Source: Prorocentrum cordatum
Lineage: Eukaryota > Sar > Dinophyceae > Prorocentrales > Prorocentraceae
NCBI GenBank assembly: GCA_963575745.1
Contig: CAUYUJ010015732.1
Location: 146,001-210,000, forward strand
DNA: 64,000 nucleotides
Direction: 5' to 3'
Both the position numbers and the translations under genes were made by a program. The notes under the pieces are model-generated. The model worked only from the letters and a program-made list of their open reading frames with translations, was not told where the DNA came from and ran no database searches. This document shows positions 1 to 64,000 of this stretch, in pieces (positions within the stretch are counted from its first letter, which is position 1; every line of letters begins with the position of its first letter).

Positions 1-261
1 GGCCTACGCTGGCAGTGCTGGCGCGATTGCCGCGCTGGCCGCCGCGGGGGCCTCCGTCGAGTCCAGGACTCGGAGGTCGCTAGAGGCAGGTAGCCCCTGC
101 CCCAGGGGCCCGCAGCTTTTTGCGCCATTTTGGCGCCCCTGGTCCGAGGCCACGATGTATCTATGACCACCGCCTGGGAGATCGATCCCCCGGGCGGTGG
201 TCATAGATCAACCCTCGCCTCGCAATTTGGAGCCCCGGGGGCCTCGGGGCCTCGCCAGGTG

Positions 262-345
262 TGCCCTGGGGCCCGTCAGGGGTTCCCCCTGGAGAAAGCT
301 GGGGCCACTTCGGGCCAGGGCCACCTCTGGCAGCACCCGAAGGAC
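262..345 (+). repeat. Dispersed repeat, copy 1 (inverted partner at 1925-1995)
   Basis: This stretch contains AAAGCTGGGGCCA followed by GGCCA..CACCTCTGGCA.CACCCGAA. The reverse complement of 1925-1995 carries the same string with few changes, and both copies can be read as LEKAGA..GQGHLWQHP. It is therefore a short dispersed repeat with an inverted second copy about 1.6 kb away. No function is evident. Confidence 0.6.
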
Positions 346-412
346 AGAGGACGGGGGCCTGGCGGCGATTCACTGGGCCGCGGGCCAGGGGCACGCTCGG
401 CGGCACGAAATC

Positions 413-417
413 GTCGA

Positions 418-458
<41 letters not shown>

Positions 459-468
459 GCGTCGTCGT

Positions 469-521
<53 letters not shown>

Positions 522-525
522 TCGT

Positions 526-606
<81 letters not shown>

Positions 607-620
607 AGGCGTCGGCGTCG

Positions 621-674
<54 letters not shown>
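413..674. repeat. Triplet tract of alternating GTC and GGC-GTC blocks
   Basis: About 260 bp of near-perfect trinucleotide repeat. Pure CGT/GTC blocks at both ends and in the middle alternate with blocks of the hexamer GGCGTC. It is open in several frames (poly-Arg, poly-Val/Gly, poly-Ser/Ala), so the long open frames here are repeat artefacts. Confidence 0.9.
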
Positions 675-675
<1 letters not shown>

Positions 676-1840
676 AGAGTAAGCTATGTGGTTTCAGCTA
701 TTCGGTGCATGTGGCTAGTTTCGACCCCGCCGCCGGCGCCTCGGGAGAACAAGGTACACGTGCTGTTTCTCTAATACTCCCTTTGCTACCCTCCTTGTAG
801 TCCGACCAGGTGTACCCAGCCCTCCGACGACTCGATGTTTTCGAGTCTCGGGGCCCCAGACCTCTCGACCGTCTGACTCCCTGGGACGGTCCCAGGGGCG
901 AGACCAGCTTGCAGGAACCCAAACATGCGACAAACCCTCCGGGCCGATATTTTCGAGCTTCTGGAGTTCTGGACAGTTGACGCTCCCTGGCAAAAGGCCT
1001 CACCCCTCGCCGCTCCATTCCGTAGCGGCTTGCATCCTGCCCGTTGCCCGCCAGCAGAAGGAATCATGAACAGGAATTGGTGAAAGGGATGGGACAGTGC
1101 ACGAAAGCAGACGTCACTCCTCTGGACGCGCCCTGATGACAGCCTCACTCGAAGGAGGAAGAGAAGTGGGAGGGGGGACTTGTGGCAGCCCTCCTCTGCA
1201 CGCCGCCGAGGCACGCGGGGGCCCTGCTCTCCGTGCTTTCCGCCAGGGCCGCGCTGGAGGGCGAGGACCTTTCCGGCGTCGCCCGAAGACGGGGCCGGAG
1301 CGAGAGTGAGGTGATGACCAGGGGGTGGTGGGCAGGGCCCGGCAAGCTCCGCAGATTTCAGGGCCCCATGTTCTCATGTGAACACCTCCCTTGGCCCGGC
1401 CCCCGGGTGTGCCGCGAACGTGCCTCGGGCCATGACCTGCTATCCGCTCTCTTGGACCGCCCTCTCTTTCTTGGACGCCCCCGAAAAGGCGAGGCCGGAG
1501 CCAGTAGGGCCGGCTGGAGGATCACGCCGTAGCGCCGGATCGCCAGACTTCTAGAGTTTCGAGAATATCTAGCCTGAGGTCTTCCTGTATTTTCAGTCTC
1601 CTGCAGGCATGTTCTGAACCTTAGGGCTGGCAGTAAAAACGACTCTGGGCGAACAGCCGGTCACAGGGAACGCATGCCGAGTAGGCCATGGGGTTCCCAC
1701 GCACAAAGCTCGAGTCTCTTTTCCCTGTCCGTGCCCTCCTCCGCACTTTCTGCGCCCTTCTTCGCTTTGCTTCTCCCCAGTGTTTCACACATCCTCGGCG
1801 GCACGCGTCGACAGACTTGATTCGCGCTGTCGCTGGGGCA
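675..1840. other. No gene recognised; holds minus-strand copies of a 50-bp dispersed repeat
   Basis: No convincing exon is seen. On the minus strand, 818-875 and 940-985 carry a short repeat with the core CTCGAAAA.ATCG followed by a G-rich end. The same repeat occurs on the plus strand at 1841-1885, 26895-26950 and, weaker, 27360-27392. Confidence 0.5.
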
Positions 1841-1885
1841 CCGAGGCTCCAAAATATGGAGGCGTCGGAGGTCTGGATCGGCGAT
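1841..1885 (+). repeat. Copy of the CTCGAAAA-type dispersed repeat
   Basis: Reads CCGAGGCTCCAAAATATGGA then GGCGTCGGAGGTCTG. It is close to 26911-26948 on the same strand and to the reverse complement of 818-875. Confidence 0.5.
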
Positions 1886-1924
1886 GCGGCGCGATCCGAA
1901 GCCCTGTGCTCTCCATCCAGGCGT

Positions 1925-1995
1925 TCGGGTGTTGCCAGAGGTGACCCTGGCCATGGTTGGCCCCAGCTTTTTCCAGACGGGCTTCCAGAGCACCC
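1925..1995 (-). repeat. Dispersed repeat, inverted copy of 262-345
   Basis: The reverse complement contains AAAAAGCTGGGGCCAACCAT and GGTCACCTCTGGCAACACCC, matching 285-340 on the plus strand. Confidence 0.6.
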
Positions 1996-2039
1996 CGCAC
2001 GAGTCAAAGAGGAACAATGGATAAACATACACTGTCGAC

Positions 2040-2125
2040 GCCCTCTGGCCCCGCACCTGGCGCGTTCCGCGCGCCAGGGAGGGGTGTCCAGCGCCGATCC
2101 AAGAAATCCGCGCGGAGCTCCGAGG
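2040..2125 (+). repeat. Copy of the GATCCAAGAA dispersed repeat
   Basis: Contains CAGCGCCGATCCAAGAAATC followed by CGCGCGGAGCTCC. Very similar strings lie at 31068-31110 (plus), 51185-51260 (minus), 51330-51400 (minus) and 51405-51470 (plus). The copies can be read as Q.RSKKSAR.S. It looks like a short mobile or MITE-like repeat rather than a gene. Confidence 0.65.
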
Positions 2126-2380
2126 CTCCAACATGGAGGGAGAAGCTGAGGTAGCCTTGGTGCTAGGATCGCTCCTGGCAACCTCCGAGACGCCGCCGAA
2201 TGTGTCGGAAGTGCGGCGCGATCTTCCAACCTCGGTCGCTCGGGAAGCAGCAGGCAAGAGCGCACGCTGGAGGGGCGAGGGCCGTCGTCGGCGGCGGTCG
2301 TCAGGGTCGTCGGCGGCGGCCAGCGGGGGCGATCCCGGGCGGCGGCCCAGGGAAGCGAGGAGGGGGGCTGCCGGCCACTG

Positions 2381-2830
2381 TTGCTCGGGACTCCCCCCCA
2401 AACCTCAAGGGATTGTGGCGCCATCCCCCTCGAGGACGCGGAGGGGCGCACCGCGCTGCACTACGCCGCGGCGCGGGGGCTCCTGGAGGCGGCGGAGACG
2501 CTGGTGGGCGCGCGCGCGAGGCTGGAGGCGCGGAGCGAGCGGGCCGTGACGCCCCTGCAGGTGGCCAGCGAGCGCGGCCACGCGGAGCTCGTGAGAGCCC
2601 TCTGCGCCGCGGGCGCGGACACCGCCGCGCGGGCGGACGCGGCGCGCATGACGCCGCTGCTCGCCGCGGCGGCGACAGGGCACGCGGAGGTGATCGCCGC
2701 GCTGGCGGCGGCGGGCGCGGCGCCCGGGCTGCCGGACGCGGAGGGCAGGTCGGCGCTGCACGTGGCCGCCGCCCACGGGCAGGCGGAGGCGGTTCGCCCC
2801 CTGCTGTCCATGGGGCTCGAGGCCCGGGGG
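2381..2830 (+). CDS. Ankyrin-repeat exon (partial gene)
   Basis: The frame from about 2430 to 2829 encodes four consecutive ankyrin repeats. Typical words are DAEGRTALHYAAARG, TPLQVASERGHAELVRAL, TPLLAAAATGHAEVIAAL and GRSALHVAAAHGQAEAVRPL. Ankyrin repeats are about 33-residue helix-turn-helix protein-binding units. The frame stays open to 3331, but after residue 150 it runs into a G tract and low-complexity sequence, so the exon probably ends near 2826. No start codon is certain: the repeat begins close to a possible acceptor (CTCGAG, 2427-2432) and the ATG-like start at 2381 precedes it by a short unconserved stretch. The rest of the gene was not found. A single ankyrin unit also occurs at 26612-26695, on the same strand. 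Confidence 0.6.
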
Positions 2831-2849
2831 GGGGGGGGCCCAACCGGGC

Positions 2850-3110
2850 CGAGCGAAGGCCCAGGCCAGCGGCCGCTGGCCAGGCCCTCTTGCCTTGGTC
2901 GGCCAGCCAGCGTAATCACTCCTTCGAGAGAGGGTCGCCGAGCTGGCCTTCTCCAGGGGGCAGCGCGAGGGCGCAAAGACAGCGCGCGTCTCGCACCGCG
3001 AAGCACGGCGCGCGTGCAGCTGGCGTCGTCGTCGTCCTCCTCCTCCTCCTCCTCCTTCTCCGAGACAGGGAGGGAGAATGAGAGAGAGGGAGAGGGAGTC
3101 GGACGACGAG
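2850..3110. other. No gene recognised; short TCC tract
   Basis: GC-rich sequence with a GTC/TCC tract at about 3023-3055 and a GAGAGAGGGAG tract after it. No exon with convincing protein character. Confidence 0.4.
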
Positions 3111-3113
3111 ATC

Positions 3114-3246
3114 TATGCATATACATCGACCCTGGCGTGGCCCAGTCCTGGGCCAAGGATTGGTGTGGCAGGCCCTCCTGGCCTGGCCAGGGAGGCGTAT
3201 GTACCGATCCTTGGCCTAGGACGAGCTTGGCCAGGGACGATGCATA
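3114..3246. repeat. Imperfect inverted repeat, MITE-like
   Basis: The left end (TATGCATATACATCG, CCCTGGC, GGGCCAAGGATTGG) is mirrored by the right end, whose reverse complement starts TATGCATCGTCCCTGGCCAA and continues GGCCAAGGATCGGTA. The arms are about 50 bp, imperfect, with a short centre that is itself palindromic (GGCCTGGCC). Confidence 0.5.
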
Positions 3247-4165
3247 CAGGCAAGACGCTGTAGCAGGGACCACTTTGGGCTCAGGTGGGGCTCTGGTTCT
3301 CGGGCTGCTCGTTAGATCCAGGGTTGCTTGAGAGTGTACGAGTTTTAACGGCACAACTCGTACAAGCAGAACAGTCGACCAGGCCCTGCTAGGCCACTCG
3401 ACGACCCGCGGGAAAAACGGACCCTCGGGACCCCCAAAGGAGAGAGGGCGCACACTTTTTGCTGATGACAGCGGCGGCAGTGTGCGCCGTCCTTGGCAGC
3501 CTGGAGCGCGGGCCCTGTGGCTCCGCGCCCCGGCCTGTGGCAGCGGGAGCGCCTGCTCCCCCCATTGCACTTGAGAAAGAGGATTCGCCACTCACGCCAG
3601 TCTCCGGCGCTTGGCGCGGCCGGCGGCTGCGGCGTGCAATGGTGCCCGGCTGCGCTCGCTGCGGCAGCCAGCGGTGCAGCCGCGGGCCCCTCCGGCCCGG
3701 CTGCACTAGAGGTGCCCAGCATTTGGCCGATGGCCACCCAGCCTTCCTCGTTTGGCCGGCGGCGGCCCCCCCCAGGCGGCGGGGGGGGAAGCGGCAGCGG
3801 CTGGTCTTGCGCTGGGCGGCACGGTGCGCCGCTGGCGCTGCGCCGCCGGCGCTGCAGTCGCGGGTCCCTCCAGCCCCGGTGCACTAGGCGCCCAGCACTG
3901 GCTGATAGACGCCCAGCTCTCCTCAGGTGGCGGCCCCAGCCCCCAGCGGGGGCGCCGGCGCGCCCGCGGCTGGCGCCCTTGGGGGGGCGGGTGTGGCTGT
4001 GGGGCTGCCTCTTCGAGTGGGCCCGGCTGCCGGGATGTGTCTTGGGCGGCTTCGGCATCCTCCTCCTCGAAGTGGATGCGCCTTGGTCCGCCCCTCGGGC
4101 CCGCCCCGAGGTTTGAGCCTGTCCTCGGCTGGTGCGGCTCGCGCCCAGGCTGTGCGCATTGGCTT
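3247..4165. other. No gene recognised; very GC-rich with open frames on both strands
   Basis: Long open frames occur on both strands, but their composition (Pro, Gly, Ala, Arg) is what random GC-rich DNA gives. The minus strand directly follows the recombinase remnant at 4170-5150 and may hold its decayed downstream part. I cannot support a protein here. Confidence 0.4.
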
Positions 4166-4169
4166 TCGT

Positions 4170-5150
4170 CAACTTGTAGCCGACGTGCAGCGAGGTCGTG
4201 TCTCCTGCCATGCTGGCTGCCACGCCCCTCGTGCCTTCGTTCGCCTCCCACGGGTACCTGTGGAACGAGGTGCTGCTCCATCGTCCGAATTCCTCTTAAT
4301 CAGCTCGACATCCGGGTAGATGTGGTGGATGACCGTGGCGCCTCCGATGCGCAGCGAATGGCGTTCGCATGCGATCTGCCAGGGGGCCTGCCTCTTGCGA
4401 CCTGCTCGAGCACCTCTTGCAGCCGCTCCCGCTTTACCGGCGCCTCATCCTGTCGGCGGCACAGCGGGAGATGCCTCTCGGTCGCGAGGCGCTCCGGGAA
4501 GCACCGCTGCAAGGCCGCCAGCGCCGGGGATAGCGCCTCGCCGGCACGGTAGTGGTTGCGTGCCGCCCCGGCCTCCAATTGATCGGCCTTGCCTCAGGTT
4601 CGCCGTGTGACGTCCATCGTGGCGAGCGGCCACGTCGCCTCCCGTAAGCGCCTTGCCGGGGCCCCAAGCCTCCGCCCCGCGCGTGCTCCCCGATTCGCGT
4701 CCGGAAGAATCTGGCGATAGCCAGCGCGTGCCAGATCGCCGCGTGATCCGGCACGGCAGCTGGGCGGTTCTTAGCCAGGACCAGCTTCATCATGCGCGCC
4801 GTGCCGGGCAGCTTACGCGGGCGGGCGCCATCTCGGCGCGCGAGCCCCCTCAGGGACGGCCAGGCCCGCGGCTTGCCCGCCAGCGTGCCCCCCGCTCCGA
4901 TCGCCAAGTGCAGGTGTTTGATGCCGGAGAGGCGTTGCTTGACCGTCCTCAGTGCCTTCGTCATGGTCACGCTCAGGAGCGCGATGGACAGCAGCAGCTC
5001 CCAGTCATCGTTGCGACGCTCGTCCACCGCTCCCGGATCCGACAGAACTGTGCCTACTGCCTCCAGCCCAGCTCGGAGACGTTGCACGTGCTGTCAGCGA
5101 CCGCCTCCGACACCATTTGGACGTTCGCGTTCTCAAGATCCGCGAAGTAG
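4170..5150 (-). pseudogene. Tyrosine recombinase remnant (DIRS-like or related element), frameshifted
   Basis: Reading the minus strand, pieces in different frames line up with a tyrosine recombinase (phage-integrase fold). About 5150-5085 reads STCNVSELGWRQ. 5080-4750 reads TVKQRLSGIKHLHLAIG, then AGKPRAWPSLRGLARR and RKLP, ending in ARFFRTRIGE, which resembles the Arg I region (R.xE). 4578-4400 reads RNHYRAGEALSPALAALQRC and HLPL, then VKRERLQEVLEQ. 4225-4165 reads GVAASMAG. At least three frame changes are needed, so the gene looks dead. DIRS-type retrotransposons and Cryptons carry such enzymes. No matching reverse transcriptase was found beside it, so the element type is open. Dinoflagellate copies of this family are familiar to me, but this was not searched. 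Confidence 0.6.
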
Positions 5151-5289
5151 TGTTGGCCCCCGATCGGGGCGCTGCCTGCGCGGCGCGGCTGGTGCGCCAC
5201 GGGCAGTGCGCGCGCGCGCGCCGCGGGCGGTCCGCGCCTGCGCCCGCGTCTCGGAAGAAGCCAACCCTGGGGTCGCCAGGTTCTAGAAT

Positions 5290-5730
5290 CTAGAACCCAT
5301 GCAAAGACCAGATTAAAACTAGATCTGTATATACATTCTAGATCCGGCCTCATAAAGTAGATCCATCCATGAATATTACACCCGACTATGAAATACATAC
5401 ACTGAATACGAGCGCTCCTGACAATCACCATAAAAAACAGCGCCAGACCTCCCTCCATCCTTCCCTCCCCGCTCCCCCCCCTCCCCAGATTAGCACGAGC
5501 ATTTCGGATCGGCCATCCATGTGATGTTCCCCTTCTCTCTCTCTCCCTCTCTCTCTCTCTCTGTTTCTCTCTCTCTCTCTCTATCGAAAGCATACCCGTA
5601 ATTCATATAAAAAACATACGCGTGGGTGATTATCTAAAACTTCCCGCCTCATTATTCCTCCGCCCTCCCCCTCTCTTCTCTCCCTCTCCTCCCTCGCCAT
5701 CCCTCCCCGCGAGCACCGACACCTGACCCT
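5290..5730. other. Non-coding; contains a CT-rich microsatellite
   Basis: AT-richer sequence followed by a pyrimidine tract at 5530-5585 with runs of TCTCTC, then further CT-rich sequence to about 5710. No gene seen. Confidence 0.6.
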
Positions 5731-5732
5731 CC

Positions 5733-6010
5733 ACTACGACGCACCACTACCACATAACACGATTCAGGTTACCGCACAACGCACCACGGCCAAGCGCCAC
5801 CACCACGCACCACCGCGCAAATCGGCCACGCACCACGGCCACGCACCACCGCCACGACGCGCCTGCGCCACGCACCACGACCACGCACCTCCGCGCAACA
5901 CCCCGCGCGCCATCGCGCGCGCACCATACTGAACGCACCGCGCGCCACGACCGCGCGCCACGAAAGGCAACCGCGCGCCACGCAACACGAACACGCGCCA
6001 CGCACGGTCG
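5733..6010. repeat. Minisatellite of CACGCACCAC-type units
   Basis: About 280 bp of short units of the form CACGCACCACGGC or CGCGCGCCACGA, giving a strong A/C versus G/T strand bias. Open in two minus-strand frames because of the repeat. Confidence 0.75.
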
Positions 6011-6424
6011 TAGTCGTTGTAGTCGCAGTCGTCGATGTCGGGGTGGTTGCCGCCTTGCCCGGGGGAGGGGGCGCGGCGGGGTACGAAATAAGCCATGGGC
6101 GGGGTGGTATGGGCGGGCAAGGGGGCGGGTGCGCAGGGGCGCTGAGGGGACGGGCGGAAGAGGAAGGAGCGGGGGGAACATTAGCGAAAAGCAGGGGCTA
6201 GAAGGGCGGATGGGAACGCACGGACTGATGGGGACAGGGATGGAGGGAAGGAGGGGCAGCAGCGAAATGCAAAGGACGAGCAGTGGGAGGAGGGGAGGGA
6301 TGATGATATATCGCTCGCTTGCTGCGCCACAGCTGTTCTGGCTTCGAGGATGTGGCCCGACCGCACATTCATTCCAAGGGAGCCTTGGAAGACCCCGATC
6401 GGCTGCTCACTCTCGAGGGGCGGG

Positions 6425-9400
6425 ATGGCGTCTGATGCGCCAGTGCAAGTTATCGAGTCGCCCGACTGGCCCCCGCCGACGAGCCCCAGCCCGACGGACA
6501 CAGCCGTCACAGTGCCAGCTACCCCGCCCCAGTGGCGCGAGTCGCAGGTGCCAGCTTCGCAGCCCCCTCCAGAGGCGATTGAGTCGCAGGTGCCAGCGTC
6601 GCAGCCCCCAGAGGCGATTGAGTCGCAGGTGCCAGCTTCGCAGCCCCCTCCGACTCCAGAGGTGATTGAGTCGCAGGTGCCAGCTTCGCAGCCCCCACCA
6701 GCGATGGAGTCGCAGGCGCAGCAGCAGTGGGGTCACGACGCCCAGCCGGCTGCGTGGCATGGGACAGGCGCGCCTGCCACCCCAGCGGGGGCAGCCACGC
6801 CAGCGACGCCGCATGCGAGTGGCGGGCCTGGCGCACTGGGTAACCTAAATTTGGGGATGATGGGGATGGGGGAAGGGACTGGGAGTGGAGGGGGAAAGGG
6901 AGGAGCAGGAGTAAGGGGGTGGCGCGATGATAGCGGGGTGGGAGATTGGACGAGGATGTCGATGAGCGAGCGGAGAAGGAGGACGAAGGGGGGCCGCGGA
7001 GGATGAGTAGGAGGAGTGGGTGCCAGGGAGTGGGAGGAGGAAGGATGGGCGAGCGGGGGGAAACTGAGAGGAGACGGAGCGGGAGGATGATAGGGGGAAC
7101 ATGAGTTTTCGGGTGATGCGTTTATCTTCGCACACTAGTGTAACTCATCATTGATCGGCACGTCCCCCCGCCGTCGCCCAGGTGCGCAGCAGTCCCCCGA
7201 CATGGATCCCGACGCGGAGCTGGATGCGCAGTCCCAGAGAATGCTGTCGGAGTTCGACACCCCCGAGAAGATCTCAACCATGATGAAAGACAAGTTCAAG
7301 CCCTTGACAGAAGGACGCCCGATGCCGCCACTGAGTAGAGAGGGATGGGACGGGGGAAGGGCGCGGACGGAGGGGGTGGGAGACTTGTTGATAAGGGAGG
7401 CGTGAACTGAATGGGGCGAGGGGAGGGTCGGGGACGGGGGAGGTGCCCCAGAAGATTATTCAGGGCGGCAGCTGTTCTGCATCATGTTTTCTACCGCCTC
7501 CCTCGTTCCTCACGCCTCTCTCTTCGCCCCTCACTCGTCCCTCTCTAGCTCTCCTCCTCCCTCCCCATCGCCCTCCTTCCCCTCGCACTCCTCCTGGCCC
7601 ATCCTTCCCATGCTTCCCCTCCGCCCCCTCCGCGTCTCAACGGCCCCCGACGCCGACGAAACGCTCTCGGCGAGGCGCGGCTGTTGGAGACCGCTTCAAG
7701 ATGAGGTTACTCCGAATGCCTGGTGGAAACATCCGAAACTTCAACACTCCCGCCACGTCCACAGTCTCGTCGACGTCCATTGCCGTCGTCGTGTGAGTAG
7801 CCGTTTTTTGGCTCCAGATTGCATCTGGTGTTTTACAGATCTACGCCCCGTGGATCGTGCGGCGAGGCTCGTCGATGGCACACGCTGGCCCGCCCGATGA
7901 CGCCGCCGACGACGATTCGGCGGCCCCCCAGGCTAAGAAGAAGGGGAAGGCTCGGGCAGGTTCGGCGTGGCACTGCGACATGGACAGGCTGAAAGACGAG
8001 ATGCTAGCGGCCATTCCAAGCGACGCATCTGGCGCGAAGCTGCTCGCGTATCGGGAGACGTTTGCAGGGCAGAGAGACGAGGAAGAACTGTGCAAGAACC
8101 TTTGGCTGCGGGACGTGCCGAGAGGCGTGCCCCAATCAAATATGAAGGCCGCGCTGCTTCACGTGGCGACAGAGCGAGAGTCCATCTGGAAATTAGCAGA
8201 CGATAAGGAGGGGTGGTCCACGCGCCAGGCCTTTCGGATCAGAGCCATGGTCAGAGATATCAGTCAGGCCGTGCTGAAAGCCACAACGAGACCAGGCTCG
8301 TGCCCGCCATGGGTCAAACTCTTCATCACCGAGGACGACGACGCCGCCGCGGACGACGGCGGCATGCCCGGGCAGGACAGTGATGACGCAGACGACGCCG
8401 ACGAGGTTCCAGAGGCCGCGGCAGCCTCAGAGCCGATGGCAACAGCATCCGCTGGCGGTGGAGACACGCCCCTTGCCATCAACCCCGATGGCAGCAGCGA
8501 CGGTGCCCCTCTCTACAAGTACGAGTTCTTCTGGGAAACGATGGCCCGAGGGAGGTTTAGCATTGGGGCCCGCTCTCGCGGCGAAGATCACTGGAACTCA
8601 CTGTGGATCACTGGGTGCAGTGACTCACGGTGAGTTCCAGTGATCTTCGCCGCCACGAGCGTGCCCTAATGCTGTAACCGCACAGGCAGCGCATCGCAGT
8701 TTGGTGATCGGCCCCAACAAGATGAAGCCCCCCGAGCTGGCGTTGCCGTTCGAGGTGAATGAGTCCGACGACGATTCGAAGCTTGTCATCGCGCGCTGGG
8801 AAGATGGCGACTATTGGGAGATGAACTTGTTAACGGTTGGCAAGCTGAGGAGTCACCGCGCGCTCGAGTTCAAGAAAAATCCAGGTGGTGACCCGCATTG
8901 GACAGGGAATAAGGACAACGTAGACTGGAAGCTCGTGTACAGGACAGATCGCAGCCTGCTGCTGAGCATTCAGAGCTGGGGCCCCGAGGACACCGACTGG
9001 GTGCAGAGGCTGCAGCTAGTGATCGGCCATATGACCGACGACGAGAAGGCCAAGGCCATCGATGGGCTCAAACATATCGCAGTCAGCATGATGGAGGGCT
9101 CCTTGACGAAGGAGGACGCTGACATCAAGAAGTTGGAGTACGCAGTGAAGCCGAAGAGGATTCCACTGAAGCGCCGCCCAGCAGCGGGCGGGGGGGGCGC
9201 TGTGATGAAGCGCCCAGCGGCAGCGACCAGCCCAGAGCAGGCGAGTGCAGCTCAATCGGTCGAGGAGGCGCTCGGCGAGCTTCTCGGCAAGGACATCGGG
9301 GGCGGCGCGGACACCGTCGCCAACGAGAAGAGCGACGGCAGTGGCGGTCATGCACATGCTGAAGCTGACGACGATGACGCACCCTTAGTAGTCAAGAAGA

Positions 9401-9690
9401 GGCCAGCAGCGAAGTCACTTTCGGCGCCAGTTACGGTACGCAAGCGCATTGCTGCCGCTCCAGCTTCGGAGAAGCCAGCGGCGAAGGCGCTGGCCAGTCC
9501 AGGTACCGCGGCGCCCGCGGATGGCAAGGGCATTGAGCACGTTGGCATCCTGGACCCCACGCAGGCGCCGCCCGCCGCGGCCACGCCAGAGTCTGTAGAG
9601 CCAGCGCCTGCAGCGTTCCAGCCTGCGCCGCCCAAGCCAGCGCCGTCAATAGATTGGTGCATGCCGCCGCCTGGCGCAGATTTCTGGTAG
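6425..9690 (+). CDS. Gene A: hypothetical nuclear-type protein with KRPAA motifs, at least four exons
   Basis: Proposed exons are 6425-6839, 7182-about 7334, possibly one within 7630-7792, 7839-8554 and 8700-9690 (stop). Two junctions are phase-consistent GT-AG introns: 6840-7181 (342 nt, joining ..GPGALG to AQQSPDMD..) and 8555-8699 (145 nt, joining ..WETMARG to SLVIGPNK..). The N terminus is Pro-rich, with four copies of a 14-residue repeat ending ESQVPASQPPP. The middle part (7839-8554) has a KKKGKA basic patch, a charged helical region and an acidic stretch (EDDDAAADD). The last exon has a W-rich segment (ARWEDGDYWEMNLL), then basic PAA motifs (LKRRPAA, MKRPAAA, KKRPAAK) and a Pro/Ala-rich tail ending GADFW. 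KRPAA resembles a nuclear-localisation core. I do not recognise a function. It lies upstream of genes B-D on the same strand. The ATG at 6425 was chosen because the repeat-bearing frame starts there; trans-splicing would make an upstream leader invisible. Confidence 0.6.
6555..6705 (+). repeat. In-frame coding minisatellite in gene A
   Basis: Four tandem units of about 36-45 bp encode ESQVPASQPPPEAI-type repeats. Unit length varies by whole codons (extra PPT or missing P), so the frame is kept. This argues that the exon is or was translated. Confidence 0.7.
6840..7181 (+). other. Intron of gene A, purine-rich 5' half
   Basis: GT at 6840 and AG at 7180-7181 join phase-1 exon ends. The first 270 nt are almost pure G/A on the coding strand, and the last 60 nt are pyrimidine-rich. 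The next intron also starts with a purine block and then has a pyrimidine block. Confidence 0.6.
8552..8682. repeat. Introner-like inverted repeat filling an intron of gene A
   Basis: The two arms (about 8552-8602 and 8630-8681) are inverted copies over about 50 bp. The inner 22 bp (GCGAAGATCACTGGAACTCA and neighbours) are perfect, and the outer part has small indels (GGTTTAGCATT.GGGC against GGTTACAGCATTAGGGC). The left arm begins at the proposed GT donor (8555), and the right arm ends about 18 nt before the proposed AG (8699). The centre holds CACTG at 8589, 8599 and 8609 and CAGTG at 8618 and 8638, all in 10-bp phase. Confidence 0.75.
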
Positions 9691-10259
9691 TTCTCTCGCT
9701 GGCGCAGTTTGGCGCCGACTTGCGTTCGAGCAATAACACTGTCGAGCCCGAGTGGTGTTGCCCGGCTCGTCGCAGTCGCAACCACAATCATCGCATCGTC
9801 AGCTACATCGTCCAACATCTCATCACTTCTGATGTTATTTATTTCTCGACGTATCACCCCTTCCCCGTGTGTCGACCAAGTGTTGTGCGTGTGCTCTCAT
9901 CCACTGTCCGTCTGCATGCATGCTTCACACTTCGTGTCTCCCCCATCTCTATCGCATCCCTCTTCCTCTCGCTCGCAAGCCTCTGAACAACAAGGCTCGA
10001 CGCTACTTACTGCGCCTCCTCCTCCTCCTCCTCATCCTCCTCCTGCTAACCCCATCCTCCTCATCCTCCTCCGCCTCCTCCTCCTCCTCCTATGCACCCC
10101 CTCTCATCATGCCTTGTATCATCCGCCGTCCACCGTCCTCCCATCACGGTCGGGTCCAGTGCCGTCACATCTTGCGCCCTCGTCCTAACACCAATCCTGG
10201 AGATTGCTATCATGTTGGACGTGTTGCACCCCTTCTGCGACTCATCGATAATCAATGGT
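9691..10259. other. Intergenic; CCT/TCC tract
   Basis: Follows the gene A stop. A pyrimidine tract of TCC triplets runs from about 10016 to 10095. No exon is supported before the CACTG repeat at 10260. Confidence 0.5.
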
Positions 10260-10290
10260 CACAGTGACGCACAGTGAGTTACAGTGAGTC
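10260..10290. repeat. CACTG-family half element (three CAGTG in 10-bp phase)
   Basis: CAGTG occurs at 10262, 10272 and 10282, exactly 10 bp apart (CACAGTGACG, CACAGTGAGT, TACAGTGAGT). The same phasing is found at 8589-8642, 17469-17512 and 21439-21482, but here only one side of the palindrome is present. Confidence 0.65.
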
Positions 10291-10384
10291 TTGCTACCCC
10301 CCCCCCCGCTCGACGCCTGCGTCGATGTCGGTGAGTCGGCACCTGCCCATTACCGCCGCCGCTCCTCTCGCGCCGCGCCCGCAG

Positions 10385-11497
10385 GAGATGCCCCCGCTCC
10401 AGATGAAGGGGGTCTCAGCCCGAAGGAGAAGGAGGAAGAGGACTTCTGGGATGCCGCCAAGCAGAACAACTACATCTTCGCAGCTCGCGGTGGAGCTGGA
10501 AACCCGGCGGCGGGGAGGTTCGACAGGTGGGTGCGGCACAAGGATCGGGTGCAGCAGAAGCAGCACTATGACTCCTTGGGCCCCAAGGCAAAAGAGAAGT
10601 TCCGCGCTGACTGGCTCCTGAAGGAGCACAACAAGTATTGGGAATACAATCGCCCCAGACCACCATGGCCACAAATCTGATCTCAGTCTCTCGCTCCCCA
10701 CGCCCCGCTCATCCTCCTCCTTCTACCCCTCATCCTGCTCATAGTCCTTCTCATCTTCCTCACCCCCTGCCAGCATTTTGCCTCCCCCATCCTTCAGCTT
10801 GACGTCCTGGCCCCGATCCCGCATCCCCCCCATCCAAACCACGCCTCATCCTCTGTTGACTTCCCCCATGGACCTCTACTCGCATCTGCCTACCTTCAAC
10901 TTCCGAGGTGGATCAAGACGAAGGAGATGTCCCAGACCCATCGGATCAACCGCTACACGGACGCCCGCTATATGAAAGCCTGGCGGCAAATTGTCCATGA
11001 ATTCCAGTATCCAAGTTACTCCTTGAATGCGTCCTGTCTCGTTCCTCCTTCCCTGGTTCCAACCGCCGCCCGCTGGCCCGCCCTCCGTTTCCCCCCGACC
11101 CTGCCCTCCGCCCGCCCTCCACGGGGTGTCCCCCCACCCCGCCTTCCGCCCTCCACCCTGCCCTCCACCCTCCTCTCCCGCCCCCTCCCCCCCTGCCTGG
11201 CCCCGCCCTGTCCTTGGTCCGTCTGCCCTCCGCCCGCCTCTCAGGGAAACATGCCCAGACGCTCGCGCCGTCCGCCGCCCGCGGCGGAGTGGTTTACACG
11301 GTGGGGGGGATCGCGACTGAGGAGGGCGGGCCCACAGGGCCTCCGCAACGCGCTCAACTACGCGTTGAGGCGCCAGCGGGGGGCCCATAACGTCGGGCCG
11401 CGTCCGACGGGGGGGGTGGGGGGCCGAGAGCGAGGGGGGAGGGGAGGGAACAAACGAGAGGGGGAGGGATCGAGAGAGAGAGGGAGAGAGAGAGAGA

Positions 11498-11584
<87 letters not shown>

Positions 11585-13499
11585 GGAGAAAGAGAGAGAC
11601 AGATGTGAGGTGAACGATAGATAGAGGCACGTACAAATAATGAAAGAGAACGGGCGAGAGAGATAGCGAGGGATATGGAGAGATATATGCATACGAGTAT
11701 ACGCATATGCATAGTTGTAGCTTGAGAAATAGAGGTGTATGTAGATACAGAGGTCGGTGGATAAGTATACACTTAGAATGTATATATACATATAGAGATG
11801 CACACATGTTCATCATACATGTATCGAGACATATACATATAATGGCACACGCTGCTATGAACACATAGGTGTATGCAGTTGTTGTTATGTGTGACCATAT
11901 GTACATATACATATACATATATAGAGAGATACATATAGAGAGAGCGGGGGGCGGGGGCGAGATCGGGCGCGTGCCCGGCCCCGCCGAAGCACTGCCCCCA
12001 GCTGGCCTGGCATGTCACGTCGCTGATAAGTTGGAGCCTCGGGGCGGGTAGCCGCGACGGCGACTGAGGCGGCTAGGCGCGGCAACGGCGATGGCGGCGC
12101 GACGGCGGCGGGTCTGAGACATTTCGTTAAGGGAAAGACTGGCACGAGGGTGATGCGGGTGCGGGAGGGGGGGTGGATGACGGCAATGGGGTCAGGGGGA
12201 GCGGAGAGGAAACGACGAAGGTGGCGGGCGGGAGCGCGGGGAGCGCGAGGTCGGAGAGGGTTACACAAGGAAGTGATGGGCGGTGTATGTGCGGTGAGTG
12301 AGGCGATGAGCGGAGGAATGGAGGTGTCTGGGTACTCTCTCTTAGCCCAGGTGCCATACCATGGGGCGTCCATGGGCGAAATGGTGTACGTGGACTCGAG
12401 ATCTCAAATACCTCTACGTCACGGAGGGCCTGAGTGAGTCCTTCGAGACGGCGTGGACGCAGAAGATGACGTGGTATTCGGACTCCGAGAATGAGAACCA
12501 CGATAGCATAGTCAACCGCCTCACTGCCGTCGTGCAGAGCGCCGCCCGCCCGATGCCTGAGGTCGTCCCATGTGCGCGAGCAGTTGGTGGGAACGCGGCC
12601 CAGGTCTGCCACCAACCAGTATAAGCGTCACATGATAGGTAGGCATAATATAGCATAAGGTAGGTGAATGGGAGGCTCAATGGAGGCGGAATGACGTAAT
12701 ATGAGTGATGGGGGAGTGTTGGGGTGGAAGCGGCCGCTCCCAGGTCTCGTCAGCCGCGGCAGGCGCTGGCGCTGGCGCGGCAGGCGCTGCCGCTCAGGCC
12801 GTGGGGGGCATGCCGATCGAGCCCATCGTTCGGCCATCGTGCATGTCCGCGCCAGCGGCTGCCGCGGCGCCCGCTCCCGCGGCAGCAGCCGCTCCCGCGG
12901 CAGCAGCCGCTCCCGCGGCCGCCGCCCCCGAGGCCGCCGACGGCGGGGCGCCGACGGGCGGCCGCCGCAAGCGGGGGAAGGCATCCGCTGCCGAGCCCTC
13001 CGCGGGCGGCGAGGGAGGTGGCGGTGCTGAGACGGCGCCTCCAGGTAAGAAGACGAAGGCGGGTGGCACGCCATTGCAGAAAGTGAAGGCGGCGGTGCTG
13101 AGCTACGGCGTCCAGCGCACGGCCGCGAGTACCTTGCTCAAGGAGATCAAGGGTGCGACTGACGGGGCGGAGCCTGGCAAGGTGAGGAGCAAGTGGTATC
13201 CGTTCAACAACGAGCACGCCTACGGGGCGCTTGAGAAGGCAATCACGCAGCTGGAGGGCGTGATTTACGACAGGAACAAGCCGCACTACGCCCAGTTCAT
13301 TGCGGAGAACGTGCAAGAGCTCCGCTCCGCGGCGGCGAAGGCAAGGAAGGCCAACCTGCTCGACGAGCAGTTCGTGGAGTTCACAACGGTCATTGGCCCT
13401 CACATCGACGAGCTCACGATGCAGATGCGCCTGCTGCTCGACCAGTGCTCCCAGCGCCTCAAGACGGAGTCCTACTTCGACAGCAAGAGGGCCAGCTGA
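10385..13499 (+). CDS. Gene B: multi-exon hypothetical protein with A/P-rich linker (dinoflagellate repeat-associated family)
   Basis: Exons: 10385-about 10680 (after CCCGCAG), 10908-11006, 12351-12561 and 12744-13499 (stop). The introns 11007-12350 (phase 2) and 12562-12743 (phase 0) have GT-AG ends and keep the frame (..VHEFQ to CHTMGRPWAK.., ..ARPMPE to VSSAAAG..). The junction of the first two exons is unclear: a stop at 10678 has no good donor before it. Exon 1 is basic and aromatic (EEEDFWDAAKQNNYIFAARG, FRADWLLKEHNKYWEYN) and recalls HMG-like or gag-like DNA-binding regions. Exon 3 reads LKYLYVTEGLSESFETAW. The last exon has an Ala/Pro linker of repeated APAAAA, a KKTKAG patch and a helical C-terminal domain ending SYFDSKRAS. 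I remember similar domain orders from other dinoflagellates; function unknown. An upstream exon before 10329 is possible. Confidence 0.6.
11466..11960. repeat. GA microsatellite and AT-rich tail inside gene B intron
   Basis: About 60 GA dinucleotides at 11466-11600 are followed by degenerate GATAGAG sequence and TATGCATACGAGTATACGCA-type alternating purine-pyrimidine sequence. Similar blocks lie at 15230-15720 and 16320-16620. Confidence 0.85.
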
Positions 13500-15755
13500 G
13501 GGCGAGTACGTCGACCTCTTCGTCGCCTCGGAGGTTGCGACAGGCCTGTGCACAGGGGTGGGCGGGCTTCTGACGCGGGTGCAACCATCGCAGGACTCTG
13601 AGAGCAAACCCGGGTTTAAATGATGGGATATAGGAGGGGAGGAGTAGGATGGACGATGGAACGGACGGTGGCGGAGGGAAACTCAGGAGGGAGAGAGCGG
13701 GGCAGGCGGGCGGGAAGGGTGGAGGAGGGGTGGAATGAAGGGGATGACGCGGAATCGGATCGGGGGGGCAGGGTGGTAATGAAAACTCTGCAGTCTGTTG
13801 CGAAATCGCACTCGCAAACCAAAAATCCCACGTCCGCAAGTGAATCCACGGGCCGGTTTGGGGCCCAGGGACCGTTGAGTTTGGGCCCGTTGAGTTTGGC
13901 GTTGGATCTACTTTTACCCTGTTATTTTACAGGGATGGTCGATCTCAATGGTACCGTTGAGCGACCGGTGAGAACCGTTGAGTTTTGGTGGGCCACAAAA
14001 AGTTCTGGTCCAGCCTCGGGGAGCGTCGTAGCATGCGCTGGGCGGCTCGGTGTTTGAGCCCCCTGGTGATCTAGATCTGGATCTGGGCATCCGCGCGTGA
14101 GTGGCGCGGCCTGGGCGCCGCCGCCAGTGGCAGGCAGCTAGTTTTGTAGCTGGGGATGGCATCGGGAGAGCCTCCAAGCTGCGTGCGTCTCGGGAAGGAG
14201 GGGGAGTTACCGATCGGGGTAGTCCAGACTGGCGTGTACCAGTGGAAATAGCAGTGAGGGCGATGTCTGGGCCATGCCTGGAATGCCTGGGGATGCCTGA
14301 GACGCCTGCGGATGCCCAGGATGCCTGAGGCGGGGGAGAGGATGATGTAGTAGTGGCAGTATGGGTGCTGCCCCCTCAGAGACGCGGCGCTGCCCCCAGC
14401 ATCTCGCGTTCAGCCAGCTTCGAGCCTGGCGTAGCTAGAGCGGCACGGCGGGCACGACGGCATCTCCCTCCGTACGATTTCTGGACAACCTTGTGTCATG
14501 TGTGTACTCATGTGATCATGCTTGCGCGTATGCCATGCTGCCACGCATGCTATGAGTCGCACCACGCTCGTGCAACTGATATCGATCCGTCTCTTGGAGT
14601 TTCTGGTCCGCATTGCTGTGCACCGCCCGTGCCGCGCGCTTCTGTTTACGCACGTGTTTGAATCGTGCATGCGCTTTCGGTAGACGCTGACGCAGCGGCT
14701 GGGGCTGCTCGTCGAATGCCCAATCGATCTCTGCTCTTCTCCCGCAGACGTGAGGCCGCGAGGATGCGGACGTGGGGTGAAGTGAGGATGAGCATGTTGG
14801 CGAGGGCGATGAGTGGGAGGGCGGAATGCCGATGAGGCGCAGAGGCAGACGGTGGGCACTAGAGCTGAGATGGCGCAGGGGCGCGGGCGCGCACCTCGCA
14901 CATGCATGACTGTGTCGTGCGCGCGCTCGCTCAAGTAATGAAGTGCGTGCGGCGTGCAGTGCTGTCTACGCTTCTCCAGTGCGCGTGTCCGAACCTATCA
15001 TCCTGGCTGTTCGTGCCATTCCATCTCACCATCCCCTGTCGTAACTCATCTCACTCTCGGCGTGCCCTCGGAGCGTCGTCGGGAAAGCCTCGACGCACGA
15101 GGTAGGTGCGCTCGTAGCTGGAGTCGTAGTCTGCAGTTGCCTGCGGGCGGGGCGGCGATGGCCGCCGCGGGGGGCGCCCGCAGCTCGCTCTCTGCGCCAG
15201 TGCGGCGCAACAGCTTGCGAGATGGCATGGGGGCGGAAGCGACAGAGGACGAGCGAGCGCGAGATAGATAGCGAGTGAGCGGGATAGGTGGGGACGGAAG
15301 AGAGGTAGCGCGATAGCGAAAGCCAATTGATGGATGGACAGAAAGACGGTGCATATACGTATACATATGTACACACATTCACGGCCATGCCCGTGCACAT
15401 GTGCTACCACATTAACGCGTGCATATAACTGTTAACATGTATTCACGTAATTGTTCGATAGTGGGACTCGCCACGAACTGTAGAACCAGGTGTATAGATT
15501 GCGAGATATAGAGCGAGCGGGAGCGACATGGGCACGCGGTGATGTATAGATATATATGGAGAGATATCGATAACGAGAGAGAGAGAGATAGATATAGAGC
15601 GAGAGGGGGGAGATCGGCAGAGAGGAATGGATATCGCAAGCGATACGTATATATAGTATGTAGACGTACATAGATAGACATATAGACCGAGGCCGACGTG
15701 CCGATAGAGTCTGGCCCGAGAAGTAACGAGGGGGGTGGGGGGCGAAACTCCGCGG
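13500..15755. other. No gene recognised between genes B and C
   Basis: Contents: a purine-rich block (13620-13790), a short repeat of CCGTTGAGTTT (13875-13995), an 11-bp GGATGCCTG repeat (14275-14335) and a GA/AT-rich tract from 15230. No convincing exon. Confidence 0.5.
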
Positions 15756-15759
15756 CGAT

Positions 15760-16243
15760 GGTCGCATCCACGAAGCCCCCCCAGGGACCAACTGGACAAT
15801 GCCATCGACAACTTCCACGCTTATCTCGAGGGTGACACCGCTGTCGTGTTCGGTGGGCACGACCGACCGTGACGGCGATGCATCATCTGTGGACTCGCCC
15901 CGACCTCACTGGTGCTCCCCCCCTTCCCTCCTGGCCCGTAGGCCGTGGCCGTCCGTGGCCCGTGGTCGTGATCAGGGGTCGTCGTGGCCGTGATCAGCGG
16001 TCGTCGAGGTCCATGTTCCACCGTCGTGATCTATGGCGGCGCATCGTCGCGGGGAGCGGCCCCCGCTTGCTGAGTTCGTTCGAGGGGCCCGAAGAAGTGT
16101 CTCCAGATTGGCTGACGCTCGAGCAAATCAAGGCCCTCAACGCGGGCGCGGCGGAGGGGCTGCCTATTCCGACGCAGACAATGCAACTGAACGAGGTGGC
16201 AGAGGAATGTGCATCTGAGCACGACCGTGTCCAGGAGAACTAG
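15760..16243 (+). CDS. Candidate exons upstream of gene C (unknown protein)
   Basis: Two pieces look coding. About 15778-15862 reads DQLDNAIDNFHAYLEGD then TAVVFGGHDRP. About 16060-16242 reads SSFEGPEEVSPDWLTLEQ, IKALNAGAAEGLPIPTQTMQ and LNEVAEECASEHDRVQEN, then a stop. Both have mixed, non-repetitive composition unlike their surroundings. They may be exons of one gene or the first exons of gene C, but I could not join them in phase with confidence. No domain recognised. Confidence 0.4.
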
Positions 16244-16319
16244 AATGCCTGGAAGCAACCACGGCAAGGCCGCGCGCGCTCACGTGGTAGGCGACTAGGG
16301 GCCCTCGCTCTCTGAGAGA

Positions 16320-16398
16320 GAGAGGGGTATACACACATATATATATATATATATATAAATAGAGAGAGAGAGAGAGAGAGGGAGGGAGGAGGGAGAGC

Positions 16399-16444
<46 letters not shown>

Positions 16445-16620
16445 ACGAGATATATAGAGAAGTAACGAGAGGGCGTGAGAGGGAGACACGCGGGGAGGCA
16501 CGGAAAGGGGGGATAGAAAGATAACGAAGGAGAGAGACTTGGGGGGATACGGAAAGAGGGGTGCGACAGCACTAAGGAGCGACAGAAGGATATATAGCGG
16601 GAGATGTATATTAATGATGT
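16320..16620. repeat. AT and GA microsatellite cluster
   Basis: An (AT) run at 16336-16357 and GA runs at 16363-16440 are followed by degenerate GAGAGA sequence. It lies between the candidate exons and gene C. Confidence 0.85.
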
Positions 16621-16754
16621 TTGGCTGGGCATCCTGTTTTGTCTCATAGTCTCGCTGTCGCATCCGCGATAACACGCGTGGGCCCAAGTGTGCCGCGCCG
16701 CCACTCAGCCAGCAATCATTCCTGCAATCGAACACACCTTGCGGCTGCATCTCC

Positions 16755-19526
16755 ATGAATCGCCCGCCCAAGCGTGCCCGGACGATCGACCCGACGGACT
16801 ACATACCTTCATATCATCGTGCCGAGTGGGAAGATCAGTGCAATGACATGCGAGATGCAGGCCACAAGTTGATGGTTCACTTGCAGGCCGTGTGGGACTG
16901 GCACGGAATATCGCACACCTCCTGCCTCGAATTGCTGTCTGGCGCCGACGACGGGTGCGACGTGGAGCCCGTCGTCGGCGCTGGGCACGTCGAGCGCAGT
17001 GGCCGTGCGATGTTCGCAGGGCCTGCTCGCAACTTGCAAGATTAGTGCGGCCGACTTCTGCATTGCGTGCTACTGGGCAGGCAAGGCAGGTGTCAAGGGC
17101 GCGTCGTACAACGAGTTTGGCCTTCGCCCTGGGCTCCAAACAGGGCGGTATCAAGCGCTTCTTGATTTAAAATTCCCTGACCCAGACACATGCATTAAGA
17201 TTTCCGTGCCTACGTACACTCGTAAAACTGGAGTGCTGGAGTCGTACAAGCTACAGGTTTGCGTGGCATTCGAATCTCTTTGGGACGAGCTTCAGACTAC
17301 CCCAGGCATTATAAGTTCTATCGCAGTAGATCAGTGGCCAGCTATTTATGCGGCCAATCCAGTTGTGCGGCGCGCCCTGGACAACGGCGCGTCGCTGCCG
17401 TTGCCACTCGGTCTGTTAAACAGCCTGCGGCAATCCGCCGTGTCTATCACTTGAGCGATGCCAGAACTCACTGCGACTCACTGGTACTCACTGCCCCCAG
17501 TGAGTACCAGTGACTGTCGGTGTGTCCCCTTAACAACCACATCTGGTGTGCATCCCCGTGAGCTGCTTGTTTGTATGTGGTTTGGTTTTGTAACTAGCTG
17601 AATCAGAGAGGGCGTTCTCTCGTGTACGTTGCGGACCGAGCAGGGCCCGCGCGTGTATATCTTACAGCCTGGGCGACCACATGGTCAGCGGATACGCAGA
17701 TGGCGTGCGGTACACATCGATCCTCGATAGTGGCACAGACAGCCTGGTTGGGTTTTGGCTAATCAACATGGTATCGATGAAACGTCATTTGATAGCAGTC
17801 GCACGTGTAAACCAGATGTGCAGGTGCGGGTGTAAGGGGTGGTGCAGTGTACATACAATTCTACAATATGTCAAATGGTTGATCGTCGCCATTCGCAACG
17901 GTCGGAGGCCCGCCCAAATGTTCGACGGCTCGGATCCCGATACGTTTCTGGAGACCATGCGCAGGACGAGGGGGGTCGACCTTGGTTTTACGGGGGTCGT
18001 GTGTTGGCTGAAAGGCGATTGGAGTGATATCAATAAAACTCACGGCCTTCCAAACGTCACCAGCGTCCACTCGCCGTGCCCTTTCTGTAGGTGTACTAAG
18101 TATGATATGCACGCATGCTATAAACATATTGCCATCGACGACCTTGTGTGGGAGCCAGTGCGCCCTGGCGAATATGAGCGTGACTGTCGCGCGCGAGAGA
18201 TAAAGGTGCACGTGGCCTCAGACGCTGTCAGGGATGCTATCGGCAGTGCTTTAGTCTATAAGAAGGGGAAGCTTGGCCACGGCAGGACAGTCTCTCGGGA
18301 CGTGGTGGTGGGAGGGGTGCGGTTATTGAAAGACGACGTGCTGACTCCCAGCTACGAGCTGATGAACATCCACACCCTCAACACCAAACCACCTCCATTC
18401 ACCATCACATTTTGGAGAACGATCCGTGACATCAATGGCACACGCACTGGTCTGGTTGTACACAGGAGCCCGTTGTTTTGCGATGAAACTGGCGTTGAAC
18501 CTGTTACTGCCGTTCAGGTTGACGTGCTTCATTCCATATGTTATGGCCCCGTTCAGAGGCTGGCGTCGGCAATACTTTGGCGCATCATAGAAACAAATCC
18601 GTGGGGTGCGACAGGAGGCAGACTTACGAAACTGGAGGTATGCGTTCGTCATTTGAAGACTGAGATGGGGACTTGGTTCGAGACAGCCAAGGTTCCGTAC
18701 AACGACCGCGTGCACGATCTCACAGTCAGTATGCTCGGCGGCGTGCCCTCGTCAGATGCGTCCACATACGAAGGCGGTACAATGCGGTTCAAGGCTCACG
18801 AGACTTTAATCATGATGAAGTTTGCGCTGTCTAGGCTCCGAAAAACACCGCGCGTCAGAAACCATCAGGAGTTGTTGAGATCAGGCGAGGCGATGGAAGA
18901 GTTTCTTGACACGTTCAAGGGCATGGGGATCAAAGTCCCCGAGGACAAGATCCAGCGTTTGTTTGATTTAATGAAACAACATTTGGTGCTGGCCGAAGAC
19001 GCTGGCATCCACTACGTTCCAAAACATCATTTCTGCGCCCACTTGGCCGAGAGGACCTGATTGAAACAAACGTCTTTAGGAGTTTGCGTTTTGGGTGCGG
19101 GGGAGGGGCGGCGCAAAGGGGGAGGCGGCCTTTGCACGGCGGCCCTCTTATATTAGCTCTGCGCACGTTACTGCGCCCCCTTTGCACTGCCGCCACCAAA
19201 CCTAGAGCGCTGCATGTCAAGATTGCCTGGCCTCCTTGGTGTTTTTTCTCTGCAGGGGCGCTCGTCGCGCGCGCTGGATTCGGATCGAAATGACGGCGCT
19301 CAGAACCGAAACCTGGTCCGTTCCTGCATGCACCAGGATCAGATGGGCAGGGAATCCGAAATTCTACGCTTGTTACGTGGACGAGGGGCTGAACATGTTG
19401 CTCAGGAGCACGGCTGAACGCTCGCATCGGATCAAGTTCGAATATCGGATCTTCAAGCTCTTCCTCCTCGTTTCGAAGCTCGGGCTCAATCGATACGTCT
19501 ACGTGCCATGCCCCATATCTATGTAA
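16755..19526 (+). CDS. Gene C: transposase-like protein (dinoflagellate family, CACTA/KDZ-like guess), four exons
   Basis: Exons: 16755-about 16961, 17020-17414, 17668-about 19057, and about 19256-19526 (TAA). The intron 17415-17667 is the best supported: GT-AG, phase 2, joining ..LPLPLG-L to LGDHMVSGYADG. It also removes an in-frame stop. The first exon starts MNRPPKRAR. Exon 2 has KISAADFCIACYWAGKAGVK and LRPGLQTGRYQ. Exon 3 has a Cys cluster (CRCGCKGWC), a GDW segment (LKGDWSDINKTHGLP) followed by CPFC, an HSICYGPVQRL helix and, near its end, HHFCAHLAERT. Exon 4 has YACYVDEGLNMLLRSTAERS. The order (Cys cluster, GDW...CPFC, a His-containing helix, C-terminal LxxHL-like part) recalls CACTA-type Tnp2 or KDZ transposases. 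I also remember near-identical families in other dinoflagellates; neither was searched. The catalytic acids are not assigned. No large truncation is seen. Confidence 0.65.
16942..16981. repeat. 14-bp inverted repeat at the first intron of gene C
   Basis: GCGCCGACGACGGG (16942-16955) and its exact reverse complement (16968-16981) flank a 12-nt centre. A phase-consistent GT-AG intron would run 16962-17019, so the left arm would be exonic. A non-GT donor at 16947 (GA) would put most of the repeat inside the intron. Confidence 0.6.
17415..17667 (+). other. Gene C intron 2, carrying a CACTG palindrome
   Basis: GT at 17415 and AG at 17666-17667 preserve phase 2 and skip the stop at 17452. The palindrome at 17469-17515 sits near its 5' end. 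Confidence 0.65.
17469..17515. repeat. CACTG palindrome with apparent ACT target duplication
   Basis: CACTGGTACTCACTG (17479-17493), a CCCC loop and the perfect inverse CAGTGAGTACCAGTG (17498-17512). ACT stands directly before (17476-17478) and directly after (17513-17515). A further CACTG at 17469 keeps the 10-bp phase. Confidence 0.8.
19107..19194. repeat. Imperfect inverted repeat in the last intron of gene C
   Basis: GGCGGCGCAAAGGGGG (19107-19122) pairs with the reverse complement of 19176-19194 (GGCGGCAGTGCAAAGGGGG), with a 3-nt insertion in one arm. The intron ends at TTTTTTCTCTGCAG (19242-19255); its donor is not clear and may be non-canonical. Confidence 0.55.
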
Positions 19527-19539
19527 CGCCTCTGTGTTC

Positions 19540-20785
19540 ATGGCGCCGTGGACTGGCGACCCGTGCTACCGTCAGCGTTGCATCAACAGAGTGCCTAGCT
19601 GGATTACCCGGGAGGCACGATCTGTTGCGGAGCAGTGTGGCTACACCGCAGACCAGGTGAACACGCCCTGTCTGGTGGACATGGCTAACTTGCTTCCAAT
19701 GCTCGATGCCGTGCGACATGGTTGGATGTCTTGCAGTGAGCCGTTCCCTCGCGTGCTCGATTTGGTTTTGGTTTTCGCAGGGGACTCGCAGGCGGCAGTA
19801 AAAGCGAATGAGAAGGGCATGATGTGTGGCACCATTGACAAACTTCACGGCGATGATCAGGACATCACGTCCATCGTGGGAATGCTGTACGCAGTTTTCC
19901 TCATTGTGTCACTGAAAGTAGACGCGCTCGCATGGTTCTCGCCAGAATGTTCCACGTGGCTCACTTTCCTTTCAAGGGGAACGTACAAACGTTGCAGCTG
20001 CGGGAACAACATCTTGGGGGACCTGAACCTGGCCAAATGCACCACAGCCAACTCAGCATCTGCGGCCTGTGCGTTTCTGGTGATGCTCACCCATTTCCGC
20101 CACGCCTTCTACGGGCTTGAGAATCCGCTCAACTCGTTGCTGTTCCAGGCCGCGGCGTGCGCAACAGACCATAAGACACTGTAAGGGAGGACGGAGGCTG
20201 GAGGAGAGTGGAGGGACGAGGAGGCGGAGGGAGATAGGGGGTGGGCGGATGAGAGCTGGGAATGAGGAGGGCGATGCAACGATGGACGAATTCGAGGATG
20301 GATGCCTGGAGGGCGGATCAGGCAGGCAGCTTGGCAACTGAAAACGACATTACGAGGGATGGCGGCGTCCGAAAACCACGAGTATGAGATGCAGGAAGGA
20401 TGATGGACGGGTGACGGGAGGAGGTGTTAATATGACTGGAATGGGCGATGCGCCCGCCCCCCCCCCGTGTTCCTGTCCCAAGGCCGAGTGGGTGTCCGAC
20501 GCCATCCGCGTCTCCATGGGGCACCGCTTCGTTACGAGCCTTGGCCAGTTCGGCGCCCCGACGCAGAAAACCCTCGAGCTGTATTCAAACGTGCAACAGT
20601 CGATCTTTTCGAGCCTTCTGTGTAGGAAGGGCACTAGGAAGCGCAAGTCCGATGGCACTGAGCTTGCGCCTGTAAAGGGAAATCACGTTGACGGCAACAA
20701 GGCCGCGCTGTCTGCGTCGGCGGCCTATCCTGCCGAATTTTGCTATGCGATTGTGGAGCTCGCTAGCGCACTGTTGGACGATTAG
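19540..20785 (+). CDS. Gene D: CSTW...ENP domain protein, dinoflagellate family, possibly methyltransferase-like
   Basis: The ATG at 19540 lies 13 nt after the gene C stop. Exon 1 runs to about 20180, where ACACT|GTAAGG is a good donor. Exon 2 runs from about 20483 to the stop at 20785; the exact acceptor phase is unresolved. A 45-nt GTGAGC...TTTTCGCAG stretch (19736-19780) could be a further tiny intron, but it keeps the frame if retained. Exon 1 reads KLHGDDQDITS, DALAWFSPECSTWLTFLSRG, GDLNLAKCTTANSASAACAF and FYGLENPLNSLLFQ. Exon 2 reads VTSLGQFGAPTQKTLELYSN and ASAAYPAEFCYA. I remember this pattern as a common dinoflagellate family of unknown role. The spacing of PxCS-W and ENP is reminiscent of motif IV (PC) and motif VI (EN) of cytosine-5 DNA methyltransferases. 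That link is my inference, and the SAM-binding FxGxG motif is not seen. Confidence 0.55.
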
Positions 20786-20819
20786 ACGGTGGCGGGATGT
20801 ATTGATCCATGACGATGAC

Positions 20820-20860
20820 GGCGAGGAGGAGGAGGAGGAGGAGGAGGAGGAGGGTGAGGC
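20820..20860. repeat. Short GAG triplet tract
   Basis: About 12 GAG/AGG triplets just after the gene D stop, probably 3' flank. Confidence 0.7.
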
Positions 20861-21240
20861 ATGCTTGCAAACACATCGGAGATAGCGAGAGGCACGGTGA
20901 CACGTGCACAGCTGAACGCCCCGAGTTTTCCCCCACAACTCAGGCGACCCAGGGATCGAACTCTCGTTCGCTGAACTATTTGAAACATAAAAATGCATCG
21001 CGTTACCGATCATAGGACGGGCGGGGGCACCATTCAATGTCGGCTATTCTGCTGTGCACGTGTCGTCCATGCGTGTGCGATCGCAAATGTTGCTAGACGA
21101 TGCGGCGGCACTGGCGATATACCGCTGGCCGTGCCGCTGGGCAAGCGCGCATCTGGCGTTCTGCTGGTGCACGCTGCGACGTGGTGCACGCTGCTGAGAC
21201 GTGTGTAAACATGTTCGAGCGGCTCGTCGACTGACATAGT

Positions 21241-21295
21241 CTTTTCTCTCTCTCTCTCTCTCTATCTATCTCTCTCCCTCTCTCTCTCTCTCACT
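21241..21295. repeat. TC microsatellite
   Basis: Runs of TCTCTC with ATC interruptions, about 55 bp. Confidence 0.85.
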
Positions 21296-21432
21296 GCCGT
21301 TGCCCCCCTCCTCCTGCTCCCGCGCTGCCCCGCCCGTTTGCGCTCCCTCTTGCCCGGCGGCGGCGCGTTCGCGGCGAAGGGGCGCCCGCTGATCGCACGC
21401 AGTAGGTTCGAACGCCGTCGACCAGCGGCCTC

Positions 21433-21488
21433 GGGACTCACTGGGAGTCACTGGCACCAGTGAGTCCCAGTGAGTCCCAGTGAGTTCG
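21433..21488. repeat. CACTG palindrome downstream of gene D
   Basis: GGGACTCACTGGGAGTCACTGG-type left arm (21433-21454; one mismatch), a CA loop, and an inverse right arm at 21457-21478, followed by one more CAGTGAGTT. CACTG or CAGTG starts at 21439, 21449, 21458, 21468 and 21478: 10-bp phase on each side. Confidence 0.8.
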
Positions 21489-21539
21489 GACCCCTGCGAG
21501 CGTTCCACGCGTTGCCCCTTCGCGCCTGACCGGGCATCC

Positions 21540-22265
21540 CTCACATTGCCACCCTCCCCCCGCCTCTTCCCCCCCCCCCTGCGCTATTGCCATCCACCCC
21601 CCCTTGCAATCCACCATGCTCCCCCATCTGTCCCATGTCCTCCCGCTTCTTCCCCCCCCTCCCCGCCCGCCTCTTCCTCCTTCCACTCCCCCATCCCGCC
21701 TCCCGTCTCCGCACTCTCCCACATCTTCCTCCCTCTCCCCCCGCCCCTGCTTTATATCACTCCCCACCCGCCTCCGCTCCCCCGCCGCGCCGTCCCTCTC
21801 ATGCCGTGCCCTCCCCGATCGACCCCTCCCTCGCGCCTCGCTCTTCTCTGTCCGCTGCCCCGCTTGCCCGGGCGGCGAGGGGGCAGGGCCTCCGTCGGGC
21901 CGTAGACGTCCATCGCGCCGTGGGCGTCGGGAACGGCGTCGTTGGGGCGGCCGTCGTCGCCGTCGTCCCTCCCCCCTTCTCCACCTCCGTATTCCTCTTC
22001 ATCATCCCTTTTCCTCCTCCATCCCTTTCCCCCGTCCCCACCTCCTCCCCCCCCCATGCCCCTACCTTTCGCCCGTCCTTCCTCCCTCCGCCCTCTCGCC
22101 CACCTCTTCCCCATCCTTCCCTCCTCCCTCTCGACTCTCGCTCCCCTCCCCTCGCCTCCCTCCTCCTCCTCGCCTCCCTCCTTCATCCCACTCAACTCCT
22201 CCTCCTCGCTTCCCCTCCCCCCTCCTCCTCCCTCCTCTCGCCTCCCTCCTCCTAGTCGCCTCCCT
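21540..22265. other. Long pyrimidine-rich tract, no gene
   Basis: More than 700 bp that is nearly all C and T on the plus strand, with CCTCCTCC and CTTCCC units. Open frames (Pro/Ser-rich forward, Gly/Glu/Arg-rich reverse) are composition artefacts. It directly precedes the tandem relict leader. Confidence 0.75.
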
Positions 22266-22267
22266 CC

Positions 22268-22304
22268 TCCGTAGCAATTTTGGCTCAATCCATTTTGGCT
22301 CAAG
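22268..22304 (+). other. Tandem relict spliced leader (DinoSL)
   Basis: The first copy (22268-22288) reads TCCGTAGCAATTTTGGCTCA plus A, one change from the leader (CCATTTT to CAATTTT). It is followed at 22290-22304 by the perfect last 15 nt of the leader, CCATTTTGGCTCAAG. A nested full-plus-truncated order is expected when trans-spliced mRNA is reverse-transcribed, reinserted and trans-spliced again at the AG of the old leader. Confidence 0.85.
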
Positions 22305-23030
22305 TTCAACCGCTCGGCCCTGGTGGTTGAGCTTGGTCGCGTCCGAAAGGCTTGGCTCGACGCCTATAGTGTTCGATAACTTGTCTGGTAAAATGCAGCA
22401 GAACTACCGCGAGCGACGAACGATCGCGATTCAGATGCAACAACGCATCACGATTCTAGATCTACGTAATCACCACCATCATCATTCTAGATCCGCACAC
22501 GCAATGTAGATCCACGATACCAGGATCTAGATTCAAGATCTGGGCGACCCCAGGGAAGGGGGTCGTGCTCGGGCTCTCCTCGGGCTGCCCCCTGGAGCGG
22601 CGCGGCTGCTGGCGGCCCGGGGTCGGGCCTCTCCTCGCTCTGCCGGGCGTTGCTGGCCGGTATTTCGATTGGCAATCCACGCGTGGTTGGCCCGGCCAAC
22701 GCCGTGGAGCCCGCTGGCGTCTGGGCGGCCGGCGTCGCTTGGATCTCCGTCGCCTCGGAGTCAGAGGCGGCCCCGATGTCCGCCCGTCTCGGCGTCGGTT
22801 CCCGCTGCCGCGCCTGCCGCGGCCAGCCGCGGAGGGAGGGGCGGCGGCGCTGGCTTGGCGGGGGCCCCTGCGGCGGCGCAGGAGGGGGCCCCGGGGCCGC
22901 CGCCCCTCGACGGGGCCACGGCCCGCGCCGCCGGGAACAGGCGCCTCGGGAGTGACGTCGGGCCCCGCCTCCACCGATGGCCGCGGTGCCGCCTCCAGCT
23001 GCGACAGCGACGGCGGGAGGGGCCTCGTGG
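22305..23030. other. Sequence downstream of the relict leader; no gene recognised
   Basis: The frame through the leader stays open to 22509 (..FDNLSGKMQQNYRERRT.., then a His run) but matches nothing I know. From 22540 the DNA is GC-rich and could belong to the minus-strand gene that follows. Confidence 0.4.
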
Positions 23031-23035
23031 CTTAA

Positions 23036-26000
23036 TTAGCCCAGCGGGTCGCCTCGGGGGGGCCCGTCGCCGTCGTAGAGGGGGGCCGCCATGCTGGGGG
23101 TGGCTGCTCGCTCCTGCTGGGCCCCGGCACGGGCGCGCCCCCCCGCCACTCGGTTCCTCCGGCGACGGGGGGGGTTCGCAGAGCGCGACGTCCTGCGCCT
23201 CGGGGAGCTCGCGCACGGGCGCCGTGGTGATCGGGACCTGAATGTCCGGCGGCGGCTGCCCGTCTCGCCTCTGCGCGGCCGCCGCGCTGCTGTTGTGATG
23301 CTCCGCGCGGTCCCATCTCGGGCTCTCCTTTTGGGCGCGCTGTTGCAGCCGCCGGAGCAGCTCGTCCCCGGGGCGTGCCCGGCGGTCGCCTCGCAGGCCC
23401 AGTTGGTCAGCTCTCGCGGCTCCGACCGCGCGTCGGCGTAGCTGGTGCGACGGTAGACGTGGATCCAGTCGCCCAGCACCTCTGGTGCCCAGTTCGCTTT
23501 CAGGTTTTCCGGCTCCGGCTGTCGCTCTCGCAGCAGGTCGATCAGGTCGTCGCCGGTCGGGGCCCCCGACGCTTCGAAGTGGCGGTTTGGCCCCAGACTG
23601 CTGCCGCGGCTGTGGGGGTGTCCCCCCAGGTGACTTCGGCCCTCGGGGTCTGTGGTGCCGACGTCCCCGATTTGCCCATCGAGCTCTCCGCTTTCTGTTG
23701 CCCCGTCAGCCTGGTCCTCCCCGTCGGGGAAGCTTGCCAGCGCGTGCTCGAGGAGGTCCGGCCTCTCGCGCATCGGCAGGAGGCTGAGCCCAGCCCGTGT
23801 CATGCTGCGGCCGTCGGCCGCCGGGCCTTGTGAGGCGTGGTCGGCGTGGAAGGGCGCGGCGAGCGGCGGCGCCCCTGCGGCGCGGGCCTCCGCGGCCGGG
23901 CGGCTGCTGGTGAGGGGGCTCACCTCGCGCGGCATCTCCGCCGCCCAGTCGAGCGCGGGGGGGCCGCCAGCCGTCCTGTCCGAGCCGCGTGCGGCGTAGG
24001 GCATCTGGCGTGGCCCCGAACGCGTGGTAGACCTGCTCGTCATTGCAGCTCGCGAACAGCGTGACGCCCCCCTCGCCCTGCTCGGCGGCGAGGGGGGTGG
24101 AAGTCGCTCAGCTGTGCCATGGGCGCCTCAGGGCCTCGGCGGCTCAGCGCATGGGCCCGCGCCCGCGCCGCTGGCCGCGCGCCGGGCCCCGGGGGGGGGC
24201 TCAGGCGGGGGCGGCATGCCGCCCCGCCGTTGCAGTGGCGGGCCCGCGGCCCGCCACTGCAGGGCCTGGCCCAGGGCGGCGGCGGCGGCGCGGCCGGCGC
24301 AGTGGCGGGCCCCGCGGGCGACCGCGCCGCCGAGGCGATGGCAGCCGACCCGCGCTCAGCCCCGCTCTAGAGCGCTGCGCGGCAGCGGCAGGTTTGGCTG
24401 TGGCATGCATGGGTGTGATCTAGTGCGCCTGCGGGCTCGGGCATGCCCGGCAGCTGGCCTCTTCCGCGAGTAGGGTTGCAACGCCCCGTGCAGTCTACTC
24501 CGGCGCTTCCCCTGCGCCATCTGCCGCGTATACCCGTCGCGGTCGTAGAGAACTTGGTCGGCGCAGCACTCGCGCGCCCTCTGGCTCCAACTCCGTCTCT
24601 GAGAGGTCGTCGTCCGCAGCGATCTCAGGGGGCGGGGGTGGCCCGCGCCCGCGCGGGCAGCGGCGCCAACGGCAGCAGCGAGCGCCCTGGCGGCGCTCGC
24701 CACGCAGCGGCAGCCGCGGGCTCCCAGCAGGCGCCCAGCGGCCCTGAGCAGGCGGCAGTCAGCACGAGCGACAAGCCCCAGCTGCTTTCCCCGGCCGGGC
24801 CCTGGGTCGGCGAGTTGTCCAAGCTTGACCAGGTCGTCCGCGTCGAGGTGAAGCGCGCGCTCGCGGGGCTGGCCCCTGCCGGGCGCCTCGCGGCGCAGGT
24901 GGGGCGTCTCGGGGGGCGCCTCCTCCAGGTGGCGGCGCAGGCGCCCAGAGGTTGATCCGCAGACGGTCTCGCAGACGGCCCGGCGCGCGGTCCAGGGCTC
25001 CTGTTCTCGTTTTTCGGCTGACGCGCGCGGCCTGACTCTCCGCGACGTAGATGAGGTGCCGAGGGCGGCCATTGGTTCCTCTCGGGCGCACCTCGTTGTG
25101 CGTCGCGTTGCCGACTGGGCGCGGGGCCCCTGGCGATCCGCTCCAGCGGCGGCGGCAGGGGCGCCCCAGGGGGGGGGCGGGCGGCAGCGGCGGCTGCAGC
25201 ACTCGAGGCGCGCCCGCGCGGGGCCGAAAAGGAAGGCGTCGACTGCGACGGCGAGGCCCAGACAGCCCCGACCTCCCGATCGAGACACTGGCATCCTAGG
25301 GTCACCAGGGGCGAGGTCCAGGCGACGGGCGCGTACTCCCCGAAGGCGATCCCCCAGGCTTGGCGGGCGGGGGCCCAGAAGGGGCCCCGCCGCGGCCGCC
25401 GCGGCGGCGGCGCGACCCAAGCGGGCCCGCAGCGCGGCGGACCAGCTCCAAGCGGGGGCGGCGGGTCCAGCGGGGGTGGCCGCAGGGGTGGCGGGCATTG
25501 GTCTCCAGGCGGGCAGCCAGCAGAAAGCCGCCCGCATCAATTACGGGGGGCGCGGGCCCTGGGTCTGGGGCGGGCGGCTCTCCCGTCTCCTCGTGGCTGT
25601 CCTCGCCCACGTCGTTGCCATCGTCCTCGTCGTCCTCGACGATGGCGTTTGGCGCGGTGTGGCTGGCGAGCTGGGCCGCCGTCGTGCTCGGCATGCCCTG
25701 CTCCGCCTCGTAGTAGTATCCATGGTGCCTGTCGTGCTCGGCAGGGGCTCGTGGCGGCGGCTGGGCCGCCACTGGTGGCGATGGCGTTATTTCGCTGGGC
25801 GACGCGCCCCTGGGAAGATCCAGCCTGTGCTCGACTGCCCGAGCGAGTTCAGCAGCTGTCGGCCCGTCACGGCCATCGGTCATGGCTGCCGCGGAATCCG
25901 CGTCGTCGAGCTTCGCGAAGCCCGGGGCGGCAAGATGATCAACGTCATCGTACGTGTAGTCCTTCTCTGTTGTTTCGGTCTCCCACGCCAAGAGGGACAA

Positions 26001-26219
26001 GGCGGCCAAGGTGGGCGCCTCGGGCGCTGGGCGCGCCCGTGGCCCGGCGGCTGCCTGCATGGCTGCGGGCGGTGGCTGGGCGTCTGGCGCCGAGGCGGTG
26101 CCGGCCGCGAGGCGGTGGCCCAGCGGCGCGGGCAGCCCAGCGGCGGCGGCGGCCGCGCCTGCGCCCCAGCGTAGCACAGCGGCCGCCGCCGGGACCGCAA
26201 GCCAGGCGGCGACCACCAT
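23036..26219 (-). CDS. Broken minus-strand gene of unknown function (possibly retroelement gag-like)
   Basis: Reading from 26219 downward, the N terminus MVVAAWLAVPAAAAVL is hydrophobic. It leads to an acidic, natural-looking segment (TETTEKDYTYDDVDHLAAPG, HGYYYEAEQGMPSTTAAQ, VEDDEDDGNDVGEDSHEETG) that ends near 25600. Farther on come GRPRHLIYVAESQAARV (about 25060) and VLYDRDGYTRQMAQGKRRSR (about 24520). The segment at about 23560-23380 reads LRERQPEPENLKANWAPEVL, GDWIHVYRRTSYADA and RELTNWACEA. These pieces lie in different frames, so either several introns or frameshifts separate them. No domain is recognised. The plus strand also has long open frames here, but their composition is less protein-like. 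Start, exon limits and even unity of the gene are uncertain. Confidence 0.35.
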
Positions 26220-26487
26220 GGCTGTGGCACCCCGGAGGAGGCCCTCCTCCCTCTGCAGAAAGGATGGGGCTCAGCGCCGCTGAGCCGAAAAACTTCAGCG
26301 CAAACTCCTCCTCTGCGACCCTTACCCTTTAAACCTCATGTTTTGAGCTACTGCACAAAACTGCGCCGCGGCGGCGGGATATTTTGTTGCCGGTTGTTAT
26401 TGGGTGTCGACGGCGCTCAAGTAGCTTCCAGAAAACATAACGATTTGCCAACCTAGAAAAGGGGAGAAACGCGAGGTTAGCCTGCTC

Positions 26488-26710
26488 ATGGCCTGCTCGT
26501 TGCCAGGGTTCGCCGTGGGTAGGAAAGCCCTCTCGCTCCGCATTCGACGTCCCTTGCGGTGGCACGACGACCGTGTGTATAGGTCCCGTCGCCCCAGAGA
26601 GGTGGACCTCCTTTCCGCCGACGGCGATTCGCCCCTCCACGCGGCCGCGGCGGGCGGCCACGCGGCCGTGGCGTCGGTGCTGCTGGAGGCCCCTCAGCGG
26701 CCGCCTTGCG
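26488..26710 (+). pseudogene. Single ankyrin-repeat fragment
   Basis: Residues encoded at about 26600-26695 read VDLLSADGDSPLHAAAAGGH then AAVASVLLEA, one ankyrin unit with its next repeat out of frame. The frame then passes into unrelated sequence. Probably an exon or remnant of an ankyrin gene like that at 2381-2830. Confidence 0.5.
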
Positions 26711-26894
26711 GCGCCGCCGTTGCCCGGCTTGGACGGGGAGCGTGCCCACCTCGCGGTCCACCACTCTCCGGCCGCGGCCGGCGACGAGGCGTTTTTTCTG
26801 AACTCTCGGCCTCCGTGGGTCGACTCGGGATTTTGGGGGGCTGTCAAAGGGTGTCTTGGGACGAGAAGAGTTGGGCGATGGTCCTGGGGAAGGG

Positions 26895-26950
26895 GTCGGT
26901 AGGTCTGGGGCCACGAGGCTCGAAAAGATCGGGTCGTCGGAGGTTCTGCG
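26895..26950 (+). repeat. Copy of the CTCGAAAA-type dispersed repeat
   Basis: Reads AGGTCTGGGGCCACGAGGCT, then CGAAAAGATCGGGTCGTCGG. The reverse complement of 818-875 reads AGGTCTGGGGCCCCGAGACT, then CGAAAACATCGAGTCGTCGG, nearly identical. A weaker copy is at 27360-27392. Confidence 0.65.
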
Positions 26951-27590
26951 GGGGGTGAGGACTTAGGGGGGCGGTGATGTAATGTCTGGGCCATGAACTC
27001 CCACATGTCATGGCTCTGTCTTCTTCTTTCCAAGCATCCCCGTCGTCCGCGCAAATGCCTCAGCCCATGATTCGCTGACCCCTCTGTTCCTAGCTCTCCT
27101 CTTCGGTAACCCCCGATATATACAGGGCGACTTTCGCGAAACGTGTCTTCGGGGTTCGCGTCTTCATGTGATTTGCGCCACGGGCAGGGATCGCGGGCCG
27201 CCGCTGGCGCTGCTGCTGCTGCCGCCCTAGACGGGGTTCTAGGATCGAGGTTCGGGGTTGGACGTCGTCGTTTTGGATGTTGCAGTTTCTCGTCGAATTG
27301 GCCAGGGTGGACCCCAGGAGGAGTCTGGGGACCGACTCTTAGAGCATGTTTGAGAAATCTGGCGGCTCGAATAATCGAGGTCCGAGGTTTTTGGATGTTT
27401 TGGGATCTCCTTGGGCGCCCTCGTGGCCGCGGCTGGATCCTCGTCAACGCTCCTCTCCTTATCCCTTGACTGCGGCTGTTCGGTCCGCGAAGTCTGATAC
27501 GCGCTAGTCTCACCAGACTGGCGTAACGCTAACAGAACACGTCATGCAGCACCATATCACCTTCGTTTATCGGATCGGTGACTACGTTAT
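26951..27590. other. No gene recognised
   Basis: Mixed sequence with a GCTGCTGCTGCTGCCGCC triplet patch near 27208 and a weak dispersed-repeat copy at 27360. No exon supported. Confidence 0.4.
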
Positions 27591-27591
27591 C

Positions 27592-27750
27592 GAAGACGCC
27601 TACGGCGAATCACCGCGGCCCCCTGCCTTCAGAATCGCCCATGTGGCCGAGCGTTGTGGCAAGAGCTCTTCCAAGCTATCGGACCATGTGTTCCCCCAGC
27701 CGTTGTGGAAACCCTTCGTGGAACACGTGGGGGAGGATGGCGGAGAAGAT
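27592..27750 (+). repeat. Left flanking direct repeat of the 12-bp minisatellite
   Basis: Shares TCGAAGACGCCTACGGCGAA, then CCCCTGCCTT, GCTATCGGACCATGTGTTCC and GGAACACGTGGG in the same order and strand with 29436-29590, 1.84 kb away. Confidence 0.75.
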
Positions 27751-27754
27751 CAGT

Positions 27755-29300
27755 CGGAGGCGGAGGAGAAGGTGGAGGAGGAGGAGGAGGAGGAGGTGGA
27801 GGAGAAGGAGGAGAAGGATGAGGACAAAGAGGAGGAACAGGGGGCAACTTGGGAGCCTCTGGGGACACTCTTGCAGCCTCCTGGGAGCTTCCTGGGAGCC
27901 TCTTGGAGGCATCTTGGGGGCCCTCTTGAAGGCCTCTTGGGAGCCTTCGGGGGCTTCTCGGGAACCTCTTTGGCCATCTTGGTGGGCTCCCAGCCCGTTT
28001 GACGCCGTCGGGAACCGTCTTGGGGGCCACTCTGGGCTGACTTGGGGCCCTCTTGGGGTGCTCCAGGGCCGTTTTGGAGGCCATCTTGGGCGTCTTGGAG
28101 GCCTCTTGGGCCGTCTTGGGGCGCTTTTGGGCCCGTCTTGGAGGCCTCTTGGGCTGCTCTGGGGCCATCCTGGAGGCCTCTTGGGCGATCTTGGGGTGAT
28201 CTTTGGGGGCTCTTGGGCCGTCTCGGGCCGTCGGAAGGCCGAACATAAGCAATTGCCAACATCCTTCAAAAACCTTGGGATATTCAATGGTTTTAGCCTC
28301 TTCGGGCTTTCCTGGGGGCTCTCTTGGAGGCCTCGTGGGCCGCCTTGGGCCATCTTAGGGCCATCTTGTGCCGTCTTGGTGGGCTCCTGGCCCGTCTGAC
28401 GCCGTCGGAAGCCATCTTGGGGGCCTCTCTGGGCCGACTTGGTGCCCTCTTGGAATGCTCTAGGGCCGTCTGGGGAACCGTCTTGGGCGTCGGAGGCATC
28501 TTGGGCCGTCGTTGGGCCCTCTTGGGCCCGTCTTGGGGGCCTCTTGGGGCGTTCTGTGGCCATTTGGGAGGCCTCTTGGGCGATCTTTGGGGGCTCTTGG
28601 GCCGTCTCGGGCCGTCGGAAGGCCGACAAGAAGCAACTGCCAAAATCATTCGAAAGTCCGTAAGGAAAATCACAGATTTTGGCATCTTCGGGCCTCTCTG
28701 GGGGCTCTCTTGGAGGCCTCTTAGGCCATCTTAGAGCCAACTTGGGCTGTCTTGGTGGGCTCCTGGCCCGTCTGACGCCGTCGGAAGCCGTCTTGGGGGC
28801 CTCTCTGGGCCGACTTAGGGCCTTCTTGGGGTGCTCCAGGGCACTCTTGGAGGCTTCCTTGGGCGTCTTAGAGGCCTTTTGGGCTGTCTTTGGGCCCTCT
28901 TGGGGCCGTCTTGGCGGCCTCTTGGGCAGTCCTGAGGCCATCTTGGAGGCTTCTTGGGCGCTCTGGGGGCGATCTTGGGGGCCTCTTGGGCCGTCTTGGG
29001 TCGTCGGAAGTCCAACAAAGAGCAAATACGATCATCGTTCAAAAACCTAGGGAAAACCAATGATTTCAACATCTTCGGGCCCGCCTGGAGGACCTCTCGG
29101 AGGCCTCTTGGGCCGTCTTGGAGGCCTCTTGGACACCTCTTGGGCAGTTTTGGGCCGTATTGGAGGCTTCTTGGGCGTATCTGGAAGTATTTTGCACCCT
29201 CTCCTCAGGCCGTCTTGGATGCCATCTTGGCCATCTTGGAGGCATCTTGGAGGACAGCTTGGGCCATCTTGGAGCCGTCTGGAGGGGAACGAACAATCCT
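27755..29300. repeat. 12-bp-based minisatellite with a 370-395-bp higher-order unit
   Basis: After a GAG triplet tract (27760-27840), units such as GGCCTCTTGGGC and GGCCGTCTTGGA repeat to about 29290. A non-repetitive spacer (GGCCGTCGGAAGGCCGA... then CATCTTCGGG) recurs at 28237, 28611 and 29005, giving a higher-order period of 374 and 394 bp. The period is a multiple of three, so all frames are largely open (up to 449 codons on the minus strand); I do not regard these as genes. Confidence 0.8.
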
Positions 29301-29435
29301 TTGCAGCCACCTTTTGTATACTTTTCCGGGTGGCCGGCGGGACGGGTAGAAAGCCTCAGGGGGAGTTCTACAAGAACCAACACCGAAAGGATTCAGCACG
29401 CTGGGCACCCCTGTGACAAGCACAGGGGGCGGCGG

Positions 29436-29600
29436 ATCGAAGACGCCTACGGCGAATCACCGCCGCCCCCTGCCTTTTCGGAAGCGCCTATGTGGTTGAA
29501 TGTTGAGGCCAGACCTGCTCAGCTATCGGACCATGTGTTCCCCGAATCGGCTTGGAAAGCCTTCGGGGAACACGTGGGCGTCTTGAAGGTCATCTTGGCC
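29436..29600 (+). repeat. Right flanking direct repeat of the 12-bp minisatellite
   Basis: Second copy of the 27592-27750 segment. It is followed by two more minisatellite-like units and then by CAAACAAAGCTC repeats. Confidence 0.75.
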
Positions 29601-29629
29601 GTCTGGAGGCCATGACTGAAGCAAAGTGC

Positions 29630-29830
29630 CAACAAAGCTCCAACAAATCCCAAACAAAGCTGGATCAAGCTCCACCAAAGCTCCAACGGCGCTCAAACCA
29701 AGCGCAAACAAAGCTTACACAAAGCTCAACCACCTCTCAAGCAAACATTAATCGACGCTTAAACAAAGTTCCAACAAAGCTCGAACATACCTCAAACAAA
29801 GCTCAAACAAAGCTCAAACATCGTTTGGCC
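29630..29830. repeat. 12-bp repeat of CAAACAAAGCTC type
   Basis: About 16 degenerate units such as CAACAAAGCTC, CAAACAAAGCTT and CAAACAAAGCTC. Confidence 0.75.
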
Positions 29831-29834
29831 AGGG

Positions 29835-30240
29835 AGCAGCCCCCGCCCCTGGCCGCCCTGGGCCCTGGCCCTGGCCCTGGCCCTTCCAGGTCTGGGCCCT
29901 GGCCCGGCCCCTGCGCGGGCCCTGGCTCGGGTACCAGACCTCCCAGCCCCTGGCCCTGGCCTGGACCGCCCCCCTTCCCTTCCGGTTCGAGCCTCTCGTT
30001 CGAGCCAGGGGGGGGAGGGGAGTTCGCTCCCGGTTCGAGCCGGGAGGGGTGCCCCTCCCCCTCCCCCCCTTTCCCCCAGTTCGAGCCCAGCCCCCGCCCC
30101 CCACGGTTCGAACTGGGGTTTTGCACGTGCACCCCGTGCCGGTGCCCGACCGATCCGAGCAGGGGAGGGTTCTCCACCCTGGTTCCCAGGAAGGGGGTGG
30201 GGGAAATTTACCCCCCCACCTTCCCCCCAGTTTCTAGGAG
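29835..30240. repeat. GGCCCT tract and GGTTCGAGCC-type repeats
   Basis: CCCTGGCCCTGG units (29850-29970) are followed by copies of GGTTCGAGCC within G-rich or C-rich runs. The GTTCGA motif is not part of a tRNA here: no acceptor or anticodon arms can be drawn. Confidence 0.6.
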
Positions 30241-30590
30241 GGGAGGGACATTTTTTTAGTGAAGCGATGGTGAATTGCGTTCCCTCCAATGTAGCATGAC
30301 TAACACAGAGGGGGTCCACCGCAAGGACAGAAGTTGGCGCTGTCAACTGGAGAACACACAACATGGAATACGAAACTCGGGGTAGCTGGGGAGCTACGTA
30401 ATAGTGCTGCTGGCGACAGCCGAGACATGCAAGCAAGCAGGCAGGCAGGCCACCGCCAAGAAGGAACGTGGCGCAGGCTTGTTCTGGACGGAATTGGAGA
30501 GCACGTGCTGAAGGCTGAAGCAAGTTAGCTTTATCATCAGTTCAGGGTTTACCCGACAACTGTTCATGACTTGCCCATCTGTGATCGTCT

Positions 30591-30602
30591 TTTTGGCTCA
30601 AG
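30591..30602 (+). other. Truncated relict spliced leader (last 12 nt)
   Basis: TTTTGGCTCAAG matches the 3' end of DinoSL exactly; the upstream 10 nt do not match. A chance hit for a 12-mer in 128 kb of strand is below about 1 percent at even base use, but base composition shifts this. Confidence 0.5.
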
Positions 30603-31040
30603 GGAGCTCATTTGCTGAGGCTGCTGCTGCTGCTACCAAGCGCTGGACGGGGTACTGCGGTTCGACGTTGCCAGGGTGTCGAGGCGGTTAGTGCCGCTGC
30701 CAAGCAGGACATGACATATGCTAAAAGGGCATAGCGCGGCAGAATCACATAGCGTCCAGACAGAGGCGGTGGAGAGCCAGTGTAACTTGGAAGGTCAGAG
30801 CGAGAGCGATTTGAACGAAATGGTCGTTTCGTTTCATAATGCATAGATGATCGCTACGCAGCGATCGCTGCATTGAAGTGCTGGCGATACCGGTTTGACG
30901 AACAGCGTTCAAAGAGATGCACATGTTGCCGTTTCGGAGTGAGCTGAGCGGGGTGGGTTTCAGGCTTTTGTCGGCGCGCGCCCCGCGCGTTGGCCAGCGT
31001 TGCCGCTGGTGCGGCTGCTCCTACCTACCTGCTGCGCGCC
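30603..31040. other. Downstream of the truncated leader; no gene recognised
   Basis: A GCTGCTGCTGCTGC tract and a short frame ending at a TAG near 30733 follow the leader. No domain seen. Confidence 0.4.
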
Positions 31041-31044
31041 GGTG

Positions 31045-31120
31045 GCGGCGCAAAAGGCACCGCAAGGGGGGCCCAGCGCCGATCCAAGAAGTCCGCGCGG
31101 ACCTCGAAAGTTAGATATTT
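31045..31120 (+). repeat. Copy of the GATCCAAGAA dispersed repeat
   Basis: GGGGGGCCCAGCGCCGATCC followed by AAGAAGTCCGCGCGGACCTC, very close to 2088-2120. Confidence 0.7.
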
Positions 31121-31830
31121 GCGTTGTGTGTCCTTTCCTCGTAGGGAAGGAGGGGAGAGGGTGCGAGGACGAGGAGGAGAAGGACGAGGGAGGAGGAGGA
31201 GGAGGAGGAGACGAAAAGGAGAGGGCAAGAGGAGAGATGTCGGATCCCGCCCCAATCAATATGAGACGGAGAGGCGGGCGCCTCGCCGCGTGCGCGGGAC
31301 GCTGCGGGGCGGACGGCGCTGGAGCTCGCGCGCGCCGCAGGTCTCCACGGTCGTCGCCGCTGTGGTCGCCGTCGGTCGTCACGTCACCGTCGCCGCCGCG
31401 GGTCGTCGTCGTCGTCGTCGTCGTCCTCGACCGTTGCACTAGGTCGTAGCCCTCGATCGTCGCCGTCGGTCGTCGCCATCATCATCGTGGTCGTCATCGT
31501 CTTTCGCGGCCGTTGCGCACGGACATCATGTTGGAAGCTTGTTACTGAGGGCAAGTCCCGACTTCTCGTGCGAGATTAGGCTGACCCCATCGTCAGCGTT
31601 GTATTTTTGAAACGGGGAGGCGGTTACGAATCGGACATTGTCCTTAGAGTGACAAGACAGTGCGCAGTCAAGACGCCGAAATGAGCACCACTTAGGGTGG
31701 GTCGGGCGGGCGGGCCCTTGCGGGCGGATCGGGCATGTGGGGCTTTGAAACGAGATTCGTGAAGTCTCAGGCGAGAGCACGATTCCTCAGTAAATGTTCA
31801 GCCAGTGTGGACCCCACCTAGTTGCAAGTT
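31121..31830. other. Triplet tracts, no gene
   Basis: A GAGGAGGAG tract (31180-31215) and a GTCGTC tract (31400-31425), then mixed sequence. Open frames are repeat-driven. Confidence 0.5.
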
Positions 31831-31834
31831 AGGT

Positions 31835-32195
31835 TGTGCAGTCTAGTTGGTGTGATCTAGGTGGTGCAATCTATGTGGTGCAATCCATATTGTGCAATCT
31901 TTCTGGTGCAAAGCAATGCGACACAATGCAACGCAATGCAGAGCAATGCAGCGTCATACAAAGTAAATTAGGCCAACGCATAGCAAAACAAACCAATGCA
32001 ATGCGATGCAAAACACTGCGAACTAATACAGAGCAATGCAAAGCATCGCAAACCAATTCACATCAATGCGATGCGATGCAAAACAATGCAACTCAATGCA
32101 GAGCAATGCAAAACACCGCAGAGCAACGCAAAGAAACGCAGCGCAAGGCAACCCAGTTCGCAGTGATGCAAAGCAATGCACAGCATTGCAACTCG
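31835..32195. repeat. Two-phase tandem repeat: 14-bp GTGCAATCTA units, then 10-bp GCAATGCAAA units
   Basis: Five units like GGTGCAATCTATGT (31835-31910) pass into about 28 units like AGCAATGCAA/GCGATGCAAA with a 10-bp period. Confidence 0.8.
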
Positions 32196-32309
32196 GATCC
32201 TGGTCTGGCTGTCCGTTATCGCTGTGCTCTTGCTCGGTGCGTGATCTCAACCTTGTCACGAATTTGACGACCCAGCACCCGAGGCCACGTGCTCTCGCCA
32301 GTGCTCAGC

Positions 32310-34062
32310 ATGCCTCCGAATGTGAGTCATCCGTCGAGTGCACTCGCGCATCTGGCGAGTGGCGCGGCAATGAAGGGCCGCCGAGTGCTCGCGCATTACG
32401 ACTGGGGCGATGACTACTGGCACGAGAGGTTCCTGTTGGAGCCCCTCGTTGCGAGGAGGTGGAACATTTGCCAGACCGCCGCGCGACCTGTGCGACGGGG
32501 ATCTGGCGGAGGCGGTGGGCCTTGAGAATGGTGGGTCTCATGGTGGTGTGTGTTTGCGTCGCCCCCCAGGACGCCATGTTTTTACGTATTGATATGGATG
32601 GGTTCCAGCAGCGCTTGCCAGGCCTCGAGGGGGACGCGAGAGACTTGGTGGACAAGTTCAAGCGCGACGAGGGGTTTGCCGTCGTTCTATCGTCCGATGA
32701 TGCCGCCGCAGAACCAGAACCGCCGCTTCCCCCGCCACTCGGGTCCCCTCCGGGCGCAGATGTCATCGGAGGCGCGCTGTGCGGAAAGCCGAAGCAGCCG
32801 TTGGGTGAATGGGTCGTGGTCGAGCAGCTGGCAGGCTCTTAAGTCAAGCATTCGGTGCTATCAAGGCGACCTTGGTGGAGGGTGATCGTGCGCTGCTTGT
32901 CCTGACCGACGGCACCGTGCCAGAAGGAACGCCTGGCGCGGTTCATCTGCCCACGTTTCGTGGTGCTCAGGCTAATGTGCCGACGTTGGCCATCAAAACG
33001 GACACGCTCGGCGACCAGATGCGGCCGTTCATCGAGGCGGCGAATGCTATATCCCAGGGTCCCGGGTGGCCCATCGAGGGCCCGAGAACGTGCTCGTGGC
33101 TACTGCAGCAGTTCTCGAAGCCGGGCCGGTCCCAGTTTAACTACACCACTGGCGGCGGCAGGTACAACAGCTCACGGCGAATGATGCCTTTCGAGCGTGC
33201 CTTTTTGAGCGTGGTTCCCGCGGTGGAGACCAGATCGACCAGGCATGTTTCCCAAACCTTGCCCTGGCGTAGATGGACGGCGCGCGGGCCCTCGCATCGT
33301 TAGACGGATGGCGGCGGCGGCGGTGGCGGCGGCTTTGCCTGGCTTGATGATGGGGGAGTTTTTCTTGACCGGCAGCGCGGGAGGTGCTCTGTCCTCGTGG
33401 GCCCGCTGCTGAAAAGGGTGAGTCACGAAGAGTCGCCGAACGCACGCGGCAGTCCTGAAGGAACGAAGGAATGGGCGGGAGGATATGCTGCTCGCGGCTG
33501 GTGTTGCCCTTGCCCCGTCGACTGGTTCTGTTGTACATGCTTGTGGCGGCGGTCAGGGGCACTGCCCAAGGCCAAATCCAGTGCCGAAGCCAAGCCCGAG
33601 GCCGACCGAGCAGAGGCGGGCGGGGTGAGCCCGCTCTCGCCAGGCGGCAGTGGCCCCCCGATGTGTTGCCTGTCTTCCAGGGGAGGCGCGCGCGGTCTGG
33701 CTGGCGTTGCGTTTTTGGCCATGGGTGAGCTGGGCGCGTCGCGCGACCTCCTTCCGATCCCAGTCGGGGCGGGCCTCGATGAGGTTCCGCGTGGTTCCGT
33801 GCCATTTGGGCAGTCTACGGTTTCGAGCAGGCGGAGTGCTGGGAGGAAACGGCACGATCGGCGGCTGCATGGTGGTACGCAAAGCTTGAACGAGCTGGGG
33901 GTCGGGGGCGCAAGGTCGCTCGTTGCGCCGCGCTCACGGGGTCCAAGAGCTGCCGTTCGCCTTGTTGGGCGGCGTGGCTCAGTGAGCTTTCCAGATCAGC
34001 ACCGTGGTATTTCGGAGGAGCGTATCTATGCTCCGATCTGCTCCCCGGATGTAGATTTGTAG
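32310..34062 (+). pseudogene. Decayed retroelement-associated polyprotein region (dinoflagellate family)
   Basis: The ATG at 32310 begins MPPNVSHPSSALAHLASG, then RRVLAHYDWGDDYWHERFLL. Continuing needs a +1 shift to RDLCDGDLAEAVGLENG, and then an intron-like GTGGGTC...CCCCCCAG (32531-32569). Next come DAMFLRIDMDGFQQRLPGLE to a stop at 32842. Another frame (32843-33200) gives AFGAIKATLVEGDRALLVLT, AIKTDTLGDQMRPFIEAANA and GPRTCSWLLQQFSKPG. At 33740-33900 come RDLLPIPVGAGLDEVPRG and TQSLNELGVGG. I remember this order (HYD..WHERLLL, a PAPR...GPRT..W segment, then RDLFPxP..LNxLYG) from repeated dinoflagellate proteins linked to retroelements. No reverse transcriptase motif was found downstream. 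The frame changes suggest decay. Confidence 0.45.
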
Positions 34063-36590
34063 TAGGGATTATTCGGCGCCGCATGTTTTGTTTACCAATC
34101 TTTTTCTGTTGAAATGTGTTTCGTTTTCCCTGCGCTGTGCCGCGTTTCCCCCTTCTTCTACCCCCCGCTGCCCTGCTCCGCTCGCTGCCGTCTCTGCTGC
34201 GCTGCCTGCTGCGCGCCGCTGGTGGCCTGTCGACGCCGCGCGCTGCCGCTGCTGCGAACGTCGCGGTTGGTCTGGCGAGCTCCTCGCGAGCTCCTCGCGC
34301 GGGTCGCGCCTGGCGAGCTCCTCGCGCGGGTCGGCCCCAGCAGGAGCGCGCCAAAAGTGTTTCCGCGCTCGCTCTGGCGCGCCCCTTAGCGTGGAGCGCA
34401 GCCCGCAATGGGCCCCGCCCCTGGGCCCAGGTGGGGCGCCCCCCAGAAGCGCATCAGCAGCCATTGCGGCGCGCCTCCCCCGCGGCTCGCGCCAGCGAGG
34501 GAGCTCCTCCCACGGCCCTCGCGGGGGCGCCCCCGCTGCGTTTCCGTGCCCGCGTCGGCGCGCCCCTCTCGAAGAACGCGGCCGTGCGCAGAAGGCCCCA
34601 GCGGGAGTTCCCACGGCGTCGCCGCGCCTGTTTCGGCTCGCATTTTCAAGTTGATGGCGCCCCGCATGGAGCGCTACTTCAAGCCCGGCAGGGGCAGTCT
34701 TAATTGCGCGTGGCGCATTCGTGCAAATGTCTGCTCGCGCATGAACACCTCGCGCCCCGCGTGGCAGCTCCGCGCTGGAGTTCTCCGCGGAGGCCGCCCC
34801 GCCCGACAACGTCGTCGCGTTTTCCATTCGGGCTGCGCCCCGCGTGGAACTTCACCTGCAGCCCTGGCCGGGGCGCCCGCGCGCGGTCGCCTGCTTTCCA
34901 CGGCCGCGGGGGATTGTGGAACATCAGAAACAATTATGATGACAAAAATCTCAGGCCCCAATAGTGCGTAACAATTTCGGGATGACGAACGTATTCGCGT
35001 GTATTAGTCAAATCGGCCCGCCGAAATTATTTTGCGACGATCGGGCCATGGGTCCGCCGTGGTGGGGAGGATGATCGGGCTCGCCCTCGGCCTCTCCCGC
35101 CACGGGGTCCCCGCCCCCGACTCGTCGCGGCGCACCTCGCCACTTTGGGATCGGGGTCCGGGGTCCAGGTCCTGCTGGGGAGAAGAACGGCGGCCTTTTC
35201 GGCCTGGGTCCCCTTCCACCAGTACCAGTGCCAGTACCATAGGAAGTCGCCCTGTGACCTTCTCGGTATGTTCGTCGCCCCGGCGACCTGGTGCTTCGCT
35301 CCTGGCCGCCGATGGGGCGGGCCAGCGGTTGGCCGCGGCGGGCGATGGTGCCCCGCGCGTGCGGGGGCGGAAGCCGCATCTAAATTCCTTAACGTTCCGC
35401 CTTCGTTTGTTTTGGGGGGTTCGAGGGGGCGGAGAGGACGGCGGGGGCGCAGGGGCCAGGCGGGGGGGTCTCGCGGGGGGGGTGGGCAGAGACGGGCAGA
35501 TCTTGAAAGGGAAAGGGAGGGGCAGGCGGGCGCGGGGAACGGGAATGGTGGCGGGGAGAACAGACGGAAGGACATAAGAACGGGGAGGGGGAGGAGCGAA
35601 CGGACGGCAGAGGGGGGGAGGGCAGGTCGGTGGCGAGGGAAGGCAGATCTGAGCGGGGACGGAGGCGGGAGGCGAGGTCGCGGCGGGGTTAATGAGGGGG
35701 GCGATGGCGGGGCGAGGAGGGAGGAGGGGCGAGCGCGGGGGCGCGGGGGCGCGAATGGGTCGATCTTCCAATTCCAGTGGCCCCTGTTCTCCAGGGGTGA
35801 GTTAGCCCAGGCATTGTTCAGGCTGTCTGGATGGGGTCGCCCTGTGAAGGTTATTCTGGGGCCAAACGGGCTTCCCCGCGTGGACAGATTCCTTGGGTCC
35901 TCCGACCCCCTTCCGAGGCCTTTTGGAATCGCGGGGCTGTTCGTGCCCGATTTGGAGTTGCACTGTCGATCCAACCTGATCGACGCATGTGCCGGGCAAG
36001 TGCGGGGGCCGTGCATGGCGCGAGGCGCCCCCCTAGGGGGGGGGCCCTTGGCAGAGTTGATTTTGGCTTCGGCCCGACAGGACCGGACTTTGGGAATCGG
36101 GTTCTCTCGAAGAGTGTGCTCTAGATTACGGTGGCCGTGGAGGTCCCTCTGTAGGCCGCGCTCGCTTGCGTTTCTTGGGGTACTGATCGGGCCCTTATCT
36201 TCGCCGGCTCCAACGTCGTGGCCTTCGGGGCCTCTGTCAGTTCTCAGGTCGGCGGAAGGTTCGGGTTTCTGGTAGCCGTCAGGGTGAGTTCCTAACTGCA
36301 GCTCGTAGAGTGAAAGACGCGTCTGCTCCCCCAGCCCCTGGCTGGCTGCCACTCCCCGCCACCCTTGGCACAGTGGCTCGCCACGGCCGCCCACCGCGCT
36401 CTGGCCCTGCGCGCCTGGCTGCTGCTGCCCGCCGGCTGCTCATCGTCGAATTCTTCGGCGTCTGAGCGTCCCTCCTTCATCCCGGCCTCCCCCCTCCCTC
36501 CGTGCACGCTGGCCAATTCGCTCCCCTCACCTTACCTAGCTGTTACGCTGGTGCGGATTTCGCCGCTTCTCCGCTGACGAAAAAGTTCCC
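34063..36590. other. No gene supported; GC-rich with open frames on both strands
   Basis: 34120-34920 is full of GCTCCTCGCGCGGGTCG-type imperfect repeats. 35440-35760 is purine-rich. 35760-36280 is open on both strands for more than 170 codons (plus: RLSGWGRPVKVILGPNGLPR; minus: GHWNWKIDPFAPP), but I cannot decide between strands or name a family. Confidence 0.4.
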
Positions 36591-36599
36591 CCCATAGTT

Positions 36600-36770
36600 C
36601 GCACCTTGTTCTTTATCAAGGGCAGTCGTCCTGCTCAGTCTGTGTTGTTGGCCTCTGGACTGCGACAACAACGGCTTCCGCCTGCGATTTCCTCGCAACG
36701 TATTTGACATCGCGTTTTCGTCCGAGATTTCTTTGCGACTTATTTGGCAATCGCGCTCTCGCTTGGCATC
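36600..36770 (+). repeat. Dispersed repeat shared with 46100-46270
   Basis: GGCCTCTGGACTGCGACAAC, AACGGCTTCCGCCTGC and later ATCGCGCTCTCG recur in order at 46150-46330 (GGCCTCCGAACTGCAACAAC, AACAGCTGCCGCCTGC, ATTGCGCTCTCG). Confidence 0.55.
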
Positions 36771-36775
36771 GGTGG

Positions 36776-37113
36776 TCGTCGTCGTCGTCGTCGTCGTCGT
36801 CGTTGTGAATGCCCTTGTCGATCGAGAATCGCTCGAAGGTCTTTCGAGCTCCGTGGTTTGACCTCGGGTTTCTCAAGGCCTCCTGCGGGGGCCCTCCCGA
36901 GGCTTCTCTGGGGACATCCGCGGGCCGCGAATGGAGACCGCCGTCGTCGATCGGCGTCGATCGTGTCGTTGTCGTCGTCGGTCGTCGGTCGTCGGTCGTC
37001 GGTTGTCTGTCGTTGGTCGTCGTCGTCGTCGTCGGTCGGTCGTCGGTCGTCGGTCGTCGGTCGTCGGTCGGTCGGTCGTCAGTCGGTCGGTCGGTCGGTG
37101 GATGGTCTGTCGT

Positions 37114-37179
<66 letters not shown>

Positions 37180-37190
37180 GTCGCCATCGC
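36776..37190. repeat. GTC triplet and GGTC/CGGTCGTC repeat cluster
   Basis: GTC runs at 36776-36803 and 37107-37180 with CGGTCGTCGGTCG units between. A similar mixture occurs at 59260-59400. Confidence 0.85.
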
Positions 37191-37334
37191 CGAGGCCGTC
37201 GTCCCTCGTCCCTCGTCCCTCGTCTTCGTCGTCGCCCACTCCATGTCCCTGGCCGCAAGGGAGGGCGGGGGGGAAGAGGGGGTCAGCCCAAAGGAAGGGT
37301 AGGAAATAAGGGGGGCGACATTTGCAAGAGCGCC

Positions 37335-37790
37335 CGCGCAGCGATGGGGATCAGAACAGGTGGGCCTCAGCTTCCAGCTGCCCCCCCACCCCTCCCTTGG
37401 AGAAGGGGATGGGGGTTCCAAGCTACCTCCCTCCCCCCGTTGGGTCGGAATTTTGTTGCAAGGGGGGGTCCCAGGTGAAAAAGGGGGCGGCTCTTGGAAA
37501 CTACACCTCCGTCCTTTCCGGGGCGCGGGGCAAACCCGGGCTCCCACTTCCAAAGGGGGGGAGCTTCTGAAGCTACCCCCCACCATTCCGTTGTGTCTGG
37601 ATTTGTAGCTGGGGGGTCCCTGGCCAAAAAAAGAGGGCTTGGAAACTGCCCCCTCTCCCCCTCTTCGGGGCCCAGGGTGAGCCCGGGCTCCCTTATCCAA
37701 ACAGGAGAGGGGGGGCTTCCAAAGCTCCCCTCTCTTTTTTCTGTGGGCATTTCCAGTTGGAGGGCCCTGGCTGAAAAGGGGTGGCTTCGA
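37335..37790. repeat. Three copies of a 147-bp tandem repeat
   Basis: AAAAGGGG...GGAAACTAC...CCCGGGCTCCC...CCAAA...GGGGG..CTTC..AAGCT recurs with starts near 37478, 37626 and 37772; a partial unit lies before. Each unit ends with a GGGTCCCTGGCC-like string. Confidence 0.7.
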
Positions 37791-37799
37791 AACTACCTT

Positions 37800-39715
37800 T
37801 CCCCTTTGGCTTTCGCCGCCCTTGTGGTTTTCAGCATTTCTTTGGTTTTTGGCGCGCCTTTGGTTTTCGGCACTCTTTTGGTGTTCGGCGCCCCTTTTTT
37901 GAGTTTCGGCGACTTTTTGTTGGGTTTTCGGCGCCTCTTTGGTTTTCGGCGCCTCTTCTGTTTTCGGCGCTTCTGCAGTTTTTTCGGTGCCTCTTCGGTT
38001 TTCGGCGCTCCTATGGTTTTGGGCGCCCTATTGGTGTTCGGCGGCCCTTTGATTTTTCGGCGCCCTTTTGTGTTCGACGCCCTCTTGGTGTTTGGCGCCT
38101 CGGTGGTTTTCGGCGCCCTTAGGGTATTCGGCGCTTCTTTCGTTTCTGGCGCCCCTTCGGTTTTCGGCGCCGTTTTCGGTGCTCCTTTGGTTTTCGGCGC
38201 CCTCTTTGGGTTGTCGGAGCTCCTTTGGTTTTCGGCACCCCTTTGGCTTTTGGCGCCGTTCTTGTTTTCGGCGGCTCTTTCGATTTCGGCGCCCTTCTGG
38301 TTTGGTGCTCAGCACCCTTGTGGTTTTCGGCGCCCTTTTGGTTTTCGCTGTCCTTCGGTTTTCGGCGTTCCTTAGGTTGTGGCGCCCCCTTTAGTTTTCG
38401 GCGCCCTTTTGCTTGTCGGCGCTCTTCGGTTTTCGGCGCTTCTTTGTTTTCGGCGCCCGCCCTGTTGGTTTTCGGCGCCCCTTCGGTTTTCGGTGCCCTT
38501 CTGGTTTTCGGCGCAGTTTTACCTCTCGGCGCTCCTTTGGTTTTTGGCGTCCCTCTGGTTTTTGGCGTCCCTTTTTGGTTTTTGGCGGATATTTGGCTTT
38601 CGGGGTCCAGTCGGTTTTCGGCGCCCTTTTGGTGTTCGGTGCTCCTGTGGTTTGTGGCGCCCTTTTGGTTTTCGGCGCCTCTTTGATTTTCGGCGCCTCT
38701 GTGATGTTTGGCGCTCCTTTGGTTATCGGGGCTCTCTTGGTGGTCGGAGCCTCTGTGGTTTTCGGCGTCCCTTTGGTCTTTGTTGCAGTTCTTTTTTTGT
38801 TCTGCGGTTTTGTGGTTTTCAGCGCTCTTTCGCTTCCAGCGCCTTTAGGTATTCGGTGCAGCGTTTGTTTTCGGCGCCTATTTTGTTTTCGGGGCCTCTT
38901 TGGTTTTCGGCGCCATTCTGGTTTTCGGCGTTCCTTTTGTTTTCGGCGCCTCTTTGGTTTTCGGCGCCTTTTGGGTTTTCGGCGCTCCTTTGGTTTTCGG
39001 CGCCTCTTCGGTGTTCGGCGCTTCTGTGGTTTTCGGTGCCCCTTTGGTTCGGCTCTCCTTCGGTTATTGACGCTCCTTTGTTTTTTTGCGCCTTTTTGTT
39101 GGTTTTCGGCGCCCTGCTTGGTTTTCGGAGCCCTTCTGTTTGTCAGCGCCAGTGTTTTTTTTTTCGCTCCTTTTGTTTTCCGCGACCCATGGGTTTTCTA
39201 TGCAATCTTTGGTTTTTGGTGACCTGTTGGGTTTCGGCGCCCTTTCGGTTTTCGGCGTCTCTTTGGGTTTCGGCGCCCTTTGGGTTTTCGGCGCTCTTTG
39301 GGTTTTCGGTGCTCCTTTGGTTTTCGGCGCCTCTGTGGTTGTCGGTGCCCCTTTGGGTTTCGGCGCCCGTTTGATTTTTCGGTGTCTCTTTGGTTTTCGG
39401 TGCTCTTTTGGTTTTCGACGCCTTTTGATATTCGACGCCCATTCTGTTTTCGGCGCCCTTTTGGTTGTCGCCGCCCTTTTTGGATTTTCGTCGCCCCTCC
39501 TGTTTTCGGTGCTCTCTTAGTTTTCAGCTCTCTTGTTGTTTTCGGCGCCGTGTGGTTTTCGGCGCCCTTTCGGTTTTCGGCGCCCTTTCGGTTTTTGGCG
39601 TCTCGTTGGTTTTCGGCGCTACTTTGGTTTTCGTCGCTCTTTCGGTTCGGTGGCTCTTTGTTTTTTGGCGCTCTGTTGGCTTTCGGCGCGCTTGTTGAGT
39701 TTTCGGCGCCATTTC
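37800..39715. repeat. 18-bp minisatellite of TTCGGCGCC-CTTTTGGTT type
   Basis: About 1.9 kb of units such as TTCGGCGCCTCTTTGGTT. The 18-bp period keeps all three plus frames open for hundreds of codons (FGAPLV, SAPLWF or RRPFGF hexapeptides). Units vary freely at the DNA level with no codon-position bias that I can see, so I treat it as non-coding. Confidence 0.85.
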
Positions 39716-40110
39716 TTCAGCCAAAGGGGCGGGAAGGGGGGAGGGGGGGCTTCCAAGCCCTTTCCCTTTAGCCGAACAGGGGGGATGGGGGGGGGGGCGC
39801 TTCTGGCAGGAGGGGGTCTAGTGAGGGGGGGTAACTCAGCCCCCCCCCCTCAACTACTTTCGGAAAGTGGGGGCGAGCTTCTGGAGCGCGAAAAAGGGGA
39901 GGGGGGGTTGCTTCCGCGGAGCGGAAGAGAGGGGGGGAGGGAGGGGAGGGTCCAGCATGGGGGAGGGCAACGGCGAGGGGGGGTAGCTAAGCCCCCATCC
40001 TTGGAAGGGGGGGGCGGTGGGGGGCAGCTTCCGGAGCGCGAAAGGGAGGCGGGAGAGGGGGGGGATTCGGGCAGGGGATGTCCAAAGGGGGGGGTAGCTA
40101 AGGGAGGACC
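39716..40110. repeat. G-rich tract with GGGGG and GGAGCGCGAAA units
   Basis: Runs of G with AGCTTCYGGAGCGCGAAA at 39873 and 40024 and GGGGTAGCTAAG at 39979 and 40091, suggesting a decayed repeat of about 110-150 bp. Confidence 0.6.
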
Positions 40111-40680
40111 CCCCGACAGTTGGTGCTTACACATGGTTTGGACCCTGCCGCTGGGCACATTCCTTCCTCTCCTCCTTCCTCGTTGTCCTCTCCCAGAGCT
40201 CCTCCCTCGTCTCGTTATCCCGTTCGTCGGCCGTTCTTCTCTTCTTTCCCCCCCGTGCTAAGTACTCCTTTATCGGTCCCCCTTTTTTTGTTGCCCCCCT
40301 CTGTTTCTCTCTCTCTCTCTCCTTCCCGTTCTTGTCGGCTGGGAACTGACCGCGAATCACGCCCATCCTATTTCGAATCAGTGCATACGTAGCCTTCGAT
40401 ATTGTTCGCTGTTCAGGGGGCCACTGCGAATTCCAATGCTCCTATTCTCTCCTCCTTGGGCACGCGACGCAGGTGTTGCGAGCGTTCTCGGGCCACCCTC
40501 GGGCCGCCCCCCCCCCCCCCCCTTCGCCTGAGGCCACGCAAACGTGACGGACCTGCTTGCCCAGGAGGCGACGCCCGATGGGGCGGCTCGGACAAGCGGC
40601 GAGCTGTGACAGCGGCCGCGCAAAGTGAATCGAGAAACGCGCCCGTGCCCGCGCGGAGGTGGGGGGATTCAGTTGTTCCC
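40111..40680. other. No gene recognised
   Basis: Pyrimidine-rich (40140-40340) then GC-rich sequence. No exon supported. Confidence 0.4.
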
Positions 40681-40681
40681 A

Positions 40682-40875
40682 ACCGTCCTCTGGTGTTTGG
40701 ATCTTCGTTTTGAGGAGATAGCGCCTCTCCTCCTCTCCTCCTCCTCCTCCTCCTCCTCCTCCGCCTCCTCCTCCTCCTCCTCCTCCTCCTCCTCCCCTTC
40801 CTCCCCCTCCGTACTAGTGCTGCTTTCCGCATCAGTCTATCGACTCGGAATACCTCTCACCGTTTCGTGGCCTCA
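40682..40875 (+). repeat. Leader segment of 76-bp satellite block 1
   Basis: TGGTGTTTGGATCTTCGTTT, a TCC triplet tract, then GCATCAGTCTAT. The same order introduces block 2 at 42340-42470 (TGGTGTTGGGTCCTCGTTTT, CT-rich tract, GCATCAGTCTAC). Confidence 0.7.
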
Positions 40876-42250
40876 CAGGGAGCTCCACAGAAGGCCCCAG
40901 CGGCAGGGTCCACATGCGTTTCCCCCACCCAGAACAGCTTTTCGTGGCCCATGGAGAGCTCCATCGCAGGCCCCAGTGGCAAAGTCCAGATGCGCCCCCC
41001 CTTCACCCAGTACAGCTTTTCGTGGCCTTCTAGGCCCCCCCTACCGAAGGCCCCAGTGGAAGTGTCCACATGCGCCCCCCCTCCCCGTCTAGTACAGCGC
41101 ATCGTGGCCCAAGAGGGAACTCCTCTGAAGGCCGCAGTGGTAAACATGCGTTTCTCTAATCCAGCACAACGTTTCGCGGCCCGTAGGGAACCCCACCGAT
41201 GGCCCCAGTGGCGAAGTCCACATGCGTCTCCCTCACCCAGTACAGCGCTTCGTGGCTCTACATGCGCTTGCGCCGAAGGCCCCAGTGGCAACGTCCACAT
41301 GCGTCTCCCCCACTCAACACAGCGTTCCGTGGCCGATACGGAGCTCCACCGAAGGCCCCAGTGGCAACGTCCACATGCGTCTCCGCCACCCAGTACAGCG
41401 TTTCGTGGCCCACGGGCAGCTCAACCGGCGGCCCCAGTGGCAAAGCCCACAAGGGCCTCCCCAGCCCAGTGCAGCGTTTCGTGGCCTCGTAAGGATCTCC
41501 ACCGAAGGCCCCAGCGGCGAAGTCCACCTGCGCCTCCCCCACCGGGCACAGCGCTTCGTGGCCCCCCATAGGGAGCTCAACCGAAGTCCCCAGTGGCAAA
41601 GTCCGCATGCGTCTCCGCCACCCCAGCACAGCTCTTCGTGGCCTAGGAAGCGCAACCGAAGGCCCCACTGGTACAGTACGCGTGCGTCTCCCTGCCCAGC
41701 ACAGCGTTTGGTGGCCCAGGGAACCCGACCGAAGGCACCCCTGGAAGGGTCCACGTGCGCCCCACCCCCCACCAAGTACAGCGTTTCGTTGCCTATAGCG
41801 AGCTCCGTTGAAGGCCCCAGTGGCAACGTCCACATGCGTCTTCCCTACTCAACATAGCGTTTCGTGCCCCATCGGGCGCGCCACCGAAGGCCCCAGTGGC
41901 AAAGTTCGCATGCGTCCCTCCGACATAGCACAGCGATTTGTGGCCCATGGGGAGCTCAACCGACGGCCCCAGTGGCAAAGTCCACATGCGCCTCCCTCAC
42001 CTGGCACAGCGTTTCGTGGCCATGTGGAGCTTCACGGAAAGCCCCAGTGTCAGGGTTTATATGCGTCTCCCCCTTACACACATTGCAGCGTTTCGCGGCC
42101 CATCGGGAGCTCCACCGAAGGCCCAAGTGGCGCAGCCCGCATGCGTCGCCCCCGCCCAGCACAGCGTTTCGTGGCCCATAGGGAGCGCCACCGAGGGCCC
42201 CAGTGGCAAAGTCCACATGCGCCTCGCCCATCCAGTGCAGCGTCTTGTGG
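40876..42250. repeat. 76-bp satellite, block 1
   Basis: About 18 units of a 71-81-bp repeat with the words GAAGGCCCCAGTGGCAAAGT, CCACATGCGTCTCCCCCACC and CAGCGTTTCGTGGCC. Successive GGCCCCAGTGG starts lie near 40969, 41049, 41130, 41201, 41278, 41353 and 41430. The period is not a multiple of three. Confidence 0.85.
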
Positions 42251-42339
42251 CCCGATACCCACAACAGCAGTGTTCATAATTGCATATGGTTGGGTCCTTC
42301 GCCAGGCTGATTGTTGACTGGTTTTCCATATCATTATGT

Positions 42340-42472
42340 GGTGTTGGGTCCTCGTTTTGACAAGAGCACCCCGCGCCCTCTCCTTCTCCTCTCCTGCTCC
42401 CCCTCGTCCCCCTCCCTACTCTTGCCCTCTGCATCAGTCTACCAGTTCGGTACACATCTCACACGTTTCGTG
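42340..42472 (+). repeat. Leader segment of 76-bp satellite block 2
   Basis: Repeats the leader found at 40682-40875, with a shorter CT-rich tract. Confidence 0.7.
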
Positions 42473-43640
42473 TCCCCACAGGGAGCTCCACCGAAGGCCC
42501 CAGCGGCACCCGCCCTGAACATCGTTTCGTGACCCGTAGAGAGCTCCACCGAAGGCCCCAGTGGCAAAGTCCACATGCGTCTCCCTCACCCAGGGCAGCG
42601 TTTCGTGGCCCTGTCGGGACTCTCATGGACAATTCCACTTGGAGGGTCCACATGCGTTTCCCACCCACCACATCGTTCCGTGGCTCATACGGAGCTAGGC
42701 CCCAGTGGCAAAGTTCGCATGCGCCTCCCCCGCCCAGCACCGCGTTTCGTGGCCCACAGGGAGCTCCTTTGATAACCCCAGTGGCAAAGTCAGCATGCGT
42801 CTCCCCCATCCAGTACAACGTTTCGTGGCCCATAGGGAACTCCACCGAATGCCGCAATGTCAGGGTCCACGTGAGTCCCTCCAACCCAGCACAGCGTTTG
42901 CTTCCCATAGGGAGCTCCACCGAAGTGTCCTGTGGTAAAGTCCGCATGCGCCTCCCCGACTTGGCACAGCGTTTCGTGACCCATGGGAGCTCCATCGAAG
43001 GCTTCGTGCCCCCATAGGGAGCGCCACCGAAGGCCCCAGTGGCAGGGTCCACATGCGCTGCCCCACCGGGAGGGTCCACGTGCGTCTGCCCCACCCAGCA
43101 TAGCGTTTCGTGGCCCCATAGGGAGCTTCACCGAATGCCCCAGTGGCAAAGTCCAGTGGAGTCTCCCCGCCAAATTTCGGCACATCACTCACAAGATTCG
43201 TGGCCCTATAGGGAACTCAACCGAAGGCCCTGGTGGGAGGGTCTACATGCGTCTCCCCCCCCCCCACACACACACTACAGCGCTTCGTGGCTCCATAGGG
43301 AGCTTCACCGAAGGCACCGGCGGCATGGTCTACATGCCTCTCTTCGCGACAGTTCGGGCCATTCCTCGCATGTTTCGTGGCCCACATAGGGAGGTCCACC
43401 GAAGGCCCCAGTGGGAGGGTCCACATGCATTTCCACCACCCAGTACGGGTACAGCGTTTCGCGGCCCCACAAGGAGCTTCACCGAAGGCCCCAGTGGCAG
43501 GGTCCACATGCATCTCCTCGCTCCATTTCGGCGCACTCCTCGAACGTTTCGTGGCCCCACAGGGAGGTCCACCGTCCACCGAAGGCCCCACTGGGAGGGC
43601 ATCGGACGCTCCAACCCCTCGCGAAACGCCCCGTCCAGAC
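42473..43640. repeat. 76-bp satellite, block 2
   Basis: About 15 more units, with more insertions and a variant (GGGAGGGTCCACATGC) becoming common toward the end. The array ends near 43600. Confidence 0.85.
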
Positions 43641-43739
43641 CCAGGGGTAGGGGGTAGGGGGAGGGTAGGTAGCACCTGAGCCTGAGCGTGTTCAGCGGTC
43701 GTCTTTGGATGGACAGCTACTGGGAGCCAAAGCTGACCC

Positions 43740-43950
43740 CAGGTGCGCGACGCTTGGGCGAGGTGCGCCACGCGTGCCAGGGGCGCCACGGGCGCCACGG
43801 GCGCCACGCGCCCCTTGGGCCCGAGCGTGCCAGGCACGCCTAGTGCGCCAGATGCGCCACGTGCTCCGAGTGCGTCAGATGTGCCGCACACTCCAGCCGC
43901 GCCAGGTGTGCCACGTTCGGGGCACGTGCAGAGTGCGTTAGGTGCGCTTG
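43740..43950. repeat. 10-bp GC-rich repeat (GGCGCCACG type)
   Basis: Units such as GGGCGCCACG, AGTGCGCCAG and AGGTGCGCCA in near-tandem order. Confidence 0.65.
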
Positions 43951-44024
43951 CGCACGTGACAGTACACATCGGGAAACATGTCGGCCCCCACCATCCTCTT
44001 CGAAAGTCAATGCCCATTATTGTG

Positions 44025-44330
44025 TCTGGTGGGCCTGCGCACAGCAAGCCACGCGCCACCACCCCCGCGACCCCTGTCAAAAACCATTTGACAGTGATCG
44101 CAGGATGGCCGCGCATGATTCAGATTTAGCCGCGAGGTGCATGTCGCCTTGTTTTTGGTCAGGGATGGTAGCCCTGCGCGCAGCAGGGAATATGCTGATA
44201 CCCCCGCCGTCCCTGTCAAAATCAATATGAAGTGATTGCGGGCCTCACGAACATGACTCAAGACTTTGCCCCGATGTGTACTTTATATTGTTTTTGTTTG
44301 ACAGGGACGATGTTGGCCGCGCATGCTCCA
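44025..44330. repeat. Two copies of a repeat of about 130-140 bp
   Basis: GCCTGCGCACAGCA..CCC.CGACCCCTGTCAAAA is repeated as GCCCTGCGCGCAGCAGG..CCCCGCCGTCCCTGTCAAAA, each followed by GTGAT.GC and a CATGA or ACATGACTCA segment. A TTTGACAGGGACGATG string at 44299 is the inverse of the CCCTGTCAAA part. Confidence 0.55.
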
Positions 44331-44755
44331 AATGTGGAGGCAAGAGTGCGGTTTGTTTGGATTTTTGACACGGATGGTGGGGGGCGGGCCGCCATGCTGA
44401 CCTCATGGTTCCTGGTTGGATGCCGGTCGCCTGTGGGAGGGGGTGTATATTAATAAGGAGCAGTGATAAATGCGTCCCCGGAAGGGAAGGAAGGGGGGTG
44501 GAAGAAGACTCGCCCTAAACCAATCACGCCCAGAGGACTAGTGGGATTCACGAATCGCTTCTCGGTGCTCTGGAACAGTGCTCTCTCGCTGGAGGTTCTT
44601 AATGTATGCAGGAAGCTTGCTATCGCCTGAGATTTCCTTGCCATCTTCTCTTGCTAATCCCTCTCGTCATTCATGTTTTTTTCTTCCTCTCTCTTGCCCC
44701 GTTCCCTCCTTCCTCCATCCCTCCACTCCCTTCCTCCTCGCTCTCTCCCTTCTCT
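44331..44755. other. No gene recognised
   Basis: AT-richer and CT-rich sequence; no exon supported. Confidence 0.4.
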
Positions 44756-44905
44756 ATCATTTTCTTGTGTTTGAAGTACTGCGCAATTACACTTGGCAGG
44801 GAAGGAAGATGTGCCCCCCCCAAGGGGGCACGATGAAAGACGAAGTGGGCGGGTATCGAGGGTTCCGGATAGACATGTAGAACGACACGCGAGCGTCTGG
44901 AAGCG
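44756..44905 (+). repeat. Dispersed repeat shared with 46600-46745
   Basis: AATTACACTTGGCAGG, AAGGGGGCACGAT, GACGAAG and GGGTATCGAGGGTTCCGGAT, then GACACGCGA, recur in the same order and orientation at 46625-46740. Confidence 0.7.
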
Positions 44906-45159
44906 AGCAGTCTAAACATGATAGTTGTTGTTTTGGTTGAACTCTTTTGCTGGCGAAGAAGAAGGCGCTGTCGTCCGCCGCCGGAGCCATTCGCGGAGGT
45001 CCTGCAGCAGAAGTGGAGCGACCTGGACGCGGTGCTGAAGAACTGGGGGAAGGCGCCCTCGCCCTCTCCCCCTCGCCCCCTCACCTTCCCTCCTCCCCCT
45101 TCGCCCCGTCTCCTGCTGCTGGAAGCGTTGCCACCTCTTCCCTCCCCCCCTTCCCTCCT

Positions 45160-45235
45160 CCCCCCCCCCTGCTGTCGTCGTCGTCGTCGTCGTCGTCGTC
45201 GTTTTTTGTCGTTGCCTCGTTTTGCTTCTGTTGCG
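45160..45235. repeat. CCT-rich and GTC triplet tract
   Basis: C-rich run followed by about nine GTC triplets (45176-45204). Confidence 0.75.
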
Positions 45236-45659
45236 ATGGTAAGTGTCAACAGGGCGACGGCTTACCCGCCGGTCCTCCTACGCTTCTGAGGGTGGTTCGA
45301 GGGTCAAGGATCCATGCTCAAGATTTCCGGGGCCTTTCTTGGCCGTTTTTGACCTCCAGTGGCGCCTCGTGGCCACAGCTGGACTCCTTCCGAAGATGTC
45401 GCCAAAGCGCACCGAATGACAGGTCCTTGCTTTTATCTGTTATCCCTGGGCCCAAGTTTCCTCGCGTCGTGAAACCATCCCGACGTTGTTGAATGATCAT
45501 TTCTAAGGAGTACTTATGGTTGGTCCCTCTCCGGTGCTCACTCTGCTTTCACCAGTTCAAGTGCCCCCCTTGGTCCCCGAGGGCCCGCACCCCGTCTTAT
45601 ATTAAAGAAAGTATTGTGCCTCAGACTGCGCCCCTGGGTCTTGGTTTACAAATAACAGC

Positions 45660-46400
45660 GACTCTCTTCGAAATTTGTTATACATCGTTTTCTTCGCTGG
45701 GCACCTCCTCGCCATTTACTGAGGAAGCGCGCTCTCGATTAGGACTTCCGTGCAATTCACGAGGGCCTTGCGTTTTCGACGTCCAGGAATCGCACTCTCG
45801 CACGAGAGCTCCTCACGAGATGAATTTCGTGGCGTGGGCACGAGGTCTCGTGCTCTCGCGACGAAAGAAGTAGTTTCAATGCCCCGTCCGCCCGACCCGC
45901 CCGTTAGGGCCCGCCCGCCCGAACCGCCCGTCACGGTCCTCCCGCCCGACCCGCCTGTTAGGGTCCGCCCGTCTGCTTGCCTGGAAGCCCGCCTGGTTCA
46001 ATGTCCCGCCCGGCCCGTCAGGGCTCGCCCGCCTGACCTGACCGTTGGGGCTCGCCCACCCGACCTGTCCGTGAGGGTTCGCCTGTTTGACCTCCCAGGG
46101 CTCGCACCTTGTTTTTTACAGCAGACAGTTTGCGCTTCAGCCTGCACCCCTGGCCTCCGAACTGCAACAACAACAGCTGCCGCCTGCTATTCCCCCACAA
46201 CTTTTTCAACTCGCGCTCTTTTCTGGGACGTCCTCACAGTGTACGCAGGAATTGCGCTCTCGGTAGGGACATCCTCGCATTTTAGTCAGACGCCGCGCCC
46301 TCGGCACTCAGGAATCACGCTCTCGCCTTGGATTTCCTCACGATTTACTTGGGAATCGCGTTATTGCTCGAGACGTCCTCGCGATTCATGCCGTTCTGAC
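45660..46400. repeat. Mixed tandem repeats: CGCGCTCTCG units around a CCCGCCCGACC block
   Basis: About 40-50-bp units containing GGAATCGCGCTCTCG and GGGACRTCCTCGCRATTTA occur at 45690-45870 and 46210-46390. Between them (45880-46090) lie units like CCGCCCGACCCGCCCGTTAG, and a further copy at 46410-46490. Confidence 0.6.
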
Positions 46401-46599
46401 GCTTCAGCGACCCGCCCGCTCGAACCTGCCGTCTGGGCAGCCCGCCCGACCCGCCCGCCTGTTAGGGTCCGCCCTCCCAGCCCGCCCGTCTAGTTCTGCC
46501 TCTTGCTTTTCTGTTCTTCATCCCCCTTCTGTGCTAATCTTTCTTGTCCTCTATCCTTGTCGTCCATCCTTCTCCATCCACTTCATCCCTTCCCTCCTC

Positions 46600-46745
46600 C
46601 CTCCTCTCGAGTATTTTAGTATCTGCGCCAACTACACGTGGCAGGTCAAGAAGATATAGCCCCAAGGGGGGTGCGATCGAAGACGAAGAAGACGGGTATC
46701 GAGGGTTTGGGATGTACATGTTTGACTGGCACGCGAACAGATAAA
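46600..46745 (+). repeat. Second copy of the 44756-44905 repeat
   Basis: Same word order as the first copy; both are preceded by CT-rich sequence. Confidence 0.7.
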
Positions 46746-47860
46746 AGCTAACCTTTCAAGTTATGAAGCATTATGTATTAAACAGTTCTTATTGGTGGAT
46801 CCCCTATATCCGCCTTGGCGCTCTCGCCTCGGCGCCGGCTGCGTTTTCTTTGGAAGTGAGGCTCACGCTCAACCGTTTCGGGGGTGCGCCAAGGCCGGCC
46901 CCCGACAACAACAGCAGCAACGCTCCCGTGCGATACGCCTTCGCAACTTATTTTGATAGGGCTTGGCCAGAGGGCCCGAACCTTAGGAACGGCGCTCTCG
47001 CCTGATACTTTTTGTTTCTTTTGCAATTTGGCACCACGAGCTGCACGCCGCTCAGAGTTCGCAATCGAGGCCTCTAGAGGAACATAATGGCCTGACACGA
47101 AGAACTAGGGGACCCACAGGCGGAGAGACACTAGCAACTCCACGCTGCTCCCGAGCAGGTTTTGCTGTCCTGCCAAGAAGGGGGGAGGAGGGGAGAAGCA
47201 GGCAGACAACGACGAACGCGCAGGCGAGAGGCTGGGGCCGGAGGGGCGGGAAATGAGGGGGAGGAAGACGAGGCCGAGGGGAGGGGAATCAGCCGCAATC
47301 AAACAGGCAGGGCCAGGGGCCGGGAGAAAAGAACCACCCGCGACGAAGCTGCGGACCCTACGGCGGCGAACTGCGCGGGGCGGCCGACCGAACCCAGCAC
47401 GCTGCGGCTTGGTGGTGGGGCCCTTTGCGGGATCACCCGCCTTCCTGCCGAGGAAGGGCCGGACCGCGCGTGTGACGGGTCGCCAGCGCGACGTTGGCGA
47501 AAGGGCGCGCGGGGGCGTCCCTGCTGCCCAGCAAGGGTGGTGGGGGGGGGGGCGGGGAGCCGTAGGCAAAGCCAGAGGGGACCTCACACGGCGTCCGCCG
47601 TGGAGGCAGCGGTGGCCACGGCCAGGCGGGCCCCTCCAGAGTGCGCCTGGGAGCACCGCAACACCGCCCGCGCGCGCTCTCCCTACGCGGGGAGACGGTA
47701 AGTCGCTGGGCGTGTTGGTTCGAAACAAGTGCGGCGCCTTCCCCGGTGGCGTGGGCCACTTGCTTGGCTAGGGCCCCGAAGGCCTTGCGTGCCTCGCGGC
47801 CCCACCCGCCGCCGTGGGCTTCGTCCGAAGGTCTTTCAGAGCAGAGCAGTCTTGCCGCTA
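46746..47860. other. No gene recognised
   Basis: 46800-47000 again contains GCGCTCTCG words of the neighbouring tandem family. 47140-47760 is GC-rich and open in several frames without protein character. Confidence 0.4.
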
Positions 47861-48110
47861 CGTGCAGATGTCGGAACGGCCGGTCCGCCTGAAACTCTCG
47901 CAACTGAATTAGCAACGCAGGGGGTCTTTGATTACCAGTTTGCTGCTAATCGCGGATGCCAGAAGGGCCGTTCACTGTGCATGTTAACACCAGATGGGGG
48001 GCTCTTCAGAACTATTCGCGGATGCCGGAACGGCCATTTCGTTGGAGGCCACGCAGCTATTCAGCAGCGCGAGCGACTCCGTCAGAACGGTCTTGCCGCT
48101 ATTTGCGGAG
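47860..48110. repeat. Imperfect repeat with GCGGATGCCGGAACGGCC words
   Basis: GCAGATGTCGGAACGGCC (47864), GCGGATGCCAGAAGGGCC (47953) and GCGGATGCCGGAACGGCC (48018) mark three units of about 65-90 bp. Confidence 0.6.
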
Positions 48111-48144
48111 GTTCTAGGAGGTTCTAGGTCGCTGCAGGACTGGT

Positions 48145-48480
48145 GTTCCGAACGCGTTTTTTCGTCCCTCTCGCCCTTGGGGGGGCCCGAGAGACCCCTG
48201 GAGGAATGTGCCTGTATTGGCATATGCGTTCGCGGAACGATTTTCGCTTTTTGCTCCCAGGAGGCCCCAGCATACTAACACATGGTTCCATATTGGGACA
48301 TGTGTTCGGCGAGCGTTTTTCGGCCCTCCTGCTTCCAGGGGTGCTCAAGAGTCTCTGGACGCATTTTCGGAAAAGGAGTTTCGGCCCACGGGGGTTCCAA
48401 ACAACCCCAGGAGACACTTCTCGGTATTGGGATGTGTGTTCGGGGAGCTCTTCTCGCCCCCACGTAGGTTTTGGCCCACA
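48145..48480. repeat. 77-bp imperfect tandem repeat
   Basis: GTTCGGCGAGCGTTTTTCGG-type words start near 48149, 48226, 48303 and 48437, each followed by a CCCCNGGAG or CCAGGGGTGCTC segment and a TATTGGGAYATGTG end. Confidence 0.65.
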
Positions 48481-48504
48481 GGTTTCGCCCCCAGAAGTTT
48501 TACA

Positions 48505-48760
48505 GCTCTTGTCGTGGGGCTCGAATTCTTTGTGTGTTAACGCGTGTTCCTATGCATTGTCGTTTTCGCGGGGTTCGAATGTTTGATCTTCTCCGTGTGC
48601 ACTTATATACTTCCGGCTTTCGTGTTTCACGCATGTTCCTATAATTTGCCCCGCTCCTTGGGCTCGAGTTGTTTGTGTGTGTGTGTGTGTGTGTTCACGT
48701 CTGTTCCTTTAGATCGCCACCTTCCTGGGGCTCGAATCCTTTTTGTGTTTTGAACCCTCG
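48505..48760. repeat. Imperfect repeat with GGGCTCGAATT...ACGCGTGTTCCTAT units; GT microsatellite
   Basis: Four degenerate units, plus (TG)10 at about 48673-48695. Confidence 0.6.
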
Positions 48761-51180
48761 CGGCTTCCCAGGAAGTCGCACTGTTTTTGTTGGTCATGTT
48801 TCGTGCGAGCTGAAAGTGGAAGCGTGCCTCGGGAGAGGTGTTGGCCCGACTTTCATGGGCGGGAATCTATGTGGGAATCGCAGGGCCTTTTTTTTATATA
48901 GTTCCCCCGAGAGGGGGTGCCATCATGATGGATGCATGTGTCACATAGAAACATGGCGCAAGAGTGTCAAGTCATTCACGGCCCCGCGTCCCGGGCACTC
49001 TGCAGGAAGGCGGCGCCCCCCCCTCCACCCCCGCCCAGTCCCGTGCAGCCTGGCCCCCCCGCGCCCCCTCAGGGGGAACGGGGTGGGGCGACAGTTTGGC
49101 TGGGATCTGTCACGGCGTCGGACCTCGGGCGCGGTACCTTCCCCCCAGGCATAGTCGTCATCGTGGTCAACCTCGTCGTCTCGCCAGCCTCCTCTCTTCC
49201 TCGTTTTTCTCCTTTTACTGCCCCTTCCTCCTCCTCCTCCTCCTCCTCCTTTTCCCTCCCCCCTTCTCTTGCCCCTCTCTCCTCCTCGATGTCGTCGTGT
49301 TCGTCGTCTTTGTCGTCGTCCTAGCCGTCGTCGTCGTCGTCTTCCTCTTCCTCCTTGTCCTCCACTCCCTCCTTCTTTCTGACGTTGAGCGGACATGAGG
49401 CATGGCCCTTTCGTTCACGCCGCAAACATCGCCGAATTAGGCGAAGTAGCAAACACACCAAGCTGAGACATGCCGGAAGGCGACAGAGGAATGCAACAGA
49501 AAGAGGCCTGCAGGGGCACAGAGTATGCGCACGCCACTCAACACGAGAGGATAGAAGGGCGACGAAGAAACCGACATCGAAATTCATAACATATTAAGGA
49601 CAATTACCGAGCGAGGGAGGTCGAAATTCACGTTCAAGCTGGCCTGCTAAATGCTGGGGTGTATCGTCCTACCCGGGTTGCAGCTTAAGGTAGCTGAGGC
49701 TGGTACAGTTTGGGAGGAGACCCCTACCCCACTCGATATCCCAACCTCTCCACAAACTCCTCCCCAACCCACCACAGTAGGTGAAGGAATGCAGGAAAAC
49801 AGCAGGTGCATGCTGCAGGCTCGTCCTCCTCCTCCTTCTCCTCCTCCTCCTCTCCCCTCCTGTTCGCTTTCGGAGACCTCTGGAGATCTTTGGGAGGCCC
49901 CCTGAAGACCAGGACGGGCCAGAGACGCCCGAGGAGCCTCGATCGTGATCCCTCCTCACGGTGTCGATGGCCTTCTTGGTCGTCGGCCGATCGTCGATCG
50001 GCGTTGGTCGATCGCGCCGAGCGCTCCCAGCACGATGGCTGGGCTCTACGTTGGCGAACGACACGGGCGACCTGTCCTGGGGAGGCGCGCGCCCGTCCCC
50101 CCGCCTTGCCAGACGGACGGGCGCGCGGTCAAGAGGTCGGACTTGCAGGACGCGATGAGGAGGTTCGGGGCGCCGCCTCGTGGGGGGGGCGAGGAGGGGA
50201 GTGGGGGCGAACTGGAGTACGATGCGAGGAAACATGACAAGACGAGGGGCGCTCGTGCAAATCTGGGCAAGCTAGGTGCGCTCGAGTCAAATCTGACGTC
50301 CTACCCCTCCCTCTAATCTCTTAGCATGGCGTCGATCTCCTCTCAATTCGCACAGTCGGATGTCGTAGCAGGGCATGCCATTACATGCCATTACATTGCA
50401 TAGCCTGATATAGCATGGCGTGGCGACTCCCCAAAGCGGGGAGGGCTTCTGCGGCCCCCAAAATCAACGAATCGATACCGAATGTGTAACCACTTCCGAT
50501 CATTGTTTCGGGGGAGCATTTTCCAGATTTGGGGGCCTATTTGGAAGGACCAAAAACCATGCCGTGGCATGGCGCTGGAAATAACGACGCCAGCGCTGCA
50601 GCGGGAGCACGATTCGGAACGGGCGGTAGCCGAAAATGAGGCCAACGCTTCAGCGAGAAAAGCATTTCGAAGCAAAAGCCCAAGCGGAAACCCAACTCCT
50701 GGGAATCTTGTGTGTTAAAAACCAAAACGCGGAGGGAGGCCAGACATTTACCGGGACGTCACCAGCGGATAGAGGAAAGTAGTATTCATATGATGTAATT
50801 GTCAATGAGCGGCCGGGGATCGAGGATTGCAAGGGAGTGGCCTCAGAGGGGCCGCAAACGGCCCTCAAACCGCGCAGCCGCGGGCCCAGAAGGCGATAGA
50901 ACGGGGCGCTTTTCGTTACCCCCTCTTGTTTCTCACGGGCAACGTCACGTCAGGGTGGATAGGCTGAGGAACGGATGCGTCGACCCCCAGTCGCCTCTTT
51001 ATTGTCGACAGGGGGTAGCCCTCCCCGCCCAGCAACTTGTGGATCCGTCATCGGGGGCATATCGCCGATTCCAGCTCGATGTCTCCTCCCTCTGAGCCAG
51101 TCCCTCCCTATCGTTGCCCATCATCTGGCGGGGGGGAGGAAAGCGGGGAAGAGAGGACGAGCTGAAGAAAAACAAAATGG
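48761..51180. other. No gene supported; triplet tracts
   Basis: TCC and GTC tracts at 49220-49360 and a CCT tract at 49825-49860. A frame at 50035-50316 (MAGLYVGERHGRPVLGRR, KRSDLQDAMRRFGAPPRG) is protein-like in part but has no known relatives that I can name. 50370-50420 has a CATGCCATTACATG repeat. Confidence 0.35.
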
Positions 51181-51184
51181 CGTG

Positions 51185-51260
51185 ACCGAAAACTGTCGGA
51201 GGCCCGCGCTGACTTTTTGGATCTGTGCTGGGCTCCCATGAAGGCTCGGGCGCCCATGGG
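51185..51260 (-). repeat. Copy of the GATCCAAGAA dispersed repeat (minus)
   Basis: The reverse complement reads GGGAGCCCAGCACAGATCCA, then AAAAGTCAGCGCGGGCCTCC, matching 31068-31110. Confidence 0.65.
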
Positions 51261-51329
51261 GGCGGGAGCAGGAAGGGTTGGAAAAAGGAGGACGAGGCGG
51301 CAAGAAATAATACAAGCACAACGACATAC

Positions 51330-51470
51330 ACTCTCGCAGATTTCTTGCATTTGAGCTGGGCTCCCATGGAGGCTGCGGCGCCCCCACCGCCATGGGGCGC
51401 GCTCCGCGCGCTAGGGGGGGGCTGAGCGCCGACCTAAGAGATTTGCGCGGGCCTCCCAAAGTGAACGTTG
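51330..51470. repeat. Two GATCCAAGAA-type copies arranged head to head (inverted repeat)
   Basis: The minus copy (51330-51400; reverse complement GGGAGCCCAGCTCAAATGCA, AGAAATCTGCGAG) faces a plus copy (51405-51470; GGGGGGCTGAGCGCCGACCT, AAGAGATTTGCGCGGGCC). Together they form an imperfect hairpin of about 140 bp. Confidence 0.6.
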
Positions 51471-51479
51471 ATGCAGTTT

Positions 51480-51740
51480 TTCCTTATTAGGCCGTCTTGG
51501 GCGGTCGGAAGCCCAAGAGGGCGCGAACGCTCAGGACCTTCACACACAGAGCAATAAGACATTCACGATTTTGGCCTCCCTTGTTTCTCTTGGCGGTGCT
51601 ACTGGGGCTCCCGTGGGCCGTCTTGAGACCATCTTGGCTTGCGCCTGTCGAGGGTCGTCTGGATTTGTGCTGAGCGCATTTTGAAACCAACGTGGCCATC
51701 TTGGAGGCCTCTTGGCCCGTCTTGGGCCCATCGTGGCGCC
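51480..51740. repeat. Detached copy of the 27.8-29.3 kb minisatellite family
   Basis: GGCCGTCTTGGGCGGTCGGA, then ACGATTTTGGCCTCC and GGCCGTCTTGAGACCATCTT, CATCTTGGAGGCCTCTTGG. This is the same spacer plus unit arrangement as 28590-28760. Confidence 0.7.
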
Positions 51741-52620
51741 CTGGCAGGTGGATGGACGCCCCAGGTGACCCCCGGTTGGGGGGTCGTCCGAAGCCGGGGG
51801 GAGGTCGAATGTGCAGTTTGGACACCCAGGGGGGGCAATCCGATGGGGGGACACTAGATATATCTCACACGCCTGGAAACCCACAAGGTGTCGGCGGAGA
51901 TAGGAGACATAGCACTTGGGCTCTATGCCTGGAGCGAAACGGTGGTTTGGACATCCCGACTCGGAGCCCAATGATCGCAGCCTCGTAGCAGGCGTAACAT
52001 TTGGGCACCTCAAGTGGGAGCCGCCAGGGGTTGTCAGTTACACTTGCCCGCCCGCGCCCAGCCCCAAGATCATTCCGAAGTAGCAGGCGCAAGGCTTCGG
52101 CACTCGATGCGAAGACGCCAGGGCGCGCTCTGTCGCCGCAGGCTAAGACGTTTTGACTCAGACACTCACAGCGGGAAGTGCCACGAGATGGGATGCAGAC
52201 TTTCTCTCGTTTATTTTCGCAACTTGGAACTCCAGAGATCACGACCCCTGGAGATGGGAAAAAAGAGCCCCCTGAGGCCGAGCATTGTTATTCAAAACGC
52301 CCGTCGTGTTTTATTTCCACGACGAGATGGAGTCCTGGCCTCTTTTTTCTTTTCTAAATCCTGGCCTGGAACCTCTGCCTTCGACCCGCCCACCGAAAGT
52401 CGGCTCCAGGCCCCGTGGCAGGGGTGCGCCCCCTCCGCGAGAAGTTCGCCAGGAATCCCGCCTTGGCGACGAGAGCGCCCCAGGACGCGCCGCATAACGA
52501 CGAACAACCTGCTCGGATACCTCGGAACGCATACAGGCTCGGAGGCCTGGGGCCCCGTGCGGGAGTGCTGGGGTACCTGCAGTGGCTGCGCCCGCAGCAG
52601 GGCAGAGCATATCCCCTTGC
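51741..52620. other. No gene recognised
   Basis: Mixed sequence; a frame at 52014-52500 is open but has no recognisable domain. Confidence 0.35.
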
Positions 52621-52624
52621 TGCC

Positions 52625-52860
<236 letters not shown>

Positions 52861-54750
52861 TGGCGGCGGCCGCGCCAGGTTGGACGCTGCCTGGGCGAGT
52901 TCCCGGGGGGGCCCGCACCAAAGGGGCGGGCGGGGGGCCCGCCCTCCGCCGCCTTGGCCGCCGCCGTCGCCCGCCCGCTGCGGGCTCGCATTTGGCGCTG
53001 GCGCGGCGCCGCGGCGGCGGCGCCAGTCGCTCACAACCGGTCCACAAGTGCGATCCTGAAGCATTTCTTGCTTCAGTGCCCAGCCGTGGCCATGAGGTCG
53101 CCCCCCAGTGTAGGACCAGATAGTGCGAAATAACGGGGGGGCCGGCGGACGACGACCAGGGACCTGTCCCGGGGCGCGCTCCGACCGCACTTTCGAGACT
53201 GAGCAAGCCATGGCCACAAGGGCGACGCCAGAGGCCCGAGAATACCCCTACGTGGCAACAAATCTCTGCGACCACTTGTGAGCCTTACCCCTGCGGGTCC
53301 AGTGGGCGCTGGGGTATCAGACACCCCCGCTGGGGTTCACCAGGCTGTAGACATCCCTGGGAGTTCTGAGCCTTCGCCGAAATTTCAGGCGTCTGACCTG
53401 CAGGAGTGGGGTTCACATGCGGTTGCCTACTTGCCTCCATCCGCTCTCGCAGGCCAGGGTACTGTCCGAAGCCCTTCGACATCTGCCGTCAGCCCTCGCT
53501 GCCTATCTTTCTCGCTGGCCTCCGCAGCCTGGACGATTCCTCAGATGCGGCTGGATCGTGCCGCATGGCCGACGCATCGGCGATACGTCTCGTCCACGCC
53601 GACGCAGCGGCGATGATCTTTACAGATGGTGGAGCAGACACAGCTGCTACTTTCATTGTTCCGCGTCACGACCTTCTCTTGCCTCCTGGCTTCGTGTTCT
53701 GCGTAGGTAATATCGTTGGCCGTTTGGGATTCGTGGGATATTCGGATGCGGCAAGACCATGTCCCTCTTTCAGGCCACCGTTCACTGCATGAGCTTAACC
53801 TATCGCAGGTCGGCTCGCGTCTGGATCCAGATTTTTCTGGGGACATTTGATTCCCGCAGCGGTTGAGGCCGGGCAGTGTGAAGTGATGGTCGCGTGCCTT
53901 CGTCCGTTTCCTTCCCACCACAACAGCAACAGTGGCGCCAGTGCAGCGTGACTGTTCACAACCTGAAGGCCCCGCATGGGGTGCTGGCGGATCCACATCT
54001 GCCACCTCGGAAACCGACTGTAAGAACGCCAGGAGGCAGTGGATGTGGATATTTGGCCTCCATGGCGGTCGAGAATACTAAATATCCGCTCCCTCCTGGG
54101 ACCATCGGAGATCGGGTCCTGAAGTGGTACATACTGTGGACGCGGCAGGCGCGCGCCGTGCTGAGGCGGTCACGCCTGCGCGGACGTCAAGGTTGAACGC
54201 CGCCAATGACTCGCTGAACATTGATCAGCACTATAGGAAAGGCGCGATGGCTCCTCGCTGAGCCATCCATTGTTACGTAAAACTGTCGGAACGGGGGTCA
54301 GCCCTGACGGGTCAGCTGGCTCCCGTCGATCCCCTCCAGCCGGCCAGGGTTTGACCCGGGGGTCAGCCCATTTGGGATTATGGAGTCAATGTAAAGAGGA
54401 CGCGCCCTCCCCTCCCTTACTGACCCGGGTTTGGGAGCTGCTGTGGTGCCGGCTGGGGTTCACGACATCGCCCTGTCTGTTTGACCCGGGTCTACGCTGA
54501 CCTTGGTCACCGCGTCTTCAGACCTTGCCGCGAGTGCTGCCGAACGGTTGGAAGAAGGACGATAGAGGGAGAAGGGAAGAGGAGGCAGGGAAGAGGAGGG
54601 AAGGAGGGGCAAGGGCCGGAGAGGGAAAGGATGTAGGTGAGAGGAGGGATGAGCAGGAGGTGTGGAGATTTTCGGGCTCCAGGGAACATCCCCGAAACAA
54701 TCCAGGACGAGGAGCTGGTCTTGTAACAGGCTGAGAGGGCGCGAACGGGC
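52861..54750. other. No firm gene; possible RNase H-like scrap
   Basis: At 53560-53700 the plus strand reads ADAAAMIFTDGGADTAATF, recalling the first strand of a retroelement RNase H (xTDGSA), but no second motif was found. 54290-54490 has repeats of GACCCGGG and GTCAGC words. Confidence 0.3.
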
Positions 54751-54759
54751 CTTATGTTG

Positions 54760-55230
54760 GACTATCCGAAGTTCGGAAAAGTGTGAGGCCAATGTTTGTA
54801 CGAAGTTCAATTTCAACGTTGCTGGAATCCTGAAGTTCTGGAACAGTTCGGAACAAGTTCGGCGACGAGAAACAAGTTCGGAAACAAGCTCTGCGGCGAG
54901 AAACAAGTTCGGAAGCAGCTCAGATAGCTCTCGGCGGCGAGAAAAGAGTTTGAACAAATTCAAAAGTTCAAACCAGTCCAAACAAATTTTGAAACGTTCA
55001 TAGTTCAAAAATAGCAGTTCGCACAAGCTCAAAAACGTTTCAACAAAGTGAGAAAAATCCAGAGTTCAAAGAGTTCAAAGTTTCAGAAAAGTCTGGGTGC
55101 AGTTAGGCAAAAGTCGTCGTTGTGCCAGGGGGCCGTCTTGAACTTATTTCAAACTTTAGGTTCTTGGAGGTTTCGAGCTCGAACTTTTGATTTCCCTTTG
55201 AACGAACCCAAACCCGAACTTAAGTTATTT
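54760..55230. repeat. Degenerate GTTCGGAA / GTTCAAA repeat
   Basis: AAGTTCGGAA units (54770-54930) pass into AAGTTCAAAA units (54950-55100), about 10-bp spacing. Confidence 0.65.
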
Positions 55231-56535
55231 CTCAGGAACAGCCATCTCTCCCCCCATCAGCCAGTTTCAAAGCTGGCCCTGTCGAAGGATCCTCTCTGGC
55301 CGACCAGGGGTTGGGCGCCATGTGGAGCCGACACGTCTTCCCGCCGTCTTCGTCCCTTCGCTGACCTGGGCTTGGAATCTGCTTCCCGGCTGGCCCTGGG
55401 TTTGGGAGCTACTTCGTGGATGGCCCTGACTGGCCCGGGCAAACGTTGTCGGCGCGTTCGTCGGGGATCGGTTGTTTAACCAGCGCTGGCGCTGAGGCGC
55501 CGCCGAGCCGCCCACCTGTGGATCTGCCTCGGGGCCAGCCGCTCCGGCTCGGTTGCTCAGCACGTTCATGGGCCTTGCACTCTCACCCCGCACCATTGCT
55601 AAATAGTGGCTCACGCTTAGGCTGTAGGTTCAGGCAATATTTTGTGATGGTATTTCGCCAAACGCCGAGTTCTTCAATGATGGCCTTCGGCGTGTGGAAC
55701 ATTACAATTTCTCTCATATGATCTGGGGGATCCCACCCTCCTCCGTGCAAGCAGACTTTGCAGGACCCCAAGAGCATTAGTTAAAGAAGATTCACCCCGA
55801 GACCCCGGCGTGACAGCACTTCCTCCTCCATCTTGGAGGCTCTTGCTCTTTCTACGCGTCCCTGGAGAAATCCATGCTGCATGAGGCACAGTGTGAGAAC
55901 GATGAAGGACCTATTGAAAGAACTGCCGTCAGCTTTAGGCTTCAGGCGGAAGATGGGTAGGAGGTGGAGGAGGAGGATCCATTACTCCTCCTGCCTCATC
56001 CTGGTTCCTCCTCGCCCTCGGATGTGATAATGATGCGTGGGGAAGAGGATGTGGTGGTGACGAACGATTCTGCGTTTTGGACTCTTGCCCTCGGAAGGGC
56101 TTCAGCACAGTACAAGCACGGCATGCCTCTCTCTACACGCCCCTCGGCGCGAGGACCGAGCTTCGCCTCGGGCCTCACGCCGCACTCCCGTGGCCGGATG
56201 GGCCGCCGCCCAAGCCCCGCAGGCTGCGCACCTGCGCACCTGCGCACTGGCAACCCGCACGCAGGTCTCGGCCTCTGGCGGCCCGCAGTGCGAGCCTGGG
56301 ACGGCCGCCTGCGGATCGCAGGCCAGCCCTGGCCATGCATCCGACCATCTCCTCCTGAGCCCAACGTCGGGCCAGACGAAGGGGGGGGGATCGGGAACGG
56401 GGGGGTTACGAAGTCTGCTGCATGGAGCTGGTTCCGGCCCCACCGAGGGGCCCATTCCTCGATACATGGCCGCCTCCGGCGCCGGGAGGCGCCGGGAAGA
56501 TCAGCTACGTGAGCTGATTCTCAAATCCCCCCTTT
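55231..56535. other. No gene recognised
   Basis: CTGGCCCTG-type words recur at 55270-55440. Otherwise no structure that I can support. 56090-56340 is GC-rich and open on both strands. Confidence 0.4.
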
Positions 56536-56536
56536 G

Positions 56537-56886
56537 CTATCCCCGCTTTCGCCCAGCCCGAACATGCTTCGTCCCCATGTCGGCGAAGTTCTCGGTACCC
56601 TTGGTCTTGTCGTTCCGGAGCTGCTTGTCAGCGACAGCTTTCTGTACCCACGAAGCGTGGGTGTGAAGGTGACGTGCTCGACCAACTTCCATCCTAGACG
56701 CTACGCCCTTAGAGGCGGCGGCGTCCACCGCTTGATCTTGACAGCCAGGTCCCTCGCCATGGCTGACCCTCCCAGAGCTCGGGAGGCCGACTTCGTCGGT
56801 GCATAGAACTCGGTCTCGCGCGAGCTAGTGGCGATCACGTTTTGGGTGGTGCTGCTGCTGCACAGCAGATGGCCGCCATACATCAT
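56537..56886 (-). pseudogene. Ty1/copia-type polyprotein remnant (RNase H domain)
   Basis: Reading the minus strand from about 56880: GGHLLCSSSTTQNVIATSSR, ETEFYAPTKSASRALGGSAM. Another frame then gives ASKGVASRMEVGRARHLHTH, then VADKQLRNDKTKGTENFADM, GTKH. STTQ..IA.SS.E.EFYA, RHLHT..LW and GTEN.ADMGTKH are the usual end of copia RNase H. The frame change near 56720 and the lack of upstream reverse transcriptase (a GAT tract lies there) show a truncated, dead copy. Confidence 0.8.
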
Positions 56887-56929
56887 GTATGACGAGCTCT
56901 TACTCCGCCGTGTTCAGACGCGGACTGAT

Positions 56930-57445
56930 TCTTATGATGATGATTATTCAATGATGGTGATGACGATGATGATGGTGATTGCGATGATGATGGTGATGAT
57001 GATGCTGATGATGATGATTGTTGTGGTGATTGTGGTTATGCTGATACTGTTGATGCTGCTGATGCTGGTGATGTTAATGATGCTGATGCATCTGTTGATG
57101 GTGATGATGATTCTGATTATACTGATGATGATGACGATGATGACGACGATGATGATGTTGATGATAATAGTGGTGATGATGATAATGATGGTGGTGTTGG
57201 TCGTGGTGATGATGATGATGATGATACTGATGCTGATTATGCTGATGGTGACGATTAGGATGATGATGCTGATGCTGATGGTCATGGTGATGGTGATGAT
57301 GCTGATGATGGTGGTGGTGATGATGCTGATGATGCTGCTGCTGATGATGCTGATGGTGAGGATGATGATGATGCTGATGATGCCGATGATGATGCTGATG
57401 ATGATGATGATGCTGATGATTGTGATGCTGATGGTGATGATGATG

Positions 57446-57477
<32 letters not shown>

Positions 57478-57520
57478 GATGATGATGGTGACACTGGTGG
57501 TGATGATGACGACGATGATT

Positions 57521-57568
<48 letters not shown>

Positions 57569-57650
57569 CTGTTGATGATGATGACGACGACGATAATGAG
57601 GATGCTGATGCTGCTGATGATGATGCTGTTGTTGGTCTTGTTGATATAAC
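56930..57650. repeat. Long degenerate GAT/ATG triplet tract
   Basis: About 700 bp of GATGAT with GCT, GGT and GAC variants. It is open on both strands (poly-Met/Val forward, poly-His or Ser reverse) and is a repeat artefact. Confidence 0.9.
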
Positions 57651-57654
57651 GATG

Positions 57655-57770
57655 CGGAAGGAACTAGTTGCCAAGGCTTTGAGGAGAAGTACATCCGCGA
57701 GCTCATCGACATCGAGGAGAAAGCTCGCAGGCTGGTCGTGCAGGCGCGCGGGGAGTGGACCTTCGGCTTA
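57655..57770 (+). CDS. Possible short exon, unknown
   Basis: Reads GFEEKYIRELIDIEEKARRL then VVQARGEWTFGL in the plus frame, a charged helix-like stretch unlike the adjoining repeats. It ends in a GGAGGTGGAGGA tract. No partner exon or domain found. Confidence 0.25.
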
Positions 57771-58339
57771 AGAGGTGGAGGAGGTGGAGGAGCTCGCTCT
57801 GCTGGTCGGTTCAGGGCCCCCTTGCTGGCCAAACGGTTGGAGGGCGATTCCGCGCGATGCGTGCGCACGGCTGTAGCACCCGGAGGCCGCCGCCGTTGGC
57901 TGTCCCTCCCTGGGCCTGGCTGTCACTCGGATACCGCGGTCCTCGCAGCTCCCTTCATTGGCCATTGGGCAGAGGCGCGGGATGAGGAGTAAGGTTGTCG
58001 AGAATGATTGCGGGGTATGGTGTGCAAAAAGCTCCATGGAATTCTGAGAGGGGCGGGGTTGCTCAGAATCCCCGGATCAGGTCAGCCCCAGGAGCCCAGC
58101 CGATCTCGTGCCCAGGACGGCTTTGGCCAGTAAGCAGGTGTACGGTCGGCATCCTCCTCCACCCGCACCTGTAGGCGTCCTTCCCGACTGTCCCTGTCTG
58201 TTTGCCTTCATAGTCAGCGTGATGACACTCGCCAGCTACATGCTTCGCCCGTACCCGCCCCCGCCTACCCCCTCCCAGCGCGACCAGGGCACCGCCAGCG
58301 ACGGCGCTGCCCTGAGCGCCGCCGCCACCGTCGCCGCCG

Positions 58340-58369
58340 CCGTCCGTGGCCGCCACCTCCATTGCCGCT

Positions 58370-58403
<34 letters not shown>

Positions 58404-58432
58404 AGCCGCCGCCGCCGCCGCCGCCGCAGCCG

Positions 58433-58488
<56 letters not shown>

Positions 58489-58492
58489 CGAT
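58340..58492. repeat. GCC tract passing into GTC tract (second locus)
   Basis: GCCGCC runs with two GCAGCC interruptions (58366-58435), then a GTC run (58436-58487). Same order as 52733-52838. Confidence 0.9.
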
Positions 58493-59255
58493 TAGCAGCT
58501 GGTTGAAGGTGGTTTCCGGACTCCTTCGGGGTCCCATTCTGGCCAGTTTTCCAAGCTGCGCGCAGCCACAGGGACGAGAACCCCCAGAGGCGCCCCCGAA
58601 ACTTCCGAAGCAACGAGGTCGTCGCTGACGTCTTCTTTCGCCCTCGTCCGTCGCCGCTGCCGCCGACGCCGGTCCCGAAGATCCGACGTCGCGAACATAT
58701 CGCCGCATCGTGAAATGAAAATATCGACCCCATGCCTTTGTGGCGTCTCGCGAGGCGGATCGAGCAGCGATAGGCCGGGGGCACGAAGACAGGCAAAAAA
58801 CACCTGGCGTGAGAAAGTGGGTCTGTCGTCGGATCTCAGGAGACACCGATGCCGACGGCGCCGACGGCGACGCCGACGCCGACGGCGCTGGCCATGGCCG
58901 AGAGGGGCTGAGGCTCGGATCTCAGGGTCGCCACCGACGTTGCCGGTTGGCCATAGATCGGAGGGGAGACGTAATTCCAACGACACGCTGCCGTTGGTAG
59001 CCCGCGTGCTACTCCTTCGTCTTTGTTTCTCAACAGCAGCACGCGGATGGGTTCCCCACGGCGGCGTGTGAGTAGTATGGAGCGCCGCTCGCTGTAGCCA
59101 CAGGCGTCGCGCGGCAGCGGCCGGTTCCAGAGAGGGCCAGCGCCGCAGGCCATACAGCACGAACACGCGCTGCGGCGCCTTGAGAGTGGCAGCGGCGCCA
59201 GCGGCAGCAGCCGCGAGGCGCACGCGCGCCCGCCGCTCGCCGACCGCGCGCCGCC
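58493..59255. other. No gene supported; GACGCC repeat
   Basis: Contains GCCGACGGCGACGCCGAC units (58851-58890). The minus strand is open for 243 codons across 58492-59223, but much of this is Arg repeat. No domain seen. Confidence 0.4.
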
Positions 59256-59700
59256 GTCGTTCGCGGTCGTCGTCGGTCGGCGGTCGTCGTCGTCGCTTTC
59301 CGTCGGTCGCTCGTCGTCGGTCTTCGTCGCTTGTCGTCGGTCGTCGTCGGTCGTCGGTCGTCGTCGGTCTTCGTCGGTCGTCTGCCGACGTCGACGTCGC
59401 CTTCCGTCCGCGTGCGTTCGTCGCCTTTCGCGCGCACGCGCGCTCGTCGCCTTCGCGGGCTGATGGTCGAGGCTCTTCTGGGCGTTTTTCGGTCCGTCGT
59501 GGGGGCCCTCACACCCACACAGCCGCACACATATATACGCACGCGCATGGTAGACCAGCACGGCAGACTACAGCAGCAAGGCAGACCAGCACCGCAGACC
59601 AGCATGGCAAACCCAGCACGGCATACCACAGCAGCACGCCAGACAAGTACGGGAGACCACAGCAGCACAGCAGACCGCTCTAAGCTCGCATCCTTAAGCC
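59256..59700. repeat. GTCGTCGGTC repeats, then 15-bp CAGCACGGCAGACCA repeats
   Basis: 59256-59400 is built of GTCGTCGGTC units like 36960-37100. 59560-59680 is built of about eight units like CAGCACGGCAGACCA. Confidence 0.75.
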
Positions 59701-59794
59701 AGCGTGGCTACGGATCGTTGTTTGATTCTTGTTCATCACTCGCTGTTGGTGCCTTCTGCTTGTGAGCTTCCCGTTGCTGCTGTTGCTTGTATGT

Positions 59795-60690
59795 CCATGG
59801 GATCCGGACGAAATACATAGGATCTCTTAAGACATCCATCGGAATCCTCACGACATCCATGGGATTCCGTAGGAAATCCATGACATTCCGTAGGAAGTCA
59901 ATTGCATTCCTTAGGACATCTATTCGAGTCTTTCGGAAATGCATATGAGGCCTTAGGACGTCCATAGGAGTCTTTAGGGCAACCGTTGGGTTCCGTAGGA
60001 AATCCATAGGTTTCCATAGGACATCTAAAGGCTTCCGTCGGAAATCCATAGGATTCTTTCTGACATCCATCGGATTCCTGAGGACATCCATAGGATTCCA
60101 TAATCAATCCATAGGATTCCTGAGGACATCCTTGGGATTCCTCCGGAAATCTATAGGAATCCGGAGGAGATACATCGGTTTTCTGAGGGCTTCAGAAGAA
60201 TTCCTCAGTGCATCCATGGGTTTCCTTAGGAAATCCATAGGAGTCCTTAGGCCATTTAAATGAGTCCTTAGCGAATCCATGGGATTCCTTCGGACATCCA
60301 TCGGATTCCTGAGGACATGTACAGGAATCTTCGGACGTCCATGCGATCCCGGAGGAAATCCATTGGATCACGTAGGAAATCCATAGGATCCCTTTTTGGA
60401 AACCCGTGGGGTTCCTGTGGACATTTTTAGGAATCTTTAGGACATGCGTAGGAATCCTTAGAACAGCAATGAGATCCCTCAAGAAATCCCGCGAGAAATC
60501 TATGTGAATCCATGTGGAATCCATGGGGTTCCTTAGGATATCCACCGGATTCCTTAGACAATCCATGGATCCCTTAGGACATCGATAGGATTCCGGAGGA
60601 CACCCAAAGGATCCCGTCGGAAATCCTTAGGATCCCAGACGGAAACCATCGACACACAATAGGATTCCTTAGGGAATCCAGAAGACCATA
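59795..60690. repeat. 21-bp minisatellite of ATCCATAGGATTCC-KTAGGAM type
   Basis: About 42 units of 21 bp such as ATCCATAGGATTCCTGAGGA plus C. The minus strand reads as heptapeptides of MDVLRNP type because 21 is a multiple of three. Neighbouring units differ widely, in no frame preferentially. Confidence 0.85.
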
Positions 60691-60851
60691 TTTGTGTAAC
60701 ACGCATTGATTCGAGACCTAAGGCATTTTTATGTGCTTGCTGTTGGTGTGCTGTTTTCTGTTTGTTGTTTGATGTCGTTGTTGCTGCTGTTGTTGTTTGC
60801 TGTTCCTCTTTCTGCTCCTCCTCATCCTCCTCATCCTCCTCCTCGTGCTCT

Positions 60852-60873
60852 TCCGTAGCCATTTTGGCTCAAG
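60852..60873 (+). other. Perfect relict spliced leader (DinoSL, 22 of 22 nt)
   Basis: T followed by CCGTAGCCATTTTGGCTCAA and G matches the whole leader. It is followed by GGGCC, not the GTATG-type donor of an SL RNA gene, so it derives from a trans-spliced mRNA. It stands at the 5' edge of the LINE. Confidence 0.9.
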
Positions 60874-61008
60874 GGGCCTTCTCCTGAATTTCCCAACCTG
60901 GCTCGAGGCTCCTGGTGGCCAGGCACCAAGGGCGGGCCGCGGTCGCGCTCCACCTGCCTGCGGCGGCCGATCTCCTCGGCACCCGCTTCCGCTCCTTCCG
61001 CCTCCTCC

Positions 61009-62125
61009 ATGGAGGCTGCGCGCCAAGCAATGTCCAATGGAGTGATGGAACCCATGCCGGTCTCAATTGCGAGCAGTGAAAAAAAAGGTTGTGCCACCCC
61101 GTGCACCCCGCCTGCGCCCACAGGTACAGATGAGAAGTGTGACTCCAGCCTGATGCCGGCACTGAGAGAGCTGATTTCCCCAGTGTCGCGCAGCGTTGAT
61201 TCCCTCGGGGCACAGTTGAACCTCGGTATCCAGGATATCAACAGAGGAATCCAGGGGGAGATGTTGCAAGCTGAGAAAAACTTCCAGATGCTCCAGTGTC
61301 CGCCCATGCAGACCTGGCTAAGGCTCTTCGTGAGAACTTTGAGAGTATCCGTTTGATCCAGGAGCAAGCTCTCCAGCAGGCCATCCAGGACCGTGAGATC
61401 GCAGAGGGTAAGATCATGGAGGATGTGAAAGGGGATGATCCAGGGGATGAAGGATGAGATAGCGGCGATGAATGGGGAGTACGGCAGGGAGCTCGCTCGG
61501 TGGAACTGCCACCCCAGACGGTAGATTCACTCGACGTCGTGTCGACGTCGGCGGTATCGGCAACCCCTCCCGGCTCGTAGTGCTCGGCTTCAAGCGTGTC
61601 CTGATGGAGAACGCTCTTCGGCTTGCTGTTGGCCCGATTCTGGACAAGGGTGTTACGCAGGAAGAGCGTTCGGGGATCCAGGTCAAGGCGTTCAAGTGCA
61701 GTGAGAAGGTATTTCTCGTTTTTCCGTGCACTCTCCTGGCGTCGGCCTTCCATGCGAAAGCAGCTGCTCTTTGCTCCTTCAAGTTCCCGAACCCCTGGGG
61801 TGGTGTTTTTTTCAAGCTCAGGATCAGGCGTGACCTCCCCTAGATCTTTCGGAAGCTGTTCTACTACCTTGGGAATATGCGTCAGCGCGTGGCTGACATC
61901 TTGGGGCATGAGCGCACAGGTTCCGCGGGGCTTGGGGGCGCCATCTATGTTCTGAAAAACGGATCGATTCCAGTTCAGGTTGTCAAGCGCACGATTGCTG
62001 ATGACGGGCCCAGTGTAGGAAGTGCCGCCATGTCTGTTGACCTCGAAGGCCTGGATGAGATCGGAGGGGCACAGCACGCGCCATGCCTACATACTCGTTT
62101 CTCTCAGATAAGGCCTTTTCGGTAA
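61009..62125 (+). pseudogene. LINE ORF1-like protein remnant
   Basis: The ATG at 61009 starts MEAARQAMSNGVMEPMPV and runs to about 61290. A frame change then gives a helical, coiled-coil-like stretch (LAKALRENFESIRLIQEQ, ALQQAIQDREIAEGKIMEDV) to a stop near 61458. 61472-61843 reads GGIGNPSRLVVLGFKRVLME and FHAKAAALCSFKFPNPWGG. After another shift, 61877-62095 reads MRQRVADILGHERTGS then AIYVLKNGSIPVQVVKRT. A coiled coil followed by an RNA-binding-like part (LVVLGF resembles an RRM RNP strand) is typical of LINE ORF1 proteins, which package the element's RNA. At least two breaks make it non-functional as read. Confidence 0.6.
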
Positions 62126-62289
62126 GTAGCACAGCTGCGTGGAGAGCCAGGGCTACGGGGGGTGCAATCCAGACGCTTCAGGTTCAGATGTTACGGCGGA
62201 GCCCCTGGCTTCAGACTGCAGCTCTAGTGCTAATTCGTATGACACAGTGTCACAATTTCCTGCACCGCTTGACGGGGGCGCGGGTGGAT

Positions 62290-63257
62290 TATATCGTCTT
62301 TTTCCGTCCTCTGTCTCTTTGTTCTTGGAACGCGCGTGCTCTCTTTGCTTATATCTCGTCTGCCTCTCTGAGAGCGAGTTCACGTTTTTGTCATGCTGAG
62401 AAGTTGCTTGATCGTTACCAGGTTGCGTGTTTCCAGGAAGCCCGCGGATCAGGGGCTGACCTTGCGATTCTCCGCGATGAGCTTCGCACAGGTATAGTGT
62501 TTGGGAGCTCCATTGAGGGAAGTGCTGCTGGTGTGGTTGTCACTTATATCTCGTAGGAGCTGCGAGAGTGCTTTCAGGAAGTGAAGGGGCGCGTTGTGAT
62601 CGAGGGCAGGGTATTGCTTGTCATGTGCACGGGCGATGCGAGGGAACTTGCGATTGTGAACGTGCGCATGCCGAACACTTGTGATGACATTATTGAGTAC
62701 AAACGGCACTTGCGTGCAATTGAACGCGCGCTGCCGCCTGCTGCGCATTGCATGTCGATCATCCTGGGGGGCTGGAACTTAGTTCACATGGAAGACGGCG
62801 GGTTCCTGGGTGACGGTTCCTTTGGCCCCGGGGACCGCGCGCAGTGTGATGCTTTCCGGGAATTCTGTGGTCGCTGGTGCGAGCTGCACCAGCCTGGCCC
62901 CGCCCGAAGGGACATCAGGGGAAGGCCCCCCCCCGCAGTTTCTCGAGGCTTGACCGTGCATGCGCCGCTCTTCCAGCGGGCATCCTGAATGAGATGACGG
63001 TAACAGCGACCGCTGTTTGTACTCTGACGCCTCCTGGGGCTTCCTCGGACCATATTCCTGTGGCGGTTTCCCTGGCGCTACCAAGAACCACTGGGCAGTT
63101 CTCGATTCCTGAGTGGCTCAGCATGCATGCGATGTACCGTCGGATGGTCATCGAACAACTACAGACGTTGGTCTTGCCGAGCAACTTAGAGGAGAGGGCG
63201 CTTCGAGTGAAGGCCCTCTTTGCGACGGTAGCTACTGAATTCCGTCAGTCACTTTAA
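62290..63257 (+). pseudogene. LINE endonuclease (EEP / AP-endonuclease fold) remnant
   Basis: Pieces: LCSWNARALFA (about 62316; N of the first motif), DRYQVACFQEARGSGADLAI (catalytic E), AGVVVTYIS to a stop at 62556; RVLLVMCTGDARELAIVNVR and IILGGWNLVHMEDGG (62581-62815); then SSDHIPVAVSLA (about 63048; the terminal D-H pair). The third motif, normally GDxN, reads GGWN, so its Asp is replaced by Gly. A stop and frame changes near 62556 and 62950 add to this. The enzyme family nicks target DNA for target-primed reverse transcription; this copy should be inactive. Confidence 0.75.
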
Positions 63258-63690
63258 GTCCAGACAGGCCTCGAACGACGCGGAGCGACTCCATTTCGTT
63301 TTTCTTGCATATCGGGGATGGAGAGGGCAGCGGTGGTATTTGTGCCTCCGCGCGCTGCGTTGCTATGGTGCTCTCTGCCGCTTCTTCGGCGTCGACCGTG
63401 GAGTTTGCGCTGGTCCTGTTGGGCTTCACTCTCTCACTGTTACCCTGAAGCTTCGGTGATTCGATGGCGAGGAGGGGGGGGGGGGGGGCATGGCGGTGAG
63501 GTTGAGGAGGTTGAGAATCGGCGGAAGAAGAGGCTGGTCGCGCTGAGGAGGGGGTGGGCTTTGAAGAAGAGGCGCGTGGGACTCCGTGGTGTTCTCGGCG
63601 AACTGGGCATGCCGTGTCCGCGCTCCGATATCGCTGCCAGCGCCTTGGCGGCGCACTGGTCTCGGGTGTTCGCGTGCCAGGAGCACAGTG
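63258..63690. other. Linker of the LINE with a long G run
   Basis: Between endonuclease and reverse transcriptase. Contains a run of about 16 G (63473-63488). No domain seen. Confidence 0.4.
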
Positions 63691-63764
63691 CACATCGCTG
63701 GCCTGCCATTATCGAGCACGTTCAGCGGTGCGAGGTTTGCCCTGGCCCTCCGCGGTGGCGTCTC

Positions 63765-64000
63765 GACCATGCCGAATTCTCCCGCAGAGCGCGGCGCAAC
63801 AGTCGCTCTGCCCCCGGGCCCGACGGGATCCCGTATGGCTGCTGGGCGGCCCCTGAGGTGGTCGAGGTTTTATTCGAGGCCTATGAGGGCATTTATGATT
63901 CCGCTGGGGACTGTCTGCCGAGTGCCGTACTAGCCGCATGGTCTTCCTGCCCAAGGGTGGCGACCCTGCTGGTCAGGGGGCTTTCGTCTCGCGGGCACCT
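63765..64000 (+). pseudogene. LINE reverse transcriptase, N-terminal part, runs off the window
   Basis: The plus strand reads RSAPGPDGIPYGCWAAPEVV, EVLFEAYEGIYDSAGDCLPS, then, after a frame change near 63930, RMVFLPKGGDPAGQGAFVSR. APGPDGIPY and the FLPKG..PA...FVSR string are the first conserved blocks of non-LTR reverse transcriptases (before the palm FADD motif). The catalytic motif would lie beyond the end. The frame change shows this copy is decayed. Confidence 0.8.

Follow-up and report, generated by a model that had tools for sequence, protein, structure and literature searches.

In CACTA transposons, stem-loops are formed by motifs that recur in both direct and inverted orientation; these are regarded as domains for TNPA-like proteins, and TNPA, once bound, can block RNA polymerase, according to the available excerpt of PMC2613891, in which the Tgmt* motif consists of a 10-bp part and a 7-bp part. 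The CMCT transposase signature is a DDE triad with C(2)C and H(3-4)H between the second D and the last E, as given in the accessible portion of PMC12730594. Dinoflagellate introners, described for Amoebophrya and Prorocentrum cordatum in the available parts of PMC7789003 and PMC10666404, are introns that carry inverted repeats and are predicted to form hairpins.

Here we analyse a family of short phased palindromes in a 64-kb stretch of DNA (the window, meaning the whole stretch at its full length). To our knowledge, little work has been done on the control of transposons in very large dinoflagellate genomes, and no published description of such arrays was among the matches listed from the open-licence literature. 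The palindromes are very probably conserved parts of a large DNA transposon. As a cis-element they are defined and conserved; natural variants exist, one intron has an empty site and the order of gains can be inferred, which makes the reader of the element and its effect directly testable.

Four phased palindromes in a large transposon

The unit of all four palindromes is the hexamer TCACTG/CAGTGA. An earlier note, made from the letters of the window, had described four loci with CACTG and CAGTG units 10 bp apart; these are real and more regular than that first account. The pairs CACTG-N5-CACTG and CAGTG-N5-CAGTG each occur five times in the window, all within these loci and nowhere else, as had been claimed, against a mean of 0.07 such pairs (maximum 1) in 100 Markov shuffles. 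The centre, put at 2-4 nt in three loci, is 4 nt at all four (GGTG, GTCA, CCCC and GCAC), so that the 10-bp phase runs unbroken through the dyad. Site 2, at first taken to have one side only, does have a left half, degenerate but in register (TCATCG-N4-TCAATG), giving 3 mismatches over 24 motif positions, and the letters there are identical in the copy C925. The features are as follows, with strand given where a feature has one.

5265-22555, forward strand: DNA transposon of 17,291 bp containing all four palindromes, from terminal inverted repeat (TIR) matches at both ends and the C925 alignment
5263-5264: target-site duplication AA, left
22556-22557: target-site duplication AA, right
5265-5297, forward strand: left TIR, CCCTGGGGTCGCC..., 16 ends genome-wide (control, 0)
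22523-22555, reverse strand: right TIR, by TIR match
5265-5765: left subterminal region, three TAGATC/GATCTA motifs, TCACTG absent
22056-22555: right subterminal region, five TAGATC/GATCTA motifs, TCACTG absent
7875-9690, forward strand: gene A, predicted exons about 7875-8543 and 8686-9690, conserved in C2291, C19499 and C20486
8544-8685, forward strand: predicted gene A intron holding site 1, GC-AG then G, phase 0, by our reading of a three-family alignment
8554-8684, forward strand: hairpin around site 1, 56 pairs
8588-8643: site 1, 3+3 TCACTG/CAGTGA array, one unit being CGGTGA
10242-10287: site 2, between genes A and B, degenerate left half and three perfect CAGTGA units
10402-13957, forward strand: gene B, blocks 10402-10635, 10897-10977, 12349-12534, 13056-13478 and 13862-13957, from the window against C2291
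16728-20782, forward strand: gene C, predicted CMCT/RAG1-like DDE transposase, blocks 16728-16889, 17020-17426, 17668/17689-19057 and 19320-19508
16890-17019, forward strand: predicted gene C intron with a hairpin lacking TCACTG (z -6.2)
17427-17688, forward strand: predicted gene C intron holding site 3, GC-AG, acceptor AG ending at 17667 or 17688
17468-17513: site 3, 3+2 array, one further right-hand unit diverged
21438-21483: site 4, 2+3 array, behind gene C and past the last conserved coding block

The copy C925 matches the window at 98.7% over 5264-22565, where the alignment stops, and elements of the family are 17-19 kb long and of CMCT type. Within the 17.3-kb element, 18 of the 26 exact hexamers lie inside the four arrays, and the remaining 8 are about what chance would give (8.4). 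TCACTG/CAGTGA is absent from the outermost 500 bp of both ends, which together hold 8 of the 14 TAGATC/GATCTA motifs, which in C2291 are likewise clustered at both ends. The proposed CACTA terminal signature did not hold up, the element ends being CCCTGGGG. We also set aside a strict EnSpm/CACTA assignment, given these termini in place of CAC...GTG and a target duplication of 2 bp instead of 3 bp, although the subterminal repeat motifs expected of that group are present as TAGATC/GATCTA. Terminal transposase-binding sites were rejected as well, the arrays being internal and the outer 500 bp free of TCACTG.

Genome-wide, CACTGNNNNTCACTGNNNNCAGTGANNNNCAGTG with up to two mismatches occurs at at least 70 places and its reversed control at none, so this strict dyad pattern is far above its control, as the reading in the earlier note required. 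The looser pattern that it proposed gave 358/401 against 62/54 in the control and also caught other CACTG-rich repeats. One-sided triples are not enriched (66 versus 105 in the control), which makes the dyad arrangement the special part. Among the 50 palindromes listed, 36 lie in this transposon family and its relatives, each contig having a match to the TIR or to gene C; another 13 are assigned to a related second lineage, five contigs of which were compared, and one (C10924) falls outside both assignments; a further 20 two-mismatch sites lie outside these 50. The second lineage has a related transposase (hhalign probability 95.3, E 2.3e-8) and carries a like array roughly 550 bp upstream of the nearest long open reading frame. 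Exact four-unit arrays were absent from viral_contigs and genome_contigs; three-unit patterns matched once each in 28 (direct) and 2 (dyad) stretches of viral_contigs.

The transposase and its neighbours

By its sequence and predicted fold, gene C is a transposase of the RAG1/Transib/CACTA (CMCT) type. Its conserved residues comprise D (DGVRY), D (KGDW), CPFC, KHHxxxH and E (DE.LN), the full CMCT set; the H pair is present in 8 of 9 aligned rows, P0012 lacking the second H. RAG1 and Transib are the nearest matches to the predicted fold. The gene may also include blocks 19540-20157 and 20480-20782. The suggested tie between the palindromes and gene C is supported, this CMCT/RAG1-like transposase lying inside the same element. 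The order D, D, C(2)C, H(3-4)H, E and the predicted fold are shared with EnSpm/CACTA and other CMCT transposons (Mirage, Chapaev, Transib, Plavaka and ESTA, together with RAG1), from which the element differs in its ends, in a 2-bp target duplication where one is seen and in the lack of a usable Pfam match, for gene C as for the second-lineage proteins. A sequence search of solved structures returned nothing of note, Rfam gave no match, and no gene C relatives were confirmed in viral_contigs or genome_contigs.

The reading frames of genes A and B matched no Pfam family. For gene A the protein database yielded no homologue (the query was built with an intron at 8555-8699, not 8544-8685), and its structure prediction (pLDDT 45) is unusable; joining the conserved coding blocks of gene B into one gene is our own grouping.

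Conservation and possible roles of the palindromes

Among gene C relatives (93 scored out of 4620 first-look candidates), site 3 is present in 7 of 7 with 61-65% identical transposase (among them C2291, C8779, C14936, C19499, C20486 and C18660), and site 1 in all three checked (C2291, C19499 and C20486). Across three families, hexamer columns at site 3 are identical in 30 of 30 cases and spacer columns in 6 of 16 (p = 2e-6), the pattern that sequence reading at the hexamer would leave. At site 1 the difference is not clear (28/36 versus 11/20, p = 0.07). Site 4 has decayed: it is degenerate in C2291, and its register is partly lost in six more relatives.

We suggest, at a probability of roughly 45%, that the palindromes are internal binding arrays, acting as operator or roadblock, for a DNA-binding protein, a candidate role drawn from sequence comparison. 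A dimerising protein would dock on TCACTG once per helical turn, along one face of the DNA, its orientation mirrored across the dyad; the most likely source of this protein would be the transposon itself (gene A or B), with the host as second choice. The arrays lie in introns and between genes, not at the ends, which points to action on expression rather than on transposase cutting: they might serve as operator, promoter element or transcription roadblock limiting transposase output. The transposase itself would more probably cut at the TIRs and the subterminal TAGATC repeats. The link to introns proposed earlier is partly right, in that two sites (1 and 3) fall within predicted introns, with site 2 intergenic and site 4 behind gene C; occurrence both inside and outside introns is as expected of a DNA element.

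In their short direct and inverted motif, stem-loop capacity (weakest at site 2) and setting within a large element with a CMC-type transposase, the palindromes resemble the TNPA-type arrays of CACTA elements (En/Spm, Tgmt*; PMC2613891, as excerpted). They differ from those arrays in being internal rather than subterminal (in introns, between genes and behind the transposase), in a 10-bp phase with five or six units about one dyad, and in a separate subterminal motif, TAGATC. A more specific proposal, which we hold only tentatively and think on balance doubtful, is that the phased TCACTG dyad is a dedicated internal regulatory module of the large CMCT transposons of this genome: it would be younger than the intron gain, would have multiplied to occupy several sites of a single element and would be common to two lineages, with an element-encoded protein metering its own transposase through DNA binding and the hairpin together.

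At some sites, arm complementarity extends past the hexamers, which plain DNA binding does not need and which counts against it. In a wobble test of RNA against DNA over nine hairpins, which left out near-duplicates (the rows for C20486 at site 1 and C14936 at site 3, and the repeat C14936 site-4 row), 19 G-T and 11 A-C mismatches were counted, a split that favours neither reading.

The palindromes could instead act as RNA, transcript hairpins steering splicing, RNA processing or small-RNA production from transposon transcripts, an alternative that we consider unlikely. Folding is more stable than in shuffled sequence at sites 1 (8555-8699), 3 and 4 (z -13.5, -3.0 and -7.5), whereas three other interruptions of genes B and C do not (z 2.5, -0.5 and 0.1). 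Relatives keep 72% of the window-structure pairs at site 1 (81/113 cells) and 81% at site 3 (56/69, a count that includes the closely related rows C8779 and C14936), against 29-50% for slid structures, with 7 and 9 double-change (compensatory) cells, respectively. The site-1 hairpin almost fills the predicted intron in three families, and in the B family site 4 keeps its long hairpin with the register partly lost, which favours structure over phase at that site. However, a reader of double-stranded RNA needs no exact hexamer identity within a stem, and one turn of A-form RNA differs from the 10-bp phase. Site 2, moreover, keeps three hexamers yet hardly folds (z -1.7 sense, -2.9 antisense), and the second-lineage spacers barely pair (2/8).

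Arm-to-arm gene conversion or template switching, leaving arms alike and the structure itself without function, is improbable. It would explain why hairpins are self-complementary though their sequences differ between families, and why gene C has a strong hairpin without TCACTG at 16890-17019; but conversion alone would neither keep the site-3 hexamers constant against drifting spacers and flanks nor put arrays in matching positions in relatives whose transposases are 61-65% identical.

Intron gain and palindrome gain

That the palindromes are nested miniature elements or introners inserted into transposon genes is very improbable, for all that two of the four sites lie in predicted introns and that P. 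cordatum introners with inverted repeats are reported in the available text of PMC10666404. All seven relatives checked at 49-51% identity are interrupted at the site-3 position and lack the palindrome there (best 9-11 mismatches over 22), so the palindrome did not make that intron, unless it was later lost. The 2-bp duplications flank the 17-kb element itself, in four of the seven elements having both ends (AA, AT, AG and AA; the other three show no match), and the listed copies fall in this family and the second lineage, C10924 apart; a non-systematic look at the flanks of the palindromes noticed no TIRs or target duplication of their own. In the earlier interpretation, the tie to gene C and transposon biology stands; CACTA termini, miniature elements and, at site 3, introners are not supported.

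Inverted repeats and predicted hairpins within introns are shared with dinoflagellate introners, from which this system differs in that the listed copies lie in transposons, the array sits at the hairpin tip and not at the intron ends, and the site-3 intron occurs without the array in more distant relatives. Intron gain and palindrome gain are separable here, which advises caution in calling every inverted-repeat intron an introner. The empty site that the earlier note had suggested looking for exists at site 3: in all four relatives checked at 42-46% identity, the coding sequence runs uninterrupted through the position of the intron, a result that would also fit an inserted introner.

Palindromic arrays within one transposon

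In the window, CACTG-N5-CACTG and CAGTG-N5-CAGTG each occur five times, confined to four loci (shuffle mean 0.07), in keeping with the earlier note, which had described four such loci with 10-bp spacing and none elsewhere in the window. Left of the dyad the repeated unit reads TCACTG, and right of it CAGTGA; the 10-bp phase proposed earlier stands, and it is carried across by a centre of 4 nt rather than 2–4 nt. Site 2, formerly read as one-sided, has a degenerate left half in register (TCATCG and TCAATG; 3 of 24 positions mismatched) that is identical in the copy on contig C925. Arm complementarity reaches past the motifs, with site 1 forming a 56-pair hairpin (8554–8684).

The transposon copy and its palindromic arrays (window positions)
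5265–22555: window transposon copy, 17,291 bp
8588–8643: site 1, 3+3 units, one being CGGTGA
10242–10287: site 2, left half degenerate, between genes A and B
17468–17513: site 3, 3+2 units
21438–21483: site 4, 2+3 units, behind the last conserved coding block

All four sites thus lie within a single large DNA transposon, as indicated by the limits of the C925 alignment (window 5264–22565 at 98.7%, stopping there), inverted-repeat ends (CCCTGGGGTCGCC...; 16 such ends genome-wide, control 0), a 2-bp duplication in four of the seven elements with both ends seen (AA, AT, AG and AA; three without) and subterminal TAGATC/GATCTA motifs (three in the outer 500 bp at one end, five at the other). TCACTG is absent from the outer 500 bp at both ends of the window copy. 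Three copies (C7006, C15891 and C16602) share an identical left flank and so look like duplicated segments or haplotypes, not separate insertions. Just inside the right end (~22266–22306) lies what we take to be a doubled, altered spliced-leader sequence; an intact-looking one, presumably the dinoflagellate spliced leader, lies at ~60850–60875 (about 60853).

Genomic copies and conservation

A genome-wide count of the kind that the earlier note had called for, made over 4,128,499,153 bases in 21,875 contigs, places CACTGNNNNTCACTGNNNNCAGTGANNNNCAGTG (≤2 mismatches) at at least 70 positions, with none in the control; a published passage gives 4.15 Gb and 59.7% GC for P. cordatum (PMC10666404). 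Among the 50 matches listed, 36 belong to the window family and its relatives (every contig having a TIR or a gene C match), 13 are assigned to a second repeated lineage of related transposons (by sequence for C182, C3452, C14593, C13625 and C5081, by matching array for the others) and one lies on C10924. One-sided triples show no genome-wide enrichment (66 versus 105 in the control), and a search of viral and prokaryote collections yielded no exact four-unit arrays. A separate repeat with one-sided CACTGGTCCTCACTGGCCCTCACTG occurs in C9014, C1544, C3217, C13335 and others; the C9014 copy, the sole one read, has no dyad. In the second lineage, two extra short palindromes of the TCGCTG-GAAA/GAAC-CAGTGA kind adjoin the array of C182 (8951–9130 of fetched stretch L088), and one of those in C3452 reads GCTCACTG-GAAA-CAGTGAGC.

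The C2291 element (58019–76793), at 65% identity in gene C, the predicted CMCT/RAG1-like transposase gene, keeps sites 1 and 3 intact and site 4 in degenerate form (4 of 22 mismatched). In the B family (C8779, C14936, C18660, C18796, C19499 and C20486; gene C identity 61–64%), site 3 is present in all six contigs, its position within the gene being confirmed for five; site 1 is present in both contigs looked at, and site 4 is a hairpin in 6/6, its register lost in part. Site 2 is restricted to the window family among the copies seen. Across the three families, site 3 is identical in 30/30 hexamer columns versus 6/16 spacer columns (p = 2e-6), and site 1 in 28/36 versus 11/20 (p = 0.07). Beyond the array, 23/38 and 64/144 of the aligned positions agree between the site-3 intron of the window and that of C2291.

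By our reading, site 1 lies inside a predicted phase-0 intron (8544–8685, GC-AG|G), whose donors are GT in relatives in the three-family alignment, and site 3 inside a predicted phase-2 intron starting with GC at 17427 and ending at 17667 or 17688, whose usable acceptor varies from family to family.

Proposed protein-read operator, possible RNA hairpin

The fixed hexamer, its one-turn spacing, the dyad, the occurrence in introns and intergenic sequence alike and the retention at homologous places suggest a DNA-binding protein, which would read the hexamers at one-turn intervals around the dyad and may be encoded by the transposon. This pattern has a parallel in CACTA elements, for which passages of PMC2613891 describe a related terminal arrangement; excision depends on the TNPA-like proteins that read it, and these can also block RNA polymerase. 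On these two grounds we tentatively propose, with a probability of about 0.45, that the arrays are operators or roadblocks internal to the transposon.

The main rival, action as an RNA hairpin, we consider less likely. Its strongest arguments are the pairing of the spacers and site 4 of the B family. Spacers pair with their partners at 49 of 76 positions (39.5 when shuffled; P = 0.004, row kinship ignored), with scarce pairing in second-lineage spacers (2/8); mismatches comprise 19 G-T and 11 A-C, a split that favours neither RNA nor DNA. Pairs of the window hairpins are retained in relatives in 81/113 cells at site 1 (34–50% when slid; 7 double-change cells) and 56/69 at site 3 (29–45%; 9 double-change cells), counts biased in favour of the structure, which was taken from the window sequence, with two site-3 rows being close kin. 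The strongest points against a hairpin are that the hexamers are identical at site 3 and that site 2 folds poorly (z = −1.7, with −13.5, −3.0 and −7.5 for sites 1, 3 and 4); three other interruptions gave 2.5, −0.5 and 0.1. A further predicted gene C intron (16890–17019) is a hairpin without TCACTG (z = −6.2), as are 835–1030 of stretch L058 and the C2291 equivalent (z = −5.4 in C2291), and hairpin introns may be a wider trait of this transposon.

Probable order of gain at site 3

A genome search with gene C exon 3 (93 of 4,620 first-look candidates scored) yielded 94 matches, and 11 loci were fetched to inspect the site-3 position. It is uninterrupted in 4/4 relatives at 42–46% identity, bears a 211–324-nt interruption and no palindrome in 7/7 at 49–51%, and has both intron and palindrome in those looked at with ≥61%; the intron thus appears older than the palindrome, unless the middle group lost the latter. 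The earlier note had raised introners and empty sites: intron-less positions do exist, but judging from the seven relatives with the intron alone, it was not the palindrome that created the site-3 intron. P0001 to P0004 and similar database homologues are continuous across the site-3 place, with no gap. The interruption in C1605 (stretch L109; a 49% relative) carries another palindrome, GTTAAACCAC...GTGTTTAAC.

Elsewhere in the window, a loop-less palindrome without TCACTG (145–222) has two 39-nt arms, 82% complementary, and tandem repeats of a 76-bp unit with core CGTTTCGTGGCCCATAGGGAGCTCC span 40861–43574 (18 copies in 40861–42253, more past it). About 28 copies of TGCAAAGCAA recur every 10 bp at 31897–32191, and arrays with periods of 11, 21 and 32 bp (27968–29820) and 21 bp (59816–60465) are also present, all of these periods being near whole helical turns.
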